Source of the DNA: Plazaster borealis
Lineage: Eukaryota; Echinodermata; Asteroidea; Forcipulatida; Labidiasteridae
DNA: 64,000 bases
Assembly (NCBI GenBank): GCA_021014325.1
Contig: CM037473.1
Span: forward strand, 21,194,822-21,258,821
Reading direction: 5' to 3'
This document shows, piece by piece, positions 1-64,000 of the stretch. Each line of letters begins with the position of its first letter. Position 1 is the stretch's first letter. The notes beneath the pieces are model-generated. The model did no database searches. It had not been told where the DNA came from and was given only the letters and a program-made list of their open reading frames with translations. A program made the translations under genes and the position numbers.

Positions 1-2360
1 CGACCATTCTGGACAGTTAAAAAAAGGATATAATTTGTGGCCTAATACAGAATACAGAATTTTAGCCTACCGTCTGACCAATATAGCCACACATTCTAGT
101 GTAGTGGACTGTGGTGGGTACCTCAACATGGTGTGTGGTGGAGTAGCACTACGCGAACTGTCCTACAAGTTACAATCAGAATGAGTATAATATTACTAAG
201 TCTATCCAAAAGTGTTATTTTTTTACTGGCCATTTTCTGGAAAATGAACCATGACGGCTTTCCAACGGCTGTAATGAGAGCAGAGCACACAGCCACAGTG
301 GCACATCCCGCCTGTAATCTTGCTGCAAGCTGTGCTCTCATTGGTTGGCATCACAGTCACATGTATCTCACTCTCACTATCAGTGTATCACTGTCATCAG
401 GCCCTATCATGTATCATCAGGCAATCCCATGGCCCAGTTGTAGTTGGGTCGTCTGAACTACGTAATATAACTCTCAAGTTGAGACCAGTCCCAACTAAAG
501 TCAGAAAATTGGAATGATGCTAAATTTGGGACAGATCAAGGTCATTTGTACTTAGACCCAGTCACTGGGGTGCTGTACTCCTTTTACAATGTACCAACCA
601 TTTATTGGTTGACACAAACAAGGAGATGTACATGTAGTGCGTTGTGCGAGAATTGATGTGCCTGTCAAAAATGCACACATTTTTTACAGTGGCAGGACTC
701 GCAGGAATAAAACAAAAAGGAACATTATAAATTTCAGTGTTCAATTTCAAGTTTGTCAGGTTTTGTTTTGGTCATACATGTAGGATTCACATGTAGCATC
801 CTGTAGCTCAATGAGAAATCAGAGGACATGATGAGAGTTTGATTTTAGCAAAACCTTTGACGCCGTCAACTAAATTGCAGTTTCACAATAAAACCTTCTC
901 TTAAATCTAAATAAAGTTACGTGACTGTATTGTGTGTAGTACTGCTCTGATGTCATAAGACAAGGTTTGATACTGCAGTGTGAATGTATTTTTGTGTGGT
1001 TAATAATATACTCTTCTTTATTTGAAATGTAGTCATTGCATGAGTCTCCATACACAGAGTGTGATTTCGGCAGTAGTGTAAGACAAGCATGCCTCTCTAA
1101 TAAAACAGGAACAGTGGGGTAAGTGTTTTTATATAGTCAGACTCAGTTATTGATATAGTTTCAATCAGTTTCATGGACCCATCATCTACACTACTGAAAG
1201 AATCAGTTAACATCATAACATTTCATTCTTTAAAAGGCAAATAGCACTTTTCTTTGTTTACAATTACTTTTTAATCTAAGTTTAATTCTCAAACGTTCTC
1301 AATGTATCATGTTTTTTAAAACTATATTTTAACTTTAGTTACTCTGTTTCTACTCACCAGTTTTGTTTGGATTGTTCTTTTTATGAGCAGGTTAAACTTT
1401 TCCTCCTCAGTCTTGCCTTCTCCACATTTTGCCTTTGTCCTTGTATATTTTGTCTTTAAACATGTTAAATGCAATGTATATTGCATTTTGTAATTTACCT
1501 GTTTTTACTTTTCAGGGCTCAAATTTGGGGGGAATCCACAAGACCACAGAGCTTGTAGCTCAACAATTTTACTGGACCAGATATTTTGTACAAGATTAGA
1601 ATCAAAATAAGAAAAAACTACTTTTCCATTTTAGTTTAACCTGTATAAACTTTGAATAAGCACTAAGACATGTAAGAGAAGATCTATCTCATTTGTCTTG
1701 TTGGAAGATATTTTTGTTTAAGATTATTTCACAGTGAGGTAAAACTATTCAATTGAAAAACACACGACCACCGGACTTGTCTGGTCATGATTTTACTGGC
1801 CCGACGCTAAAATCAGGCCTGTTGTCCAGTGTAAATTTCGAACCATGTTTTTGAGAAGTGGAATGAAATAAGTAATATTACAAATAATAAAGAGAGCGTC
1901 AAGGCAATACATTTATTGATTCAATAATTTGAAAAATTTCCTGACCGACTGCATGTTTTACCATCAGAATTCATGAAATATTTCATCAAATCTGATTGCA
2001 TTAAAAATGTAAGAATTCCTTCATAGCCCCATCCTGCTTGATTTTCACTTTATTTCTTGGTGTCCACAGGTAAAAAAATGTTCCTGAAATAAAACTTGTC
2101 CCTACCCACCAAACCGCTTTCTTTCCAGCATGGTGCATGAAAACAAACATTGGTTTGTTAAGCCTTTTCAGCCCCTAGTATAGAACACAAGATACTTTGT
2201 TTATTGCACAGTAACAAATTTATGCATATTTTATCTCATGTAGAATAATAATAATAATACTAACAGTGGTTTCTTATGTTGCGCTTATATCTGTCACTCA
2301 GTGACGCTCATGGTGCTCCAACATTATTACCCCTGGTCACTGGGCCATTTATTCCATTCG
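1..2360. other. No gene recognised
   Basis: Only short open frames without recognisable domains or codon-like composition are visible. The 5' exon of the downstream Rab gene should lie here or further upstream, but no sequence resembling the Rab34/36 N-terminus was found. A dispersed repeat at 1515-1845 is listed separately. Confidence 0.5.
1515..1845 (+). repeat. Dispersed inverted-end repeat, copy 1
   Basis: Begins with CAGGGCTCAAATTT and shares many blocks with the reverse complement of 58784-59185, such as the 'cacaagaccacag.gcttgt.gctcaa' and 'ttttactggcccgac' stretches. The second copy has mirror-image ends (CAGGGTTTGAATTT and AAATTCGAGCCCTG), so this is probably a small DNA transposon relic. 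It has no coding capacity. Confidence 0.6.
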
Positions 2361-2736
2361 TTAAAGGCACTGTACACGTTTGGTAATTACTCAAAATATA
2401 TACTAGCATAAAAACTGACTTGGTAACGAGCAACAGAGAGCTGTTGATAGTATAAAACATTGTGAGAAACGACTCCCTCTGAAGTAACGTAGTTGTTGAG
2501 AAAGAGGTAATTTCTCACTAAAATAATAAAAGACTTCTTGCAAGAAGCCTTTTATTCCTATCTGAAAGCACACAAATTTGTACAACAAGGGTGTTTTTTC
2601 TTTCATCATTTTCTTGCAACTTCGATGACCAATTGAGCCCAAATTTTCACAGGCTTGTTATTATATGCATATGTTGGGATACACCAAGTGAGAACACTGG
2701 TCTTTGACAATTACCAAACGTGTTCAGTGCCTTTAA
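2361..2736. mobile_element. MITE family 1, copy 1
   Basis: A 376-bp element with terminal inverted repeats: TTAAAGGCACTGTACACGTT at the left and the near-perfect inverse, ending in CAGTGCCTTTAA, at the right. Relatives lie at 15959-16333 and 16783-17123. It sits just upstream of the first visible Rab exon. There is no transposase ORF, so it is non-autonomous. Confidence 0.75.
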
Positions 2737-2797
2737 ACCCCTCGGCCGCGCCATACCGAGGGGATTCAAACTATTTCCATCCATTTATCTGACACAG

Positions 2798-5700
2798 CTT
2801 AAAAGTCTCCAAGACGATAGTGGTCGGTGATGTTTCAGTTGGGAAGACCAGCCTAGTGCATCGTTTCTGCCATGAGTGTTTTGACAGGGACTACAAGGCC
2901 ACCATCGGTGTGGACTTCGAAGTGGAACGATTTGATATACTCAGTGTGCCTTTCAACTTGCAAATGTGAGCATTTTAAAAATGTTGTCGCTCTATAGACC
3001 AAACCGTATGCCTAAGTGATGCACGCCGCGCCGCCATTGCTGGGACGCTGACAGTGCAAGATTTTGCACATAAAAACATTGGAAAACTAGTGTCTTTTGT
3101 ACTTTTATGTGAATTAGGTGTCTTTCTCAATGATCTACACAATTTCCCAGACAGGACAGCATGACATATCGATGTATGACCATAAATATTTGCAACTAAA
3201 CAGATACGAAATCCTGAAAACGGCGCAGACTTTAGTTGAGTTTAAGTGTATATGGAAACTGCATGGTCGGGCTATAATGCGTTACATCAGCAAGGTTTTT
3301 GGTCAGAATTTCAGTATTCACCTTCTGTTTAGTTGTAAATATTTAATAAACATGCTCTACATCATTCTATGTGCATTACTTGTGTGTGCGGATTGGTCTA
3401 TCCCTTGAAACTAACTTTGGTTCAATAGAAGGCTCCATTAAGCCCTGTTTACCATTGCAATAGCCCAGTAACAGTGCCTACATGAGAGGGTACCGGGCAT
3501 CTCTCAACCCTCAATCACTGGAACCAGCTTATTGCACCACACACAAAAATGCACAGTGCAGCTTCCTACATATCCTCAGCTTGGTTCACATTTTGTAAGG
3601 AGATTTCAACATCTTTTTGACAGAGGTTTATCTGATATTTGGGCACGTATTGAAGGTTTTTATTGTCAATACAACCCTGCTTTAAAATGCTACAAAATGC
3701 ACCAGTTGGTAAAAGTTGTCGTAATTTGTTGCACATTGAAAGTCAACTCAAATCCCATACCTTGATGCATTTTGTTGCACTTAGCAGCCAAGTGATTTAA
3801 CTTGGGATTGGTTTTTGTTGTATTTACACATAGCAGGGTAAATTATGTTGATTTAGCAGTGTACATGGTGGCCATGGCAGGTAAAGTCACCAGACTACTT
3901 AAGTGCATATTTTATTGCTGCATTTAGCAGGGAAAGCATCCCACGGCTATCCCAATACAAACCACTTCACTGCACAATGCAACAAAATCACTTGTTACAT
4001 TTTGCTGCATTTAGCAGGGTTTTCATTTTAACCGTGTTGTGTTTTGTTGTATTTAGCAGGGTGCCTAGAGAAAACCTGATTGGGGTTAGGGGGATGGGGG
4101 AGTGGCGCTTAACCCTCACCCTCCCAAATCCTTCAAAATCCCAATCAGGAAGTTGTCTGATTTTGGAGGATTTGGGACTGTAGGCCCAAATAACAATTGC
4201 ATGAATCACTGGGCCAGGCATACTGATCTTATCTAAGTCCAAATCTTTTTGGTGTTGAGTTACCATAGAGTGGAGGATATCGGAGGATTCAGGATTAGCC
4301 AAAGACCCTTGTGGGTTACTTGGTCAATTGAAACTGTCAGTGGGACTGGTATGGTTGCTACTGCAGCATTAGACCTGGAAGAACTCTTCTTCTGTGCTGT
4401 ACACAGATACAAAGTCCAGAGCAGGGTGGACAGTTTTCTTGAAGGTTTTCTTTTGTTTAATCCTGATGTAGATGGGACACGGCTGGTCAGGAACGGTTCC
4501 GCTGCATTGCATCTGCATACTACAGAGGAGCAAATGGTAAGTCTAAAGTCATCAAAATCTTGTTCACAAGGTTCAAAATCAAAGGATATAACAATATTAT
4601 TTTGCCTGCTTATTTAAGGAGTAAAGGCAAAATTTAATCAAACATTCAGCATACAAAAAAAAAACCGAAAAAAACCACCAAACCCCAAAACAAACCAAAC
4701 AATTTCCTAATTTGTGCAATTCATAAGCATAGATGTTATCCCAATGTTTGTATGAGAGAGATTAGCTGTTGCCAGCTTGGTGTTTATTATATCCCTTTGT
4801 GGGAGTTTGCCGAGTTCCCTTGATGGGAAGTTTTGAAAAACCCTAGGCAGAACCCTTTTCAGTTACCTTATAAAACCTGAGCTTTGATTGGTAATTATCT
4901 ACACTTTGTATTTTTGTTGTTTTTTTGGCAATAAAAATGGTGCCGTGTGCACGAGTATGTGTGAATGCGCAAACAGTGTTTGAATTTAAGGTAGCTGGTT
5001 CACACATGAAACCAACATAATGCAAAGCATAATGCCGAACACCAACAACAGTATTTCCCTTTATGGTGCTGTTAATTTTCAAAGCTCATAGTCTGGTTCT
5101 TGAAAATGTGTGTAAGAACTTAATTATGTGTAAGAGATTTGGTGCCATGCAAAAATTGAACAGCCAAAAGAATGGCTCTTGAATATAACAAATATAACAA
5201 ATGTCAGTGAATTAGTGATTTTTACCGTTTTCTTGTTAAAGGTGTTTATTAATGGCGATAAAAGTGTGAGGACCCGGTCTTCACTGCATCGTAATGACCT
5301 CGGTTGGAGGCTGGCCACTGGACCTCGCCTTCAACCTCTACCAACCCACCAACCACGCATTGAAGACTGGGTTCCTTACACTGTTAATGCCTAGATTATA
5401 CAGAGCTATTTTTGAATGAATTGATGAAACCCATTTGCATTACATTGTAAAGGCATACATGAACAAGGCTTTGCAGAAATCTCCAACCCCCAAAAATGCT
5501 AGATACATATGGGGTAAGCCCCTTCTCTAATAAAAAGAACACTGGTTTCTTTAACATGCAATATTCACAACAAATGGGACCTAAGGATCAAGTCCCATCA
5601 GAAGATAGCTTTTAAACCAAGTGCAAAAACACCATATTTTAACCCCTTTTTTTATGGGCCAAAGTCATTCCTGAAACCAATACAATTCCCTAATAAAATA

Positions 5701-8700
5701 CTAGTTTGTATGTTAGGAATCAGCCACTGTAACATTGTCTACCAATTCCACACATGGGCGATAATGAAAAGTAATTAAATTAAAGTGACTTATTTTTAAA
5801 GACACAAGTGGCACGGTTCACATTCCAGTGTCTTGGACTGCTCGGAAGTTCTCTTGTAATTCAAAACAGAGAGATCACTCTATCATTGTTTGGACTGTCT
5901 TTTTATAACAGTGGTTGTGATAGTGTTTGATCTGATGGATCCATACTCCTTAGAGAGTGTAGACAGGTGGCATGAGGAAGCATTACGGGAGAACAGTAAT
6001 GGAGTACACCTCTTCCTTGTTGGTACAAAGAAGGACCTTTGTGTAAGTATCAATCCCCGTTTAACCCCTAATTTTAGAGACCATTCAGTTCTGTATAATC
6101 GTCACAAAACGACCAGAGACTGCTAATATTGTTCATTTCTTTAATCAAATTTTGTCAGTAAAAATGTCAACAGAAATCACACAAAACAGAAAATTATGTT
6201 TAGTGTTTAAAAATTGGGATACGTAACATACTACATTGGAAAATTTCATATCTGGACATGACCTTTACTTTGACCTCTTTATGTGAATGGAACTAGGTCA
6301 AACCTTGCGGCCGTTTGCAGCCACTATGGGCACTTTGGTACAAGCCGCTTGTGGCCACTGTGGTCTCCAAAGGGATAATATAATGGTATTATTTCCAAAG
6401 ATATTTTTATTTTCATGGTAAATGTACCACCAGTGCCAGTGTGTCCGACCTAGTTCCTCCTATCAGGATGATTAAGAGGAAACCAGGCTTTCTGATTGGT
6501 CTCACTCATACACTCTTGCTTTGCTGAGACACCCCCCCCCCCCCTCAAAAGAACAAAAAGAAAAACACAAAACAAACAAACAGACAAAAATAAACCACTC
6601 CAATAAACCAGCAGGCGGACACCACCACCTACTATCCGACCACATGTACATTGGAGCTACAGCCTTACATCCTATACCAGGAATGGAACCTTATTGATAA
6701 ATTGTCTTGCTCTAGACACAAAAGCACTACATGTATGAATGACCGTCATTACCAGCATTGTTATTGCAATCAGTATGTTTCTGTTATTATTTGAAGACAG
6801 GGCAGCAGTTCTTTGAGGCCAATGATCGGGGCTTCAAAATTGCGAATAAAATTAAAGCAGAGTATTGGACTGTGTCCTCCCTAACAGGTAAGTGGAAAAA
6901 ATGCCTTTAATTAGAGGAATCCTATCGGAATCTAAGGGCTAAGAATTGGCATATATTTCATGGAATATTAAGCAGGTTTGTTTAGCCTTACACTAATGTG
7001 TGATAAGCACTGCAGAGCCGTTTATTGAGAGAGTTGCAACAACTTGTGATTAGAAGCCATTTTGTGTCAAAAAAAAACACATGGGCAAACACAGGGTGCC
7101 AGACTAGTCTGCCCATTGGGTTGTGCTGCATTTGGACTGAAAATGGCGTCCAGCAACTACGTGACCGAAGAAAACTGGTCCCTCTATGTCGCAACTCTCT
7201 CAATACACAGCTCTGAAGTACTGTATACTCATTGCCTTCCAATTGCTGTGGGGAAATAAATGCACAAGGGATGGGATTCGAGCCTTGACCCTGCACTAAA
7301 ATGCTAGACAACTGAGTATATAACCAGTGAAAAGAAGCCAGTTTGAACCCCATATTAAGCAGTGGCTGCCACATCCATTTTAGTTGATGTATCAATTGCA
7401 TAGATTTTGTACTCAATACACAGTTGTGTATTATTAGAGGCAAAATACCTTTGGTTTATGGAATCAGGCGATTGTTTTAATCCTAAATAAATAAAGATAC
7501 ATACCATCAAACTAACATGTGAAAATTTCATTTCAAAAGGTGGTAGCATTTTTGAGATATCGCCGAAAAACTGGAGCGTTTATGTCCACGCATGAAGAAT
7601 AATCCGTACTTGGAATACAAAATTTGAGAAATGTTTCATGCAGAAACGTTTCTCAGATTGAAATGTTTGTGAATCTTTCTCTCCAAAACCACATTCCTTT
7701 GAAGGGAATTGTTTCTAAAAATGTTATGCATTATCAACAACTGCAGTGCTTCTTACAAAGTAAGTTTTTATGGTCATACATTTTTGGAGTAATTACTAAA
7801 GGTATTAATACCCTCCCTTTATTTTAAATGTGGATTATTTCCACAGGGCTCGGAAAGAACTTATTATATGGTGCTTATAAAAGATCTTCGAAAGGTTAAA
7901 CAAAATCTATTTGATTCCCTATTTTTACAGCAATTGCATATTTTGTGGACTGTAGACTTCATAGCTAAACAAGCTAAACGTAGCTAATTACACAAAGCAA
8001 TAAATCTGCTAATTACTGAGCAACAATGTTAATTTCCAAGCAAAAATGTCAACAATTTTGAAGATAGTGGACAGTCGTAGAGGTCAAATGATAGTTATAA
8101 AGAGTCTTTTGGTAATAGTTTCTTAAAATGTTGCTGAATTTTAACAAGTGTGTTTTACAATACAAACATTTAAAAAAGAGAATGGACCCTTTGCATTGAT
8201 GTTATCGTTCCGCCATCTTAGAGGTAAAAAGACGATGAAACAATGGAAAACACACAGCTATTATATGTACGCCTGGTGCACAGGATTGGCCAATGAGCAA
8301 CATCCTGTTGACCTCTAGTCGAGGGCGCCCTATCCAAATGACGTCATGTGCATAAGGACAATTGGCCTTTCTCTTTTAAAGGGACACATTGCCTTCAGGG
8401 CGCTTTGGGCTTTAAAAGCATTTGTTATGAAATGAATATGGTTGGAAAGATATTTTGAAAGTAAATTATAATGATTCACACTAATACCCCTCCAAAATGT
8501 ATGGTTTTCCTTTTACTTTGTGAACTAATACGTTCCGTAATTTTGTGAAGTCTAAAATTTGGTTCCACAAATGGCAGACAGTCTTAGTTCCCGAAGTAAA
8601 AGGAAAACCACTCAGTTTTGAGGGATATTTGTGCAAATCATTATATTCTACATTTATATAATCTTTCCAACTATATTCATTTCATAACAAAGGCTTTTAT

Positions 8701-10089
8701 AGCCCAAAGTGCCCAATCCAAGGCACTGTGTCCCTTTAATCCTTTGGTTTCTGTTTTACTCTCTTGCTTGGTTGTATAGAGAGTCTCAGACTGGAGCAAC
8801 CGCCATGTGTACCAAAGAGGTTAACAACCATTAACCAGTAGGATTTGAAACTTTGCATGGTGGAGGTATAGCTAAGAGAGGTTTGCGGTAACACCATGTG
8901 AATATCTCTTTTGAGTAGAGTTTGTTCTGAACAGAACCGGTGGTTAACGACTCAACGTTTCGATCAGTATGTTCTGATCGTCTAGCTCTGATCGTCTAGC
9001 TCTGATCATCTAAGACGATCAGAGCATACTGATCGAAGCGTTGAGTCGTTAACCACCGGTTCTGATCAGAACCAACTCTACTCAAAACAGATATTCACAT
9101 GGTGTTACCGCAAACCTCTCTTAGTTATACCATTATCCAATGATGTACCCCGATTCTTGTTTTATGTTCCTCTTCCTATGCAAATCTTTTTAATGTGTGT
9201 TTAGGTGAGAATGTGGATGAATTCTTCTTTCGGTTGGCTTGTGTCACATTCAATGCGGCTGTCACAAGAGAAGTAGAAGATATGGAAGCCAAGTCTCATC
9301 CCAAGCAAATCACTGTATCAACTGGCAGTAATCTCATCAGTAAGTGTAGTGAGAAGTGTATAGACCTTTCTATCACAGCCCATATGGCTTCCCATAGTTT
9401 TTGCCAACCAAGGTTGGAAAACTATGGGAAGCCATAAATGCAAAGCAAAAAAAGATTGCCACAGTTTGTAACAATGTTACACAAATATTAAAAAACAGAG
9501 TTGAATTTGTTGGAAACAAAGCAACCAACCATGGGATTTTTTTAAATATTTTTTTTAAAAGTTTGCAGAAATGTTGAATTTGGTGTTTTGCTTACATTCG
9601 GCCGTCCATGCCAACCAGCGCGGTTTGTTTATCAACTTTAGTCATCTTTGTTAGGTGCCCTGTATGCTAGAATGATAATAAATCCTGATGCTCACTGCAT
9701 AAAAAGGAGCCAGACTATTTCACGTCAGCCTCAGTTTGGCTTTATTGATTTGAGTTGGTCAAAGATGGCAGCTGCACTGAGAAAATAATGATAAAAATGC
9801 TCGGTTCTTATTTACTCCAAACACTGAATTTTGGCCGTGAAGCACAATAGGTAGGTTCAAGGTGCGACTTGCAATACGTAAGCTCTCAGATTAAAACTGA
9901 TGATATATTTTTCAATGATAACCAATACTATACTTTGCCCTTATATAATTCTTTGTTTAATATACACAAGTACACTTTATAATACAATACTACTGAAGGC
10001 CCTACATATTATTTAATTTTACAGAACTAAATAAACCTGGTGACTTGGATGCATCCCTGAAAGAAAAGTCAAGATGTGGTTGTCGATGA
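2798..10089 (+). CDS. RAB34/RAB36: Rab34/Rab36-type small GTPase, six exons, 5' end missing
   Basis: Coding exons are 2798-2965, 4472-4536, 5912-6042, 6797-6887, 9205-9339 and 10025-10089. All junctions are GT..AG and the phases join to one 217-codon frame plus stop. In the joined protein the P-loop GDVSVGKT is at about residues 10-17, switch I ATIGVDF at 34-40, WDTAGQE at 57-63, the guanine-specificity box TKKD (not NKxD) at 116-119, and SSLTG, in place of the usual SAK, at 148-152. TKKD/SKKD and the [14 protein letters not shown] context are typical of the Rab34/Rab36 subfamily, which acts in Golgi, lysosome-positioning and ciliary membrane traffic. The C-terminus ends CGCR, a plausible CxC-type geranylgeranylation site. 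The fourth exon start (after TTTGAAG) was chosen because it gives the same spacing to KAEYW as human Rab34. The reading opens in mid-exon, so an N-terminal exon lies upstream. TKKD favours Rab36 and SSLTG/EFFFR favour Rab34; it may be the unsplit ancestral type. Confidence 0.93.
7014..7214. mobile_element. MITE family 4, copy 1 (Rab intron)
   Basis: A 201-bp element with ends AGAGCCGTTTATTGAGAGAG and the inverse CTCTCTCAATACACAGCTCT. A second copy in opposite internal orientation is at 55871-56069; the internal blocks CATTTTGT and CCCATTGGG are shared. Non-coding. Confidence 0.7.
7440..7820. mobile_element. MITE family 2, degenerate copy (Rab intron)
   Basis: Shares the internal blocks GTGAAAATTTCATTTCAAAA, GGTGGTAGC, GGAGCG.TTATGTCCACGCA and TTCTTAC.AAGTAAGTTTTTAT with the better copies at 11552-11923 and 62478-62873. 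The ends are eroded. Confidence 0.55.
8376..8739. mobile_element. MITE family 3, copy 1 (Rab intron)
   Basis: A 364-bp element with ends TTAAAGGGACACATTGCCTT and the inverse ending in CTGTGTCCCTTTAA. The two halves are largely inverted copies of each other (GAATATGGTTGGAAAGATAT against its complement). A related copy is at 57392-57767. Flanking TTAA is consistent with a TTAA or TA target, which is inferred. Confidence 0.7.
8865..9131. mobile_element. Fold-back element (Rab intron)
   Basis: A long inverted repeat: the left arm GGTATAGCTAAGAGAGGTTT and the following roughly 110 bp recur inverted up to ATACC at 9131. The centre carries repeated TCTGATCGTCTAGC units. Transcribed within the Rab pre-mRNA, it would form a hairpin of more than 100 bp. 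Confidence 0.75.
9357..9632 (+). repeat. Dispersed repeat, family 5, copy 1
   Basis: Begins TATAGACCTTTCTAT just inside the donor of the fifth Rab exon and ends near CATTCGGCCGTCCATGC. The same unit recurs at 56913-57205 with many shared blocks (AACTATGGGAAGCCAT, GCCACAGTTTGT, TTTGCAGAAATGTTGAA). No ORF. Confidence 0.6.
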
Positions 10090-10731
10090 TGTCATATCAG
10101 TGTAATGTTTTGTGAGTATTCATTTTTTGTGTGCATCTCATACATATTAATGAGCTGCTACTGTTGTTTGATTGGTCAAATACCACCATATACTAGTTAT
10201 TACTACATTTGACCCAAAGTAATTATGGTAGTTTCTGTATCAGTTGCAAGGCTTACTTCACCAAATCCGAGAAACAATTATATGTACCGGTATCTATTTA
10301 GTGGATTCTTTATTTTTTTTTTGCTGTTTTGATTCCTTGTGTTATCCTATTCTTATGTCTTTCATTAATTATTGAAATTTTTACCGTATTCCATATTTGC
10401 TTTATGCCAAAGGTACCACTTCTTTCTCTGTAGTATGTAGTAAGTTTTGTGTGGTGTTCTCGTTACAATGAGTTTTTCTCATATCGGTGCATTATAGCCA
10501 GATCAAAGGATTCTCTGTTTAACAGTCAGATTTATTAACCACATGCCACCGGGATATCGGGGGCAAATGGCACTCTTGGCTTCGCCTTGAGGCCATTTAC
10601 CCCCTTGGGTGTACAAAACACCATGGACCTTATCGCAGCGTGCATTAATTGTGTGACCAGTTCAGATTATGGCCCAGATTTATGATAGGTAAAATTTCAC
10701 CAAAGGGGCCTCGTTTTTCCATATAATTGTC
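10090..10731 (+). other. Rab 3' untranslated region (inferred)
   Basis: Lies directly after the Rab stop codon with no other gene. A candidate polyadenylation signal AATAAA is at 10945-10950, just beyond this span and conserved in the duplicated copy near 31.2 kb. The extent of the UTR is inferred, not seen. Confidence 0.35.
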
Positions 10732-11551
10732 CATAAAAATGATATCGTTACTCATTGAGGCTAAAGGATGGTGTAGGATTTAATACGGCTATCACATCTT
10801 GGCTTTATACTTGATGTTTGTACAAATGGATCTTGTAATTTAAAGATGGTATCAGCCTGAACGGAATAATGACAATTTCTGTGTAGCAGTACTTTTATTA
10901 AGATAATTTATGGTGTTATATTTAGAAAAAAGATAAATTATGTGAATAAACATGAAATGTTGTTTATAAACAATATGTAATAGAGTGTTTTTCAAAAGAA
11001 ACTCGGAGGTTAATTTTTTATACAATTGAATAATTGATTAATTAATCATCACTTTTTTAAAGTTGAAAAGACATAGAAAGAGATTCAATATCAAGAACCA
11101 TAAAACAAATGAAGTATTCTTAAAAACCCATCAAGGGTATTTTTGAAACCGGGGTAGTTGGTCGATCAATCTTCGGATGAGCCAGCCAGTTTGCTGAAGG
11201 TTGTGCCTACTTCTTTTATTTTTATGTAAGAAAAACTACCCAGAAAAGAACAGTGAGTATGTATCGTTGTTCTACAACAGTAAGAAGAAGCCTTTGTTTC
11301 AGTGCATTTCCAACTTATGCCTTAAACAAAATTCAAATCTAGCTACAACAACACTACAGTCATGACAATGTAAACGCTATAAATATTAATTTCAATTGTG
11401 TATAATGATACTTATTTTTCACTTTGTCTTGTTGAAATATGTAAGCAACTCATTGTTATATTTGTGTTCTTATTATCTACACAGTATAGACAAAGTAAAA
11501 ACTTGAGCCTCTCAGAAAGCTTATTCAAGAAACTGAGTTAGTCAGAAATGT

Positions 11552-11923
11552 TTAAAGGGATTGTATTCGTTTGGGAATTGGAACCCACTGTATGTTTCAA
11601 TCCTATATAGTTAATAAAATTTCATTTCACAAGGTGGTAGCGATTTTGAGATATTGCTGAAAATCTGGAGCGGTTATGTCCACGCAGGAGGAATAATCTG
11701 CAATGAGTACACAATCTGAGCAATGTCACTACTGTCAGTAACGCTTCTCAGATTCAAATTGTTGGGGATAAAAAGTGATACATTTTTCCATAATCGCGGA
11801 ACTTCTAAGTGAAAAGTTTTTCAAAATGCATTTTACTATCCAAAGCTGCTGTACTTCTTACCAAGTAAGTTTTTATTGCCATTCATTTTCAGAGTCATTA
11901 CCAAACGTATACAGACCCTTTAA
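11552..11923. mobile_element. MITE family 2, copy 2
   Basis: A 372-bp element with ends TTAAAGGGATTGTATTCGTT and TATACAGACCCTTTAA. The interior carries the GGAGCGGTTATGTCCACGCA block common to this family. Lies between the Rab gene and secreted-protein gene A. Confidence 0.7.
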
Positions 11924-13057
11924 ATCACATAACTTGGTTTAGAAACTTTGTATTTCTTCTCAGTCGGTCACTAAAGGTTGTTACATTGTTACCACAACAT
12001 GCCTTTTTTGAAGTAGTCATTGCAATGGTGAAGTGTTGAGAATTCAGTTCAATCAACACTCACTGTATTCATTTGAAACTTTGTGCTCTCTGCATTTGCA
12101 ACATCTGTATAGGCCATACCACCTTATTTACAAAAGGAGTGACCTTGTGCATTCCAGGGCATTTCCTGGCAGGCAAGATACTACACTCATAAGATAATTT
12201 TTACATTCGTATCATAAAATCATGAAGAGTGAAAATAGCAGCTGAACAAGTTTTGAAAGGTGCCCCTTTCTTCATAATAAAAGTTGATAGAAATGGTATG
12301 ATGAAATCTCCATAATTTTTTTTAAAAAATTATATTGAACTGTGTACAAATTGTGCCTGCAAATTACCCCTCCAGGCTCTGGGGCTCTTTGTAAACATGT
12401 CACATTTTCTGTTCTGTGACTATAATTATACTTTAGAAAAGTTACTTTCACTGCACATCTCTGTCTTCTTAAACATTTGGTTTGTTCATTCTGTTTTAAT
12501 TCCTTGTGTTATTTGAAGACATTTACATTCATGCCTTTAGAAATGTGTAAATTAGACATATTTATTACTTTGATTTGCATGAGTGAATAAATGGATTCAA
12601 TACTTTCTGAGATAGTAAGAACTTATCCAAACCGGCCCATCGGAGCCACCACTACTCAAAAGGGATTCATCATATTGTAATTCCGCAAATTTACCACATG
12701 AGTCCTGCAAAATTTGTTCATGATTTGAAAATGAACAGATCTGTGATTTGTAACAGTTTAAGGGTCTTTGTTGTTGTTCAAAAACTGCCAACTAAATTCC
12801 TATTATTCCTACGTGTTGGTCTATTTTGAAATAAATAATGTACATTATACTGCAAATTGCTTTATTAATTATAAAAGTGTATTCTTAATCTCTATAATTA
12901 TATCTAAAGAATGGTATAGGGCCTAGGCAATATGAAATAAAATCTACCAAATTTGCAAATTTAAAAACATGATTATTATTTTGTTAGTAAAATACTATTA
13001 AGTTTTAAACCACAAGGGAAACTGACTGGGTAAGTTTGAAAGAACAAAGAAAAAATT
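11924..13057. other. No gene recognised
   Basis: AT-rich intergenic sequence. Short open frames such as 12597-12791 (minus) show no domain. Confidence 0.5.
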
Positions 13058-13115
13058 ACTAGAGCTGGATTTGAACCTGCGACCTCCGGATTAACGTTCA
13101 ACCTAAATTACTATA
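13058..13115 (-). repeat. tRNA-like module, partial
   Basis: On the minus strand it reads as an anticodon arm and T-arm (..AATCCGGAGGTCGCAGGTTC..), including a B-box-like GGTTCAAATCC. The 5' half and acceptor stem are missing. Related modules are at 23287-23356, 32866-32918, 33155-33210 and 61878-61938. This is a repeat derivative, not a working tRNA gene. Confidence 0.6.
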
Positions 13116-14849
13116 ATAGCAAAAAGTTGTTTCGACCCTAGTTATAGCAGATATAAAAATTGCATGGGCATCCTGTAGATTCATTTGTAAATGCACAAGT
13201 CAGTGGCTTACTGAAACTGCTACCTTGCAATTTTCTCAGAGAAACTTACAACTCGGAGGAGAAATAGTTTTTGTTTGTTTCCTGAGTGCCCACGCCCACC
13301 ACAGTTAGTAGGCCTACTGCAGTAGGCCTACTTCAGCGGCAAAACTATGTGGTGCATATTATCTGGTGAAATTTGTGTCTATAGGACATTTCACATGATA
13401 AACGTTCACAATATAGAACCTTTCCCGCATAGGTTCCACTAGTAGTATTTTGAAAAACTTATACCTGGATCACTGGTCGGAGGCAAACTAAGAGTTTGGC
13501 GGAAAAGGGCCATTATTTTGTATGCGTTTGGCGATACAGTGCGCCACCAAGAGTTTGTCACTTTTCACAGTGCCTGAGGAGGGGTGTTGTATTGCTCCGC
13601 TTTCATATGCGACTTTGGGGTTCACTCTTTCTCAATTTTTATTTGTAAACAAGGCAAGTCGTTGTTTCAGTTGTTGGTTTTGACTCTTTTGTTGCAAAAA
13701 AAGGAGAGTTAATATTAGGTTTTCCCGGCCAATTTCAGCAAAAACTCCTTTCATTTTAACTCCCGGCAATTTCGTTTGAAGATGAATGTTCCGTTGAATC
13801 AGCATTCAACAGTCAAAAGGAGTAATTAAATTTCACCACTTTAGCATTCACTGATCAAATAAGATCATTCAATTTCATTAGACCGCAAAACTCATTTAAT
13901 TTCGTAGAAGCCAGCATCACGAGCTGGTCAACCATCCAATTTCATCAATTGTAAATAGGTACAGTAGAAATTCAATTTAAAAATGTCCAATGTGCAGTCT
14001 GAATGTCTATAAATGAAATAGAATGACTGGAACGAATCTGAATAAGAAAAACGAAATCATGTGTGCACGAAAACGAAATTGAATGCATTATAATAGCTAA
14101 AAAGAAACCCTAGTTTGTGGATATGGGGAAAATGTGTGAATTTGAATGCGTGTTAATGAAATTGAATGAGTTTGTGCTGAAAATGGCCGGGAAAACCTAA
14201 AAGATAAAAATATTGCGTCCTGGGTTGATATTTCATTACACTTCAGGCCTATACATTTTGTCTAAATATTTACCTCACAAAATATCAGTTAAAAATATAT
14301 AATAATTAGGTTTACATGCTATTGTATCACTGCTGTGACAAAATCAGCAACATCTAGCATCAGCAACATCAACATCAACATCTAACAATAAATACTATGA
14401 TACAAAATATACAAATGTAATTATGAAATATTGAACTTTCTAAAACAATTATTTACAAGACTTGGGCCTCAACTGGGGCCCCTAAGATCGTAAAGCTGGC
14501 TAGCACAATTCAGTTCAATTTAGTTCATGAAATTTGTTTTTTAATAACGTAGACATAAAGAAAATGATGCAATGAAGCTTCAAATATTGAAGGATAACTA
14601 AAAACAGACGGGATGATGCTGAAATAGAAAGAACTAATTAACTCAAAGCAAAATGGCGGCAAAAAACGGTAGGCAGATTCCGAATCGAAAAGCCTTTTCA
14701 AAATAATGAAATTGAAAAATAAACAAGCGGAGAAGAGACAAGTATAAAAGGATATAAGGAAAAACAAAATGCGCTGTTAAAGGGAAGAAAGAGAAACAGA
14801 TTTAAAGGAAAACAGTTGTTCATCAAATAAAAGCTTTACATGCATTTTA

Positions 14850-14928
14850 CTCAGGTGGGATTCAAACCCACGACCTTTGCCATACTTGAGCAGATGTCTT
14901 ACCTCTAGACCACTGAGCGCCCGGTAGC
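14850..14928 (-). repeat. tRNA-derived SINE-like module
   Basis: The minus strand carries an A-box-like TGGTCTAGAGGT and a B-box-like GGTTTGAATCC, flanked by CTCAG..CTGAG ends that could pair as an acceptor-like stem. The anticodon arm does not pair well. Two related modules lie at the matching place in unit B (34469-34548 and 34677-34748). Confidence 0.6.
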
Positions 14929-15425
14929 TATAGAGGCAATTCGAATTCACATTCCCGCTTAACCCAAGTCGGTGTTTGAATCATGAGAGAGAGGGAACGA
15001 GCACACACATTTTGCTTTTGTTATAAAATGAAGCCATAATCGCTCAGGATGGGTGATCATCAGAGACAATGTTAACCGCTACTGTACAAAATACTTGTAA
15101 CCTTTATGCCACCATCTTCGAGAAAAGTGTCCCTGGTCCGATCTTATGTATAGGCCTATCTGAAAATATTGTATAGATTACTAATTTCTTTATCAATTAC
15201 AATAAACAATCGACTTCACCGACTTACCGATTGGGTTTGAGTTTTTTTGAAGTCGCTGTGCCGTGTCTGTAATGCTGTTTTCTACTTACGTTCTCTGTCC
15301 AGAGTAACCTGAATTAAAAAAGGCACTGGAAGGCTGATGTTGAAACAAAAAATAAATTTCGCTTACAGAAGTATCTAGGTCTACAGAAAGTATAATTTGT
15401 TACTTTTTGATTGATGACGTATGAC

Positions 15426-18400
15426 TCAGTTACCCAGACAAGTAAATGAGTTGATTCCATCCAGGCAACCATTCGGGCAATCGGCGCTGATACAGTCGTC
15501 AACATCTAAAATACAAACAACAGAATAATATGTGTGTTTAAACGTAACTCACGGGTATCATTGCCTTTCCAGGAGCGTACTGCTGAAATGTTGTGAGGTT
15601 TGGTTTTTATTTTTCTGTTACTATGAGAAAGTATTCCATGCAGAAAGACTTGCTTGAAGCTTGTATGGTAAACTTGTAACTCGTTATTAAACCAACTAAA
15701 CCAACATTCGACGATAATATTTAAAAACACGGGAGCTGTTCTTTATAAGTAAATTGAGATACAACGAAAAGTTAATTGGTTGCCATCCTGAAGTGACAGA
15801 ACTTTATAATGATAAAGATATTCTCCTATTGGAACTTTGTTTATTTTAATGCTGAGTTCTTTTGGTTATTTAAATTGGTTTTAAAATCGACAATTTCAAG
15901 GATGAACAAGCCTTTTAATTTTGATCCGTTGGTTGAAGAAAATCTAATAATTTGCAACTTAAAGGCATCGTACACGTTTGGTAATTGTCAAAGACCAGTG
16001 TTCTCATTTGGTGTATCCCAACATATGCGTAAAATAACAAGCCTGTGAAAATTTGGGCTCAATTGGTCATCGAAGTTGCAAGAAAATGATGAAAGAAAAA
16101 ACACCCTTGTTGTAGAAATTTGTGTGCTTTCAGATAGGAATAAAAACATCTTGCAAGAAGTTTTTATTGTTTTAGTGAGAAATTACCTCTTTCTCAAAAA
16201 CTACGTTATATTCAGAGGGAGTCGTTTCTCACAATGTTTTATACTATCAACAGCTCTCTGTTGCTCGTTACCAAGTCAGTTTTTATGCTAATATATATTT
16301 TGAGTAATTACCAAACGTGTACGATGCCTTTAAACATCCTAAGATAACGGAACTCGATTTAGGTTTATAGAGTTGTGTAGTATTATTTCGAAGTCAGTTC
16401 TAATTGGACGTTAAATCAACAATTAATTATCAGATTTACCTTTAAAGAAAATGGATAGTCCATTTGTAGGCAATGGCACCGTGGGGACTGAGTCTCCGCA
16501 GTCGTCTTCAATGTTCAGGAGGTCCACGCCGAATACTGGCTCCATAAATCTGTCACTGGCAAGAAAGCAGATGCCATGGCCCATACTAAGCGTGGAAAAA
16601 CAGTCACAATGGTCATCATCCAGCATCAAAGACTTTACACCGAACTCCATTTTGTACTGGAAAGAATCTTGCTTGCTTCGAGGTCCAATTCCTGAAAACA
16701 ATAGTGTATGAAATTAGATCCACCCTTGAAAAGCGTATTGACTCATGAATTTAAAATAACATGTCAATTTACTTTGTGCTCATTAAAGGCAGGGTATACT
16801 TCAGTTGTCAAAGACCAGTATCCTCACTAGGTGTATCACAACATGCATAAAAGAACAAACCTGTGAAAACTTGGGCTCATTTCATCGTAGTTTCAAGAAA
16901 ATAATGAAAGAAAAAATACCATTGTTGCATAGAATTGCGTGCTTTCAGATGCCTAAACCTGAAGCCTATCTCATATTCATTTTTTTTGTGTGAAAAATTA
17001 CCTTTTTATTTAAAACTACATTGCTTCAAAGGCGGTTGTTTCTAACAATGTTTTATATTATCAACAGCTCTTTTATGGTCATTTACTTGCGGAGTAATTA
17101 CCAAAAGTATACCCTGCCTTTAAAATAAAAGTAATTACCCTCCAAAATAACTGCACTCCAAAACTAAAAATATCTGCTTTTCAATTGAACTGTTCTCGAA
17201 AAAGAAAAAAAAAATGCTGTTGAAAAATATAATAGTTTCCAAAGTAAAATAGGGATGGTACTTAAAGTCGGTTTTGGCGGCGCAATAGACTGTGCAATTC
17301 TTGCGCATGTCGAAAACGAGAAAAAAATCGAACGAAGACTATATTTTTCTGTGAAATCAAATCTTCTTTTTAAATTATATTTATACAAAACTCTTGAAAA
17401 TTAAAATACCTATAGCAAGTTGTTATAAATAAACTTTTGTATAATACAACTAATTTGTTCAAATTAACATCAAAACAAAAACAAAACTTGGGACGAAGAT
17501 GCTTATTGTTAGAAACCCCATTTGCCAATCACGCACGCCCGATTGTGTGCGTCTATTGACAACATGATGGTCAGTTGGGCAGCATTCCTAATTTTGTACA
17601 AGTAACCTTAAACAGAGGTCGTCTTATTCTCGGGTTTTCTTCGTTATTTTGTTGAATTGGTTTTACTTTCATATCGTTTATCATACTTAGTAGGCCCTGT
17701 TACATTCCCAACATCATATCATTTTCATGGCAATAAACTACGTTAAACTAAAATAGTTGACGAAACAAAATCCCGTCCACGTAAAACTCCATTGGTGGGG
17801 ACCACATTGGTCCCGGAAGTTCGAATGTACGAGACTAGCACAGTCTGTACTTTGGGTAATCAACTTCAACCGTTCGACGCACATAATGGAACGTACCTTG
17901 AACAACTACTGGATCCCATGCTTTTCGGTTTTTGACTGATGACTCTTTGCCGTCATGGAACGCACCCCACACTGCATGCGCAACGATGTTACTTGCATCA
18001 AATGTCCACCTTAAAAAACAGCGAGGAATTGTACAAATTATTCAAGGGCTCATTTCCGGAGCAAGATTAAATCGAACGTTATTTTGTTTATGTTGGCGAA
18101 TTCATCAGAAAATTACAGAGCTTTTAAAGGGACATAGGCCCTAGGTGAACAAACAAATTGGGGAAAAATATTCAAGTTCGAAGGATAACAATCTTCGTTC
18201 GAACGAAGATTAAAACAACAACAACAACAACAACAACAACCTGCGCGCGCACGTGTGCTGCCTGAGACACAGAGGCCATTGTTGATGACGTGGAGGCACG
18301 CTATCAGTCACATCTGCACGCTAGCAGCCTGCAGCGTCGTCAACAGTTGCATCTGTGTCTATATGCAGGCACGAGCGCTCCGCGGGTTTACTATGTCCCT

Positions 18401-21400
18401 TTAAAAGCTCCGTAGAAAAGACATAAATTGAACTGAAATTTAAGAAAAAACATTTTACTGAAAATGTAATAAAGTTATTATTTGGTACCCACTTACATGA
18501 GGAAAGGCATTACCAACTTTGTGCATGATCATAAACTGATCATAAAAAACCGTAATCAGGAATAACAATAGCATTCATTTGGTTAAAACCAGTGCTTTCA
18601 ATTCTCTATCTATAGATTTTACCTGTACACAGTCCCTGCTGAATCTTTAGCGAGTATTTCAGCGCCGTCTTCTTGTAAAGCTTCCGGCAAACGACTGAAA
18701 CAGTACGGGGATTCAACATCACAGTCGCCATAGTTGTCTGAATAAATAGAACGCATGGCAAGAATGAGATTTTAGAGAACATGATTCTTTATTTTAAAAA
18801 AAAATGAAAAAAGAGCTAACAATCCTTGCATTATATGGTTTGTCTGTTTTGTTACCTTGGAGTACGTCAGTGACAGATGTTGGCCATTCGGTGTTAGCTT
18901 GATACCACCAGAAGAGTCTCCACCTTGCTCCGTCTAGCTCAATCACTGGGTACCCCATATCTACATAACAGAAAGAGAAAAAAAACATTAATCAAATTTT
19001 AGGGACACTTCTAAGTTTCTTTCATTTTTATTTTTTCTCATGCAACAATTGACTAGTTTTCCAATTTGTCTTCCTTCAATGCAATTGAATATGACTTATT
19101 TTGTTTTAAGAAAAAAGAAGAAGTTTTGGCCACATTTATTGAAAATTGTAGAATTGTTCAATATCGAAACGCCTTGCACACAAACCAAGTTTTGGTAAGA
19201 CATTATGGGGCGCCGTTTGTCAATTAATAATTAGCGCATTTTTGGCATGTTTTTACCATGTTTAATGAGATGTAACCATAGAAAGTGTTGACCAAATTAT
19301 CTGTATGGTTTACATAACTGGAAAGTAACGTTTTGTGCTTTTTGAATTGTTTAATTGTAAACCATGACCATAAAATCAACATCTTTAAATCATGGTTTAA
19401 AAGTCATGACAATTGAATCATCATAAAAAACGGTTTATAAATCATGGTTTATAAACCATGATTATTGAAGCATCATAAACATGATGACAATAAATTGAAG
19501 CAACAAAAAACATGTTATAAACCATGGAAATTGAAGCATCATAAAACATGGTTTATAAACCATGAAAATTGAAGCATCATAAAACATGGTTTATAAACCA
19601 TGAAAATTGAAGCATCATAAAACATAAAAATTGAAGCATAAAAAACCATGTTTTATTATGCTTCAAATTTCATGGTTTATAAACCATGATTTATAAACCA
19701 TGTTTTATGTTGAATAAAGTTTCACGGTTGATAAACCATGATTTAAAAATGTTGATTGTATGTTCACGGTTTACAAACAATTTAAAAAAACACAAAACAT
19801 TACTTTCCTGGTATGTAAAACATAAAAATAATTGCGACATTACCTTTTAAGGGTTACATTTCATTGCTTTAAATCATGGTAAAACATGCCAAAAATGCGC
19901 TAAGATTATTGACAAACGGCGCCACGACACAATCACTATATTAAGGGTGAAAGATGCATTTTACATTATTACAGATTCCGTTGTATCGAGCTATCAGTGT
20001 CTATGGAAGACTAATTGCCGGATGAAATATGTTGTTCTCAACAATGCATGTGCATTAAATACCCATCATAATATAAAGAATAACCAGTATATACCCTATA
20101 TAGGTGTAACGCTTCCACCTAGCATTTCAAAGTCCTCAAAGTACAGTGACCTTACCATGTTGAAGAGTTTTTCCCGGGCAACGGTCGTTTTTCTGCTCTA
20201 TTACAGATGTAACCCATTTACCGATTTGGTTGGGGCCAGAGTCCGGATAAGAGCCGTAGTACAAAACAGTCATCTTGCCCTCAATCGAGCAAAATAGAGC
20301 TTTTGGAAAGAACAATACAAATTAAATTAAACATACGCCTGTACAAATATGTTTTTACAACGTCCGTTGCGCCGTATGTCCGTCCGTCGCGTCGTCACGT
20401 CGTCCGTCGCGTCGTCACGTCGTCCGTTGCATCCGTTGGCTGGGGCCAGAGTCCGGTGTCACGGTCTCAGCTGTCCGGCGTGCTCAGCTATCCGGGTGAC
20501 GTAGCCGGGCATTTCAGCATGTTGTAGACACGGTCTCAGCTATCTGGCGTGCTCAGCAATCCAGGTGACGTAGCCGGGCATTTCAGCGCGCTGTAAAGTC
20601 GTCGTCTCCTGTACGCGTTGAATTTTTGGATTGGCAACAAATGACCCTCTTCTGCTCTTCTGAACCTCTGTCAACCCTTCTGCACATGTCCCGCTGTTTA
20701 AATAGTGAATGATACTCTCGCTCTTCTCACAAAATTCTCTGAAACGATCCACACATTCACCGCTCGTACTTCTGCTCCTCTCCACCGGACAGTAGTACAT
20801 GTATGGCAACATGACTCAGCACGGCACTAAAATGGACTACTTTCGCTTGCTGTGCGCAGACATGGCATGACGTAATGCTACCGTATTTGGTCACCCGGAT
20901 AGCTGAGCACGACGGATGGCTGAGACCGCGACACCGGATAAGAGCCGTATAGTACAAAACTGTCATCTTGCCGTCAATCGAGCAAAATAGAGCTTTTGGA
21001 AAGAACAATACAAATTAAATTAAACATACGCCTATACAAAGATGATTTTACAACGTCCGTCGCGTCGTACCGTCGTCCGTCGCGTCGTACCGTCGTCCGT
21101 CGCGTCGTGACGTAGTCCGTTGCGGCGTCCGTTGCATCGTGACGTCGTCCGTTGCGTCGTACCGTCGTCCGTCGCGTCGTCACGTCGTCCGTCACGTCGT
21201 ACCATCGTCCGTTGCGACGCGACGTCGTCCGTCGCGTCGTACCGTCGTCCGTCGCGTCGTGACGGCGTCCGTTGCGTCGTGCCGTCGTCCGTTGTTGCTC
21301 ACTCGACACAGTGAGAACCTTTGTAACTGACAACATTTTCAAAGCTTTTTGAACATCTTGAGTGCGTTCCTGTGCTATTATTTTCACTTTGCTTGTCCTT

Positions 21401-24400
21401 CAAAAAAACAATAAAGAGGTTTTTTATGAAGGATACCAAAGCGTCTCCTTGTGTTGAGTGAGAAACAAGTTTGAAAAAGAAATAAACTGATTAGAAAATG
21501 GGCGACGCGACGGGCGATGCAACAGGTGACACGACGGCACGACGCGGCGGAAGACGGAAGACGCGAATGCACGACGCAAGGGCACAACGCGACGGGCGAT
21601 GGCACGACGCGACACACGACAGCACCCAAAGCCAATATGAACAGCTATTGAAAAACAGGTGCCGCGACGAGCGACGGAACCACGCGACGCACGACGCGAG
21701 ACTGAACGACGCGACGCGTATTTGTCGTATTTAGAACACCATACACGTGTCTTGTATGCCATGTATAATTGGTGTTCCTTGACTCTTGCAGCTATAATGT
21801 GGCCGGTCTCCCCGATGTATTCTTATATCGCATTCGCAGGGAATGCGGTCAACCTCAGCCTTGTTTTTGTGTCTTGTTTGTCTTTGTTTGCAGTAATGCT
21901 TGAATCATGTTGGGTGTCGTATGGAAGGTCTTAACCCGAGCTTCAAGATCCGTTGGAGCTTGTGTGATGCGTGGCCGATGTATTTAGGGTGACAGTTGAC
22001 TTGAACTGTGGTCGTTCTTCCGGTGAGAGGCTTGACTTCGGTTGGTTGAGGTTGAAGTTCTTGTATCAGTTGAGTTGCAGGGATGTCTTGATTTGATGAA
22101 AATCCTGCTTCAAGCTGTGTTGGTCACAGATGCTGAAAGCTAGGCAAACGAATGTGTTTTGGACAGCAGACTTCAAGATGGATGATGGAACGAAGAGCTG
22201 TGTATTTAACGATCTGTGTTTCTGGAATTGCGGTGTACTGAGTGGGTGAGGGTGCCATCTGCTCTGACTTTGACGTGAACATTCAGCAAGGAGATGGTGT
22301 TGTTCTCCTCTGGCTCTCTGCTGAATTTGATGAATTGATGCTGGTTGTTGTTCAGGTGGAGGAAATTTTTTAAGTGCCGTCTTGCTGTGAGGCTAAACCT
22401 CAAAAGTGTCATCATCCTAGCGGAGCCAGGAGGTTGGGGCGAATATCATTTCTTTTTCGATGGTGTCCAGTTAAAACTCTCCAAAGAACATATCCGCTGG
22501 GACCGGGGATAGAGGAGATGCCATGGCGGCCCGAGAGGTTTGTTGAAAGAACTTGTCTCTCCACCTGAAGCAAGATGACGAAACACGAGTCCGCAGTAGG
22601 TCATGGACTTGTCAGGAGTGAGGCTTGTGTGGTCAGTGATGGCAGGCTCGTCTGGGAGACGTTCTCAGGCTATGAGGCATGCTTCCCCGGTTGGTGGTGA
22701 TGTGGTGCGGTGTGCGGACTACCAGTGGGTGCAGGATCTTGGTGAGGTGTCTCTCTGTGTTGTAGGTTAGGGAACCCCTGGGAGCAACAATAGGACAGGG
22801 AGGAAAATCGGGCTTGTGGATCTATATGATTGACCAAAGAAACGTAGACAGGAGGATGCAGAGGGCTTGAGATGACCGTATTTTTGTCGATGGCTTGAGT
22901 CTAGTGAGATCGGAGCTGGTTGGTAATCTTGCGTTCGGGATGGGGTTTCTTGACAGGTGTCTGATGTGTCAGTCGACAGGATGTCAGTCATGATGTTCAC
23001 ATAATCTGATGTAGACATGACCACAGTGGCAAACTTGTTGATTGACATGTTGTGGATTGATTTGTCTTGATGGGAAGCTTTGATGGCTGCGTTTTCTTGC
23101 TTGCTGGGGTTGTTGGGCCTTGGTAGCTAGGCGTTCTTGAGACTTTGTAGGATCGCGGGGGGGGGGGGTCATAAAGAACATTAAAGATCAACTTGAACGA
23201 AACCACTAAAACTTATTTGACTTTTTCAATTTGTTTACTTCGTGTTAAGTAATTGTTTGATTTTGTGTTGAACAAAGAAAAAATGACCAGAGTGGGATTT
23301 GAACCAACTATCTCCGGATTAACATGCCGGCGATCTACCAACTGAGCTATCCAGGTCTTTGTTGGCGGTTTCCCTTTTTTGTTTTGTCAATATCTTTGCT
23401 CGGGGTGCCAGTCAGAAGCCATACAACCGTCAACTTCCGTGTATGTAGCCATAGGACCACACCCAACCTCGGAAGCGGAAGCCAACAGGGGATCCCCGTA
23501 AGGGGATGCGACTTCTTTATTGCAAATTCAAATAATAAACCACAGGGGAAACTGACTGGGTAATTTTTAAATAATTTTGTGTTGAACAAAGAAAACTTGA
23601 CTTCTCGTTGTTCAAATGATTTTGAGTGCACGAAATGAAGAAATTGATTTATTTTTAATTGTGTTAATCACGTGTCCCCTTTTGGGCTCCGTATTTTAGC
23701 CTCGATGGCATTTTGAAAATTTTCTGGTTTCCTAGTTGAAGCAATGTTTGTTGACCTGACCTACTGATATAAAGACTAACCAATCCTGATTCATAAAACT
23801 ACTTTAAACTAAACAATGCACCGGTGACAGCGGCGTAGCCACAGGGGGGGGGGGGGGCTGGGGTGGGACGATGGTCCACATAAACCAATGTTTTGTACAT
23901 GAACCGTTGGTTATCGTTACCAGCGTAGCGCGCAGCACACCATCTATAAATTACGGCGGCGGCCATATTGCTACCGGAAGGCGAGGATTCTGAAAAACAG
24001 TGAGATTGTAACTTTTTTTTTGAGGAGTGGATTTTCTGGACCCGCACCGATCTCACTGTGAGAACAAAAAACACGTAGAGCCTAATTTTCGCGAGATCCG
24101 GTTTCAAAAGACAACTCCAGGTACATTTAAATGTGAAGGGCAAGAAGTTTCTAATAGGATTTTGTCACTCTATGAGGTTCGTGGAGACGATAGCGGGTCA
24201 AACCTCCTATTAGTTCTAGGGCTAGGAGTACATGACCCCCACCACTGACACACCCATTCTCCCTGCCCCCCCCCCCCCACCACCGAAAAATTCCTAGCTA
24301 CGCCGCTGACCGGTGACACAAAAAAAATACAAAGGTCTCAAAAAAGCATCATATTTGCTGACTGGAATAATACTGTATTATGGGATTTGCTTGTGCTGCC

Positions 24401-27400
24401 CATTGTTTGACTCTGTGCAACTCAGCTCCGCGTACCTCGGCATGCCTCTCCGAGTTTTGTCCTCTCCCTCTTCTGGAGAACTCCCCTGGTCATTGAGCTA
24501 ATATCGATCCCATCAGAAGTGCTTGATGGCAAACTTCTGCTTCCGGCTTTTCGTTTCAGATATAATATGCTTGTATAGACCCATTGATCTATAGAGATCA
24601 ATATAATAGAGATCAATGTAAAGACCCCTTGCATTGGCTGCCATCGTTGATGAAACGTGCACGCGTAAAAGGCTATCATTGGCTGAAAATCGTGCGCAGC
24701 GATAACACGCGTGCACTTTTCCATTGTTTGTCATCAAAGATTGCGGTCAATGACGTCATGTCATAAGCCGCGTTCGCATTGGACTATTGGGTCAGGGGCC
24801 GATTTCACAAAGAGATAAGACTAGTCTTATCTGAAGTTAGGACAAGTAACTGGTCTTAACTTAAGACTAGTCCTATCTCTTAGCATTGCCTAGGACTAGT
24901 CCTAAGTTAGGAAGAGTTTTGTGAAATCGACCCTGGTAACTTACCGGGCCGGTCAGTTAACTTACCGGCCCGGTAAGTGAACAGCTGTTCGCACTTGGAT
25001 TAATTTGTGTCCGGTAACTTACCAGGGACGCCGCGTAGGTTGACAAATTAGATCTCGAGAGGGCGCCCTCCCTGACCTTTTAGATAGAACAAGCGGAAGT
25101 CACGTAGTGTCGTTTTTGTTCCTAGTTGAAAATTCATTTTGTAATCAGTGCCCCTAACGTTGTGCATCCTCTCTTAAATCTGTATTCTTAGTTTTTGTTA
25201 CTGTCCATGCGCCTGCGCGGGGCGGACGGGTACTAGATTCGAGGTCACAGGCTAGGTCACCATATTTGTGACCCGATAACGGAAGTCACGTGACAGTATT
25301 GTTAAGTTACCGGACTGGCGCGTTCGCATTGGACTTCTTGTCCCTGTTAAGTTAACATTGTTAAGTTACCGCGACTCGAATCGGCCTGTTAAGTTAACAG
25401 CGCTGTGGCGATAATTTACCACCCCGGTAAGTTACCGGCTGTTCGCACTTGGACTTAATATCGGTAAGTTAACAATTTGCGGCGGTAAGTTAACCATTTG
25501 AAGTCCAATGCGAACGCGGCTTTTCTCGTGCGTATTCGAACTTTCTGGAACATTGTGGTTCCAAGAAAATGGAGTTTTACGTAGACACAGTTATGGTCAC
25601 AGCGTAAATCGTGGAGTGACTGTAATAACGGTGCAACTGCGTCCATTTCCCCATTAGATTAGTGGTGCAGTCACGGTGTGTGCACACGGTTAATAGTGTT
25701 TATGATAATCCAATTCACTTCAAATTAAAAAAACTAGAACTTCTCTGATGTAAGGAACAAATGTGCAATTTTCATAATGAAACTGCTTTCTTTGTGAAGA
25801 AACAGATAATTCATTCATTGATTGATGGCAGTAATCGTAACGCTCCATCCTCCCGACAAGGTCAAACGAAAAAAGGTAAACAATTTACTAACTAAAAGTT
25901 AAATAGAAATTAAAAGTCACAGTACACTGCCGATTATAATTAGAAAAATCTAGAAATTAAATTCAAAATCATATTCTTTAAGTTCTAGAAAACACTGTTT
26001 TGTACTTTTTTAAATCACTTTTTAAAACCGAAATAATGGGGGAAAACATGAATGCATTAAAACTGTTGTGCAAGCATTTTGAAGTTTTAATGCCAGGGTA
26101 CAATGTACTTGCAGTGACCCCCCCCCCTCCCCCTTTGCATTTGCCTCAAAGGGTTGAATTCAGGAATAACAAATGTTAGTGTAATGCAGTGGAGAAGCTT
26201 AAATACCATAAACACACGAGGCAATTTACAGGCAACCTGTCCCAGGCAATCTCAAATAAGGAAATTCATTCACATTTCAGTTTTCCATGTTCAGGCGCGG
26301 ATCCAGGGGGGGCGTGGGGGGCGCACGCCCCCCTTTTTCATATTTAAAAAAAAAAAAAAATAAGGGAGAAAAGAAAAAAAGAGGGAGAGAGAGAGAAGGG
26401 GGGGGGAGAGAAATGGGGAAGGGAAGATTTTGCTGCTTGGTATATTTTCACGCCCCCCCGTTTGGAAAATCCTGGATCCGCCCCTGATGTTGGCTCTAGG
26501 TCGGCAATATGATATTGGTTTTACGTTGGCGATCAATGTTGAGCCTTAAGCCAACGCTGGTTATTTCTAGTGGGACAGCAATATCGGCATTGTGTTGGTA
26601 GGCGACGTGTAGGACCAATGATGGCCCTAGGTCGGCAATATAACCATGGTTTTACGTCGGCGATCAATGTTGAGTCATTGCGGCAGTTTATAACATTGTG
26701 GCGATGTCAGTTATTGATCGGGTTGTTCAGAGTTGGCGATTTGAGGACAACTTACATTGAAGCATTATTGGAAATTGATAGGTACAGTTCAGCGTTGTCT
26801 TCATATCGATTAGCAATTTTGTGACAACCTTGGCAACACAATGTCGATACAATGTTGTTGCACGGGGGGGGGGGCATGTCCCCCCCCCAATTGATGTCCG
26901 TCCCTCCGGGGTGCCCCCCCCCCCCCATTTGAAATCTGGACTTTTGTGACTTGAAATTTCCAGAGTAAAATGTTACACTTTTTACGCCCTTTTCTACACT
27001 CACGCCAGATTATCTTATAAAAAAATAGTAAGTAACATGAAAAGGGCGATTAAAAAGGGGCTTGTTCAGGCCCGTAAACAGGATTTGTTTTTACTTTCTT
27101 TTGTTGGGGGCGAATATGAAAGAAAATGTACATCGCCGCCCGTCACGTAGCGACGCAGGGGGGGGGGGTGGGGGTGAGAGGAGGATGTGCCCCCCTCAGA
27201 AGTTCGAAATTTTGTAAAAAAGAATGCCCAATTCAGGCCATTTGGTACACAATTTTTGCGCTATGATAATGGTTATTTATTGCTCAGACGGCGTATGCAA
27301 CCCATTGCGTCCTCTATTTACATCTTTGTATATTATGTTATGTTATAAATGTCATAATTTAACGATACTAAGTCACAGTTACGATGCAAACCTTTTTAAT

Positions 27401-29178
27401 TAATTATTTCTGGCAGATTTTCTTTTACTTTTTCTTTTAATTTTTTATTTGTTATTTTGTTTTCTTCATTTTTTAGGGGGGGGGGCGTCCGACCCCCCCC
27501 CCAATTACGGGCATTGGCATATTTTAAAGAAAAAGGCAATCGGGAACTTGGCCAGAAGTGCCCCTCTAGAAAAAATGTGCACCCCCTTGTGCCCCCTGAA
27601 ATTTTACCGTATAGTTACGCCGCTGGTAACGCTTCTCAGATTCAAAATTGTTGGGATAAAAAGTGATATCTTTTTCCATATCCGCAGTACTTCGAAGTGA
27701 AAAGTTTCTCAAAATGCATTATACTATCCTAAGCTGCTGTATTTCTTACGAAGTAAGTTCTTATTGCCATTAACTCTCAGAGTCATTACCAAACGTATAC
27801 AGACCCTTTAAAATAGAACCGTCTTTGTACAAATAATAAATAGTTTGCTGAGAAACGTTTCTATCAGTAACGCCTCTCAGATTCAAAATTTTGGGGATAA
27901 GAAGTGATATCTTAAACCGCAGTACTTCGAAGTGAAAAGTTTTTCGAAATGCATTATACAATCCAAAGCTGCTGTACTTCATACCAAGTAAGTTTTTAAA
28001 GCCATTAATTTTCAGAGTCATTACCAAACGTATACAGACCCTTTAAAATAGAACCGTCTTTTACAAATAATGAATTGTTTTCTTGTTACAGTACAAATAT
28101 GACTGCAAAGTCTATGTATCCTAGACTATATAAATATAAGGCATGACGTATAGTAGGAAGTGTCGGGCTGTATAGGTTAAAGTGACCGAAGTACCCGATC
28201 ACATGTATTTAGTTTTGTTAATATGTATTTAGTGTCATAAATGATATAACTGATAGTGCAAGATCAGACACTATTTTCTTGAATTATTATAATTGGCATT
28301 TACTACGCGAAAATACAAATAAACTCTAAGTTATTGTTTTAGAATGACGGTTGCTGGCCCAATGTTGGGACAATGTTGAGCCAACATTTAGGTTATTAGT
28401 GGGGCCAATGTTGAGCCAACTTTAACGTTGGCCCAACGTAAACGCCGATGAGCAAAACTACGTTGGGCCAATATTGGTGATCATCAATGACTCAATGTAT
28501 CCATTTGGTTGGCTCTACATTGGTCCAATGTTAAGGTCATTATAGTGAAGCTGATGTTGGGCCATTTTGGGCAAGCTTCAACGTTGGCCCAAACGCCGAC
28601 GAGCAAAAGTACATTGGGCCAACATTAGTGATACATTAACCCAACGTATCCGTTTCGTTGGCCCTCATGGGCCCAACATAAAGGTTATCGATGGTGCTGA
28701 TGTTGGACCAACATCTGGACCCAACTTAAACATTGACCTAACGTAACGCCAATGAGCAAAACTACGTTGGACCAATATTGTTGATCATCATTGGCCCAAC
28801 GTATCCGTATGGTTGGCCCTACATAGGTCTAACAGTAAAGTTAAAGTGGGGTTGATGTTGGGCCAACGTTAACGCCAATGAGCAAAAGTACATTGGGCCC
28901 ATATTGGTTGTCGACATTGACCCAAAGTCACCGTTTGGTTGGTCCTACATTGGCCAAACATTGTGTTGCTATCTGGGTTAGTCAAAACTTGTTCTCTGGA
29001 AAAATTAGTATTGGTTTAAATTGTCAAAATCAGTGAAATTAAAGATAATATATTACTCTTTTTCGCACCGGTAAATACAATCATGTTGTTTGTCCATAAA
29101 TGAGAGATAAATTATACACATTTTTCACTTACCCACTAGAACAGCAGTCAATGCTGCCACAAACTTTGAGTCAGTCAT
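15426..29178 (-). CDS. Secreted protein with C-terminal EGF-like motif, copy A
   Basis: Seven exons on the minus strand, in transcription order: 29178-29133, 20299-20156, 18960-18856, 18737-18623, 18009-17897, 16691-16440 and 15505-15426. All introns are GT..AG, and the sum is 855 nt (284 residues plus stop). The start MTDSKF in exon 1 opens a hydrophobic signal peptide (AALTAVLVALF) whose cleavage is expected near residue 20-23. The body is Trp-, Asp- and Cys-rich (motifs LYYGSYPDSG, RWRLFWWYQ, YGDCDVESPYC, AHAVWGAFHDG, HCDCFSTLSMGHGIC). I do not recognise its family. The last 26 residues (DVDDC..C..C..C, with LDGINSFTC) are a calcium-binding EGF signature cut off before the full six cysteines. 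An extracellular role is inferred. Copy B (34931-42066) differs mainly in exon 6. Intron 1 is about 8.8 kb and full of mobile elements. Confidence 0.85.
15959..16333. mobile_element. MITE family 1, copy 2 (gene A, intron 6)
   Basis: A 375-bp element with ends TTAAAGGCATCGTACACGTT and the inverse ACGTGTACGATGCCTTTAA. Internally it is in reverse orientation to 2361-2736. It is absent from the matching intron of copy B (35011-35567), so it inserted after the duplication. Confidence 0.8.
16783..17123. mobile_element. MITE family 1, copy 3 (gene A, intron 5)
   Basis: A 341-bp element with ends TTAAAGGCAGGGTATACTT and AAGTATACCCTGCCTTTAA. The interior shares GTCAAAGACCAGTAT.CTCA and TCAACAGCTCT with the other copies. 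Confidence 0.75.
18213..18241 (+). repeat. (CAA)n microsatellite
   Basis: About nine CAA units in intron 4 of gene A, followed by a GC-rich CGCGCGCACGTG stretch. Confidence 0.85.
19209..19923. mobile_element. Fold-back element in intron 2 of gene A
   Basis: Ends GGCGCCGTTTGTCAAT and its inverse ATTGACAAACGGCGCC, with arms of more than 150 bp (TTAGCGCATTTTTGGCATG shared inverted). The core is a tandem array of a roughly 40-bp unit built on ATGGTTTATAAACCATG, itself palindromic. The corresponding intron of copy B (38494-38897) is only about 400 bp and lacks it. Confidence 0.8.
20360..20436 (+). repeat. CGTCCGTCGCGTCGT minisatellite, block 1
   Basis: About 20-bp period units of the CGTCCGTYGCGTCGTCA type, following the acceptor side of real exon 2. 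The same array, longer, follows the duplicated exon-2 fragment at 21052-21294. Confidence 0.8.
20437..21050 (-). pseudogene. Partial duplicate of exon 2 of gene A, interrupted
   Basis: 20437-20456 plus 20934-21050 repeat the 5' part of exon 2 and its upstream intron (real copy 20226-20345). The fragment keeps the acceptor TTCCAAAAG and the FCSI.GKMTVLYY coding stretch, but it has one extra T, is split by a 477-bp element, and lacks the 3' part and donor. It cannot act as a normal exon. Both copies are followed by the same minisatellite, so exon and satellite were duplicated together. Confidence 0.8.
20457..20933. mobile_element. Small transposon inserted in the exon-2 duplicate, TSD CCGG
   Basis: A 477-bp element with terminal inverted repeats TGTCRCGGTCTCAGC at both ends, flanked by CCGG at 20453-20456 and 20934-20937. 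The intact exon 2 has a single CCGG at this point, which marks the empty site. About 120 bp near the left end is internally repeated. No ORF of note. Confidence 0.8.
21052..21294 (+). repeat. CGTCCGTCGCGTCGT minisatellite, block 2
   Basis: About twelve units of roughly 20 bp (CGTCCGTCGCGTCGTACCGT and variants). A degenerate block of the complementary sense (ACGACGCGACGGGCGA and similar) follows at 21500-21720. Confidence 0.85.
21500..21720 (-). repeat. Inverse-oriented CG-rich minisatellite
   Basis: Degenerate ACGACGCGACGGGCGA-like units, the complement of the 21052-21294 array. Long open frames here on several strands (for example R/D/T-rich) are satellite artefacts. Confidence 0.65.
21990..22580 (-). 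pseudogene. Penelope-like reverse transcriptase remnant (gene A, intron 1)
   Basis: The minus strand encodes a broken reverse-transcriptase piece. It contains a decayed YVDDTF-type catalytic box near 22409-22427 (now disrupted by a stop), then a stretch like IKFSREPEENNTISLLNVHV and a THTDRYLN-like tail, which are hallmarks of Penelope-like elements. Frameshifts and stops are present. The same segment recurs at 40800-41300 in intron 1 of copy B. Confidence 0.7.
22581..23280. other. Decayed retroelement and unassigned sequence (gene A, intron 1)
   Basis: Continues with G/T-rich sequence that partly resembles 41300-41450 in copy B, then a G-run at 23159-23168. No intact ORF is recognisable. 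Confidence 0.4.
23287..23356 (-). repeat. tRNA-like module
   Basis: The minus strand has an A-box-like TAGCTCAGTTGGTAGA and a B-box-like GGTTCAAATCC, with a GTTAATC anticodon-loop region suggestive of an Asn-type ancestor. The acceptor stem is imperfect. It is embedded in a larger repeat extending to about 23560 (CCACAGGGGAAACTGACTGG) that is also found at 32862-33112. Confidence 0.6.
23828..24308. mobile_element. hAT-type MITE with 8-bp TSD (gene A, intron 1)
   Basis: A 481-bp element beginning CAGCGGCGTAGC and ending GCTACGCCGCTG, flanked by perfect 8-bp direct repeats ACCGGTGA at 23820-23827 and 24309-24316. An 8-bp duplication with CAG..CTG ends is the hAT pattern. Poly-G near the left and poly-C near the right end are part of the element. 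Confidence 0.9.
24767..25520. mobile_element. Inverted-repeat element carrying a nested MITE
   Basis: The outer ends GCCGCGTTCGCATTGGACT and AGTCCAATGCGAACGCGGC are inverse copies. The interior repeats GTAAGTTA and TTCGCACTTGGA many times. At 24795-24934 it carries a separate 140-bp element (ends GGGGCCGATTTCACAAAG / TTTGTGAAATCGACCC), also found alone at 60862-61001. Confidence 0.8.
26292..26486. mobile_element. MITE with CAGG..CCTG ends
   Basis: Ends CAGGCGCGGATCCAGG and CCTGGATCCGCCCCTG are near-perfect inverse copies. ATGTT flanks both sides (26287-26291 and 26487-26491). The centre is poly-A and G/A-rich. Confidence 0.8.
26500..26850 (+). repeat. Degenerate tandem repeat (gene A, intron 1)
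   Basis: Units of the type GGTCGGCAATAT..TTGGTTTTACGT followed by GGCGATCAATGTTGAG recur two to three times with decay. The vocabulary (GTTGAG, CAATGTT) is related to the array at 28330-28980. Confidence 0.55.
27600..28050. repeat. Two MITE family 2 fragments in tandem
   Basis: 27617-27812 and 27830-28049 both run GTAACGC.TCTCAGATTCAAA to CCAAACGTATACAGACCCTT. They are 3' halves of the family seen at 11552-11923. Just upstream, 27450-27630 holds G/C runs and a TTACGCCGCTGG end like the hAT-type MITE at 23828. Confidence 0.65.
28330..28980 (+). repeat. Minisatellite of TTGGGCCAATGTTG type (gene A, intron 1)
   Basis: A long degenerate array in which TTGGCCCAACGTA, TTGGGCCAACATT, GAGCAAAACTACGTTGG and CCGTTTGGTTGG alternate with a compound period of roughly 110-130 bp. 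It contains many short inverted copies (TTGGGCCAA/TTGGCCCAA). Confidence 0.75.
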
Positions 29179-29268
29179 TGGATTACGCTCTGTTTGAGGC
29201 AACACACTCAGATATCAACCAAATGCAACCCGTACTATGAAGGAACACCCACAGTAATGGCTTAGGTA

Positions 29269-29285
29269 CACCCTATATAGCTGAT
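29269..29285 (-). promoter_or_regulatory. Candidate TATA box of gene A
   Basis: The minus strand reads CTATATAGGG at 29280-29271, about 95 nt upstream of the ATG at 29178. The corresponding position of copy B (42170-42161) reads CTGTATATGG. The location fits a TATA promoter with a short 5' UTR, but no transcript start is known. Confidence 0.45.
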
Positions 29286-29300
29286 ACAATAATAAAATAC

Positions 29301-29639
29301 AGTGGGATGCAGCCGGGCTTTGCGCAGTACCCGCTAGGTGCGCGCGATTCCTGCGTATAATGTTGCAAATGTAATGCGGGGTAAGGGGTAATTGGAGGAG
29401 CACAATTTTGTAGAATTGGCTTGGTAACGGTAGTTTAAAACGGTACACAATGTTGTTTTGTCCATTGTCTGATAATACAATGTTGAGCATGCACAAGGTG
29501 TTGAGTAGGGGTCGAACATCTCCTGCCCGCACCCTTCGCGTCCCAGAGTTGAGTTTTAAAATGGGGGAATATACTTGGCAATGAGGCATGCTTGGCAAAA
29601 TGACATGTAGGTGTTTTGATATGTCAACATACCTATGAA
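29301..29639. other. Upstream region of gene A, no gene recognised
   Basis: Sequence beyond the end of the unit A/unit B match. Overlapping minus-strand open frames at 29215-29598 and 29334-29519 have no domain and are not conserved in copy B. Confidence 0.45.
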
Positions 29640-30540
29640 TGCAAAAATAGTTAGTGGCCTGACGTTAAGATCATAGCAGAGTCTTTCTCGAAGGCTAAAT
29701 GACAACACAACACACACAAACACAGCTCTGTGCTGTATAGTAACTCTGTGGAATTCCTTTGTTCTGTCATTTAAGGAAAATCCTATTCTGCAACACTGTA
29801 AAAAACACTGTGTGTGCGTGTGTAAGTCCACATAGTGTTTCAAGTCCCCACATTATGTAAACCTCTTTTGTTCTCAGGTCCGCACTTCCTTTGTAGTGTT
29901 AAAACATGTAAACTAATGAACAGAATCAGTCAAGTGGAAAGAGAGAGACGAAAAGAGAGAGGGGGGGGGCAGAAAGCATGCAGAAATTGCCTGTCATAGG
30001 GAAAAGCATAAAAGCACCATGCTTCATATTTCCTACGTGTTGGCTATGATTGTATAATCCAGTATATTTAGGGTATTTGGGATTTTCATAGATCGTATGT
30101 TTATTATGTGACTTACATTCATTGTTCGTACCTACATAATAATGTAATTTTGTTACTGCCATAATGTTTTTGTTACTGCCATCATGAAATAAATGTTAAT
30201 TGAATTGAATTGAATTACAAACCAAAAGGGATGGTATCAATGAAAACAAAATTAGTGGCAACACGACACACATATCATGTATAGTGGTGAAGTGGAAAGA
30301 GATGAAAAGAGAGAGAGGCAGAAAGCACACAGAAAAAGCAAGGGATGAACAATGAATAGGGAGGGGGTAGAGATAAGAGGCTTGGTTGGAAACACCAAGG
30401 ACAAAATGAAAGGTGGGAAGAGAACAAGTAATTCATAGTGAATGAGGCAGAATTAAAGGGGAATATCTGTGGGGAAAAGGAGAAGGCAAAGACAATAAGT
30501 TAATAGTCATTTCCTTCTTGGATGTTCAGACTATGGGGTT
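29640..30540. repeat. Retroelement-end repeat
   Basis: Starts GCAAAAATAGTTAGTGGCCT and contains GCAGAGTCTTTCTCGAAGG, AGGTGGGAAGAG.GAACAAGT and ATCTGTGGGGAAAAGGAGAA. These blocks are shared with the fold-back element 37788-38309. It is interrupted by other sequence and lacks the right-hand inverted arm. Confidence 0.6.
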
Positions 30541-30640
30541 GAATGGTCAGGAGTCGCCTTATCCAGGAGGCTGTTAAGTCCCGAAAAGCCTCGAGTTTAA
30601 CCTCGAGTTACCGCTACTTTAATTTTGCAACGCTCCCTTA

Positions 30641-30985
30641 GAAGGTCTGTATACGTTTGGTAATGACTCTGAAAATTAAAGGCACTAAAAACTTACTTGG
30701 TAAGAAGTACAGCAGCTTTGGATAGTATAATGAATTTTGAGAACCTTTCACTTCGAAGTACAGCGGTTGTGGAAAAATATATCACTTTTTATCCCCCAAA
30801 ATATGAATCTGAGAAGCTTTCCTGACAGTAACGTTTCTCAGATTGTGTATTCCAATTACGGATAATTCTTCCTGCGTGGACATAACCGCTCCAGATTTTC
30901 GGCAGGTGAGTTTTATGGTATATCTACAACTATAAAGGATTAAAAACAGTGAGTTCCAATTACCAAACGTATACAATCCCTTTAA
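30641..30985. mobile_element. MITE family 2, inverted copy
   Basis: Runs from GAAGGTCTGTATACGTTTGG to ACGTATACAATCCCTTTAA, in reverse orientation to 11552-11923. It abuts the left edge of duplication unit B. Confidence 0.7.
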
Positions 30986-31774
30986 TATTCCCAATAAAAA
31001 TGATATCGTTACTCATTGAGGAAAAAGGATGGTGTATGATTTAATGCGGCTATCACATCTTGGCTTTATACTTGTTTTTGTACAAAGGGAAGTTGCTATT
31101 TAAATATGGTATAAAAAGCCTGAACAAAATAATGACAATTTTCGAGTAGCAGTACTTTTATCAAGATAGATGGTGTTATATTTAAAAAGAAAAGTTTAGA
31201 GAATTTATGTCAATAAAAATGAAATTTTGTTTATAAACAATACCGGTACGTAAGGGAGTGTTTTTAAAAGTTGATTTTTACATAAAGTTGACATTTACAT
31301 AAAGAGATTCAATATCAAGAACCATAAAACAAATGAAAGTGTCTTAACAACTCATCGAGGGTATTTTTAAAACCAGGGTAGTTGATCGATCAATCTTCGG
31401 ATGAGCCAGCCAGCCTACTTCTTTTTATTTATAACTTAAGAAAGACTAACCACCAAAACCTATACACAAAAGAACAGTTACCACGTTTTTTTCTAAAGCA
31501 GCAATAAGAAGCCTTTATTTCAGTTTGCATTTCCAACTTATGCCTTTAAACAATTTGAAATCTAGCTACGACAACACTACAGTCATGACAATGTAAATGC
31601 TTATTTCAACTGTGTATAAATGATATTTATTAATCCCTTTTGTCCATTTCATGAAGGAGTTTTTTTCCACACAATTCTTCAAATTTCACATAAAAAATAA
31701 CAGAATGCAGTGAAGTACAGTAAATTTATCCATTGACCCTTGACCCTTGCACTTACGTGGCTACTGTGGTGTGC

Positions 31775-31840
31775 CATTTGGGGTGTCATTTGGGGTGTCA
31801 TTTGGGGTCTCATTTGGGGTGTCATTTGGGGTCTCATTTT
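31775..31840 (+). repeat. 12-bp short tandem repeat
   Basis: Five or so units of TTTGGGGTGTCA/TTTGGGGTCTCA. Confidence 0.85.
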
Positions 31841-32860
31841 GAATGTAAAGTTATGGTGCGTGGAAAGATACAATGAGTACTGCATATCGTTGCATGATGC
31901 CATCGTGGACTTATTGAGTGTCAGCTTGTAATTAAAAAGTCGCTAATACGCCAATTAATTTTTTTTAAATCTAAAGAAAATTAAGTTCCACAACTAGCAT
32001 GTCAGTTGTCTTGTTACCATCGTTTTGGGTTTTTTTAATAACAAAACCCATCAATAACCAGCTCTCCCGGAATTCCCTTAGGAATTGTACAGCAGTTACT
32101 TGACCTCGGGGTTAATAGCCACTACTTAGTGAAATGAACCATAGGGTTTACACATGGCTTCTTCTGTATGCTTGTACAATGGCTGTAAGCAGTGACCTGG
32201 TTGTTTAGTTTGATGAATTGAGTGAGGTGGTGTTGCAAGGACAAGTCAGACCATGGAGCTCCATGTGTAACACGCTATTATAAACTGACTGTTGAAAACA
32301 GTCGTATATAGTGCAAGCGTGTGCATATTTTTATGGTTTCAAGTAAAGTTGTATAAAGTCTACAAAGTATAAATGTGGGGTCATCTACAAATTATTTTTG
32401 CTTGAATTTGTTTTATTTAGTCAGAAGGGTCTATATTTAATGCTTTGGGCATTTTAAAAGTGATTTGGTTCTCCACAAGAATGTATTACACGCTAAAATC
32501 CAACTGTATACTAGTCCATGATGGTGTCCGAGTGTGAATTTGTTTTGATGGTGTCACGCAGGGATATGGTAATAACACACAAGCCTGAAATTACATGGAG
32601 GCCATGGCTTTTGTTGCCCCTGCTCTTAGCCTTGGTGTCCCTTCAAAAGTAGCCCAAATACTTAAAGATTTTTCCAATAGAAGTGCCCTTTGAAAATGGA
32701 AAATGTCCTTGCACTCTCCAATATGAAATTCCAGGCTTGAATACATGGGGAATCTGACTTCCAAAATGGCATAACTAAGAGTTATCATTGTTGATGATGT
32801 CAGGTGAATTTGGTCCATAGTGGCTGTAGTCATTACGGGCAAGTTCAAAACTTGAGCCTA
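31841..32860. other. No gene recognised
   Basis: Intergenic sequence in unit B. The minus-strand frame at 32591-32848 is open but has no domain. Confidence 0.5.
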
Positions 32861-32865
32861 TTCAA

Positions 32866-33210
32866 CGTCTGCATGGATTAACGTGCTGGCGCTCTACCAA
32901 CTCAGCTATCTAGCCATATGTTGGCAGTCTCCCTATTTTGTCAATATCTTTTTTCGGGGTGCCAGTAAGCCATTCAACCTGTAACTGTTATATATCCAGG
33001 GATCACACCCAAATTTACAAGCCGGGAAGCGGCAGCAGAGGGGTCACCTTAAACGGCCGGATGCGACTTTTTATTTCAAATATAAAGTAATAAACCCCAA
33101 GGGAAACCTGACTGGGTCAATTTTTACAATAATTTGGGGTTGAAAACAATTGAATAAAGCGGGATTTGAACCTGCGACCTCCGGATTAACTTAACGTTCA
33201 ACCTAAAATA
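32866..33210 (-). repeat. Two partial tRNA-like modules with their repeat body
   Basis: 32866-32918 carries ATTAACGTGCTGGCGCTCTACC and TCAGCTATCTAGCC; 33155-33210 carries GATTTGAACCTGCGACCTCC. The sequence between them resembles 23360-23560 (TTTTGTCAATATCTTT, TCGGGGTGCCAGT, GGGAAACCTGACTGGG). Each module is incomplete, so none is a tRNA gene. Confidence 0.6.
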
Positions 33211-34468
33211 CTAAAATTGCAAAAAATTAGTGCGATCCTGCAGATTCTTTTTGAAAGGGAATGAAAAAGCAGTTATAGCAGAATTGCATGAGCACCCTGT
33301 ATAGATTCCTTTGTAAATGCACCAGTGGTTTAATCAAACTGCTACTCTGAAATTTTTCTTTAAAAAAATTACAGCTCGGAGGAGGCATTGAATGTGGGAT
33401 TAGACTTTAGCCCAACACGCTCATCACAGTAGGCCTACTGCAGTACGTCAGCGGCCAAGGTGCATTATCTGGTGAAAATTGGTGCGAGCGCATTTCACAT
33501 GATGAACTTACACCATAGACCCTTTCCTGCATAGGCTCCGTCAGTAATTTTGAAAAAATTACACTTTCCGTATACGCGTACGTGGCTTACTGGACGGAGC
33601 CGACAGTTTCCGAAAAGGGCCCGCTATTTTATTTTTGTGCAGTTCGCGATACAGTGCGCCACCAAGAGTTTGTAATTGTTTTCACAATGCTAACGGTGAG
33701 GTGATGTATTGCTCCGTTTGGTGACAAAAGTAAGTTAATCTTATGATGTAATATGCTGCTTTGGGGGTTCTTAGGTCTACTCTTTCTCAATTTTTGTTTG
33801 TAAACTGGCAAGTCGGTGTTTCAGTTATTGGTTTTGACTGTATTCTCGCTCCAAAGACAATGTCCAACGAAGAGAAAGTTCATCATAAAAAGATTTGCGT
33901 CCTGGGTTGATGTTTCAATACACTTAATACATTTTTCTTAATATTTTCCACACAAAAAATAACAGTTAAAAATATATAATTAGGTTTACATGCTTTTGTA
34001 TAACTGCTATGACAAAATCAGCAACATCTAGCATCAGCAAAATCAAAATATAACAATAAATACTTAATTTGACAAAATATACAAATGTAATATTGAAATA
34101 TTGAACTTTCTAAAACAATTACTTACAAGACTTGGGCCTCGACTTGGGCCCCTAAGATTGTAAAGCTGGCTAGCACAATTCACTTAAATTATGCAATGAT
34201 TTAGTAGGATAAATAAAAAAGCAGACGTGATGCTAAATTAGAAAGAACAATATAATTCAAAGTAAAATGGAGGCAAAAAAACCGGTAAGAAGATACCGAA
34301 TCGGAAAGCCTTTTCAAAATAATGACATTGGAAAACAAACAAGTGGAGAATATAGACAAGTACGAAAAAAGTAAGGAAAAAACTGTTAAAACTGTTAAAG
34401 GGGAGAAAGAGACAAAGATTTAAACAAAAAATTGTTGTTCATCAATCATAGCTTCACATCCATTTTAC

Positions 34469-34748
34469 TCGGTTTGGATTCAAACCCACGACCAGAGCTT
34501 TCTTGAGCAGATGTCTTACCCCTAGACTAGAGCTTGCCCGATATAGCTCAAGGCAGTTCGAATCCTATAATTCAACAGCGGGTACCGCAACGATTTGCAT
34601 CGGAATATAGAATATTATTTGTGTTTTACCCGTACACCGATCGAGTCATATGGAACAAGTCCACTGACATATTACTCGGTAGGAATTCGAACCCACGACC
34701 ATTCTAGAGCAGATGTCTTACCACTAGACCACCAAGCTTGCCTGGTAG
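34469..34748 (-). repeat. Two tRNA-derived SINE-like modules
   Basis: 34469-34548 and 34677-34748 both contain, on the minus strand, an A-box-like TCTAGTGGTAAGACATCTGC or variant and a B-box-like GGTTCGAATTCC or GGTTTGAATCC. They match the single module at 14850-14928 in unit A. Confidence 0.6.
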
Positions 34749-34930
34749 CTAGAAGCAATTCGAATCCATATTCCTGCTTAACACACGTCGTTCTTGCTTC
34801 TATTACTCTGTGCAGAGTAGCCTGAATAAAAAAATCCTTGGGAGGCTGATGTTGAAACAACAAATTAATTTTGCTCACAGAGTATCTACATTTCGTATTA
34901 TTTGTTACTTTTTGATTGATGACGTCTGAC

Positions 34931-37900
34931 TCAGTTACCCAGACAAGTAAATGAGTTGATTCCATCCAGGCAACCATTTGGGCAATCGGCGCTGATACAG
35001 TTGTCAACGTCTAAAATACAAACAACATAATATGTGTTTAATTAGACGTAACGCACGGGTATCATTGCCTTTCCAGTAGCATCTATACTGCTGAAATCTT
35101 GTGAGGTTTGGTTTTGATTTTTCTGTGACTGAGAAAGTATTCCCCGCAGAAAGACTTGTTTGAAGCTTGTGTGGTAAACTTGTAACTCGTTATCAACCAA
35201 GATGAACCAACATTTACTTATATTTGAGAAAAAATTGAGCTATACATTCCTTTTGTAGTTGAGATACAACAAGAAATTAATTGTTTGCCATTCCGGTGAC
35301 AGAACTGGATAATAATAAACCTAATTTCCCCCTATAATTTATTTATTATAATGCTGGTTTATTTTGACTTTTTTCATTTTTTTTAAATCGATAATTTCAA
35401 GGATGAACAAACCTTTCCATTTTCATCCATTGGTTGAGGTAAATTTAAAAGATTTTTAAATTTAAGACTCGATAATGGAACTCAATTTAGGTTTATGGAG
35501 TTGTGTAGTATTTTTTCTTAGTTAGTTCTAATTGGACATCAAATCACCAATTAATTAAAACATTTACCTTTAAAGAAAATGGATAGTCCATTTGTAGGCA
35601 ATGGCACTTGAACCTTTGGAGCACAGTCTTCTTCGTGGTTCAGGAGGTCCACTCCAAATACTTCTTCCTGGAATGCGAATTTGGGAACATGGCACATGGC
35701 ATGACCCATACTAAGCGTGGAATCACAATCACAATGGTCATCAGCCAGCATCAAAGACTTCACACCAAACTCCATTTTGTACTGGAAAGAATATTGGCTC
35801 TTTGGTACATTTCCTGAAAACAATGGTGTTTTAAATTAGATCCACCCTTGAAAAGGGTATTAGACTCATAGAGTTAAATAGAACATGCAAATAAATACCC
35901 TTATTTATTTTCATAAAACGGCTTCTTTCGGTAACACCAAACGCATGTTACCCCTATGTGTGCTGCTTTAGGTTATCGGTGAAAAGTGCCATAAATATGA
36001 TTTTACAGTAAACAGAACTGAAGTGATTGGCACACTAGGTGCCTATACGTCCCATATGTTGGAACTACCATAATAATTGAAACAATGGTCTGATTCATTG
36101 TTTGATTGTTGCCCTACAGAAGGGAATTCACAGAACAAGTTGATATGCAGCATCGGAAATGTCTCTTTTGCGTTGCCAATACGCCCTCGAGCGACAATGT
36201 TCACCCAGGTCATTGTAACCAAGGACTTTCTCTCGAATTGTCACAAAAAAATTATCCAAAATGTTGCGGTTTTTTTAAAGTTTCAACAACGTTTTGCTTA
36301 AAAGTTTTGCCTAAAATGCTGTTCTGTCCTTGGAATATCTGTTTGAATATCCCATTTCATTTTAACCCCAAAATTGATGTCAACAAGGACATTTTACACC
36401 TCAAAATTGTAAATACTTGTACTTCGTAACTCAAAATTAACAGCACGCGGTAAAAAGTGCGCCCTCAGCGGGTTGTTCTACGACAGAACAGAGGGGTTCT
36501 AAATGAAATTCGGGCCTCCGTAAACAAGCGACTAAAAAGTTAAACTTATGAAACTTCTGTGTATTTTAGCTACATAATTAGCTCGAGGTTAAATGTGTTC
36601 ATATTATCAATAGATTTAGCTCCGTTACTGATAAGAAATGTGCTCCTTAGGCCATTTTAGAAAACCCTTTCCGAATAGGGCCTATACTGCAACCTCACGC
36701 GTACACATTATTCGGAGATGTCGTATATAAACTTAATACAACTATTGGTAATCACAATAATAACAGGACACTTCACAAAGGTGAAAAACCTTTATTCTGA
36801 TTGAGCAAAATGCATAGCACCGCGATACGGGACAGCCCATCCCACATGCAAAATTCGTATTTTATATAAATGAGCTTAGGCATACGTATATACACGTAGA
36901 AACAATCTTAATCGTACGAAAGCCCGTTAGTGCCATCATTTTTTTCGATAGCAGGTTTTTTTTCAAGAGCAGCTATTTTTTTGTTTTGCTCTCGAAAATC
37001 AAAATAACTGCTCTTGAAAAAAACAAACTGCTCTTGAAAATAAAAAAGTCACTGCTGTTGAAAATAAAGATAACTGCTCTCCAAATTAAAATAGCGATTG
37101 CATTACGGGCTTTCGTAAAGTCTAGTCGGTCTTGGGGCGCAATGCATTGGGTAATCAACTTCGACGCACACGTTTAATGGAACGTACCTTGAACAACTAC
37201 TGGATCCCATGCATTTACGTTTCTGACTGTTGATTCATTGCCGTCATGGAACGCACCCCACACTGCATGCGCAACGATGTTACTTGCATCAAATGTCCAC
37301 CTTAAAAAAACAGTGAGGAATTGTAAGAATTGTTCAAGGGCTTTTTGCAGACAAAGATTAAATTTGACTTGATTTTGTTTATATGTTGGCATAATTTGAA
37401 CTGTGATTTAAGAGATATTTTACTGAAACATAATAATTATTTGGTACCCAGTACATGAGGAGGGGCATTACCCATTTGTGCATGATTATAAATTGATCAT
37501 TTAATTAATAAAACTTAATTAGGAATAACATCATTAGTTTGATTGAAACCAGTGCATTATTTACCTGTAGACAGTCCCTGCTGAATCTTCAGCGAGTATT
37601 TCAGCGCCGTCTTCTTGTAAAGCTTCCGGCAAACGACTGAAACAGTACGGGGATTCAACATCACAGTCGCCATAGTTGTCTGGAAAAAATAGAATGCATG
37701 GCAAGAATAAGGTTTTAGAGAACTTGGATTCTCTGTTTTGAAAAATAAAAAAAGAACTAACAATCCTTGCATTATGGTTTATCTATTTGCAAAAAAATAG
37801 TTAATAGCCTGACGTTTCGACCCTAGCAGAGTCTTTCTCGAAGGATAAATGACAAGACAACACACATAAACAGGTTATAAGTGTAACAAAAGCATTCAAG

Positions 37901-40900
37901 TGGAAATACATGAATAGAGACAGAGAGCAAACAGACAATGCAAGGGGTAAACAATGAGTACGGAGACAGAGGGGGGGGGGTGGAGGGAGGGAGCTGGTCT
38001 GACCACAAGAAGTTGGAAACACAAAGAACAGGAACAAAGGTGGGAAGAGGGAGAACAAGTAATTAATTAGTACATGAGATAGGCTAAAAAAGGGGGATAT
38101 CTGTGGGGAAAAGGAGAAGGCAAAGACAAAAGGTTGTTAGTCATTTCCTTCTTGCCCTGTCTGTTTGCTCTCTCTGCCCCTATTCATGTATTTCCACTTG
38201 AATGCTTGTGTTACACTTATATACCTGTTCATGTGTGTTGTCTTGTCATTTAGCCTTCGAGAAAGACTCTGCTAGGGTCGAAACGTCAGGCCATTATCTA
38301 TTTTTTGCATTTACACTATAGGTCATTTTGGTTGGTAAGCAGTTTGCAACAGCTAATTCTATTTCATCACGGTTTATCTACTTGTTACCTTGGAGTACGT
38401 CAGTGACAGATGTTGGCCATGTGGTGTTAGCTTGATACCACCAGAAGAGTCTCCACCTTGCTCCGTCTAGCTCAATCACTGGGTACTCCATATCTACATA
38501 ACAGAAGAAAAAACGGTCAAACTTTAGATACATTTCTGGTTTTTTTGCATTTTAAATTAAGTTTCATGCGACAATGACTGGTTTGCCAATTTTTCTTTCT
38601 TCAACTCAATTGAATATGACCTATTTTGTTTTAAGAAACAAATTTAAGTTTTGGCCAGATTAATTGAAACTTGTAGAATTGTTCAAATGAGAAACGCTTG
38701 CAAACAGACCAAGTTTCTGGTAAGAATCACTAAATTTAGACGAAAGACACATTGCACATAATCGAGAAATCAGTGTCCATGGAAGATGAAATATGTTGTT
38801 CTCAACAATGCGTGTGCATAAACAGAATAACATTAACAATACCCTATGTGTAACGCTGCCACCTATCATTTCAAAGTCCTCAGTACAGTGACCTTACCAT
38901 GTGGAAGAGCTTTTCCCGGGCAACGGTCGTTTTTCTGCTCTATTACAGATGTAACCCATTTACCGATTTGGTTGGGGCCAGAGTCCGGATAAGAGCCGTA
39001 GTACAAAACTGTCATCTTGCCCTCAATCGAGCAAAGTAGAGCTTTTGGAAATAACGATAAAAATGAAATTAAACACACGCCTACAAAGATGTTTGTACAA
39101 AAAGATACAGCATGTCATTGGTGTTTGAAGCTTTGCATGATGTTGACAATGTAGTATAGGCCTGGTAGGCCTAGAACGTCTCGAAAGGCGATGGACTTTT
39201 AAACAAAGGGGGCGATTTTGCTTTGATAATTAGTGGCACTTGCGGCTGTGACTTGCAAGGCCTATCCGGAAGTGACAGTCACGATGGAAGCTCTGACAGA
39301 TAAAAGTCGAAGCAGCAGTTGATAGTTGCTTCCTTTCTCGTTGTGTTCATCCTCAAATTCTGACGTCACCGCGAACGGTTCCGGAGATGACTTTGTTTTG
39401 CTTCCAGCACTGCCTGTTAGGTGCTAAGGACTCTCAATTGGAAGGGGGCGATGGAACATGACTGCAGGTCTCTTATGAAGGCATCCTTGAAACGTAGGCA
39501 TGGTATTCTTGTTGCTCTCTTCCCAGTATGTAGCTCGCCATAAGAACAGGCCCGTTGGGAACCTCCCATCATTCATTCTTTGTATATGACCCAACCAGCA
39601 GAGTCTCCTTTGCCTTAGTATAGCAAAATTGGATTTGACGCCAGCCCTCCTCTGGACTTCACAGTTGGTTACGTTGTCCATCCAAGAGATGTTGAGAATG
39701 CAGCGAAGAGAGCGAAGACGAAGTGAGTGGAGTCGTTTCTCTTCCATCGAATATAGGACGGCCAGGATTCGCTGCCGTATAGCGGAGTGGGCAACAAATG
39801 CTCCATCATCGGCAAACAGGAGCATCCTAATGAGGACTTTGCGCACCTTCGGGCAAGGTTAAAGCGTCCACATCAAATATTGTATGTAAGTGAACATCTT
39901 CTTCTACAGTCCCAAAGGGACAAGAAAATCCTACGGACAAGAATATCCCAAACAGTAGGTGCAAGTACGCAGCCCTGCTTGACTCCAGGGCTGATTTTGA
40001 AGGCTTCTGATGTTGATCCGTCGAGCTGAACATGAAATGAGCGAATGAAGCTCGTCAGCTTCGGGGGACAGCCTATAACTTCCATGTACTTGAAGAGCCC
40101 ATCTCTACTGACTAGATAACATGCCTTAGTACGGTCGACAAAAGTTATATACAGAGGCCGAGGCTGTATGCAGTGCAAAAAGCCTTTGTCTATTCTCGTT
40201 AGTAGTAGGAAACCAAACGAGTAATTTGATATGCAGCGCATATCGACACGATTGGAATATATTTGAATTTTGACCCCTGTTTGACCTTTGTTGACCCCTC
40301 CCGGAAATGCCAGACATTTTCAAGGGGGCAGCCCAAGTCAAAATTGTTTGGTATTCATCAGGGAACACAAAAACACTTTCAAACCTTTGTTCCCAGAATT
40401 TGGTCACGGGACCTACAGGCTGGTCTCCTACTATGGTTTGCCCACTCCATGGGGACTAAGACACTCTTGCCAGGCAACACAGTCAGTGTCTACCCTGGCA
40501 TTAAAATCACCTTGCAGATTGGTCATGTAACCCTCGGGCAGGCATTAAAGTAGACAGTGTAGTTCGTCGTAAAACTTGTCCTTATCCTCAGCTGAAAAGG
40601 AAAGCATTGGTGCAGAAGCTGATATAATTGTCTTGAAGCAAACCAAGGAAGCAAGACACACCGAGGGGAGCCTCTCGTACCTTGCTGCGAAAGGGCTAGT
40701 TTCAGTCAGCAACGTGTTCTTGATGACGAACGCAACTCCATGCTCTCTACGCTCTTCAGTTTTTGGCAACCCAAAGAAAGAAAAGTGTTCTTCTCCCAAG
40801 GACTTGAACTGTGGTAGTTCTTTCGGTTGGAGGCTTGGGCTGGTTGAAAGTGAAGCTCTTGTATGTTGAGTTGTAGCGAATTATTGATGTGATGAAGTGA

Positions 40901-42066
40901 AGTTCCAATGTGTTGTGGACGGCATACTTGAAGCATGCATGATGGAATGAAGAGCTCTGTAGATACCGATTTGTGTAGGCTACAGGTTTACCGAGTGGGC
41001 GAGGGTGCCATCTGCTCAGCATACCGTATGACTTGAACATCCAGGAAGGAAATGGTGTTGTTCTCCTCCTGTTCCATGGTGAATTTGATGATGATGGTTG
41101 TTCAGATTGATGAGGAATTCTTGAAGCGCAATCTTAATTGCTGTGGGGCTAAACTACAAAGGTGTCATCAACATAGAGGAGCCAGAGATTGGGGCGCAGA
41201 TTGGCATTCTCGATGGTGTCCAGCTCAAACTCTTCCATGAACATCCGCTGGGACCGGGGATAGAGGAGATGCCATGGCAGCCCTAGAGGTTCAAAAAACT
41301 TGTCTTTTCACCTGAAGCATGTTGACGAAACACGACTTAGGAGTAGGTCCCGGATTTATTCTGGAGTGAGGCTTGCGCGGGCAGCAATGGCGGCAGGTTC
41401 GGCTTGGATACATTCTTTGGAGATGAGGCATACTTCTTTTGTTTCATTTCAACATTTCATTTATTCTGGTTTTGAAGCCAAGGACTACCAGAAAAGCGAA
41501 CTTAATCACTGTACTGCCCAAGAACCCAATGGAGAGAAGACAAGCAAGGAAGATTCAGTTTTAGATGTAGGAGGAAAACACAAGATAATTATTCCAGGGA
41601 AAATCCACGCAGTCAGGTAGGTACTGAAAACCCAATCCACATAGTGCCCCGGAGTGATTCGAACCGGGGTCCTAGAGGTGGAAGGCGAGGAAAGATACCA
41701 CTACGCCAAACCGACCACTCGAGCATGCAGACCACACTCTTCGAAACATTGATACCACATCAGCTCTTTTCAGAGCTAACGCTTCGCTCAAAAGAGATTT
41801 ATACATGATTGTACCCACAAGTTTGATACATTATTGGTTTTCAATGGTATTTGAAAAAGTTGCAACCCATTTAGCCCTCCACACACTCTTACAATTAATA
41901 AACCTACAAATACTATAATTTATTTGTATAATTTGTCAGAATCAGTGAACTTACTCCAACGGTAATTACAATCATGTACCTTGTATAGTGTATGACATGT
42001 TATTTAAATGATTCACTTACCCACTAGAACAGCAGTCAATGCTGCCACAAACTTTGAGTCAGTCAT
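34931..42066 (-). CDS. Secreted protein with C-terminal EGF-like motif, copy B
   Basis: Seven exons, in transcription order: 42066-42021, 39041-38898, 38493-38389, 37679-37565, 37300-37188, 35813-35568 and 35010-34931. The total is 849 nt (282 residues plus stop). Six exons have the same length and phase as in copy A; exon 6 is 6 nt shorter. The signal-peptide exon is identical in protein sequence (MTDSKFVAALTAVLV). Exons 2-5 and 7 differ from copy A at about a dozen residues, whereas exon 6 differs at more than twenty, clustered around its cysteines (HCDCDSTLSMGHAMC, then FAFQEEVFGVDLL). The last exon has DVDNC in place of DVDDC. The conserved frame and splice sites argue that both copies are working genes. 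Function unknown; secretion is predicted from the N-terminus. Confidence 0.85.
37788..38309. mobile_element. Fold-back element with Penelope-like ends (gene B, intron 3)
   Basis: A 522-bp inverted repeat. The left end reads TGCAAAAAAATAGTTAATAG then CCTGACGTTTCGACCCTAGC; the right end is its inverse (GCTAGGGTCGAAACGTCAGG .. TTTTTTGCA). GTCGAAACGTC resembles the 3' core (GAAAC..GUC) of hammerhead-like motifs at Penelope-like element ends. That link is an inference, and a canonical CUGAUGA core is not seen. Not in the corresponding intron of copy A. Confidence 0.65.
39424..40860 (-). pseudogene. LINE retrotransposon remnant (gene B, intron 1)
   Basis: On the minus strand, in order: an APE-type endonuclease piece (REHGVAFVIKN then DKDKFYDEL, 40799-40545), a QGDFNARVDTD box (about 40510-40480), a reverse-transcriptase piece (CPPKLTSFIRSFH, GVKQGCVLAPT, 40130-39960), an LLFADD catalytic box (about 39826), and the C-terminal RCILNISWMDNVTN..CWLGHIQRMNDGRFP stretch (39720-39540). 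Frameshifts, stops and internal deletions separate the parts. This is the APE-RT architecture of CR1/RTE/I-like non-LTR elements. It is absent from intron 1 of copy A, so it inserted after the duplication. Confidence 0.85.
40861..41430 (-). pseudogene. Penelope-like reverse transcriptase remnant (gene B, intron 1)
   Basis: The minus strand carries FMEEFELDTIENANLRPNLW followed by LLYVDDTFVV (catalytic box at 41175-41158), then a stop. This matches the conserved palm of Penelope-like reverse transcriptases. Upstream and downstream pieces resemble 21990-22580 in gene A. Confidence 0.75.
41644..41715 (-). repeat. tRNA-Gly(TCC)-like module
   Basis: The minus strand has GGCGTAGTGGTATCTTTCCT (A-box region), a CTTCCAC anticodon-loop-like stretch and a perfect B box GGTTCGAATCA, with GCCCCGG/CCGGGGC-type ends. 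The anticodon stem pairs poorly, so it is more likely a SINE head or pseudogene than an active tRNA gene. Confidence 0.55.
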
Positions 42067-42190
42067 TGGATTTACACTCTGTTTGAAGCAACACACTCAG
42101 ATATCAACCAAATGCAACCCGTACTATTAAGGAACACCCGCAATAATGGCGTAGGGTACACCATATACAGCTGATACAATAATAAGTAAT

Positions 42191-43500
42191 AGGGCCTACA
42201 TAATGTGTGGAGTGGTTACCAAGAGTAGGGGCGTAAATAACCCTGCAAGCAATGCAAGGTATTGATTTATTGTTTGGAGTGGTTATCAAATGCAAACTCA
42301 ATTACGAGAGTTTAATTACCCCAAGGATGCGTACAATTAATTTGATCTTTCTCGCTGCATGTAAAGACTCAATAATCAATAAAGGTATTGTTACATTTAA
42401 TATTACTGAGATTGGCTGCCTGGACAGAAAAACCTTCATCAGGGTTTTTGTGCAGTTATTTAAAAACCATGAACACTTTGGATTCTCTATTCGTGTATTG
42501 AAATTAGATGTGTGTCACGAGTCCCTATAAAGGGACAGGTATACAAATACAAATGATTGTCTTTTAAATTCCCTTCCCTTTAAACAATATTTAATTCCCC
42601 CGAACTAAAATTTCGAGGGAACGAAATAATTTTAATATTTTGTTTACCTTTCCCCCTTTAGGACCTCCGTAGTGTGTATAATATGGTGTGCATGTTTATA
42701 GCAAACTTATTGGTGTTTGAAACTTGTTATGCAAACCGGAGATGTGATATGGTTAACCAACGGCCTAGCCACAGGTGCCCAAAGGAAAGTTCCAGATAAA
42801 TATTGCCTGAATAAATCTCTTCCGGGTGACTCAATGCAATTTGTAAGTATATTGTTTGTAGTAAAATCACAACTCATTCACTTTTTGAAATAACCAATGT
42901 TTGTTTGTACAATGTTACTTGGAGGGGCAGCTTTAGATAACTCCTTAACATCAAATGTCGGATGGATTGACCGAGGCTACTGATTGCCTCCTCGCACCCT
43001 CTCAAACGCATCGATAACTGGGCTCGGTGCAGCAGGATTTGGGTCGTGACTCTGAACTAATGCTCAAAATACTCCAGGATAGCAGAGTACTCCTTGCGAG
43101 ATTCTGGCGCCAGGTCCACCAGAGCTTCCTGGGTCCTTATTCTCAGGTGGAGGCCATAAATAGAGACTCCATTGAACTTGTCTTGGAGCATCATTGCTTA
43201 CGGTTCCCGGAGGGTGTAGCTGCTTTACTGGGTTTCGTCGACCTGGACAGGAGTGCATGGGCTGCCAGCTCCAGCGCTCGGGGGGGGGGGGGTCCAAGTT
43301 CTCCTGCTGTAATGGGGTCCCCACATTGGCACACGCGGCTGGCTGTAGCCCAACGCCCGACCCAGCTCCGGCTGTTGGGGTTCCACAATGCGTAGTTGGT
43401 CCACGGGTGCCGTTGTCAGATGCATGTGCATGAGCAAGCGTGGGCTGACGAAGGGCATTTGTGGGGTCCTGACAACAATAGAACAAAGGACACCACAAGG
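42191..43500. other. No gene recognised
   Basis: Upstream of gene B. Open frames on both strands at 43027-43624 are GC-rich, overlap antiparallel and lack a recognisable domain. Confidence 0.45.
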
Positions 43501-43539
43501 TCATTTCAATAGGAACAATGGCTGCCCTAAGCAGGGTTC

Positions 43540-43660
43540 TCCACACGCGGTTTTGTCCGGGCGCTGCGCCCGTCCAAAATTCTCTAAATAATGCGCCCGG
43601 ACAAAAAATGTAGTGCCCGGACAACTAGTCGTGCGCCCGGACAAAAAATGTCGAAAAATA
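43540..43660 (+). repeat. GCGCCCGGACAAAAAATG short repeats
   Basis: Three to four copies of TGCGCCCGGACAAAAAATGT and variants, plus an inverse GTCCGGGCGC at the left. The core GTCCGGGC/GCCCGGAC reappears in the array at 43932-44239. Confidence 0.7.
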
Positions 43661-43931
43661 CTTACGACGAACACAAACCACCGTTTCAATGCGAAAGTAG
43701 ATCGATCTTTTTGTATTAATAGTGTGCAGCGACTGGTACCCAGAAGTCAGCTATTTCGTAACGGCATTTCGCGTGCATTTTTCTCTGTGTCGCAGGTCAT
43801 CCTGACTACATTTTTAGTCGATGAACGGAGCCTTGTATCCAAGACTCAATAATTGAGTCGACCCCGCGCTATCATAAGATATATTATTATTATTGTACGT
43901 TGTCCATCAGGGGCCCGGGGTTGACAAATAT

Positions 43932-44239
43932 CAGGGCGTTTAATTTACTGCAAGGACGGTTTTGCACGGGGCGGACACGATGGCATATGCAAATGTGTCC
44001 GGGCGGACACAATTGCATTATGCAGCAGCGTCCGGGCGGACACGATTGCATATGCAAAACCGTCCGGCGGACATTATTGCATATGCAGGGCGTTTAATTT
44101 ACTGCAAGGACGGTTTTGCACGGGGCGGACACGATTGCATATGCAAATGTGTCCGGGCGGACACAATTGCATTATGCAGCAGCGTCCGGGCGGACACGAT
44201 TGCATATGCAAAACCGTCCGGCGGACATTATTGCATATG
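43932..44239 (+). repeat. 154-bp tandem duplication with GTCCGGGCGGACAC palindromes
   Basis: Units 43932-44085 and 44086-44239 both start CAGGGCGTTTAATTTACTGC and are almost identical. Within each unit, GTCCGGGCGGAC alternates with ATTGCATATGCA at a spacing of about 35 bp. Confidence 0.9.
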
Positions 44240-44541
44240 CAATAATGTCTGCTGGATAGTATTGCATATAGGACATAATTGCATGCGACACCGTCCCTAA
44301 TGGCCTTGCCCCATCATGTTTGCCGGAATCGTCCTCTTGGCCTGGGCGATGTGAAAAAGCTCCTTTCTGGGTACAGTGGAGGGAAGCAATTTTGCAGGGA
44401 CTGCCTTTGGGGTATGCACTGTGTGAAGCAGACCTGCAGGCACTTCCTCATAGCCTGTGCAGTGCAGAGCTGATGATTGGGCTCCGCCTCGTAGCCTCCT
44501 GTAGCCTACTGCGGTGTAGAGCCGATTTCCGGCTCCACCTC
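44240..44541. other. Unassigned sequence between two repeat arrays
   Basis: A frame opening at 44320 (plus) runs into the telomeric array and is not credible. No domain is seen. Confidence 0.4.
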
Positions 44542-44802
44542 GTAACCCTAACCCTAACCCAAACCCTAACCCAAACCCTTACCCAAGCCCCCAACCCTAA
44601 CCTTAACCCTAACCAAACCTTAACCCTAATCCTAACCCTAACAACCCTAACCCTAACAACGCTAACCCTAACACCCCTTACCCTAACACCCCCAACCCTA
44701 ACAACCCTAACCCTAACCCTAAGCCTAAACAATAAAAAAAATCCTAACCGTAGCAACCCCCTAACCCTAACAACCCTAACCCTAACCCTAACCCTACCCT
44801 AA
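44542..44802 (-). repeat. Interstitial telomeric repeats (CCCTAA)n
   Basis: About 260 bp of degenerate CCCTAA units on the plus strand (TTAGGG on minus), including CCCAAA, CCTTAA and CAACCCTAAC variants. TTAGGG is the usual telomere repeat of deuterostomes. Degeneracy points to an old internal block rather than a chromosome end. Confidence 0.9.
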
Positions 44803-45267
44803 TTTATTAATTTCTGCTATGAACAATCGTGAACAGCTTGGGAATGTACCGGAAAAGACTGTGACAAAATAGTTTCTTTTGTCTCATTCTCCCATGCCTC
44901 TCTTAAATACAAAGTTATATTTTGGCCCTTAATTAAGACGTTTGGAATTGCCCAGTCCCCGCCCCCTCCCCCTCACACACACAACCGTCCCTAGGCACCC
45001 GAACGCACTACCACTGCTAAGTACTTACTGTAACTTGTATTGTAGTTGTACGTCTGTCAACCATGCTGGAAAAGGATCGAGACTATAGTAAAGTTTCTGA
45101 GAGATTCATATTCTGCCTAATTCATATCATCCCTACCTGAACTGCCAGCAGTGCATTGTCTTGGTATATGCTTGACCTTCTTATCTTGCTCAAAGTGTGT
45201 TGTTCAAGATGATGCTTTAAAATGTGTTATTGCCGAAATAATTCACCAGTACAAATGAGGCACACGT
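44803..45267. other. No gene recognised
   Basis: Unique-looking flank between the telomeric block and the left target-site duplication of the Polinton. Confidence 0.5.
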
Positions 45268-45273
45268 CGCGTC
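45268..45273 (+). other. Left target-site duplication CGCGTC
   Basis: Six bases, repeated exactly at 55569-55574. A 6-bp duplication is the expected size for Polinton/Maverick integrase. Confidence 0.85.
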
Positions 45274-45507
45274 AGTAGTATAGATGGAGGCACACACACC
45301 CCGTTCTCGGTTAGTATGCCAAAAGTGTACACAGTGTGCAGTGTGCACACCCACGGGCACACCCACCACCAGAAAAATTGCACACCCACGTGCACACCCA
45401 CCACCAGAAAAATGGTGGTGACTGTTTTTGCACACCTTAAAAATGGTACAAAAATCATAATGGCGGTAACGGTGTTTGCTCACCTGATAGTGGTGGTGCG
45501 AAGTCGA

Positions 45508-45852
45508 ATCACGCAGTGATGAGTCATTCGGCCCACGGCAGTGTTCCGGAGGCCTGAAAGGCCGAAGGCGAGTCACGTAGTGAGGAGTCGTTCGGCCCAC
45601 GGCAGTGTTCGGGAGACCCGAAGGGTCGAGACGTAGGAGTAAACATGATGCCTGCATCGTGTTGAGTGGTGTCTGTAAGACACCGCTTGAAATCTTGTCC
45701 CACGACAGTGTAACTGAGGGCAAAACCGTTATAGTTTAACCTCAGTTTAGCGGTGCGTTAGTGATTTCTTGAAATCACGGAGCGGCGCAGAGTCATACCA
45801 CGCAGCACAAACGAGCCGTGTACGGTTCGTTTGTATTTTCACAAAGTGAAAA
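45508..45852 (+). promoter_or_regulatory. Array of nine small DNA hairpins, left arm
   Basis: Successive perfect or near-perfect stems (loop): ATCAC(GCA) 45508-45520, GGCCT(GAA) 45551-45563, TCAC(GTA) 45573-45583, GACCC(GAA) 45615-45627, GATGC(CT) 45647-45658, GGTGTCT(GTA) 45668-45684, GTGATTTC(TT) 45761-45778, ACAAACGAGCCGT(GT) 45807-45834 and TTTTCAC(AAA) 45836-45852. Five loops are GNA on this strand, a loop type known to make very stable DNA mini-hairpins. The first four hairpins belong to two 62-63-bp direct repeats. A role in terminal replication or protein binding is inferred from position only. Confidence 0.8.
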
Positions 45853-46605
45853 CAAAGCAGTGTCTTCCACAACGCCGGTTAAGACATTGAGGAAGTAGAA
45901 AAGGCTGGTCAGTTAACCGTTCTGTAGTTGTTGTAATCCTTCAGTCTATATTACCATTGAATGAGTGCAATACTTAATGTCTTTTTTTTTTAACACTGAG
46001 ATGTATGTCTACAAAACAAAATAGTACAACCGCGTTGGACCTTGACCTGTTTGTTTGCACTCTGTGTGTGTCTGACCATACTTGTCCGGGCAAGTTTGTT
46101 GTTGCAGCTCACGTCACGCCTCGGCATTGAACACGTCGAGACTAGTTTTCTGATCAGTATCGCTATCTGGAGTGGTCAAAGTCCCAATTCAGCGGCGTTG
46201 GTTGGGTTCTGTTGTCGGTTGGTTCATCTACGTTATAGAGACAAAGTTCGCCGTTGAAACAATGGCAAGCGTGATCGGGCAGTATCGCTATCGGCTGGAG
46301 TGGTCAAAGACTCAAATTAGCTGCGTTGATTTGGGTTCTGTTTGTTCACACTCTTTGTTTGTTGCATAGGTTATGTCCATCAGTGGCCACTTGTGTGATA
46401 ATGACATGGGGTGTTAAGAACCACCAAGGCAAAGTTCAATAGGTTCGCAGTTTTTCTCCTTATGTTTTTTGTTTTTGATTTTTTTAGTTGAAGGCGATAT
46501 TTTTCTCGTGACGAAACTCGGTTGGTCAAGATTAAACAGATACCCACATACCCTTAAAAGAGCTTGATTCTTTCTTTCTGCCTCTTTTGTTTGTAAAATA
46601 ACAAA

Positions 46606-46875
46606 ATGCTTTCTTCCAAATTTGTGTTCTTTGACGAGTTGGTGAAGGTCGGGGGCTGTGTGCCGATTGCTGTGTTGGAGTATGCCAGGGGAGACTTAAA
46701 CAGCGACGAGTACTATCGTAGCTGGAACAATGTTTATCCCCCGAAAGAGCTCGTCAGTCCACGAGATGCCTTGCGCATTGCAATTTCTTTTGGCAACTTG
46801 CCCTACGCCCAATGGCTGCAGGCAAACATGTTGTATTTGGAAAACCCGGGCCTGAAAAGGCTCGGGAATGAGTAA
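46606..46875 (+). CDS. Small 89-residue Polinton ORF, left arm
   Basis: Starts MLSSKFVFFDELVKVGG and ends LENPGLKRLGNE. The frame is intact and gives an identical protein in the mirrored copy (53962-54231), unlike the polymerase gene, which is broken in both arms. Composition is protein-like (acidic and aromatic, no low complexity). I do not recognise a family. It stands between the terminal region and the polymerase gene and is read in the same direction as the polymerase. A C/T-rich tract follows. Confidence 0.55.
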   Translation: MLSSKFVFFDELVKVGGCVPIAVLEYARGDLNSDEYYRSWNNVYPPKELVSPRDALRIAISFGNLPYAQWLQANMLYLENPGLKRLGNE

Positions 46876-47246
46876 GCATCTACTGCTTATTCCCCCCCCC
46901 CCCCCATTTTTTTTTTTTCTTTTTCTTTTTTTTTTTCTCCCAGTTGTTTTGTTTTTTGTTGGGTTTTGGGGGTTTTGGGGGTTTTGTTTTTTGGGTTTTG
47001 TTTTTTGTTTTTTGTTTTTTCGTTTTTGGAGAGGGTGTGGAATCGACCCTTGAGTCCCCCTAACAGAACTGTGGCAGGTGGGTTCGGCCCATCCATCGCG
47101 ACCCAACACGTATCGACGTGTTTCAAAGGTCAACAGCTATTCACCAACAAGTTATAAAGCAGTAGTGTTGATCGGACGACGGCTCACACATCATCAGGGT
47201 GGTTTACAGTGCAGTATACCTCGATGGTGAACACAGTATTAGTATC

Positions 47247-47414
47247 ATGTCCCAGGAAAACATCGAATGGGGCCCTGAATTTACCGCCTCTCAAATGGAG
47301 GGTGTAGTCCGGCTGGTAAACAATGCGTCGCTACCAAACGTTGAATGGAGCCCTGATTTTACGGCCAGTCAAGTTCAGGAGATTGCGGAAATGGAAACAG
47401 TGGCGATCGAAGAG
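47247..47414 (+). CDS. Putative first exon before the Polinton polymerase, left arm
   Basis: An ATG opens 56 codons that end exactly at a GAG|GTAAGT donor. The peptide contains an internal duplication: EWGPEFTASQMEGV near residue 7 and EWSPDFTASQVQEI near residue 33. A phase-0 acceptor (TGTCACAG) follows at about 47566. How it joins the zinc-finger exon near 48 kb is unclear because frames there conflict in both arms. In the right arm the mirrored exon (53440-53606) has lost one base. Confidence 0.5.
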
Positions 47415-47979
47415 GTAAGTTAAAGTCTTAATGCAACTGTGTTTATCGTAATAACAATCACGCCAAAAAAAAAAAAAATAAATCAATCAATTGTGCCGAA
47501 CGAAACCCCTGTTATCGCCTCTGGTTTACTGTAGTATTCTCATTGGTATTATTTGTTTGTCACAGTGTCATCGACAACAGGCGGCCCTCGTCGGACCCGA
47601 CCGGTCGGCCTGGTCAGATAGTTGTTCTCCGGACACACCCGAGCAACGGAGGCTGGTTACGCCCCACAACCCGGCTGTTCGTTTTGGCCGGTTAGAAACC
47701 CTGAAACCCCACCTACACTGGTGTTTTCAGCAACTGGTGAAATGTCAAGCGACAACGACAACATCGCCGAGAGACCGATTAACTGGGTAAGAAATCTTCT
47801 ATTTTTCCCGCTAAACCGTTACAGTACAAAACAAGTGTAAGGGTGTGCTTTGTTAATTATTATTATTATAATTATTTGTTTTCCAGCCCCAGAAAGGAAA
47901 GGGTGGTAGTTCGCTGGACGGAAAAGACCTGCCTTTGTTCGAGCCAAGAGACGCAGAACATCAGACGTGGAACAGCCGA

Positions 47980-50420
47980 ACCGGGGTGAGAAGAGGCAGC
48001 CGGATAGCACTAGGTCGTATTTAGGTAAAACTAAAAAATCAAACAGTCTTTTGAATACTAGATTTACTTGTGATACCTGTGGAAAATCATATGCCCGTAA
48101 CTACACTTTGAAACGTCACAAAGAAGTTCATTCGGGTTTCAAAGGAGATTGTCCAACCTGTGGTAAAACTTTTAACAGTTCAGTTAGTTTAAAACGTCAT
48201 ATCAAAAGACACAACTCTCGCCTTTCCAAGACAAAACGCGTTCTCTCACGTTTACCTCAACCTGCGCCGCCGAAAGGGTCTGCCTGTCTCCTGAAGACTC
48301 GATCACATTTCCGATTCCTCCAAATGTTGACAATGGGGATAATGAGTTATTAACTCTTTATCGTAAAAACTGGGGTAGTATTAGGACTCATTACGTGCAT
48401 GGACGACAGACTCCGGATGTGTATAATTTGCGAGTGGGTCCTTCTTCTTCTCTGTCTGTAGGGTCTATCGGTGGTGAAGCCAGAGTAGAGCTAACTAATG
48501 GTGTGTCACTGGACGAGGGTTAAGGGTATTTTCCTACATTTTCGTGTAGAGTAAAACTAAACTTGTCGTTTGGGTTTGTTTTACGTAATATAGAGACGGG
48601 TGGTTTGCGTTATTACCATTCTAGTTTCAACAATGCGACTTTTCTACCACCCGGTCACTATAGCTTCAGAAGATGATTTTGAAAATTTTCTGGCAAAGGT
48701 ACACGATATGGACGTGCTGCAACACGCCCTACATGCACGTCCAGACACGAAGTGGGTCGTTGAAGATATCTGTAACGTCACCATGTATGCAAACAAAATG
48801 CCATCGTTTTACATCGGTGCAGCACCGCACCAATTACCCGATTACATCGCAAACAATGTGGGTTTAAACAATCTAATCAGTAATAGCCATTCCGGGGTCA
48901 GATACGAGGATAATTTTTGTTTGTTTAGATGTCTCGCCCTGAAACGCGGGAACGCTGTGGTCGCCCTAGAAACGTCCACCAGACACCTCGTCGGTAGATA
49001 CGAAATAATGCAAAAGCACCCCACTAAAGGTGTCTGTTTGGAAGACCTGCATCACCTTGAACGCATATTCAAAGTGAATGTCAGGTGTTCAGTCTCGTTC
49101 GTGAAGAATCTCTGGCGAACGAGACCGAAGAAGGGCGTACAGGGTAGTAGCCCGCCTGGTGCGGAGATCACTGTGTAAGCACAAAGAAACCATGAACGTT
49201 AACCTGTACGAATCTCACTTTTCGTACATAACAGATATGAACCGGTACAGTCAAGTTTTCTTGCCTAAATGCAATCAGGTGTGTAACAGAGCAGACAACT
49301 TAAGAAAACACGTGGCGCGATGCGACAAGGGTTAAACATAACTATCCGGGTGGGTGCTACCGCCTCCCAGAATCTGTATTCGACGAGTTGGTAGAAGTGG
49401 GTATAGAGATAGTTGAGAAATGAAGTATTACCCTTATCGCGCCACTTACGATTTTGAAGTGTATTTCAAACCAGTAGAGCAGGCTTTTAGAGAAATAAAG
49501 GGTCTCAAGCGCAACATGAGTTACTTAGTGTCAGTTTCACTAGTAACGTTCCCGGTTACAAACACCAGTCTGTTCCGTAACAGACGGAGATTCAGCCAAA
49601 CTAGTTTCTGAGATGGTGGCCTGGTTACACGGGGTGAGCGATGAAGCGTACACTATTTTGAGAGAAAAGTTTGAATATGTTTTTGACCAACTGGACATAC
49701 TAACGCACGAACAAGTAGCCGAACTTGAGCACGAGCGGTCTGGTCCTCCGACTCAGAAGTCTGAGGAGAGGTTCAGGAAAGACCCAAAACCAAGGCCGAA
49801 AAACTCATAGAAAAGTTTGAAGACTATCTCCACAAGCTTCCCGTTCTGGGGTTCAATTCTGGAAAGTATGACGTGAACGTCATGAAACGGTATCTGTACC
49901 AACAATTACATGGGTCTGAGAAACTATACATCATACGAAAAGCGAATGCGTATATGTCAATCAGCAATGACAATTTACTTTTTCTCGACATTACCAATTA
50001 TTTGGCCCCGGGTTGTTCGTACGCAAAGTTTTGAAGGCGTTCGAATGCTCCCAGACGAAGGTTTTCCCTATGAGTGGGTTGACGATCTCAACAAATTAGA
50101 CCATTCCGAATTGCCCCCTCACGAAGCTTTTTACAGCAACCTCAAGGGTGTAAATATTACTGAAGATGAGTACGCGTATTGTCAAAGGGTCTGGCGAGAG
50201 GAGGGTCACGAGACTTTCAGAGATTTTTTGATATGGTATAACAATCTGGACGTCGTTCCCTTTCTCGAAGCTGTCGAGAAAATGTTTTGTTTTACAAACA
50301 AAACGCATAGACATGTTTAGGTCGGCCATCTCCGTTCCCGGGCTGTCTCTACAGCATCTTTTTCTGACCAAACCACGAGATGTATATTTTTCCCTGATAG
50401 ATCATTCGAATAAGGACCTG
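47980..50420 (+). pseudogene. 5' half of protein-primed DNA polymerase B, left arm
   Basis: In order: two C2H2 zinc fingers (CDTC..H..H and CPTC..H..H, about 48067-48215); a conserved stretch with LYRKNWGSIRTHY; a segment with DNFCLFRCLALKRG (near 48909) that resembles the OTU-type DxxC(L)FR box; another Cys/His motif (CNQVC..H..C, about 49270-49325); and the 3'-5' exonuclease of family B polymerases, with Exo I YDFEVYF (49447-49467), Exo II FNSGKYD (49852-49872) and Exo III YNNLD (50237-50251). The frame is broken by several short indels. It ends at the palindrome centre just after FSLIDHSNKDLYH, before the palm, so motifs A-C are missing and no polymerisation is possible. Matches the organellar/viral PolB family (Pfam PF03175) by motif order. 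Confidence 0.85.
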
Positions 50421-50422
50421 TA
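50421..50422. other. Symmetry centre of the palindrome
   Basis: The sequence reads TAAGGACCTGT ATC ACAAGTCCTTA, with one mismatch next to the centre. The midpoint of the two termini (45274 and 55568) is also 50421. Confidence 0.9.
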
Positions 50423-52862
50423 TCACAAGTCCTTATTCGAATGATCTATCAGGGAAAAATATACATCTCGTGGTTTGGTCAGAAAAAGATGCTGTAGAGA
50501 CAGCCCGGGAACGGAGATGGCCGACCTAAACATGTCTATGCGTTTTTGTTTGTAAAACAAAACATTTTCTCGACAGCTTCGAGAAAGGGAACGACGTCCA
50601 GATTGTTATACCATATCAAAAAATCTCTGAAAGTCTCGTGACCCTCCTCTCGCCAGACCCTTTGACAATACGCGTACTCATCTTCAGTAATATTTACACC
50701 CTTGAGGTTGCTGTAAAAAGCTTCGTGAGGGGGCAATTCGGAATGGTCTAATTTGTTGAGATCGTCAACCCACTCATAGGGAAAAACCCTTCGTCTGGGA
50801 GCATTCGAACGCCTTCAAAACTTTGCGTACGAACAACCCGGGGCCAAATAATTGGTAATGTCGAGAAAAGTAAATTGTCATTGCTGATTGACATATACGC
50901 ATTCGCTTTTCGTATGATGTATAGTTTCTCAGACCCATGTAATTGTTGGTACAGATACCGTTTCATGACGTTCACGTCATACTTTCCAGAATTGAACCCC
51001 AGAACGGGAAGCTTGTGGAGATAGTCTTCAAACTTTTCTATGAGTTTTCGGCCTTGGTTTTGGGTCTTTCCTGAACCTCTCCTCAGACTTCTGAGTCGGA
51101 GGACCAGACCGCTCGTGCTCAAGTTCGGCTACTTGTTCGTGCGTTAGTATGTCCAGTTGGTCAAAACATATTCAAACTTTTCTCTCAAAATAGTGTACGC
51201 TTCATCGCTCACCCCGTGTAACCAGGCCACCATCTCAGAAACTAGTTTGGCTGAATCTCCGTCTGTTACGGAACAGACTGGTGTTTCGTAACCGGGAACG
51301 TTACTAGTGAAACTGACACTAAGTAACTCATGTTGCGCTTGGAGACCCTTTATTTCTCTAAAAGCCTGCTCTACTGGTTTGAAATACACTTCAAAATCGT
51401 AAGTGGCGCGATAAGGGTAATACTTCATTTCCTCAACTATCTCTATACCCACTTCTACCAACTCGTCGAATACAGATTCTGGGAGGCGGTAGCACCCACC
51501 CGGATAGTTATGTTTAACCCCCTTGTCGCATCGCGCCACGTGTTTTCTTAAGTTGTCTGCTCTGTTACACACCTGATTGCATTTAGGCAAGAAAACTTGA
51601 CTGTACCGGTTCATATCTGTTATGTACGAAAAGTGAGATTCGTACAGGTTAACGTTCATGGTTTCTTTGTGCTTACACAGTGATCTCCGCACCAGGCGGG
51701 CTACTACCCTGTACGCCCTTCTTCGGTCTCGTTCGCCAGAGATTCTTCACGAACGAGACTGAACACTCTGACATTCACTTTGAATATGCGTTCAAGGTGA
51801 TGCAGGTCTTCCAAACAGACACCTTTAGTGGGGTGCTTTTGCATTATTTCCTCGTATCTACCGACGAGGTGTCTGGTGGACGTTTCTAGGGCGACCACAG
51901 CGTTCCCGCGTTTCAGGGCGAGACATCTAAACAAACAAAAATTATCCTCGTATCTGACCCCGGAATGGCTATTACTGATTAGATTGTTTAAACCCACATT
52001 GTTTGCGATGTAATCGGGTAATTGGTGCGGTGCTGCACCGATGTAAAACGATGGCATTTTGTTTGCATACATGGTGACGTTACAGATATCTTCAACGACC
52101 CACTTCGTGTCTGGACGTGCATGTAGGGCGTGTTGCAGCACGTCCATATCGTGTACCTTTGCCAGAAAATTTTCAAAATCATCTTCTGAAGCTATAGTGA
52201 CCGGGTGGGGTAGAAAAGTCGCATTGTTGAAACTAGAATGGTAATAACGCAAACCACCCGTCTCTATATTACGTAAAACAAACCCAAACGACAAGTTTAG
52301 TTTTACTCTACACGAAAATGTAGGAAAAATACCCCTTAACCCTCGTCCAGTGACACACCATTAGTTAGCTCTACTCTGGCTTCACCACCGATAGACCCTA
52401 CAGACAGAGAAGAAGAAGGACCCACTCGCAAATTATACACATCCTGAGTCTGTCGTCCATGCACGTAATGAGTCCTAATACTACCCCAGTTTTTACGATA
52501 AAGAGTTAATAACTCATTATCCCCATTGTCAACATTTGGAGGAATCGGAAATGTGATCGAGTCTTCAGGAGACAGGCTGACCCTTTTAGGCGGCGCAGGT
52601 TGAGGTAAACGTGAGAGAACGCGTTTTGTCTTGGAAAGGCGAGAGTTGTGTCTTTGATATGACGTTTTAAACTAACTGAACTGTTAAAAGTTTTACCACA
52701 GGTTGGACAATCTCCTTTGAAACCCGAATGAACTTCTTTGTGACGTTTCAAAGTGTAGTTACGGGCATATGATTTTCCACAGGTATCACAAGTAAATCTA
52801 GTATTCAAAAGACTGTTTGATTTTTAGTTTTACCTAAATACGACCTAGTGCTATCCGGCTGC
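50423..52862 (-). pseudogene. 5' half of protein-primed DNA polymerase B, right arm
   Basis: Mirror copy of 47980-50420 with its own set of breaks: longer open stretches at 52294-51704 and 51692-51144, then shifts near 51170 and 50740. Exo I lies at 51401-51381. The zinc-finger part has a one-base loss near 52655 that the left arm lacks. The two polymerase fragments point toward each other, 3' end to 3' end, so read-through transcription from either arm would give a perfect hairpin RNA. Confidence 0.85.
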
Positions 52863-53439
52863 CTCTTCTCACCCCGGTTCGGCTGTTCCACGTCTGATGT
52901 TCTGCGTCTCTTGGCTCGAACAAAGGCAGGTCTTTTCCGTCCAGCGAACTACCACCCTTTCCTTTCTGGGGCTGGAAAACAAATAATTATAATAATAATA
53001 ATTAACAAAGCACACCCTTACACTTGTTTTGTACTGTAACGGTTTAGCGGGAAAAATAGAAGATTTCTTACCCAGTTAATCGGTCTCTCGGCGATGTTGT
53101 CGTTGTCGCTTGACATTTCACCAGTTGCTGAAAACACCAGTGTAGGTGGGGTTTCAGGGTTTCTAACCGGCCAAAACGAACAGCCGGGTTGTGGGGCGTA
53201 ACCAGCCTCCGTTGCTCGGGTGTGTCCGGAGAACAACTATCTGACCAGGCCGACCGGTCGGGTCCGACGAGGGCCGCCTGTTGTCGATGACACTGTGACA
53301 AACAAATAATACCAATGAGAATACTACAGTAAACCAGAGGCGATAACAGGGGTTTCGTTCGGCACAATTGATTTATTTTTTTTTTTTTTGGCGTGATTGT
53401 TATTACGATAAACACAGTTGCATTAAGACTTTAACTTAC

Positions 53440-53606
53440 CTCTTCGATCGCCACTGTTTCCATTTCCGCAATCTCCTGAACTTGACTGGCCGTAAAATCA
53501 GGGCTCCATTCAACGTTTGGTAGCGACGCATTGTTTACCAGCCGGACTACACCTCCATTTGAGAGGCGGTAAATTCAGGGCCCCATTCGATGTTTTCCTG
53601 GGACAT
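53440..53606 (-). pseudogene. Mirrored first-exon copy, right arm
   Basis: Inverse copy of 47247-47414 with a one-base loss in a G run that shifts the frame after the first FTASQ motif. The donor is retained. Confidence 0.55.
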
Positions 53607-53961
53607 GATACTAATACTGTGTTCACCATCGAGGTATACTGCACTGTAAACCACCCTGATGATGTGTGAGCCGTCGTCCGATCAACACTACTGCTTTATA
53701 ACTTGTTGGTGAATAGCTGTTGACCTTTGAAACACGTCGATACGTGTTGGGTCGCGATGGATGGGCCGAACCCACCTGCCACAGTTCAGTTAGGGTGACT
53801 CAAGGGTCGATTCCACACCCTCTCCAAAAAAAAAAACAAAAACAAAAACAAAACCCAAAACAAAACCCCCAAAACCCCCAAAACCCAACAAAAACAAAAC
53901 AACTGGGAGAAAAAAGAAAAAGAAAAAAAAAATATGGGGGGGGGGAATAAGCAGTAGATGC

Positions 53962-54231
53962 TTACTCATTCCCGAGCCTTTTCAGGCCCGGGTTTTCCAA
54001 ATACAACATGTTTGCCTGCAGCCATTGGGCGTAGGGCAAGTTGCCAAAAGAAATTGCAATGCGCAAGGCATCTCGTGGACTGACGAGCTCTTTCGGGGGA
54101 TAAACATTGTTCCAGCTACGATAGTACTCGTCGCTGTTTAAGTCTCCCCTGGCATACTCCAACACAGCAATCGGCACACAGCCCCCGACCTTCACCAACT
54201 CGTCAAAGAACACAAATTTGGAAGAAAGCAT
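53962..54231 (-). CDS. Small 89-residue Polinton ORF, right arm
   Basis: Encodes the same protein as 46606-46875 without any break. A G/A-rich tract follows. Function unknown. Confidence 0.55.
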   Translation of the reverse strand: MLSSKFVFFDELVKVGGCVPIAVLEYARGDLNSDEYYRSWNNVYPPKELVSPRDALRIAISFGNLPYAQWLQANMLYLENPGLKRLGNE

Positions 54232-54989
54232 TTTGTTATTTTACAAACAAAAGAGGCAGAAAGAAAGAATCAAGCTCTTTTAAGGGTATGTGGGTATCTG
54301 TTTAATCTTGACCAACCGAGTTTCGTCACGAGAAAAATATCGCCTTCAACTAAAAAAATCAAAAAACAAAAAAAACATAAGGAGAAAAACTGCGAACCTA
54401 TTGAACTTTGCCTTGGTGGTTCTTAACACCCCATGTCATTATCACACAAGTGGCCACTCGATGGACATAACCTATGCAACAAACAAAGAGTGTGAACAAA
54501 CAGAACCCAAATCAACGCAGCTAATTTGAGTCTTTGACCACTCCAGCCGATAGCGATACTGCCCGATCACGCTTGCCATTGTTTCAACGGCGAACTTTGT
54601 CTCTATAACGTAGATGAACCAACCGACAACAGAACCCAACCAACGCCGCTGAATTGGGACTTTGACCACTCCAGATAGCGATACTGATCAGAAAACTAGT
54701 CTCGACGTGTTCAATGCCGAGGCGTGACGTGAGCTGCAACAACAAACTTGCCCGGACAAGTATGGTCAGACACACACAGAGTGCAAACAAACAGGTCAAG
54801 GTCCAACGCGGTTGTACTATTTTGTTTTGTAGACATACATCTCAGTGTTAAAAAAAAAAAGACATTAAGTATTGCACTCATTCAATGGTAATATAGACTG
54901 AAGGATTACAAGAACTACAGAACGGTTAACTGACCAGCCTTTTCTACTTCCTCAATGTCTTAACCGGCGTTGTGGAAGACACTGCTTTG

Positions 54990-55334
54990 TTTTCACTTTG
55001 TGAAAATACAAACGAACCGTACACGGCTCGTTTGTGCTGCGTGGTATGACTCTGCGCCGCTCCGTGATTTCAAGAAATCACTAACGCACCGCTAAACTGA
55101 GGTTAAACTATAACGGTTTTGCCCTCAGTTACACTGTCGTGGGACAAGATTTCAAGCGGTGTCTTACAGACACCACTCAACACGATGCAGGCATCATGTT
55201 TACTCCTACGTCTCGACCCTTCGGGTCTCCCGAACACTGCCGTGGGCCGAACGACTCCTCACTACGTGACTCGCCTTCGGCCTTTCAGGCCTCCGGAACA
55301 CTGCCGTGGGCCGAATGACTCATCACTGCGTGAT
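54990..55334 (-). promoter_or_regulatory. Array of nine small DNA hairpins, right arm
   Basis: Exact mirror of 45508-45852, from TTTTCAC..GTGAAAA at 54990-55006 to ATCAC..GTGAT at 55322-55334. No length change relative to the left array. Confidence 0.8.
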
Positions 55335-55568
55335 TCGACTTCGCACCACCACTATCAGGTGAGCAAACACCGTTACCGCCATTATGATTTTTGTACCATT
55401 TTTAAGGTGTGCAAAAACAGTCACCACCATTTTTCTGGTGGTGGGTGTGCACGTGGGTGTGCAATTTTTCTGGTGGTGGGTGTGCCCGTGGGTGTGCACA
55501 CTGCACACTGTGTACACTTTTGGCATACTAACCGAGAACGGGGTGTGTGTGCCTCCATCTATACTACT

Positions 55569-55574
55569 CGCGTC
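55569..55574 (+). other. Right target-site duplication CGCGTC
   Basis: Identical to 45268-45273. The flanks beyond it differ from those on the left. Confidence 0.85.
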
Positions 55575-55870
55575 GTCTCGATGATCGTGAATTGATAATC
55601 TGACAAAAGAGGGCGCTACACAAAACTGGACCGCGCGGCACTTTCATGACAAGGACGTTCCCCATGGTTAACAACAACACCGGTTTAAAATTCCTGTATT
55701 ATAAGCAACAAGTCTTTTCAATTTCGGCCATTATGTTTGACCATCTGAAGTAGACTATTGTGCTGTGAAATTCCCCAACTCGTACACACAATAATTATTG
55801 TGTAAACACCTGCAATCGGGGACCTCCTATTGTACCTCTCTTTTTTATACTTCAAGGAATTGCCACCGAC

Positions 55871-56069
55871 AGAGCCGTATATTGAGAGAGTTGCGACATG
55901 GAGGGACCAGCTTTCTCCGGTCACGTGGTTGCTGGACTCCATTTTGTTCCAAAATGCAGTACAACCCAATGGGCAGACTAGTCTGGCACCCTGTATTCGC
56001 CAATGCATTTTTTGGAGACAAAATGGCTTCTAATCGCAAGTTGTCGCAACTCTCTCAATACACAGCTCT
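55871..56069. mobile_element. MITE family 4, copy 2
   Basis: A 199-bp element with ends AGAGCCGTATATTGAGAGAG and CTCTCTCAATACACAGCTCT. Same family as 7014-7214. Confidence 0.75.
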
Positions 56070-56650
56070 GGCCACCGATTTAAAATAGCGCCCTCGTGTG
56101 CACAATTCAGACCAACACAATTTACCCCTTCCCGAAAAAGGCGGGAGCCCTTGACGATCCATATTTAATTTTTGATTCAATTATTTATCTTTGGAGGGTT
56201 AGGGTTGAGCAGTGAGCCGGGAAGGTCATTCTGAAGTAAAAAGAAAACTATGAATTTGTCTGCATTTTCCCAATGTGCCCCTTCTCGTTTCGAGTGGTAA
56301 GCCTATTTGGGTTTCTGAAATATCAACCAAACCACTACAGATCTGGTTTTATTACCGATTTTGATTAACAACACCTGTGTGTCTTATACTATTTGTATTA
56401 ACATTTAAAACTCAATATACGAGTATTCATACTCAACACACAAACATAGTATACAAATAGTACTTAACTATTTTATTACAACTTTCGCTATGAGGGTTCT
56501 ATAAAAGATACTAAAGTGAATAAACAATATGTTAGAGTTTAAAGAAAATGTACTTAGAGTTTAGAGAAAATGTACAGTCAACAAATTAACAAAATGGAGT
56601 CTATGGCCGTGTTAGAAAACAAATCGTCACTGTACTAACGGCTAACTACA
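56070..56650. other. No gene recognised
   Basis: AT-rich sequence without an open frame of note. Confidence 0.5.
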
Positions 56651-56842
56651 GGGCCTAATTTCATAGAGCTGTTTAAACACAAAAAGGAGCTAAGCACAAC
56701 GAATTATGCCTACCAGAATAAGGTTACCAGCCAAAATACCATGGCACATGTACAACCTGTGACTGGTATCCTGCTTATTTTTGGCTAAGCAGAACATTTT
56801 CAAGCAGTATTTTCTGCTTAAAGCGGCTCTATGAAATTGGGC
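56651..56842. mobile_element. MITE with GGGCCTAATTTCATAGAGC ends
   Basis: About 192 bp. The left end GGGCCTAATTTCATAGAGC is mirrored by GCTCTATGAAATTGGGC at the right, and AAGCAG-type blocks are also inverted inside. Confidence 0.75.
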
Positions 56843-56912
56843 GCAGGTCGGTACTCCTACAATCAGGTTAATAACAAGTTGTCATTCTCTCTTTGATCAA
56901 GATGGTGATATA

Positions 56913-57205
56913 GACCTTTCTATTGCAACGTACAGCCCCAGTTTTGCCAACCAAGATTTGAAAACTATGGGAAGCCATTGAAATGCAAAGCAAAAGCAGA
57001 TAGCCACAGTTTGTTATACAATGTCAAACACCTTTTCAAAAATAGTGTTGAATTTCTTGGAAACGAAGCAACCAATCATTGTATGTATTTTTTTAATTTT
57101 GTTTTGAAAGTCTGCAGAAATGTTGAACTTGGTCACAACATCCTGTTAACACGATTGAATGTTTTTCTAACATTCGGCCGTCCACCATGCAAACCAGCGC
57201 GGTTG
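56913..57205 (+). repeat. Dispersed repeat, family 5, copy 2
   Basis: Second copy of the 9357-9632 repeat (TATAGACCTTTCTAT .. CATTCGGCCGTCC). Confidence 0.6.
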
Positions 57206-57391
57206 AAAGTTCTCTGACGTCATCATCACGATAATCTTGGTTGCACCATGGGAATCATGTCCCGGTGTGTTATACAATGTACGCATTTTAGGCAACATGG
57301 CGTCTACATGCTTACAATAAATGACTTCAAAAGGGCGCGCGTGGCAGACATAGCCGCTGTGACGTTGGTGCACGGGCCATATACTTCAATG

Positions 57392-57767
57392 CACACATTG
57401 CCTTCAGATTGGGCGCTTTGAGCTATAAGAAATCTGCTATGGAATGAATATGGTTTAAAAAGATATTTTAAAACTATAGTATGATGATTCACAAAAATAT
57501 ACCCCTTGAAATTGTGTTGTTTTTGTGTAATTTCATGACAGAACACGGTCCGCTATTTTGTAGAACCAAATTTTTAACTCCACATGGCGGACCGTATAAG
57601 TTCTGCTGATTGTACTTCCAGAGGCAAACTTATGTTTTTGAATCACTACTCACTAATTACAACACACTCTGTACGGTGTTTTTGTGCACGAACAACTCTT
57701 AAAAAAGGATAAGGAGCAATTCCAAGCAGCAAGATTTTGAGAGATTTGAGGGCAATGTGCCCGTTTA
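57392..57767. mobile_element. MITE family 3, copy 2
   Basis: Shares CACATTGCCTTCAG, GAATGAATATGGTTT and GATGATTCACA with 8376-8739. The right end GGGCAATGTGCCCG is decayed. Confidence 0.6.
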
Positions 57768-57982
57768 ACAACTGCTTATAAATAACTCCGTTCTTTACAT
57801 CTTTGAAAAAGTCCATCTCGTATCAATAAGCAAAAAATGAAAGAACTTTCCCTGGTAACCATTACAAAAATCTATGAAGTATGAATTATTCAAATAATAT
57901 ACAAATCACTCTGAAACTCCTTGACAAATCTCAGCAAACCAGTACTACAATAACTTAGGAAAACCGTCTTAGATGGTATAAA

Positions 57983-58250
57983 TCAAGTAAGTTCTAGAAG
58001 CTGTCGACGCTTCAACCGCCTTAGAGCTTTCTCTTCCTTTGTAAAGTTTTTACCCTCTGGAAAGGGACGAGCATCCCTAATCACTGCCGTTTCGGTCTTT
58101 TCCCGCCGAAGACAAGAGCCGATCCAATTCGTCTCCAGGCACTGTTTTCTCTGTCGCGTGACAAAACATTTGAGCTTCAATTTGTTGAAGTATACGTCAG
58201 CAACTCCTCTCGCCACAGGGGTTTCTGCTCTCTTTAGACAATTATGGAAC
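57983..58250 (-). CDS. Possible terminal exon of an unidentified gene
   Basis: On the minus strand, a pyrimidine-rich tract and a CGTGTAG acceptor precede an open frame of 88 codons to a stop at 57983. The product is basic and Lys/Arg-rich, with a helical-looking tail (FTKEEKALRRLKRRQLLEL). Composition and splice context are gene-like, but I do not recognise the family and see no partner exon nearby. A chance ORF is possible. Confidence 0.35.
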
Positions 58251-58783
58251 CTACACGAGGAGGGGGGGGGGTAAGAAAAAACGGTAAGACTTTTAATTGC
58301 AAGGCTCTAATTTGACTACATAGGGCATTGCCAAGGAAGGGTGTCTCGCTGCTTTTGAGAACCCCGGCAATGAACGTGCTTCTTGCTTGCATTGAAGCCA
58401 CTGAACCATTAAATAACCATGGTTATTTAATAATTGATGAATCCCGCCAAAGCCATTTTCCACGACCGGAAGTACCCAACCTTCAGATAAAGAGGTTTGT
58501 TCAATGGGCTAGAACTATAGCTCACATGCTATACCGAAAATGTCCTCCACATTTACACAGCAACTAAACCCATTGTTCCAACTAAGACTAAGAGGCTCGC
58601 AGACATTATGCCCAAGGTAATTAGTTCCTGTCCATTTTACTGTTAAATGAATTCAAGCTCTGCGTCGTGAATAATGACGAGTTGTTCTACTCATTCACAA
58701 CAGACATTGTTACAACCCTTAATGTTCGTACCAATGCTGAAATATACCAAACGAGAGCAATGCTCCTGCCAGGATGTAACAGG
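58251..58783. other. No gene recognised
   Basis: The plus-strand open frame at 58328-58567 has no domain. Confidence 0.45.
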
Positions 58784-59185
58784 GCTCGAATTTTACTCTG
58801 GACCACAGGCCCGAGGCCAGTAGTTTTGGTGTCGGGCCAGTAAACTTTTGACCGGACAAGTCCAACGGTCTTGTGTGTTTTTTTATAATGAAGAATTGAA
58901 CAAAAGATAATATGTTCAAATGTTGAATTTGAGTCTGGTGAAATACCTTTCAATTCTACTGAGTAATGAGGTAGGCCTACACTTAATACCCATAGAGACA
59001 AATGAAATCAATATTCTCTTACATGTCTTAGCGCTTTTTAAAAAATTACTTAAAAGCATATTAAACTGGGTCTGGAAGTTTTTTCTTATTTTGATTCTGG
59101 TCTTGTAAAAATAATTATGGTCCAGTAAACTTTTTGAGCCACAAGCCCTGTGGTCTTGTGAATTTGTACCCAAAATTCAAACCCT
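58784..59185 (-). repeat. Dispersed inverted-end repeat, copy 2
   Basis: Inverse copy of 1515-1845, with ends CAGGGCTCGAATTTTAC and AAATTCAAACCCTG. Confidence 0.65.
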
Positions 59186-59636
59186 GACTGTATCGTACCA
59201 CCAATAGGCACACACACACGAAAACATCTGACCCATTTTTAATCACAAAGTTTAGTTTGTTTCCAAATGTTTCCAAATTACAATGTTCCAAAAATACAAT
59301 TTCAATGTTTGCAAACATTAATCGACCGTCATTGAATGCCAATGAAACTTGATTATGACTTTACTGTCAGCACCCGAATGGAATTCTGGCCCCGCATAGA
59401 AAAGTATCATTATTCAAAACTTTAAAGAAAAAAAAACGAAAAAGGATCGGATGACAAAATAAAAGTCTCTTTGTGGCCTACCATGAAGTAATCTTAGATC
59501 TGTATAGCATTTTGAAGCCCTTAAAATGAAACAGGAACTAACCGTGTGAAACTAGGTAAAAATCATATTAATCGTAAATTTTTAGAGGTTCAAAGACGAG
59601 AAACTACAATTAATTTTCCATAGGTCTCCTGAACCT

Positions 59637-59819
59637 TCAAGCGTCAATGAGAGGCGCGTTTGGAGGTTGGGCTCCCCATTCAAGCAGATCGTCATTACTA
59701 TAAAAGTTTGTTGACCTGAACATGCCAAGGTTCTCATCGATTATAAGAATACTTCCCACGGCGCTGGAAAGGTTAATGGACATTGCACGAGACGAGAATA
59801 AAACTTGACTACCATGCAT
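59637..59819 (-). CDS. Exon-like ORF, unidentified
   Basis: A minus-strand open stretch ending LEWGAQPPNAPLIDA then a stop. An AAAG acceptor-like site is just upstream at about 59827. Protein-like composition, but no recognised family and no neighbouring exon. Low confidence. Confidence 0.25.
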   Translation of the reverse strand: MHGSQVLFSSRAMSINLSSAVGSILIIDENLGMFRSTNFYSNDDLLEWGAQPPNAPLIDA

Positions 59820-59986
59820 GCCTTTATGTGGATGGAAGCTTGGTACAAAAGCAAACGCCGTCGTATTTCTATATCCTCATTGTAATTCCCTATTTTGGAG
59901 ATGTGCCAACATCCGGGATATCTGCATTGTAGAACGATCGTGAGCTTCATTGAATGTACTTTTCCGGCCTGGAAAAGTTTGTTCAC

Positions 59987-60861
59987 CTCTCTTTCACCCC
60001 CCCCCTCTTTCCACTAGGGGCGGCAATTTAAAGAATGTCTTAAAGCGGAGCACATAATAACTGATTGTATTTTTACGTGGAGCTCACACAATACCTTTTG
60101 CTAGATGAAAGCGTATAAGTTTTAATAAAAACAGTTAAATATAAATATTTTACAGACAAATTAATAAACAATAACAGATGGATAGTTTTACAGTTTCAAT
60201 CCTTTTCTAAAAGATCATTGTGGACGTTTGCTCCTTCTGGTCCCGCTCATTGTTCCAACCAATTCCCCCCAAATCGGGTGACTTCCAAGTAAAAAGGGTC
60301 AATCTGCAAATCAGATTGTTTCCTAACCTTGATTTTGTACCGGGAGTGTGTGCATGTTACTAAAAGGCCATCTAAAGAGCACCGCTCAAGCTCTGATCAA
60401 GCTCCCGAACTTGAAAACGTGTGTCCTTGAGAAAGTAACTTTACCACAATTGCTTCGTCCTTCAAATGGAAGATCAAGCCGTGGGTCCCGTGTACTAGGA
60501 TTTGTAGTGCAAGTAAAAGAACCCAGAAAACTTAGTTTCTGGTTCACATAGGCACCCTTGTTTACAGGTTTCCTCAGCCTTGCGATCTACAGTGATTAAT
60601 AAGTTCACTCATGAGGCATCCTTGGTTTTCATTAATTTACCGGTGTAATTCACTGTTAGTGGATTCATGATTAGGCGATCAGCAAATATTGACTGCAACT
60701 TTATACACAGGAAAGCCGAAACAATCATTTATCCGTCTTCGAAGATAACTTATCAGAATTACAATGTTAATTGCAAGGGATTTTGACGTGTATCCGGTGA
60801 ACACTTAATCAGATTTTGTTTTTCTTTCTAAGGGCACTGCCTCCAACCATAGACCTGCAGT
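59987..60861. other. No gene recognised
   Basis: AT-rich intergenic sequence with a C-run at 59996-60005. Confidence 0.45.
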
Positions 60862-61001
60862 GGGGCCGATTTCACAAAGAGATAAGACTAGTCTTATCTG
60901 AAGTTTGGACCAGTAACTGGTCTTAATTTAAGACTAGTCCTATCTCTTAGCATTGCCTAGGACTAGTCCTAAGTTAGGAAGACTTTTGTGAAATCGACCC
61001 C
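60862..61001. mobile_element. 140-bp MITE, solo copy
   Basis: Ends GGGGCCGATTTCACAAAG and TTTGTGAAATCGACCC. About 95% like the copy nested at 24795-24934 by eye. Confidence 0.85.
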
Positions 61002-61109
61002 TGGCTTAGCGTGTGGCTGTTTTTATTGTGAATGGAACTGTGCGTTTAGAACATCGAAAGAAGCATTACCATAAATGACGTATACCGTACACTACCTTTA
61101 AAAAAAAGA

Positions 61110-61255
61110 CTCCCTGCATATGACGTCACAAGCCCAAAACAGTCCCCTCACTGGTGTCAATGAAGAGCTATCATTGGCTGAGAGCGCGTACACGCGTGCA
61201 CATTTCCATTGTTTGAAATCAAAGATGGCGGCCAATGCAAGGGGTCTATTGGTTT
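61110..61255. repeat. Short dispersed repeat related to 24625-24765
   Basis: Shares AGCTATCATTGGCTGA, ACGCGTGCAC, TTTCCATTGTTTG.ATCAAAGA and TGACGTCA with 24625-24765. Confidence 0.6.
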
Positions 61256-61877
61256 GTTGTGCATTTCCACGATTTAATTTAACTTACTATATATACCTTT
61301 TCCTAAGCTACTTTTTAAAAGGTCCCCAGTAGAAACAGGCCTAGTTGCATTTTTAGGAATTTCGTGAACGATCTTCACAGAAAAACAAACATTGGTTGGG
61401 GCATGGAGGAAGGAATCCTTCTTATGGTTGGGGTTTCAGCCACAGGGTTAAACTGTACACAGTATACAGCGGAAGCGGTTTCGGGCAGCCTTGTTTACAG
61501 TCGCGCCTACAGTCAAACGGTAAGGGTTAGTGTGCGGTTTTCCCCACACATTAAAGTAATATTGGAGGGAACCTTGGACTGGAGAGGACTTTCTGTTGAG
61601 GTTACCCAAATATGATAAGAAATAATTTTCTGAAAGAGTAAATTAATACTAGATATCTTATTTTTCAATGTTCAGTAGATAGACCTACACCACACAGCAA
61701 ACCAGTGCCTCAAATTCAGTGGTCACGTTTCAGTAAAAAAAAACCGAACAGCTATTTTTGTTTTGGAGGGCTTATTTAAATAGCGGTAAAAGACTAAGGC
61801 GACTTTTCCCTCGACTTTAAAGTTTGGTAGTAACACGATAACATTTCAATTTGGGTTGAACATAGAACAATTGACTA

Positions 61878-61938
61878 TAGAGCTGGATTTGAACCTGCAA
61901 CCTCCGGATTAACGTGCCAACTGAGCTATCTAGCCCTA
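61878..61938 (-). repeat. tRNA-like module, partial
   Basis: AGAGCTGGATTTGAACCTGC and ACTGAGCTATCTAGCCC on the plus strand are the inverse of a tRNA head and T-arm. Part of the anticodon arm is deleted. Confidence 0.55.
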
Positions 61939-62058
61939 ATGTTGGTGGTCTCCCTATTTTGTCAATATAGAACAAATCTCCTCATAAAAAACCCTGTTTA
62001 GCTCAGTCTAAAAAGTAACGATTTCGAAGCTTTTACGCTGACAAGGTAATTAAATTAT

Positions 62059-62470
62059 TTGTTTGAGCGCATGACTGAACTCGGCGATCACGCCACTGTA
62101 TACCTTGGGGGAAATCACGTGTTTAGCATTGGAACGCCACGACGACTGCGGTTTGTAAGAATGAACTCTCCCGTGAGCAACGTCATCCAGCTGGTTCTCT
62201 CATCCCGTGACGGCGTCAATGAACTTTTGTTCCCCACAGACTTGTAGTAAAATTGACCCGAACGGTATGTTTTGTCAGCAGTTTCTCGTGTTATGCATCA
62301 GCCCCCACTCGAAATCGATTTACACAACCGTAGTTCTAAAAGACCCGCAGCAGTAGTCATTTCAGATTGGTGTTGGAAAGATGGAGTTTTCTATGTGTAT
62401 TTTAAATTTACTTTCTCTCAAAGAAAATGGAATGATGGTGACAAAAATTTGTTTTTAAACCTGTTTCAAT
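62059..62470 (+). other. Two exon-like open stretches, unidentified
   Basis: 62059-62247 (ERMTELGDHATVYLGGN .. NELLFPTDL, stop) and 62272-62470 (VVISDWCWKDGVFYVYFKF ..) have protein-like composition and lie in one orientation. The second runs into a MITE. They could be a decayed gene or a transposon remnant; no family recognised. Confidence 0.25.
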
Positions 62471-62477
62471 TTCGTGC

Positions 62478-62873
62478 TAAAAGGCATCGTACACGTTTGG
62501 TAATTGGAGCCTATTGTTTGTTTCAAACCTATATAGTTGTAGATATAGGCCTACCATAAAGCTAACCTGTGAAAATTTCATTTCAAAAAGTGGTAGTGTT
62601 TTTGAGATATTGCCGAAAATCTGGAGCGGTTTTGTCCACGCAGGAAGAACAATTTGCATTGGAATACATACTCTGAGAAGCGTACGCGTAACGCTTCTCA
62701 GATTCAAATGTTTTGGGGATAAAAAGTGATATATTTTTCCATAACCGCAGTACTTCGAAGTGAAAAGTTTCTCAAGATGCATTGTACTATCCAAAGCTGC
62801 TGTACGTCTTACCAAGTAAGTTTTGTATTGCCATTAATTATCAGAGTCATTATCAAACGTGTACAGACCCTAA
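62478..62873. mobile_element. MITE family 2, copy 4
   Basis: Carries the family 2 blocks GGAGCGGTTTTGTCCACGCA and GTAACGCTTCTCAGATTCAA. The left end reads AAAGGCATCGTACACGTTTG as in family 1, which suggests a hybrid or shared ends. Confidence 0.7.
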
Positions 62874-63439
62874 GACATAAAGAATATAATATTGTTTTCA
62901 TTCTGAAAGCTCATTTAGGCTAGTATCAAGTTCAGTACTAAAACTCGACAGAAATACTGTACAAGTCGAGGGATAAAAACACAGATTATTATTTCTTATT
63001 TCGTCTGCCGCAACTGAAATAAACCTAATAACATGCCCAAAATTCATGACAAAATTATACATTTTTTTCGTATTGTGTTATCACCAATTCATAAATACCC
63101 CAGACAGTTTCGCTATTCCTATTGGTGGAGAACGCGTCACGTGGGGGTGTTTAAACGGTTGATAAAGACACAGCTGAAGCTGTTTAAGACCGGCTGGCTT
63201 CGCGTGTTGGGCGCGCAAGCTCATGTACACCAATTTAAATTACGCAGAACGCAATTCATAGCTATTAGTAACAGCGCGTAATATGTGTGTACACGCGCGT
63301 ATACACACCGACCGACGCGCACAAAACATTTTTACAAAAGTTTTTGGAAATTTGCAAACTTCGAAAAATTCGCAAAAGAAACAGTGTGACATTGTCTATA
63401 ATTGTGATATTAAATTGGTTTTTAACATAAGGGCATTTA

Positions 63440-63641
63440 TGAACGGGAATAAAAGAGTAGTGACTCGTTCTTAAACGGCCGTTTAAAACCTTGCAGAGTC
63501 GTGGTGCGATAATAAAAGCCTCGCCTTCGGCTCGGGCCTTTATCACACGGCCACGACCTCGCCGGTAAACGGCCGGGCCGTTTAAGACTCACGGCCACGA
63601 CACCGCCGGTTTTAACGGCCGTTTCGTCGCTCTCTTTTTAT
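63440..63641. mobile_element. GC-rich fold-back element
   Basis: GGGAATAAAAGAG at the left is mirrored by CTCTTTTTATTCCC at the right. Inside are inverted AAACGGCCGTTT units and a GCCTCGCCTTCGGCTCGGGC hairpin. Composition contrasts sharply with the AT-rich flanks. Confidence 0.7.
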
Positions 63642-64000
63642 TCCCTTAATAATGTGAAGACATTTCACGGTTTTGTGTATGGTATTCCCTTAAATTTTAT
63701 CTTGTATGGCAAATTGTATAGGCTAGGTGACAGTACCAAACCAACACATGTCAAGTAGGTGGGCCCCTACGGCTATAAGATTTGGATTTGGAATGTGGTC
63801 ATAGGGTTAGAGATAATGTTTAGGGTTGGGCTGGGTTAATGAAGTTACGGGTAAGGGCTATGGGTCAAACTGCAAGTTAATTGATAACTACAGCTCAAAA
63901 GAAACAATGATTTGCTCTATCAAAGTGCAACATTTTCGAAGATATTGTTTTAGTTTTTGAGAAAACAAATTGTATGACAGCTTTGTGTTTCTCAAATATG
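63642..64000. other. No gene recognised
   Basis: Window end; GGTTAGAG/GGGTTAATG-rich sequence without ORFs. Confidence 0.45.

Follow-up and report, generated by a model that had tools for sequence, protein, structure and literature searches.

A 64,000-nt stretch of the Plazaster borealis genome (contig CM037473.1, hereafter the window) contains, at 45274 to 55568 (C19:21240095–21250389 of the assembly), a palindromic Polinton derivative. It probably arose by snap-back as a free copy underwent protein-primed replication, and would then have been inserted by the proteins of complete Polintons. Polintons have AG..CT termini and are flanked by 6-bp duplications, and their replication has so far mostly been deduced from the polymerase gene. 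Also called Mavericks, they are described as self-synthesizing DNA transposons (PMC6431247).

Inverted-repeat pairs tile 45274–50421 against 50425–55568, giving arms of about 5.15 kb and confirming the end-to-end palindrome described in the initial annotation. Its 3-base center was recovered as a loop at 50422–50424 when the two halves were aligned, and its reading of the AG..CT termini and of CGCGTC on both flanks as a 6-bp target-site duplication (45268–45273 and 55569–55574) agrees with the edges, AGTAGTATAG on the left and CTATACTACT on the right. The symmetry ends at the termini, and the adjoining host DNA is not mirrored. The alignment of the halves spans 5173 columns, of which 5109 are identical, 12 mismatched and 52 gapped, and the whole element is free of N bases. 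Small indels make up many of the differences between the arms and may reflect errors of assembly. A chance origin of the palindrome was rejected, as the arms are 5 kb long.

The left arm (45274–50421, + strand) is a Polinton polymerase-side end running from the terminus inward, and its first 928 positions (45274–46201, + strand) are a terminal inverted repeat, which the parents also have at their far end. A fragment of the N-terminal part of pPolB, with two C2H2 fingers followed by the N-terminal polymerase region, lies at approximately 47846–50428 (+ strand), as judged by homology to a 1219-aa frame in the parental copy C22; no one open frame covers the whole fragment in this element. The right arm (50425–55568, − strand) is an inverted second copy of the same end, carrying the mirrored pPolB fragment at approximately 50425–52996 (− strand) and the terminal inverted repeat at 54641–55568 (− strand, inner edge approximate). 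As the arms hold only this broken part of pPolB, the element has no polymerase and integrase genes of its own and is therefore a non-autonomous derivative rather than an autonomous Polinton.

A search of the same assembly for full-length parents yielded four copies (C22, C1, C602 and C7) of 14.2–17.4 kb, one end of which matches the full length of the window arm (positions 1–5151, 98.4–98.8% identity). Genes in these relatives uphold the Polinton assignment of the initial annotation. They include a DNA_pol_B_2 polymerase, encoded in C22 by the 1219-aa frame (PF03175, E 8.7e-12), an rve integrase (E 3e-8 in C22; E 3.4e-9 in C602, with a chromodomain) and an A32/FtsK-type packaging ATPase (PF04665, cut-off 22.8 bits; C602 scores 32.6 bits and C22 falls below the cut-off). 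A candidate adenovirus-like cysteine protease scored 19.9 bits, where the cut-off is 21.3 (PF00770, E 6e-4), and a Pfam-only scan of 19 frames gave no match to a capsid family of the jelly-roll type. The terminal repeats, expected to be a few hundred bp long, instead measure 928 bp, or 2057 bp in C1, where polymerase-side sequence 1–2057 is present at the far end.

Comparison with the parents exposes the point at which the sequence turns back. All four read AAGGACCTGTATCACAA followed by AATAAGG and continue past 50428. The window element shares these 17 bases but continues with GTCCTTATTCG, which is the preceding sequence in reverse complement. Its center (50417–50429) reads GGAC-C-TGT-ATC-ACA-A-GTCC, with the 3-nt loop, a 3-bp TGT/ACA stem and a C/A mismatch (50418/50428), beyond which pairing resumes outward. 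Both arms thus derive from the polymerase side of the parent and are joined at a point inside it, which supports the snap-back reading proposed in the initial annotation. The match to the parents is limited to their polymerase-side 5.15 kb, and the rve integrase has its place elsewhere (the integrase and ATPase frames occupy the other half of the parent), which makes integration in trans the natural inference. The missing genes and the full-length relatives together suggest that the element would depend on a helper and may have arisen during replication.

Under this mechanism, as the polymerase family would suggest, a new strand would start at the polymerase-side terminus and extend inward with strand displacement. 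About 5.15 kb in, at the observed turn point, its 3′ end would fold back through TGT/ACA and be extended to the terminus again. The result would be a linear palindrome, each end of which has a replication origin and an integrase-recognized terminus; the two termini are indeed identical, and their use in trans would leave the 6-bp CGCGTC duplication that we observe. Against snap-back, the window hairpin is just 3 bp long with a mismatched 3′ A, and the termini and duplication of a single copy could survive conversion between inverted repeats after insertion.

We also compared alleles between the window arms and the four parents. Outside a low-complexity stretch there are 34 clean variable sites. 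At 28 of these a single parent stands apart from the rest, and the window arms agree with each other at every one (28/28), following the majority at 24 and C22 at 4; the remaining 6 are private to one window arm. The arms differ from each other at 13 of 4657 clean columns (7 within the low-complexity stretch) and from their nearest parents at 13–16, so that they are not clearly closer to each other. We therefore dropped arm identity as proof of an origin from one molecule; the parents are too alike for it to demonstrate within-molecule copying.

The window element is not the sole palindrome in this genome. The copies studied come from the 40 top-scoring members of a set of 85 first-look candidates in this assembly. 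None of them shares the center of the window element, which the initial annotation had suggested searching for, and many palindromes have other centers. A second palindrome of about 8.1 kb is found at about ten loci or more, with one common center and different target duplications. This center corresponds to a natural 62-bp stem-loop in C10, a non-palindromic copy with long terminal inverted repeats, and the switch lies at the outer end of the stem. The stem has 61/62 pairs, and as single-stranded DNA the region folds at −92.4 kcal/mol (z −20). The 8.1-kb palindromes retain the native imperfect stem-loop of C10, and fixed left/right differences are confined to it (27 columns in the inner 420 bases per side of nine copies); in a whole-arm comparison of five copies, all 25 fixed columns lie at most about 100 columns from the center. 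A folded strand is thus visible in this family.

The stem also bears on how the family spread. A derived T and A in the right stem are present in 8/8 readable two-sided copies (L013, L014, L015, L018, L019, L021, L024 and L028; this stem is unread in L022 and L041), and a derived C in the left stem in 9/10, L024 being the exception. C10 and the likewise non-palindromic L017 lack these bases, which disfavors independent formation of every copy.

Arm copying within the 8.1-kb family was followed at 115 clean variable sites. Seven are confined to a single element and present in both of its arms. Another 77 occur in a single arm, through late mutation or an error of assembly, and the other 31 are common to several elements, many of them separating the C10 subfamily. 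Shared sites 579, 704 and 1874 of the alignment occur in both arms of every carrier; sites 2745, 2748 and 2927 run counter to arm copying. In a shuffle test on 12 sites, which omits one-arm singletons, arms were discordant at 6 element-sites against a shuffled mean of 29, and none of 5000 shuffles was as low.

In an alternative course, a normal Polinton was inserted and break repair between its inverted ends later replaced one half with an inverted copy of the other. Such a chromosomal event would equally keep both termini and the duplication, and exchange between the ends does occur, as the far end of C1 attests. However, the copied tract would have to stop exactly at the break, and the 8.1-kb palindrome would be left unexplained: with one center at about ten loci and different duplications, it must have moved as a palindrome. 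We consider a chromosomal origin unlikely.

Other designs extend the snap-back reading beyond a single case. L027 is a foldback with a 460-nt spacer, taken from near the right end of the long-TIR element represented by C10, and L023 is an asymmetric foldback that derives from the main family, at its integrase-side end, and keeps an integrase frame. As in the window element, both ends in these designs come from one parental end and are joined inside the parent. At least four different turning points are therefore represented here, one of them multiplied, and the same process likely operated in at least three further events (the 62-bp stem-loop of the 8.1-kb family, L027 and L023). Both arms of L027 carry the C10 right-arm allele at 8/8 diagnostic sites, and the 8.1-kb copies likewise have like arms at 8/8, while the arms of non-palindromic L017 are unlike at 4/8.

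If two free Polinton copies had broken and been joined head to head ahead of integration, this would suit the very short homology at the window center and the roughly 2 bases (an estimate by eye) where L027 turns. Yet each palindrome tested has like alleles in both arms, and random breaks would not select the native stem-loop of the 8.1-kb center or keep its imperfect pairing, making this route improbable. An artefact of assembly or library (missed-adapter palindromic reads or collapsed repeats) is very improbable: the indel-rich arm differences suggest imperfect polishing, and one center (C521, on a 155-kb contig) is a 2.5-kb palindrome with no termini within 8.5 kb, but read artefacts would mirror the host flanks, which are unlike beyond the 6-bp duplication at the edges of the window element, and the 8.1-kb center recurs on many large contigs.

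Our census covers 21 copies: the window element, L013–L029 (L025 and L026 counted as one) and the four parents. Six are end-to-end palindromes (the window element, L013, L014, L018, L021 and L022), three (L015, L019 and L024) are almost complete, with an indel on one side, and one each has the 460-nt spacer (L027), an unseen terminus (L028) or an asymmetric form (L023). Three are lopsided with the 8.1-kb center (L016, L020 and L029), two are non-palindromic long-TIR copies (C10 and L017), and four are the parents. As only the best-scored 40 of 85 candidates were studied, copy counts are lower bounds. Excluding the window element, which has one too, 6-bp duplications flank 16/19 two-ended copies, the exceptions being L013, L024 and C602. 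The palindromes are therefore mobile. We infer that they formed on free replicating DNA and were moved in trans.

Adenoviruses, with a protein-primed linear genome, yield symmetric defective genomes in which an end is duplicated, as here, though theirs reside in viral particles and ours in chromosomes. MITEs and fold-back transposons are also non-autonomous, dominated by inverted repeats and mobilized in trans; here, however, the inverted repeat is the entire 8–10 kb element, and its origin from the end of a longer relative is legible at the turn point. The window element and its relatives share long terminal inverted repeats with Polintons (PMC6431247). Their AG..CT termini and 6-bp duplications are Polinton features too, and the parents carry the polymerase, integrase and A32-like ATPase. 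Unlike a Polinton, the window element lacks any complete gene and mirrors a single end; the remaining designs mirror different ends or a long-TIR satellite. AAV snapback genomes, in the account of PMC8235507, can stem from either moiety, left or right, and come in symmetric and asymmetric forms. They are self-complementary and span the same range as the elements here, from symmetric to looped, but occur in viral particles under rolling-hairpin replication, whereas ours sit in the genome as integrated copies of a transposon, and one design has multiplied (PMC8235507). Foldback inversions in yeast also involve hairpin-mediated inverted duplication, but of a chromosome rather than a mobile element (PMC7467729). 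For phi29 polymerase, switching onto an already made single strand has been modeled in rolling-circle reactions in vitro (PMC4176320).

We read the palindromes as snap-back, defective-interfering-like Polinton satellites, with putative interference. More tentatively, Polintons may own a defective-interfering genome class turned heritable satellite family, born by snap-back at hairpins and multiplied in trans as palindromes. During free replication the two arms would serve as templates for each other, with the central loop remaining asymmetric, and two identical origins and integrase sites would be kept; hairpin RNA or surplus zinc-finger proteins might let them silence the parent or outcompete it. 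Snap-back derivatives with turn points legible against longer relatives would be sequence fossils of one-ended synthesis on a linear molecule. They suggest that the terminal region is sufficient in cis and that virus-like transposons yield satellites much as viruses yield defective genomes. A 5-kb inverted repeat with part of a Polinton polymerase gene is also a possible chromosomal source of double-stranded RNA against the parent. Long palindromes are unstable, and the persistence of 8–10 kb palindromes at many loci is surprising in that light.

A scan of viral_contigs with one exact 27-base terminal pattern gave no match. The zinc-finger frames of the 8.1-kb palindromes were considered as a piece of the parental pPolB, but the match is weak (18/48 residues over generic fingers). 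The center search also returned one-sided matches at further loci (C5:16168666, C15, C6:16311975 and C4).

The window element is palindromic from end to end (45274-55568), with inverted pairs tiling 45274-50421 against 50425-55568; in the alignment of the two halves, 5109 columns are identical, 12 are mismatched and 52 contain a gap. The left terminus is AGTAGTATAG and the right terminus its complement, with CGCGTC flanking the element on either side. The pair tiling and half alignment thus bear out what the initial annotation had claimed, an end-to-end palindrome with matching termini and CGCGTC on both sides.

The window lies at C19:21194822-21258821 of the assembly (560.6 Mb, 717 contigs). 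Searching the assembly with the element's first kilobase, with the best 40 of 85 first-look candidates scored, uncovered many inward-facing end pairs. Four of them, on contigs C22, C1, C602 and C7, span 14.2 to 17.4 kb and, at just one of their ends, match the full 5151 bases of the window arm with 98.4-98.8% identity; at their other end, the shared bases number 928, or 2057 in C1. The full-length parent with the same termini for which the initial annotation had proposed to search is therefore present in four copies. The search for further copies of the window's own centre, proposed alongside it, returned none among 25 candidates, all scored, and only the window matches across both sides. The polymerase stretch (all 13 candidates scored) occurs once in each parent and twice in the window, with the other matches at 74-81%.

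The C22 polymerase carries C2H2 fingers and a DNA_pol_B_2 match. The parents encode an rve integrase, to which C602 adds a chromodomain, and C602 also encodes an A32-like ATPase and has a weak adenovirus-protease match. No capsid genes were identified in the parents' scanned frames. Judged by their predicted polymerase, integrase and ATPase genes, the parents are Polintons. At the far end of C1 (piece L033, 2228-4282), polymerase-side sequence 1-2057 replaces the element's own first 3.3 kb, an exchange between ends that lengthened the terminal repeat. Near the integrase-side end of C22, a frame with PC4 and WW domain matches (piece L030, 1138-1860) is, to our knowledge, unusual cargo for a Polinton.

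At the turn point, all four parents read AAGGACCTGTATCACAA-AATAAGG, whereas the window reads AAGGACCTGTATCACAA-GTCCTTATTCG. The last bases before the turn could form the hairpin TGT-ATC-ACA, followed outward by a C/A mismatch; past this fold the window sequence is the complement of the sequence preceding it. The two window arms and four parents have 54 clean variable columns, 20 of which fall within a single low-complexity stretch (columns 1635-1748); the window arms differ at 7 of these. Outside that stretch, 28 of 34 columns have a single parent differing from the rest; the window arms agree at every one of the 28, siding with C22 four times and otherwise with the majority, and the remaining 6 are private to one window arm. 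This pattern suggests a single haplotype in both arms. A joining of two like copies is a possible alternative, since the 13 differences between the arms are not clearly fewer than the 13-16 that separate them from the nearest parents. A mirrored read is argued against by the symmetry itself, which stops at the termini, where that of such a read would not.

Apart from the parents, most end pairs are not normal elements. Loci L013, L014, L018, L021 and L022 (7.9-8.15 kb) are palindromic over their entire length, and L015, L019 and L024 are the same palindrome with an indel in one arm. The arms of this 8.1-kb family comprise window positions 1-1509, carrying a 61-base insert and followed by ~2.5 kb of other sequence that is absent from the fetched parent ends, to which the comparison is confined. 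The palindromes have a single common centre. When all 21 candidates for this centre were scored, eight loci matched both sides fully and two nearly; two non-palindromic relatives with long terminal repeats, C10 and C1:20689985 (L017), matched as far as the stem's end, diverging thereafter, and the remaining matches were one-sided or weak. One of the eight, on C521 (L041, 3009-5531), is palindromic for only 2.5 kb, with no termini within 8.5 kb on its 155-kb contig, and is either a truncated copy or an assembly error. L013 contains a mirrored pair of open frames that face outward and have C2H2 fingers plus an extended acidic tail (3274-4068, minus strand; 4314-5300, plus strand); such frames recur in L014, L018 and L021. 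One arm of L019 carries a 1.1-kb insertion (3570-4711) with no counterpart among the other loci compared with it.

The C10 copy (pieces L025 and L026) is 12.6 kb long; its terminal repeats measure 3.8 kb and its core is non-palindromic. A 62-position stem with a single mismatch, and a longer imperfect inner stem, are found immediately inside the left repeat; folded as single-stranded DNA, the stem region gives −92.4 kcal/mol (z −20). The 8.1-kb palindromes retain this native stem-loop and switch to the copied arm at the stem's outer end. Fixed left/right differences occupy 27 columns, all in the stem-loop (nine copies, inner 420 bases per side); across whole arms of five complete copies there are 25, all less than about 100 columns from the centre. 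This confinement to the centre is what extending a folded 3′ end would leave. Derived stem bases, absent from C10 and L017, are common to most of the palindromes, making a single origin with subsequent multiplication the more likely course.

Between its left and right repeats, C10 shows differences at 28 columns. Once C10-only differences, simple tracts and the four innermost columns, at the trimmed end, were set aside, eight remained (285, 477, 1023, 1024, 1719, 1829, 1841 and 2379, the last retained though in a tract). At these, all 20 arms of ten 8.1-kb copies agree where they can be read: five columns have the C10 left allele and three the right. In the four set-aside inner-end columns the arms mostly carry the right allele. 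Given this mixture, the alleles do not tell the family's source end; the centre does. The arms of non-palindromic L017 are unlike at 4/8 columns. Within the family, variants at sites 579, 704 and 1874 are in both arms of every carrier, and 7 more, each confined to a single element, likewise occupy both its arms; 77 variants are in one arm only, and three clean shared sites contradict arm concordance. These patterns suggest that either the arms were copied from one another during multiplication or the palindromes formed repeatedly from an unseen parent.

Locus L027 is palindromic and derives from the right end of a C10-type element (arms 101-4221 and 4681-8786); its turn has ~2 bases of overlap, judged by eye, and both arms carry the C10 right-arm allele at all eight columns. 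L023 traces to the main family, the type of the window element and its parents, and there to the integrase-side end. Its right arm runs ~7.1 kb inward, turns near L038:3818 and resumes near L038:1273, and the return arm carries two deletions and ends at a matching terminus. An open 379-aa integrase-chromodomain frame is retained, its 5′ edge at the turn. Counting the window, the 8.1-kb family, L027 and L023, there are four distinct turn points, and both kinds of ends are represented.

Six-base duplications of differing target sequence flank 16 of 19 two-ended copies, the window's own being additional; L013, L024 and C602 have no matching duplication. Turn points, like arms, termini, duplications and full-length relatives are direct observations at the sequence level. 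Because end pieces differ by few substitutions (mates 0-22, mostly <10, over about 1.5-1.6 kb), activity appears recent in relative terms.

Polymerases of the protein-primed type start at one end of a linear molecule and displace a strand as they copy. A growing strand that folded on itself and was extended back to its start would yield a linear palindrome of one end, and a molecule with two proper termini should be replicated and integrated by the proteins of complete copies. We infer the replication stage, priming and helper dependence of the palindromes along these lines. For phi29 polymerase in rolling-circle reactions, one study concludes that switching to an already made single strand occurs (PMC4176320). 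Such fold-back molecules are described for adeno-associated virus, left or right and symmetric or looped, in another (PMC8235507); the Polinton palindromes cover the same range but are known here from integrated sequence. Among the papers listed by searches of the open PMC literature, no title or abstract opening describes palindromic Polintons, weak evidence of absence given that subscription papers lie mostly outside it, and 'palindrom' is absent from the text of a Polinton paper (PMC6431247).

Elsewhere in the window, about a dozen blocks, each 80-200 bases long, recur between 10726-20340 and 30987-39082 (82-97%, spacing 18.7-20.3 kb), a pattern suggestive of an older large direct duplication. 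A degenerate telomere-like (TAACCC)n array lies at 44543-44802, ~0.5 kb left of the palindrome.
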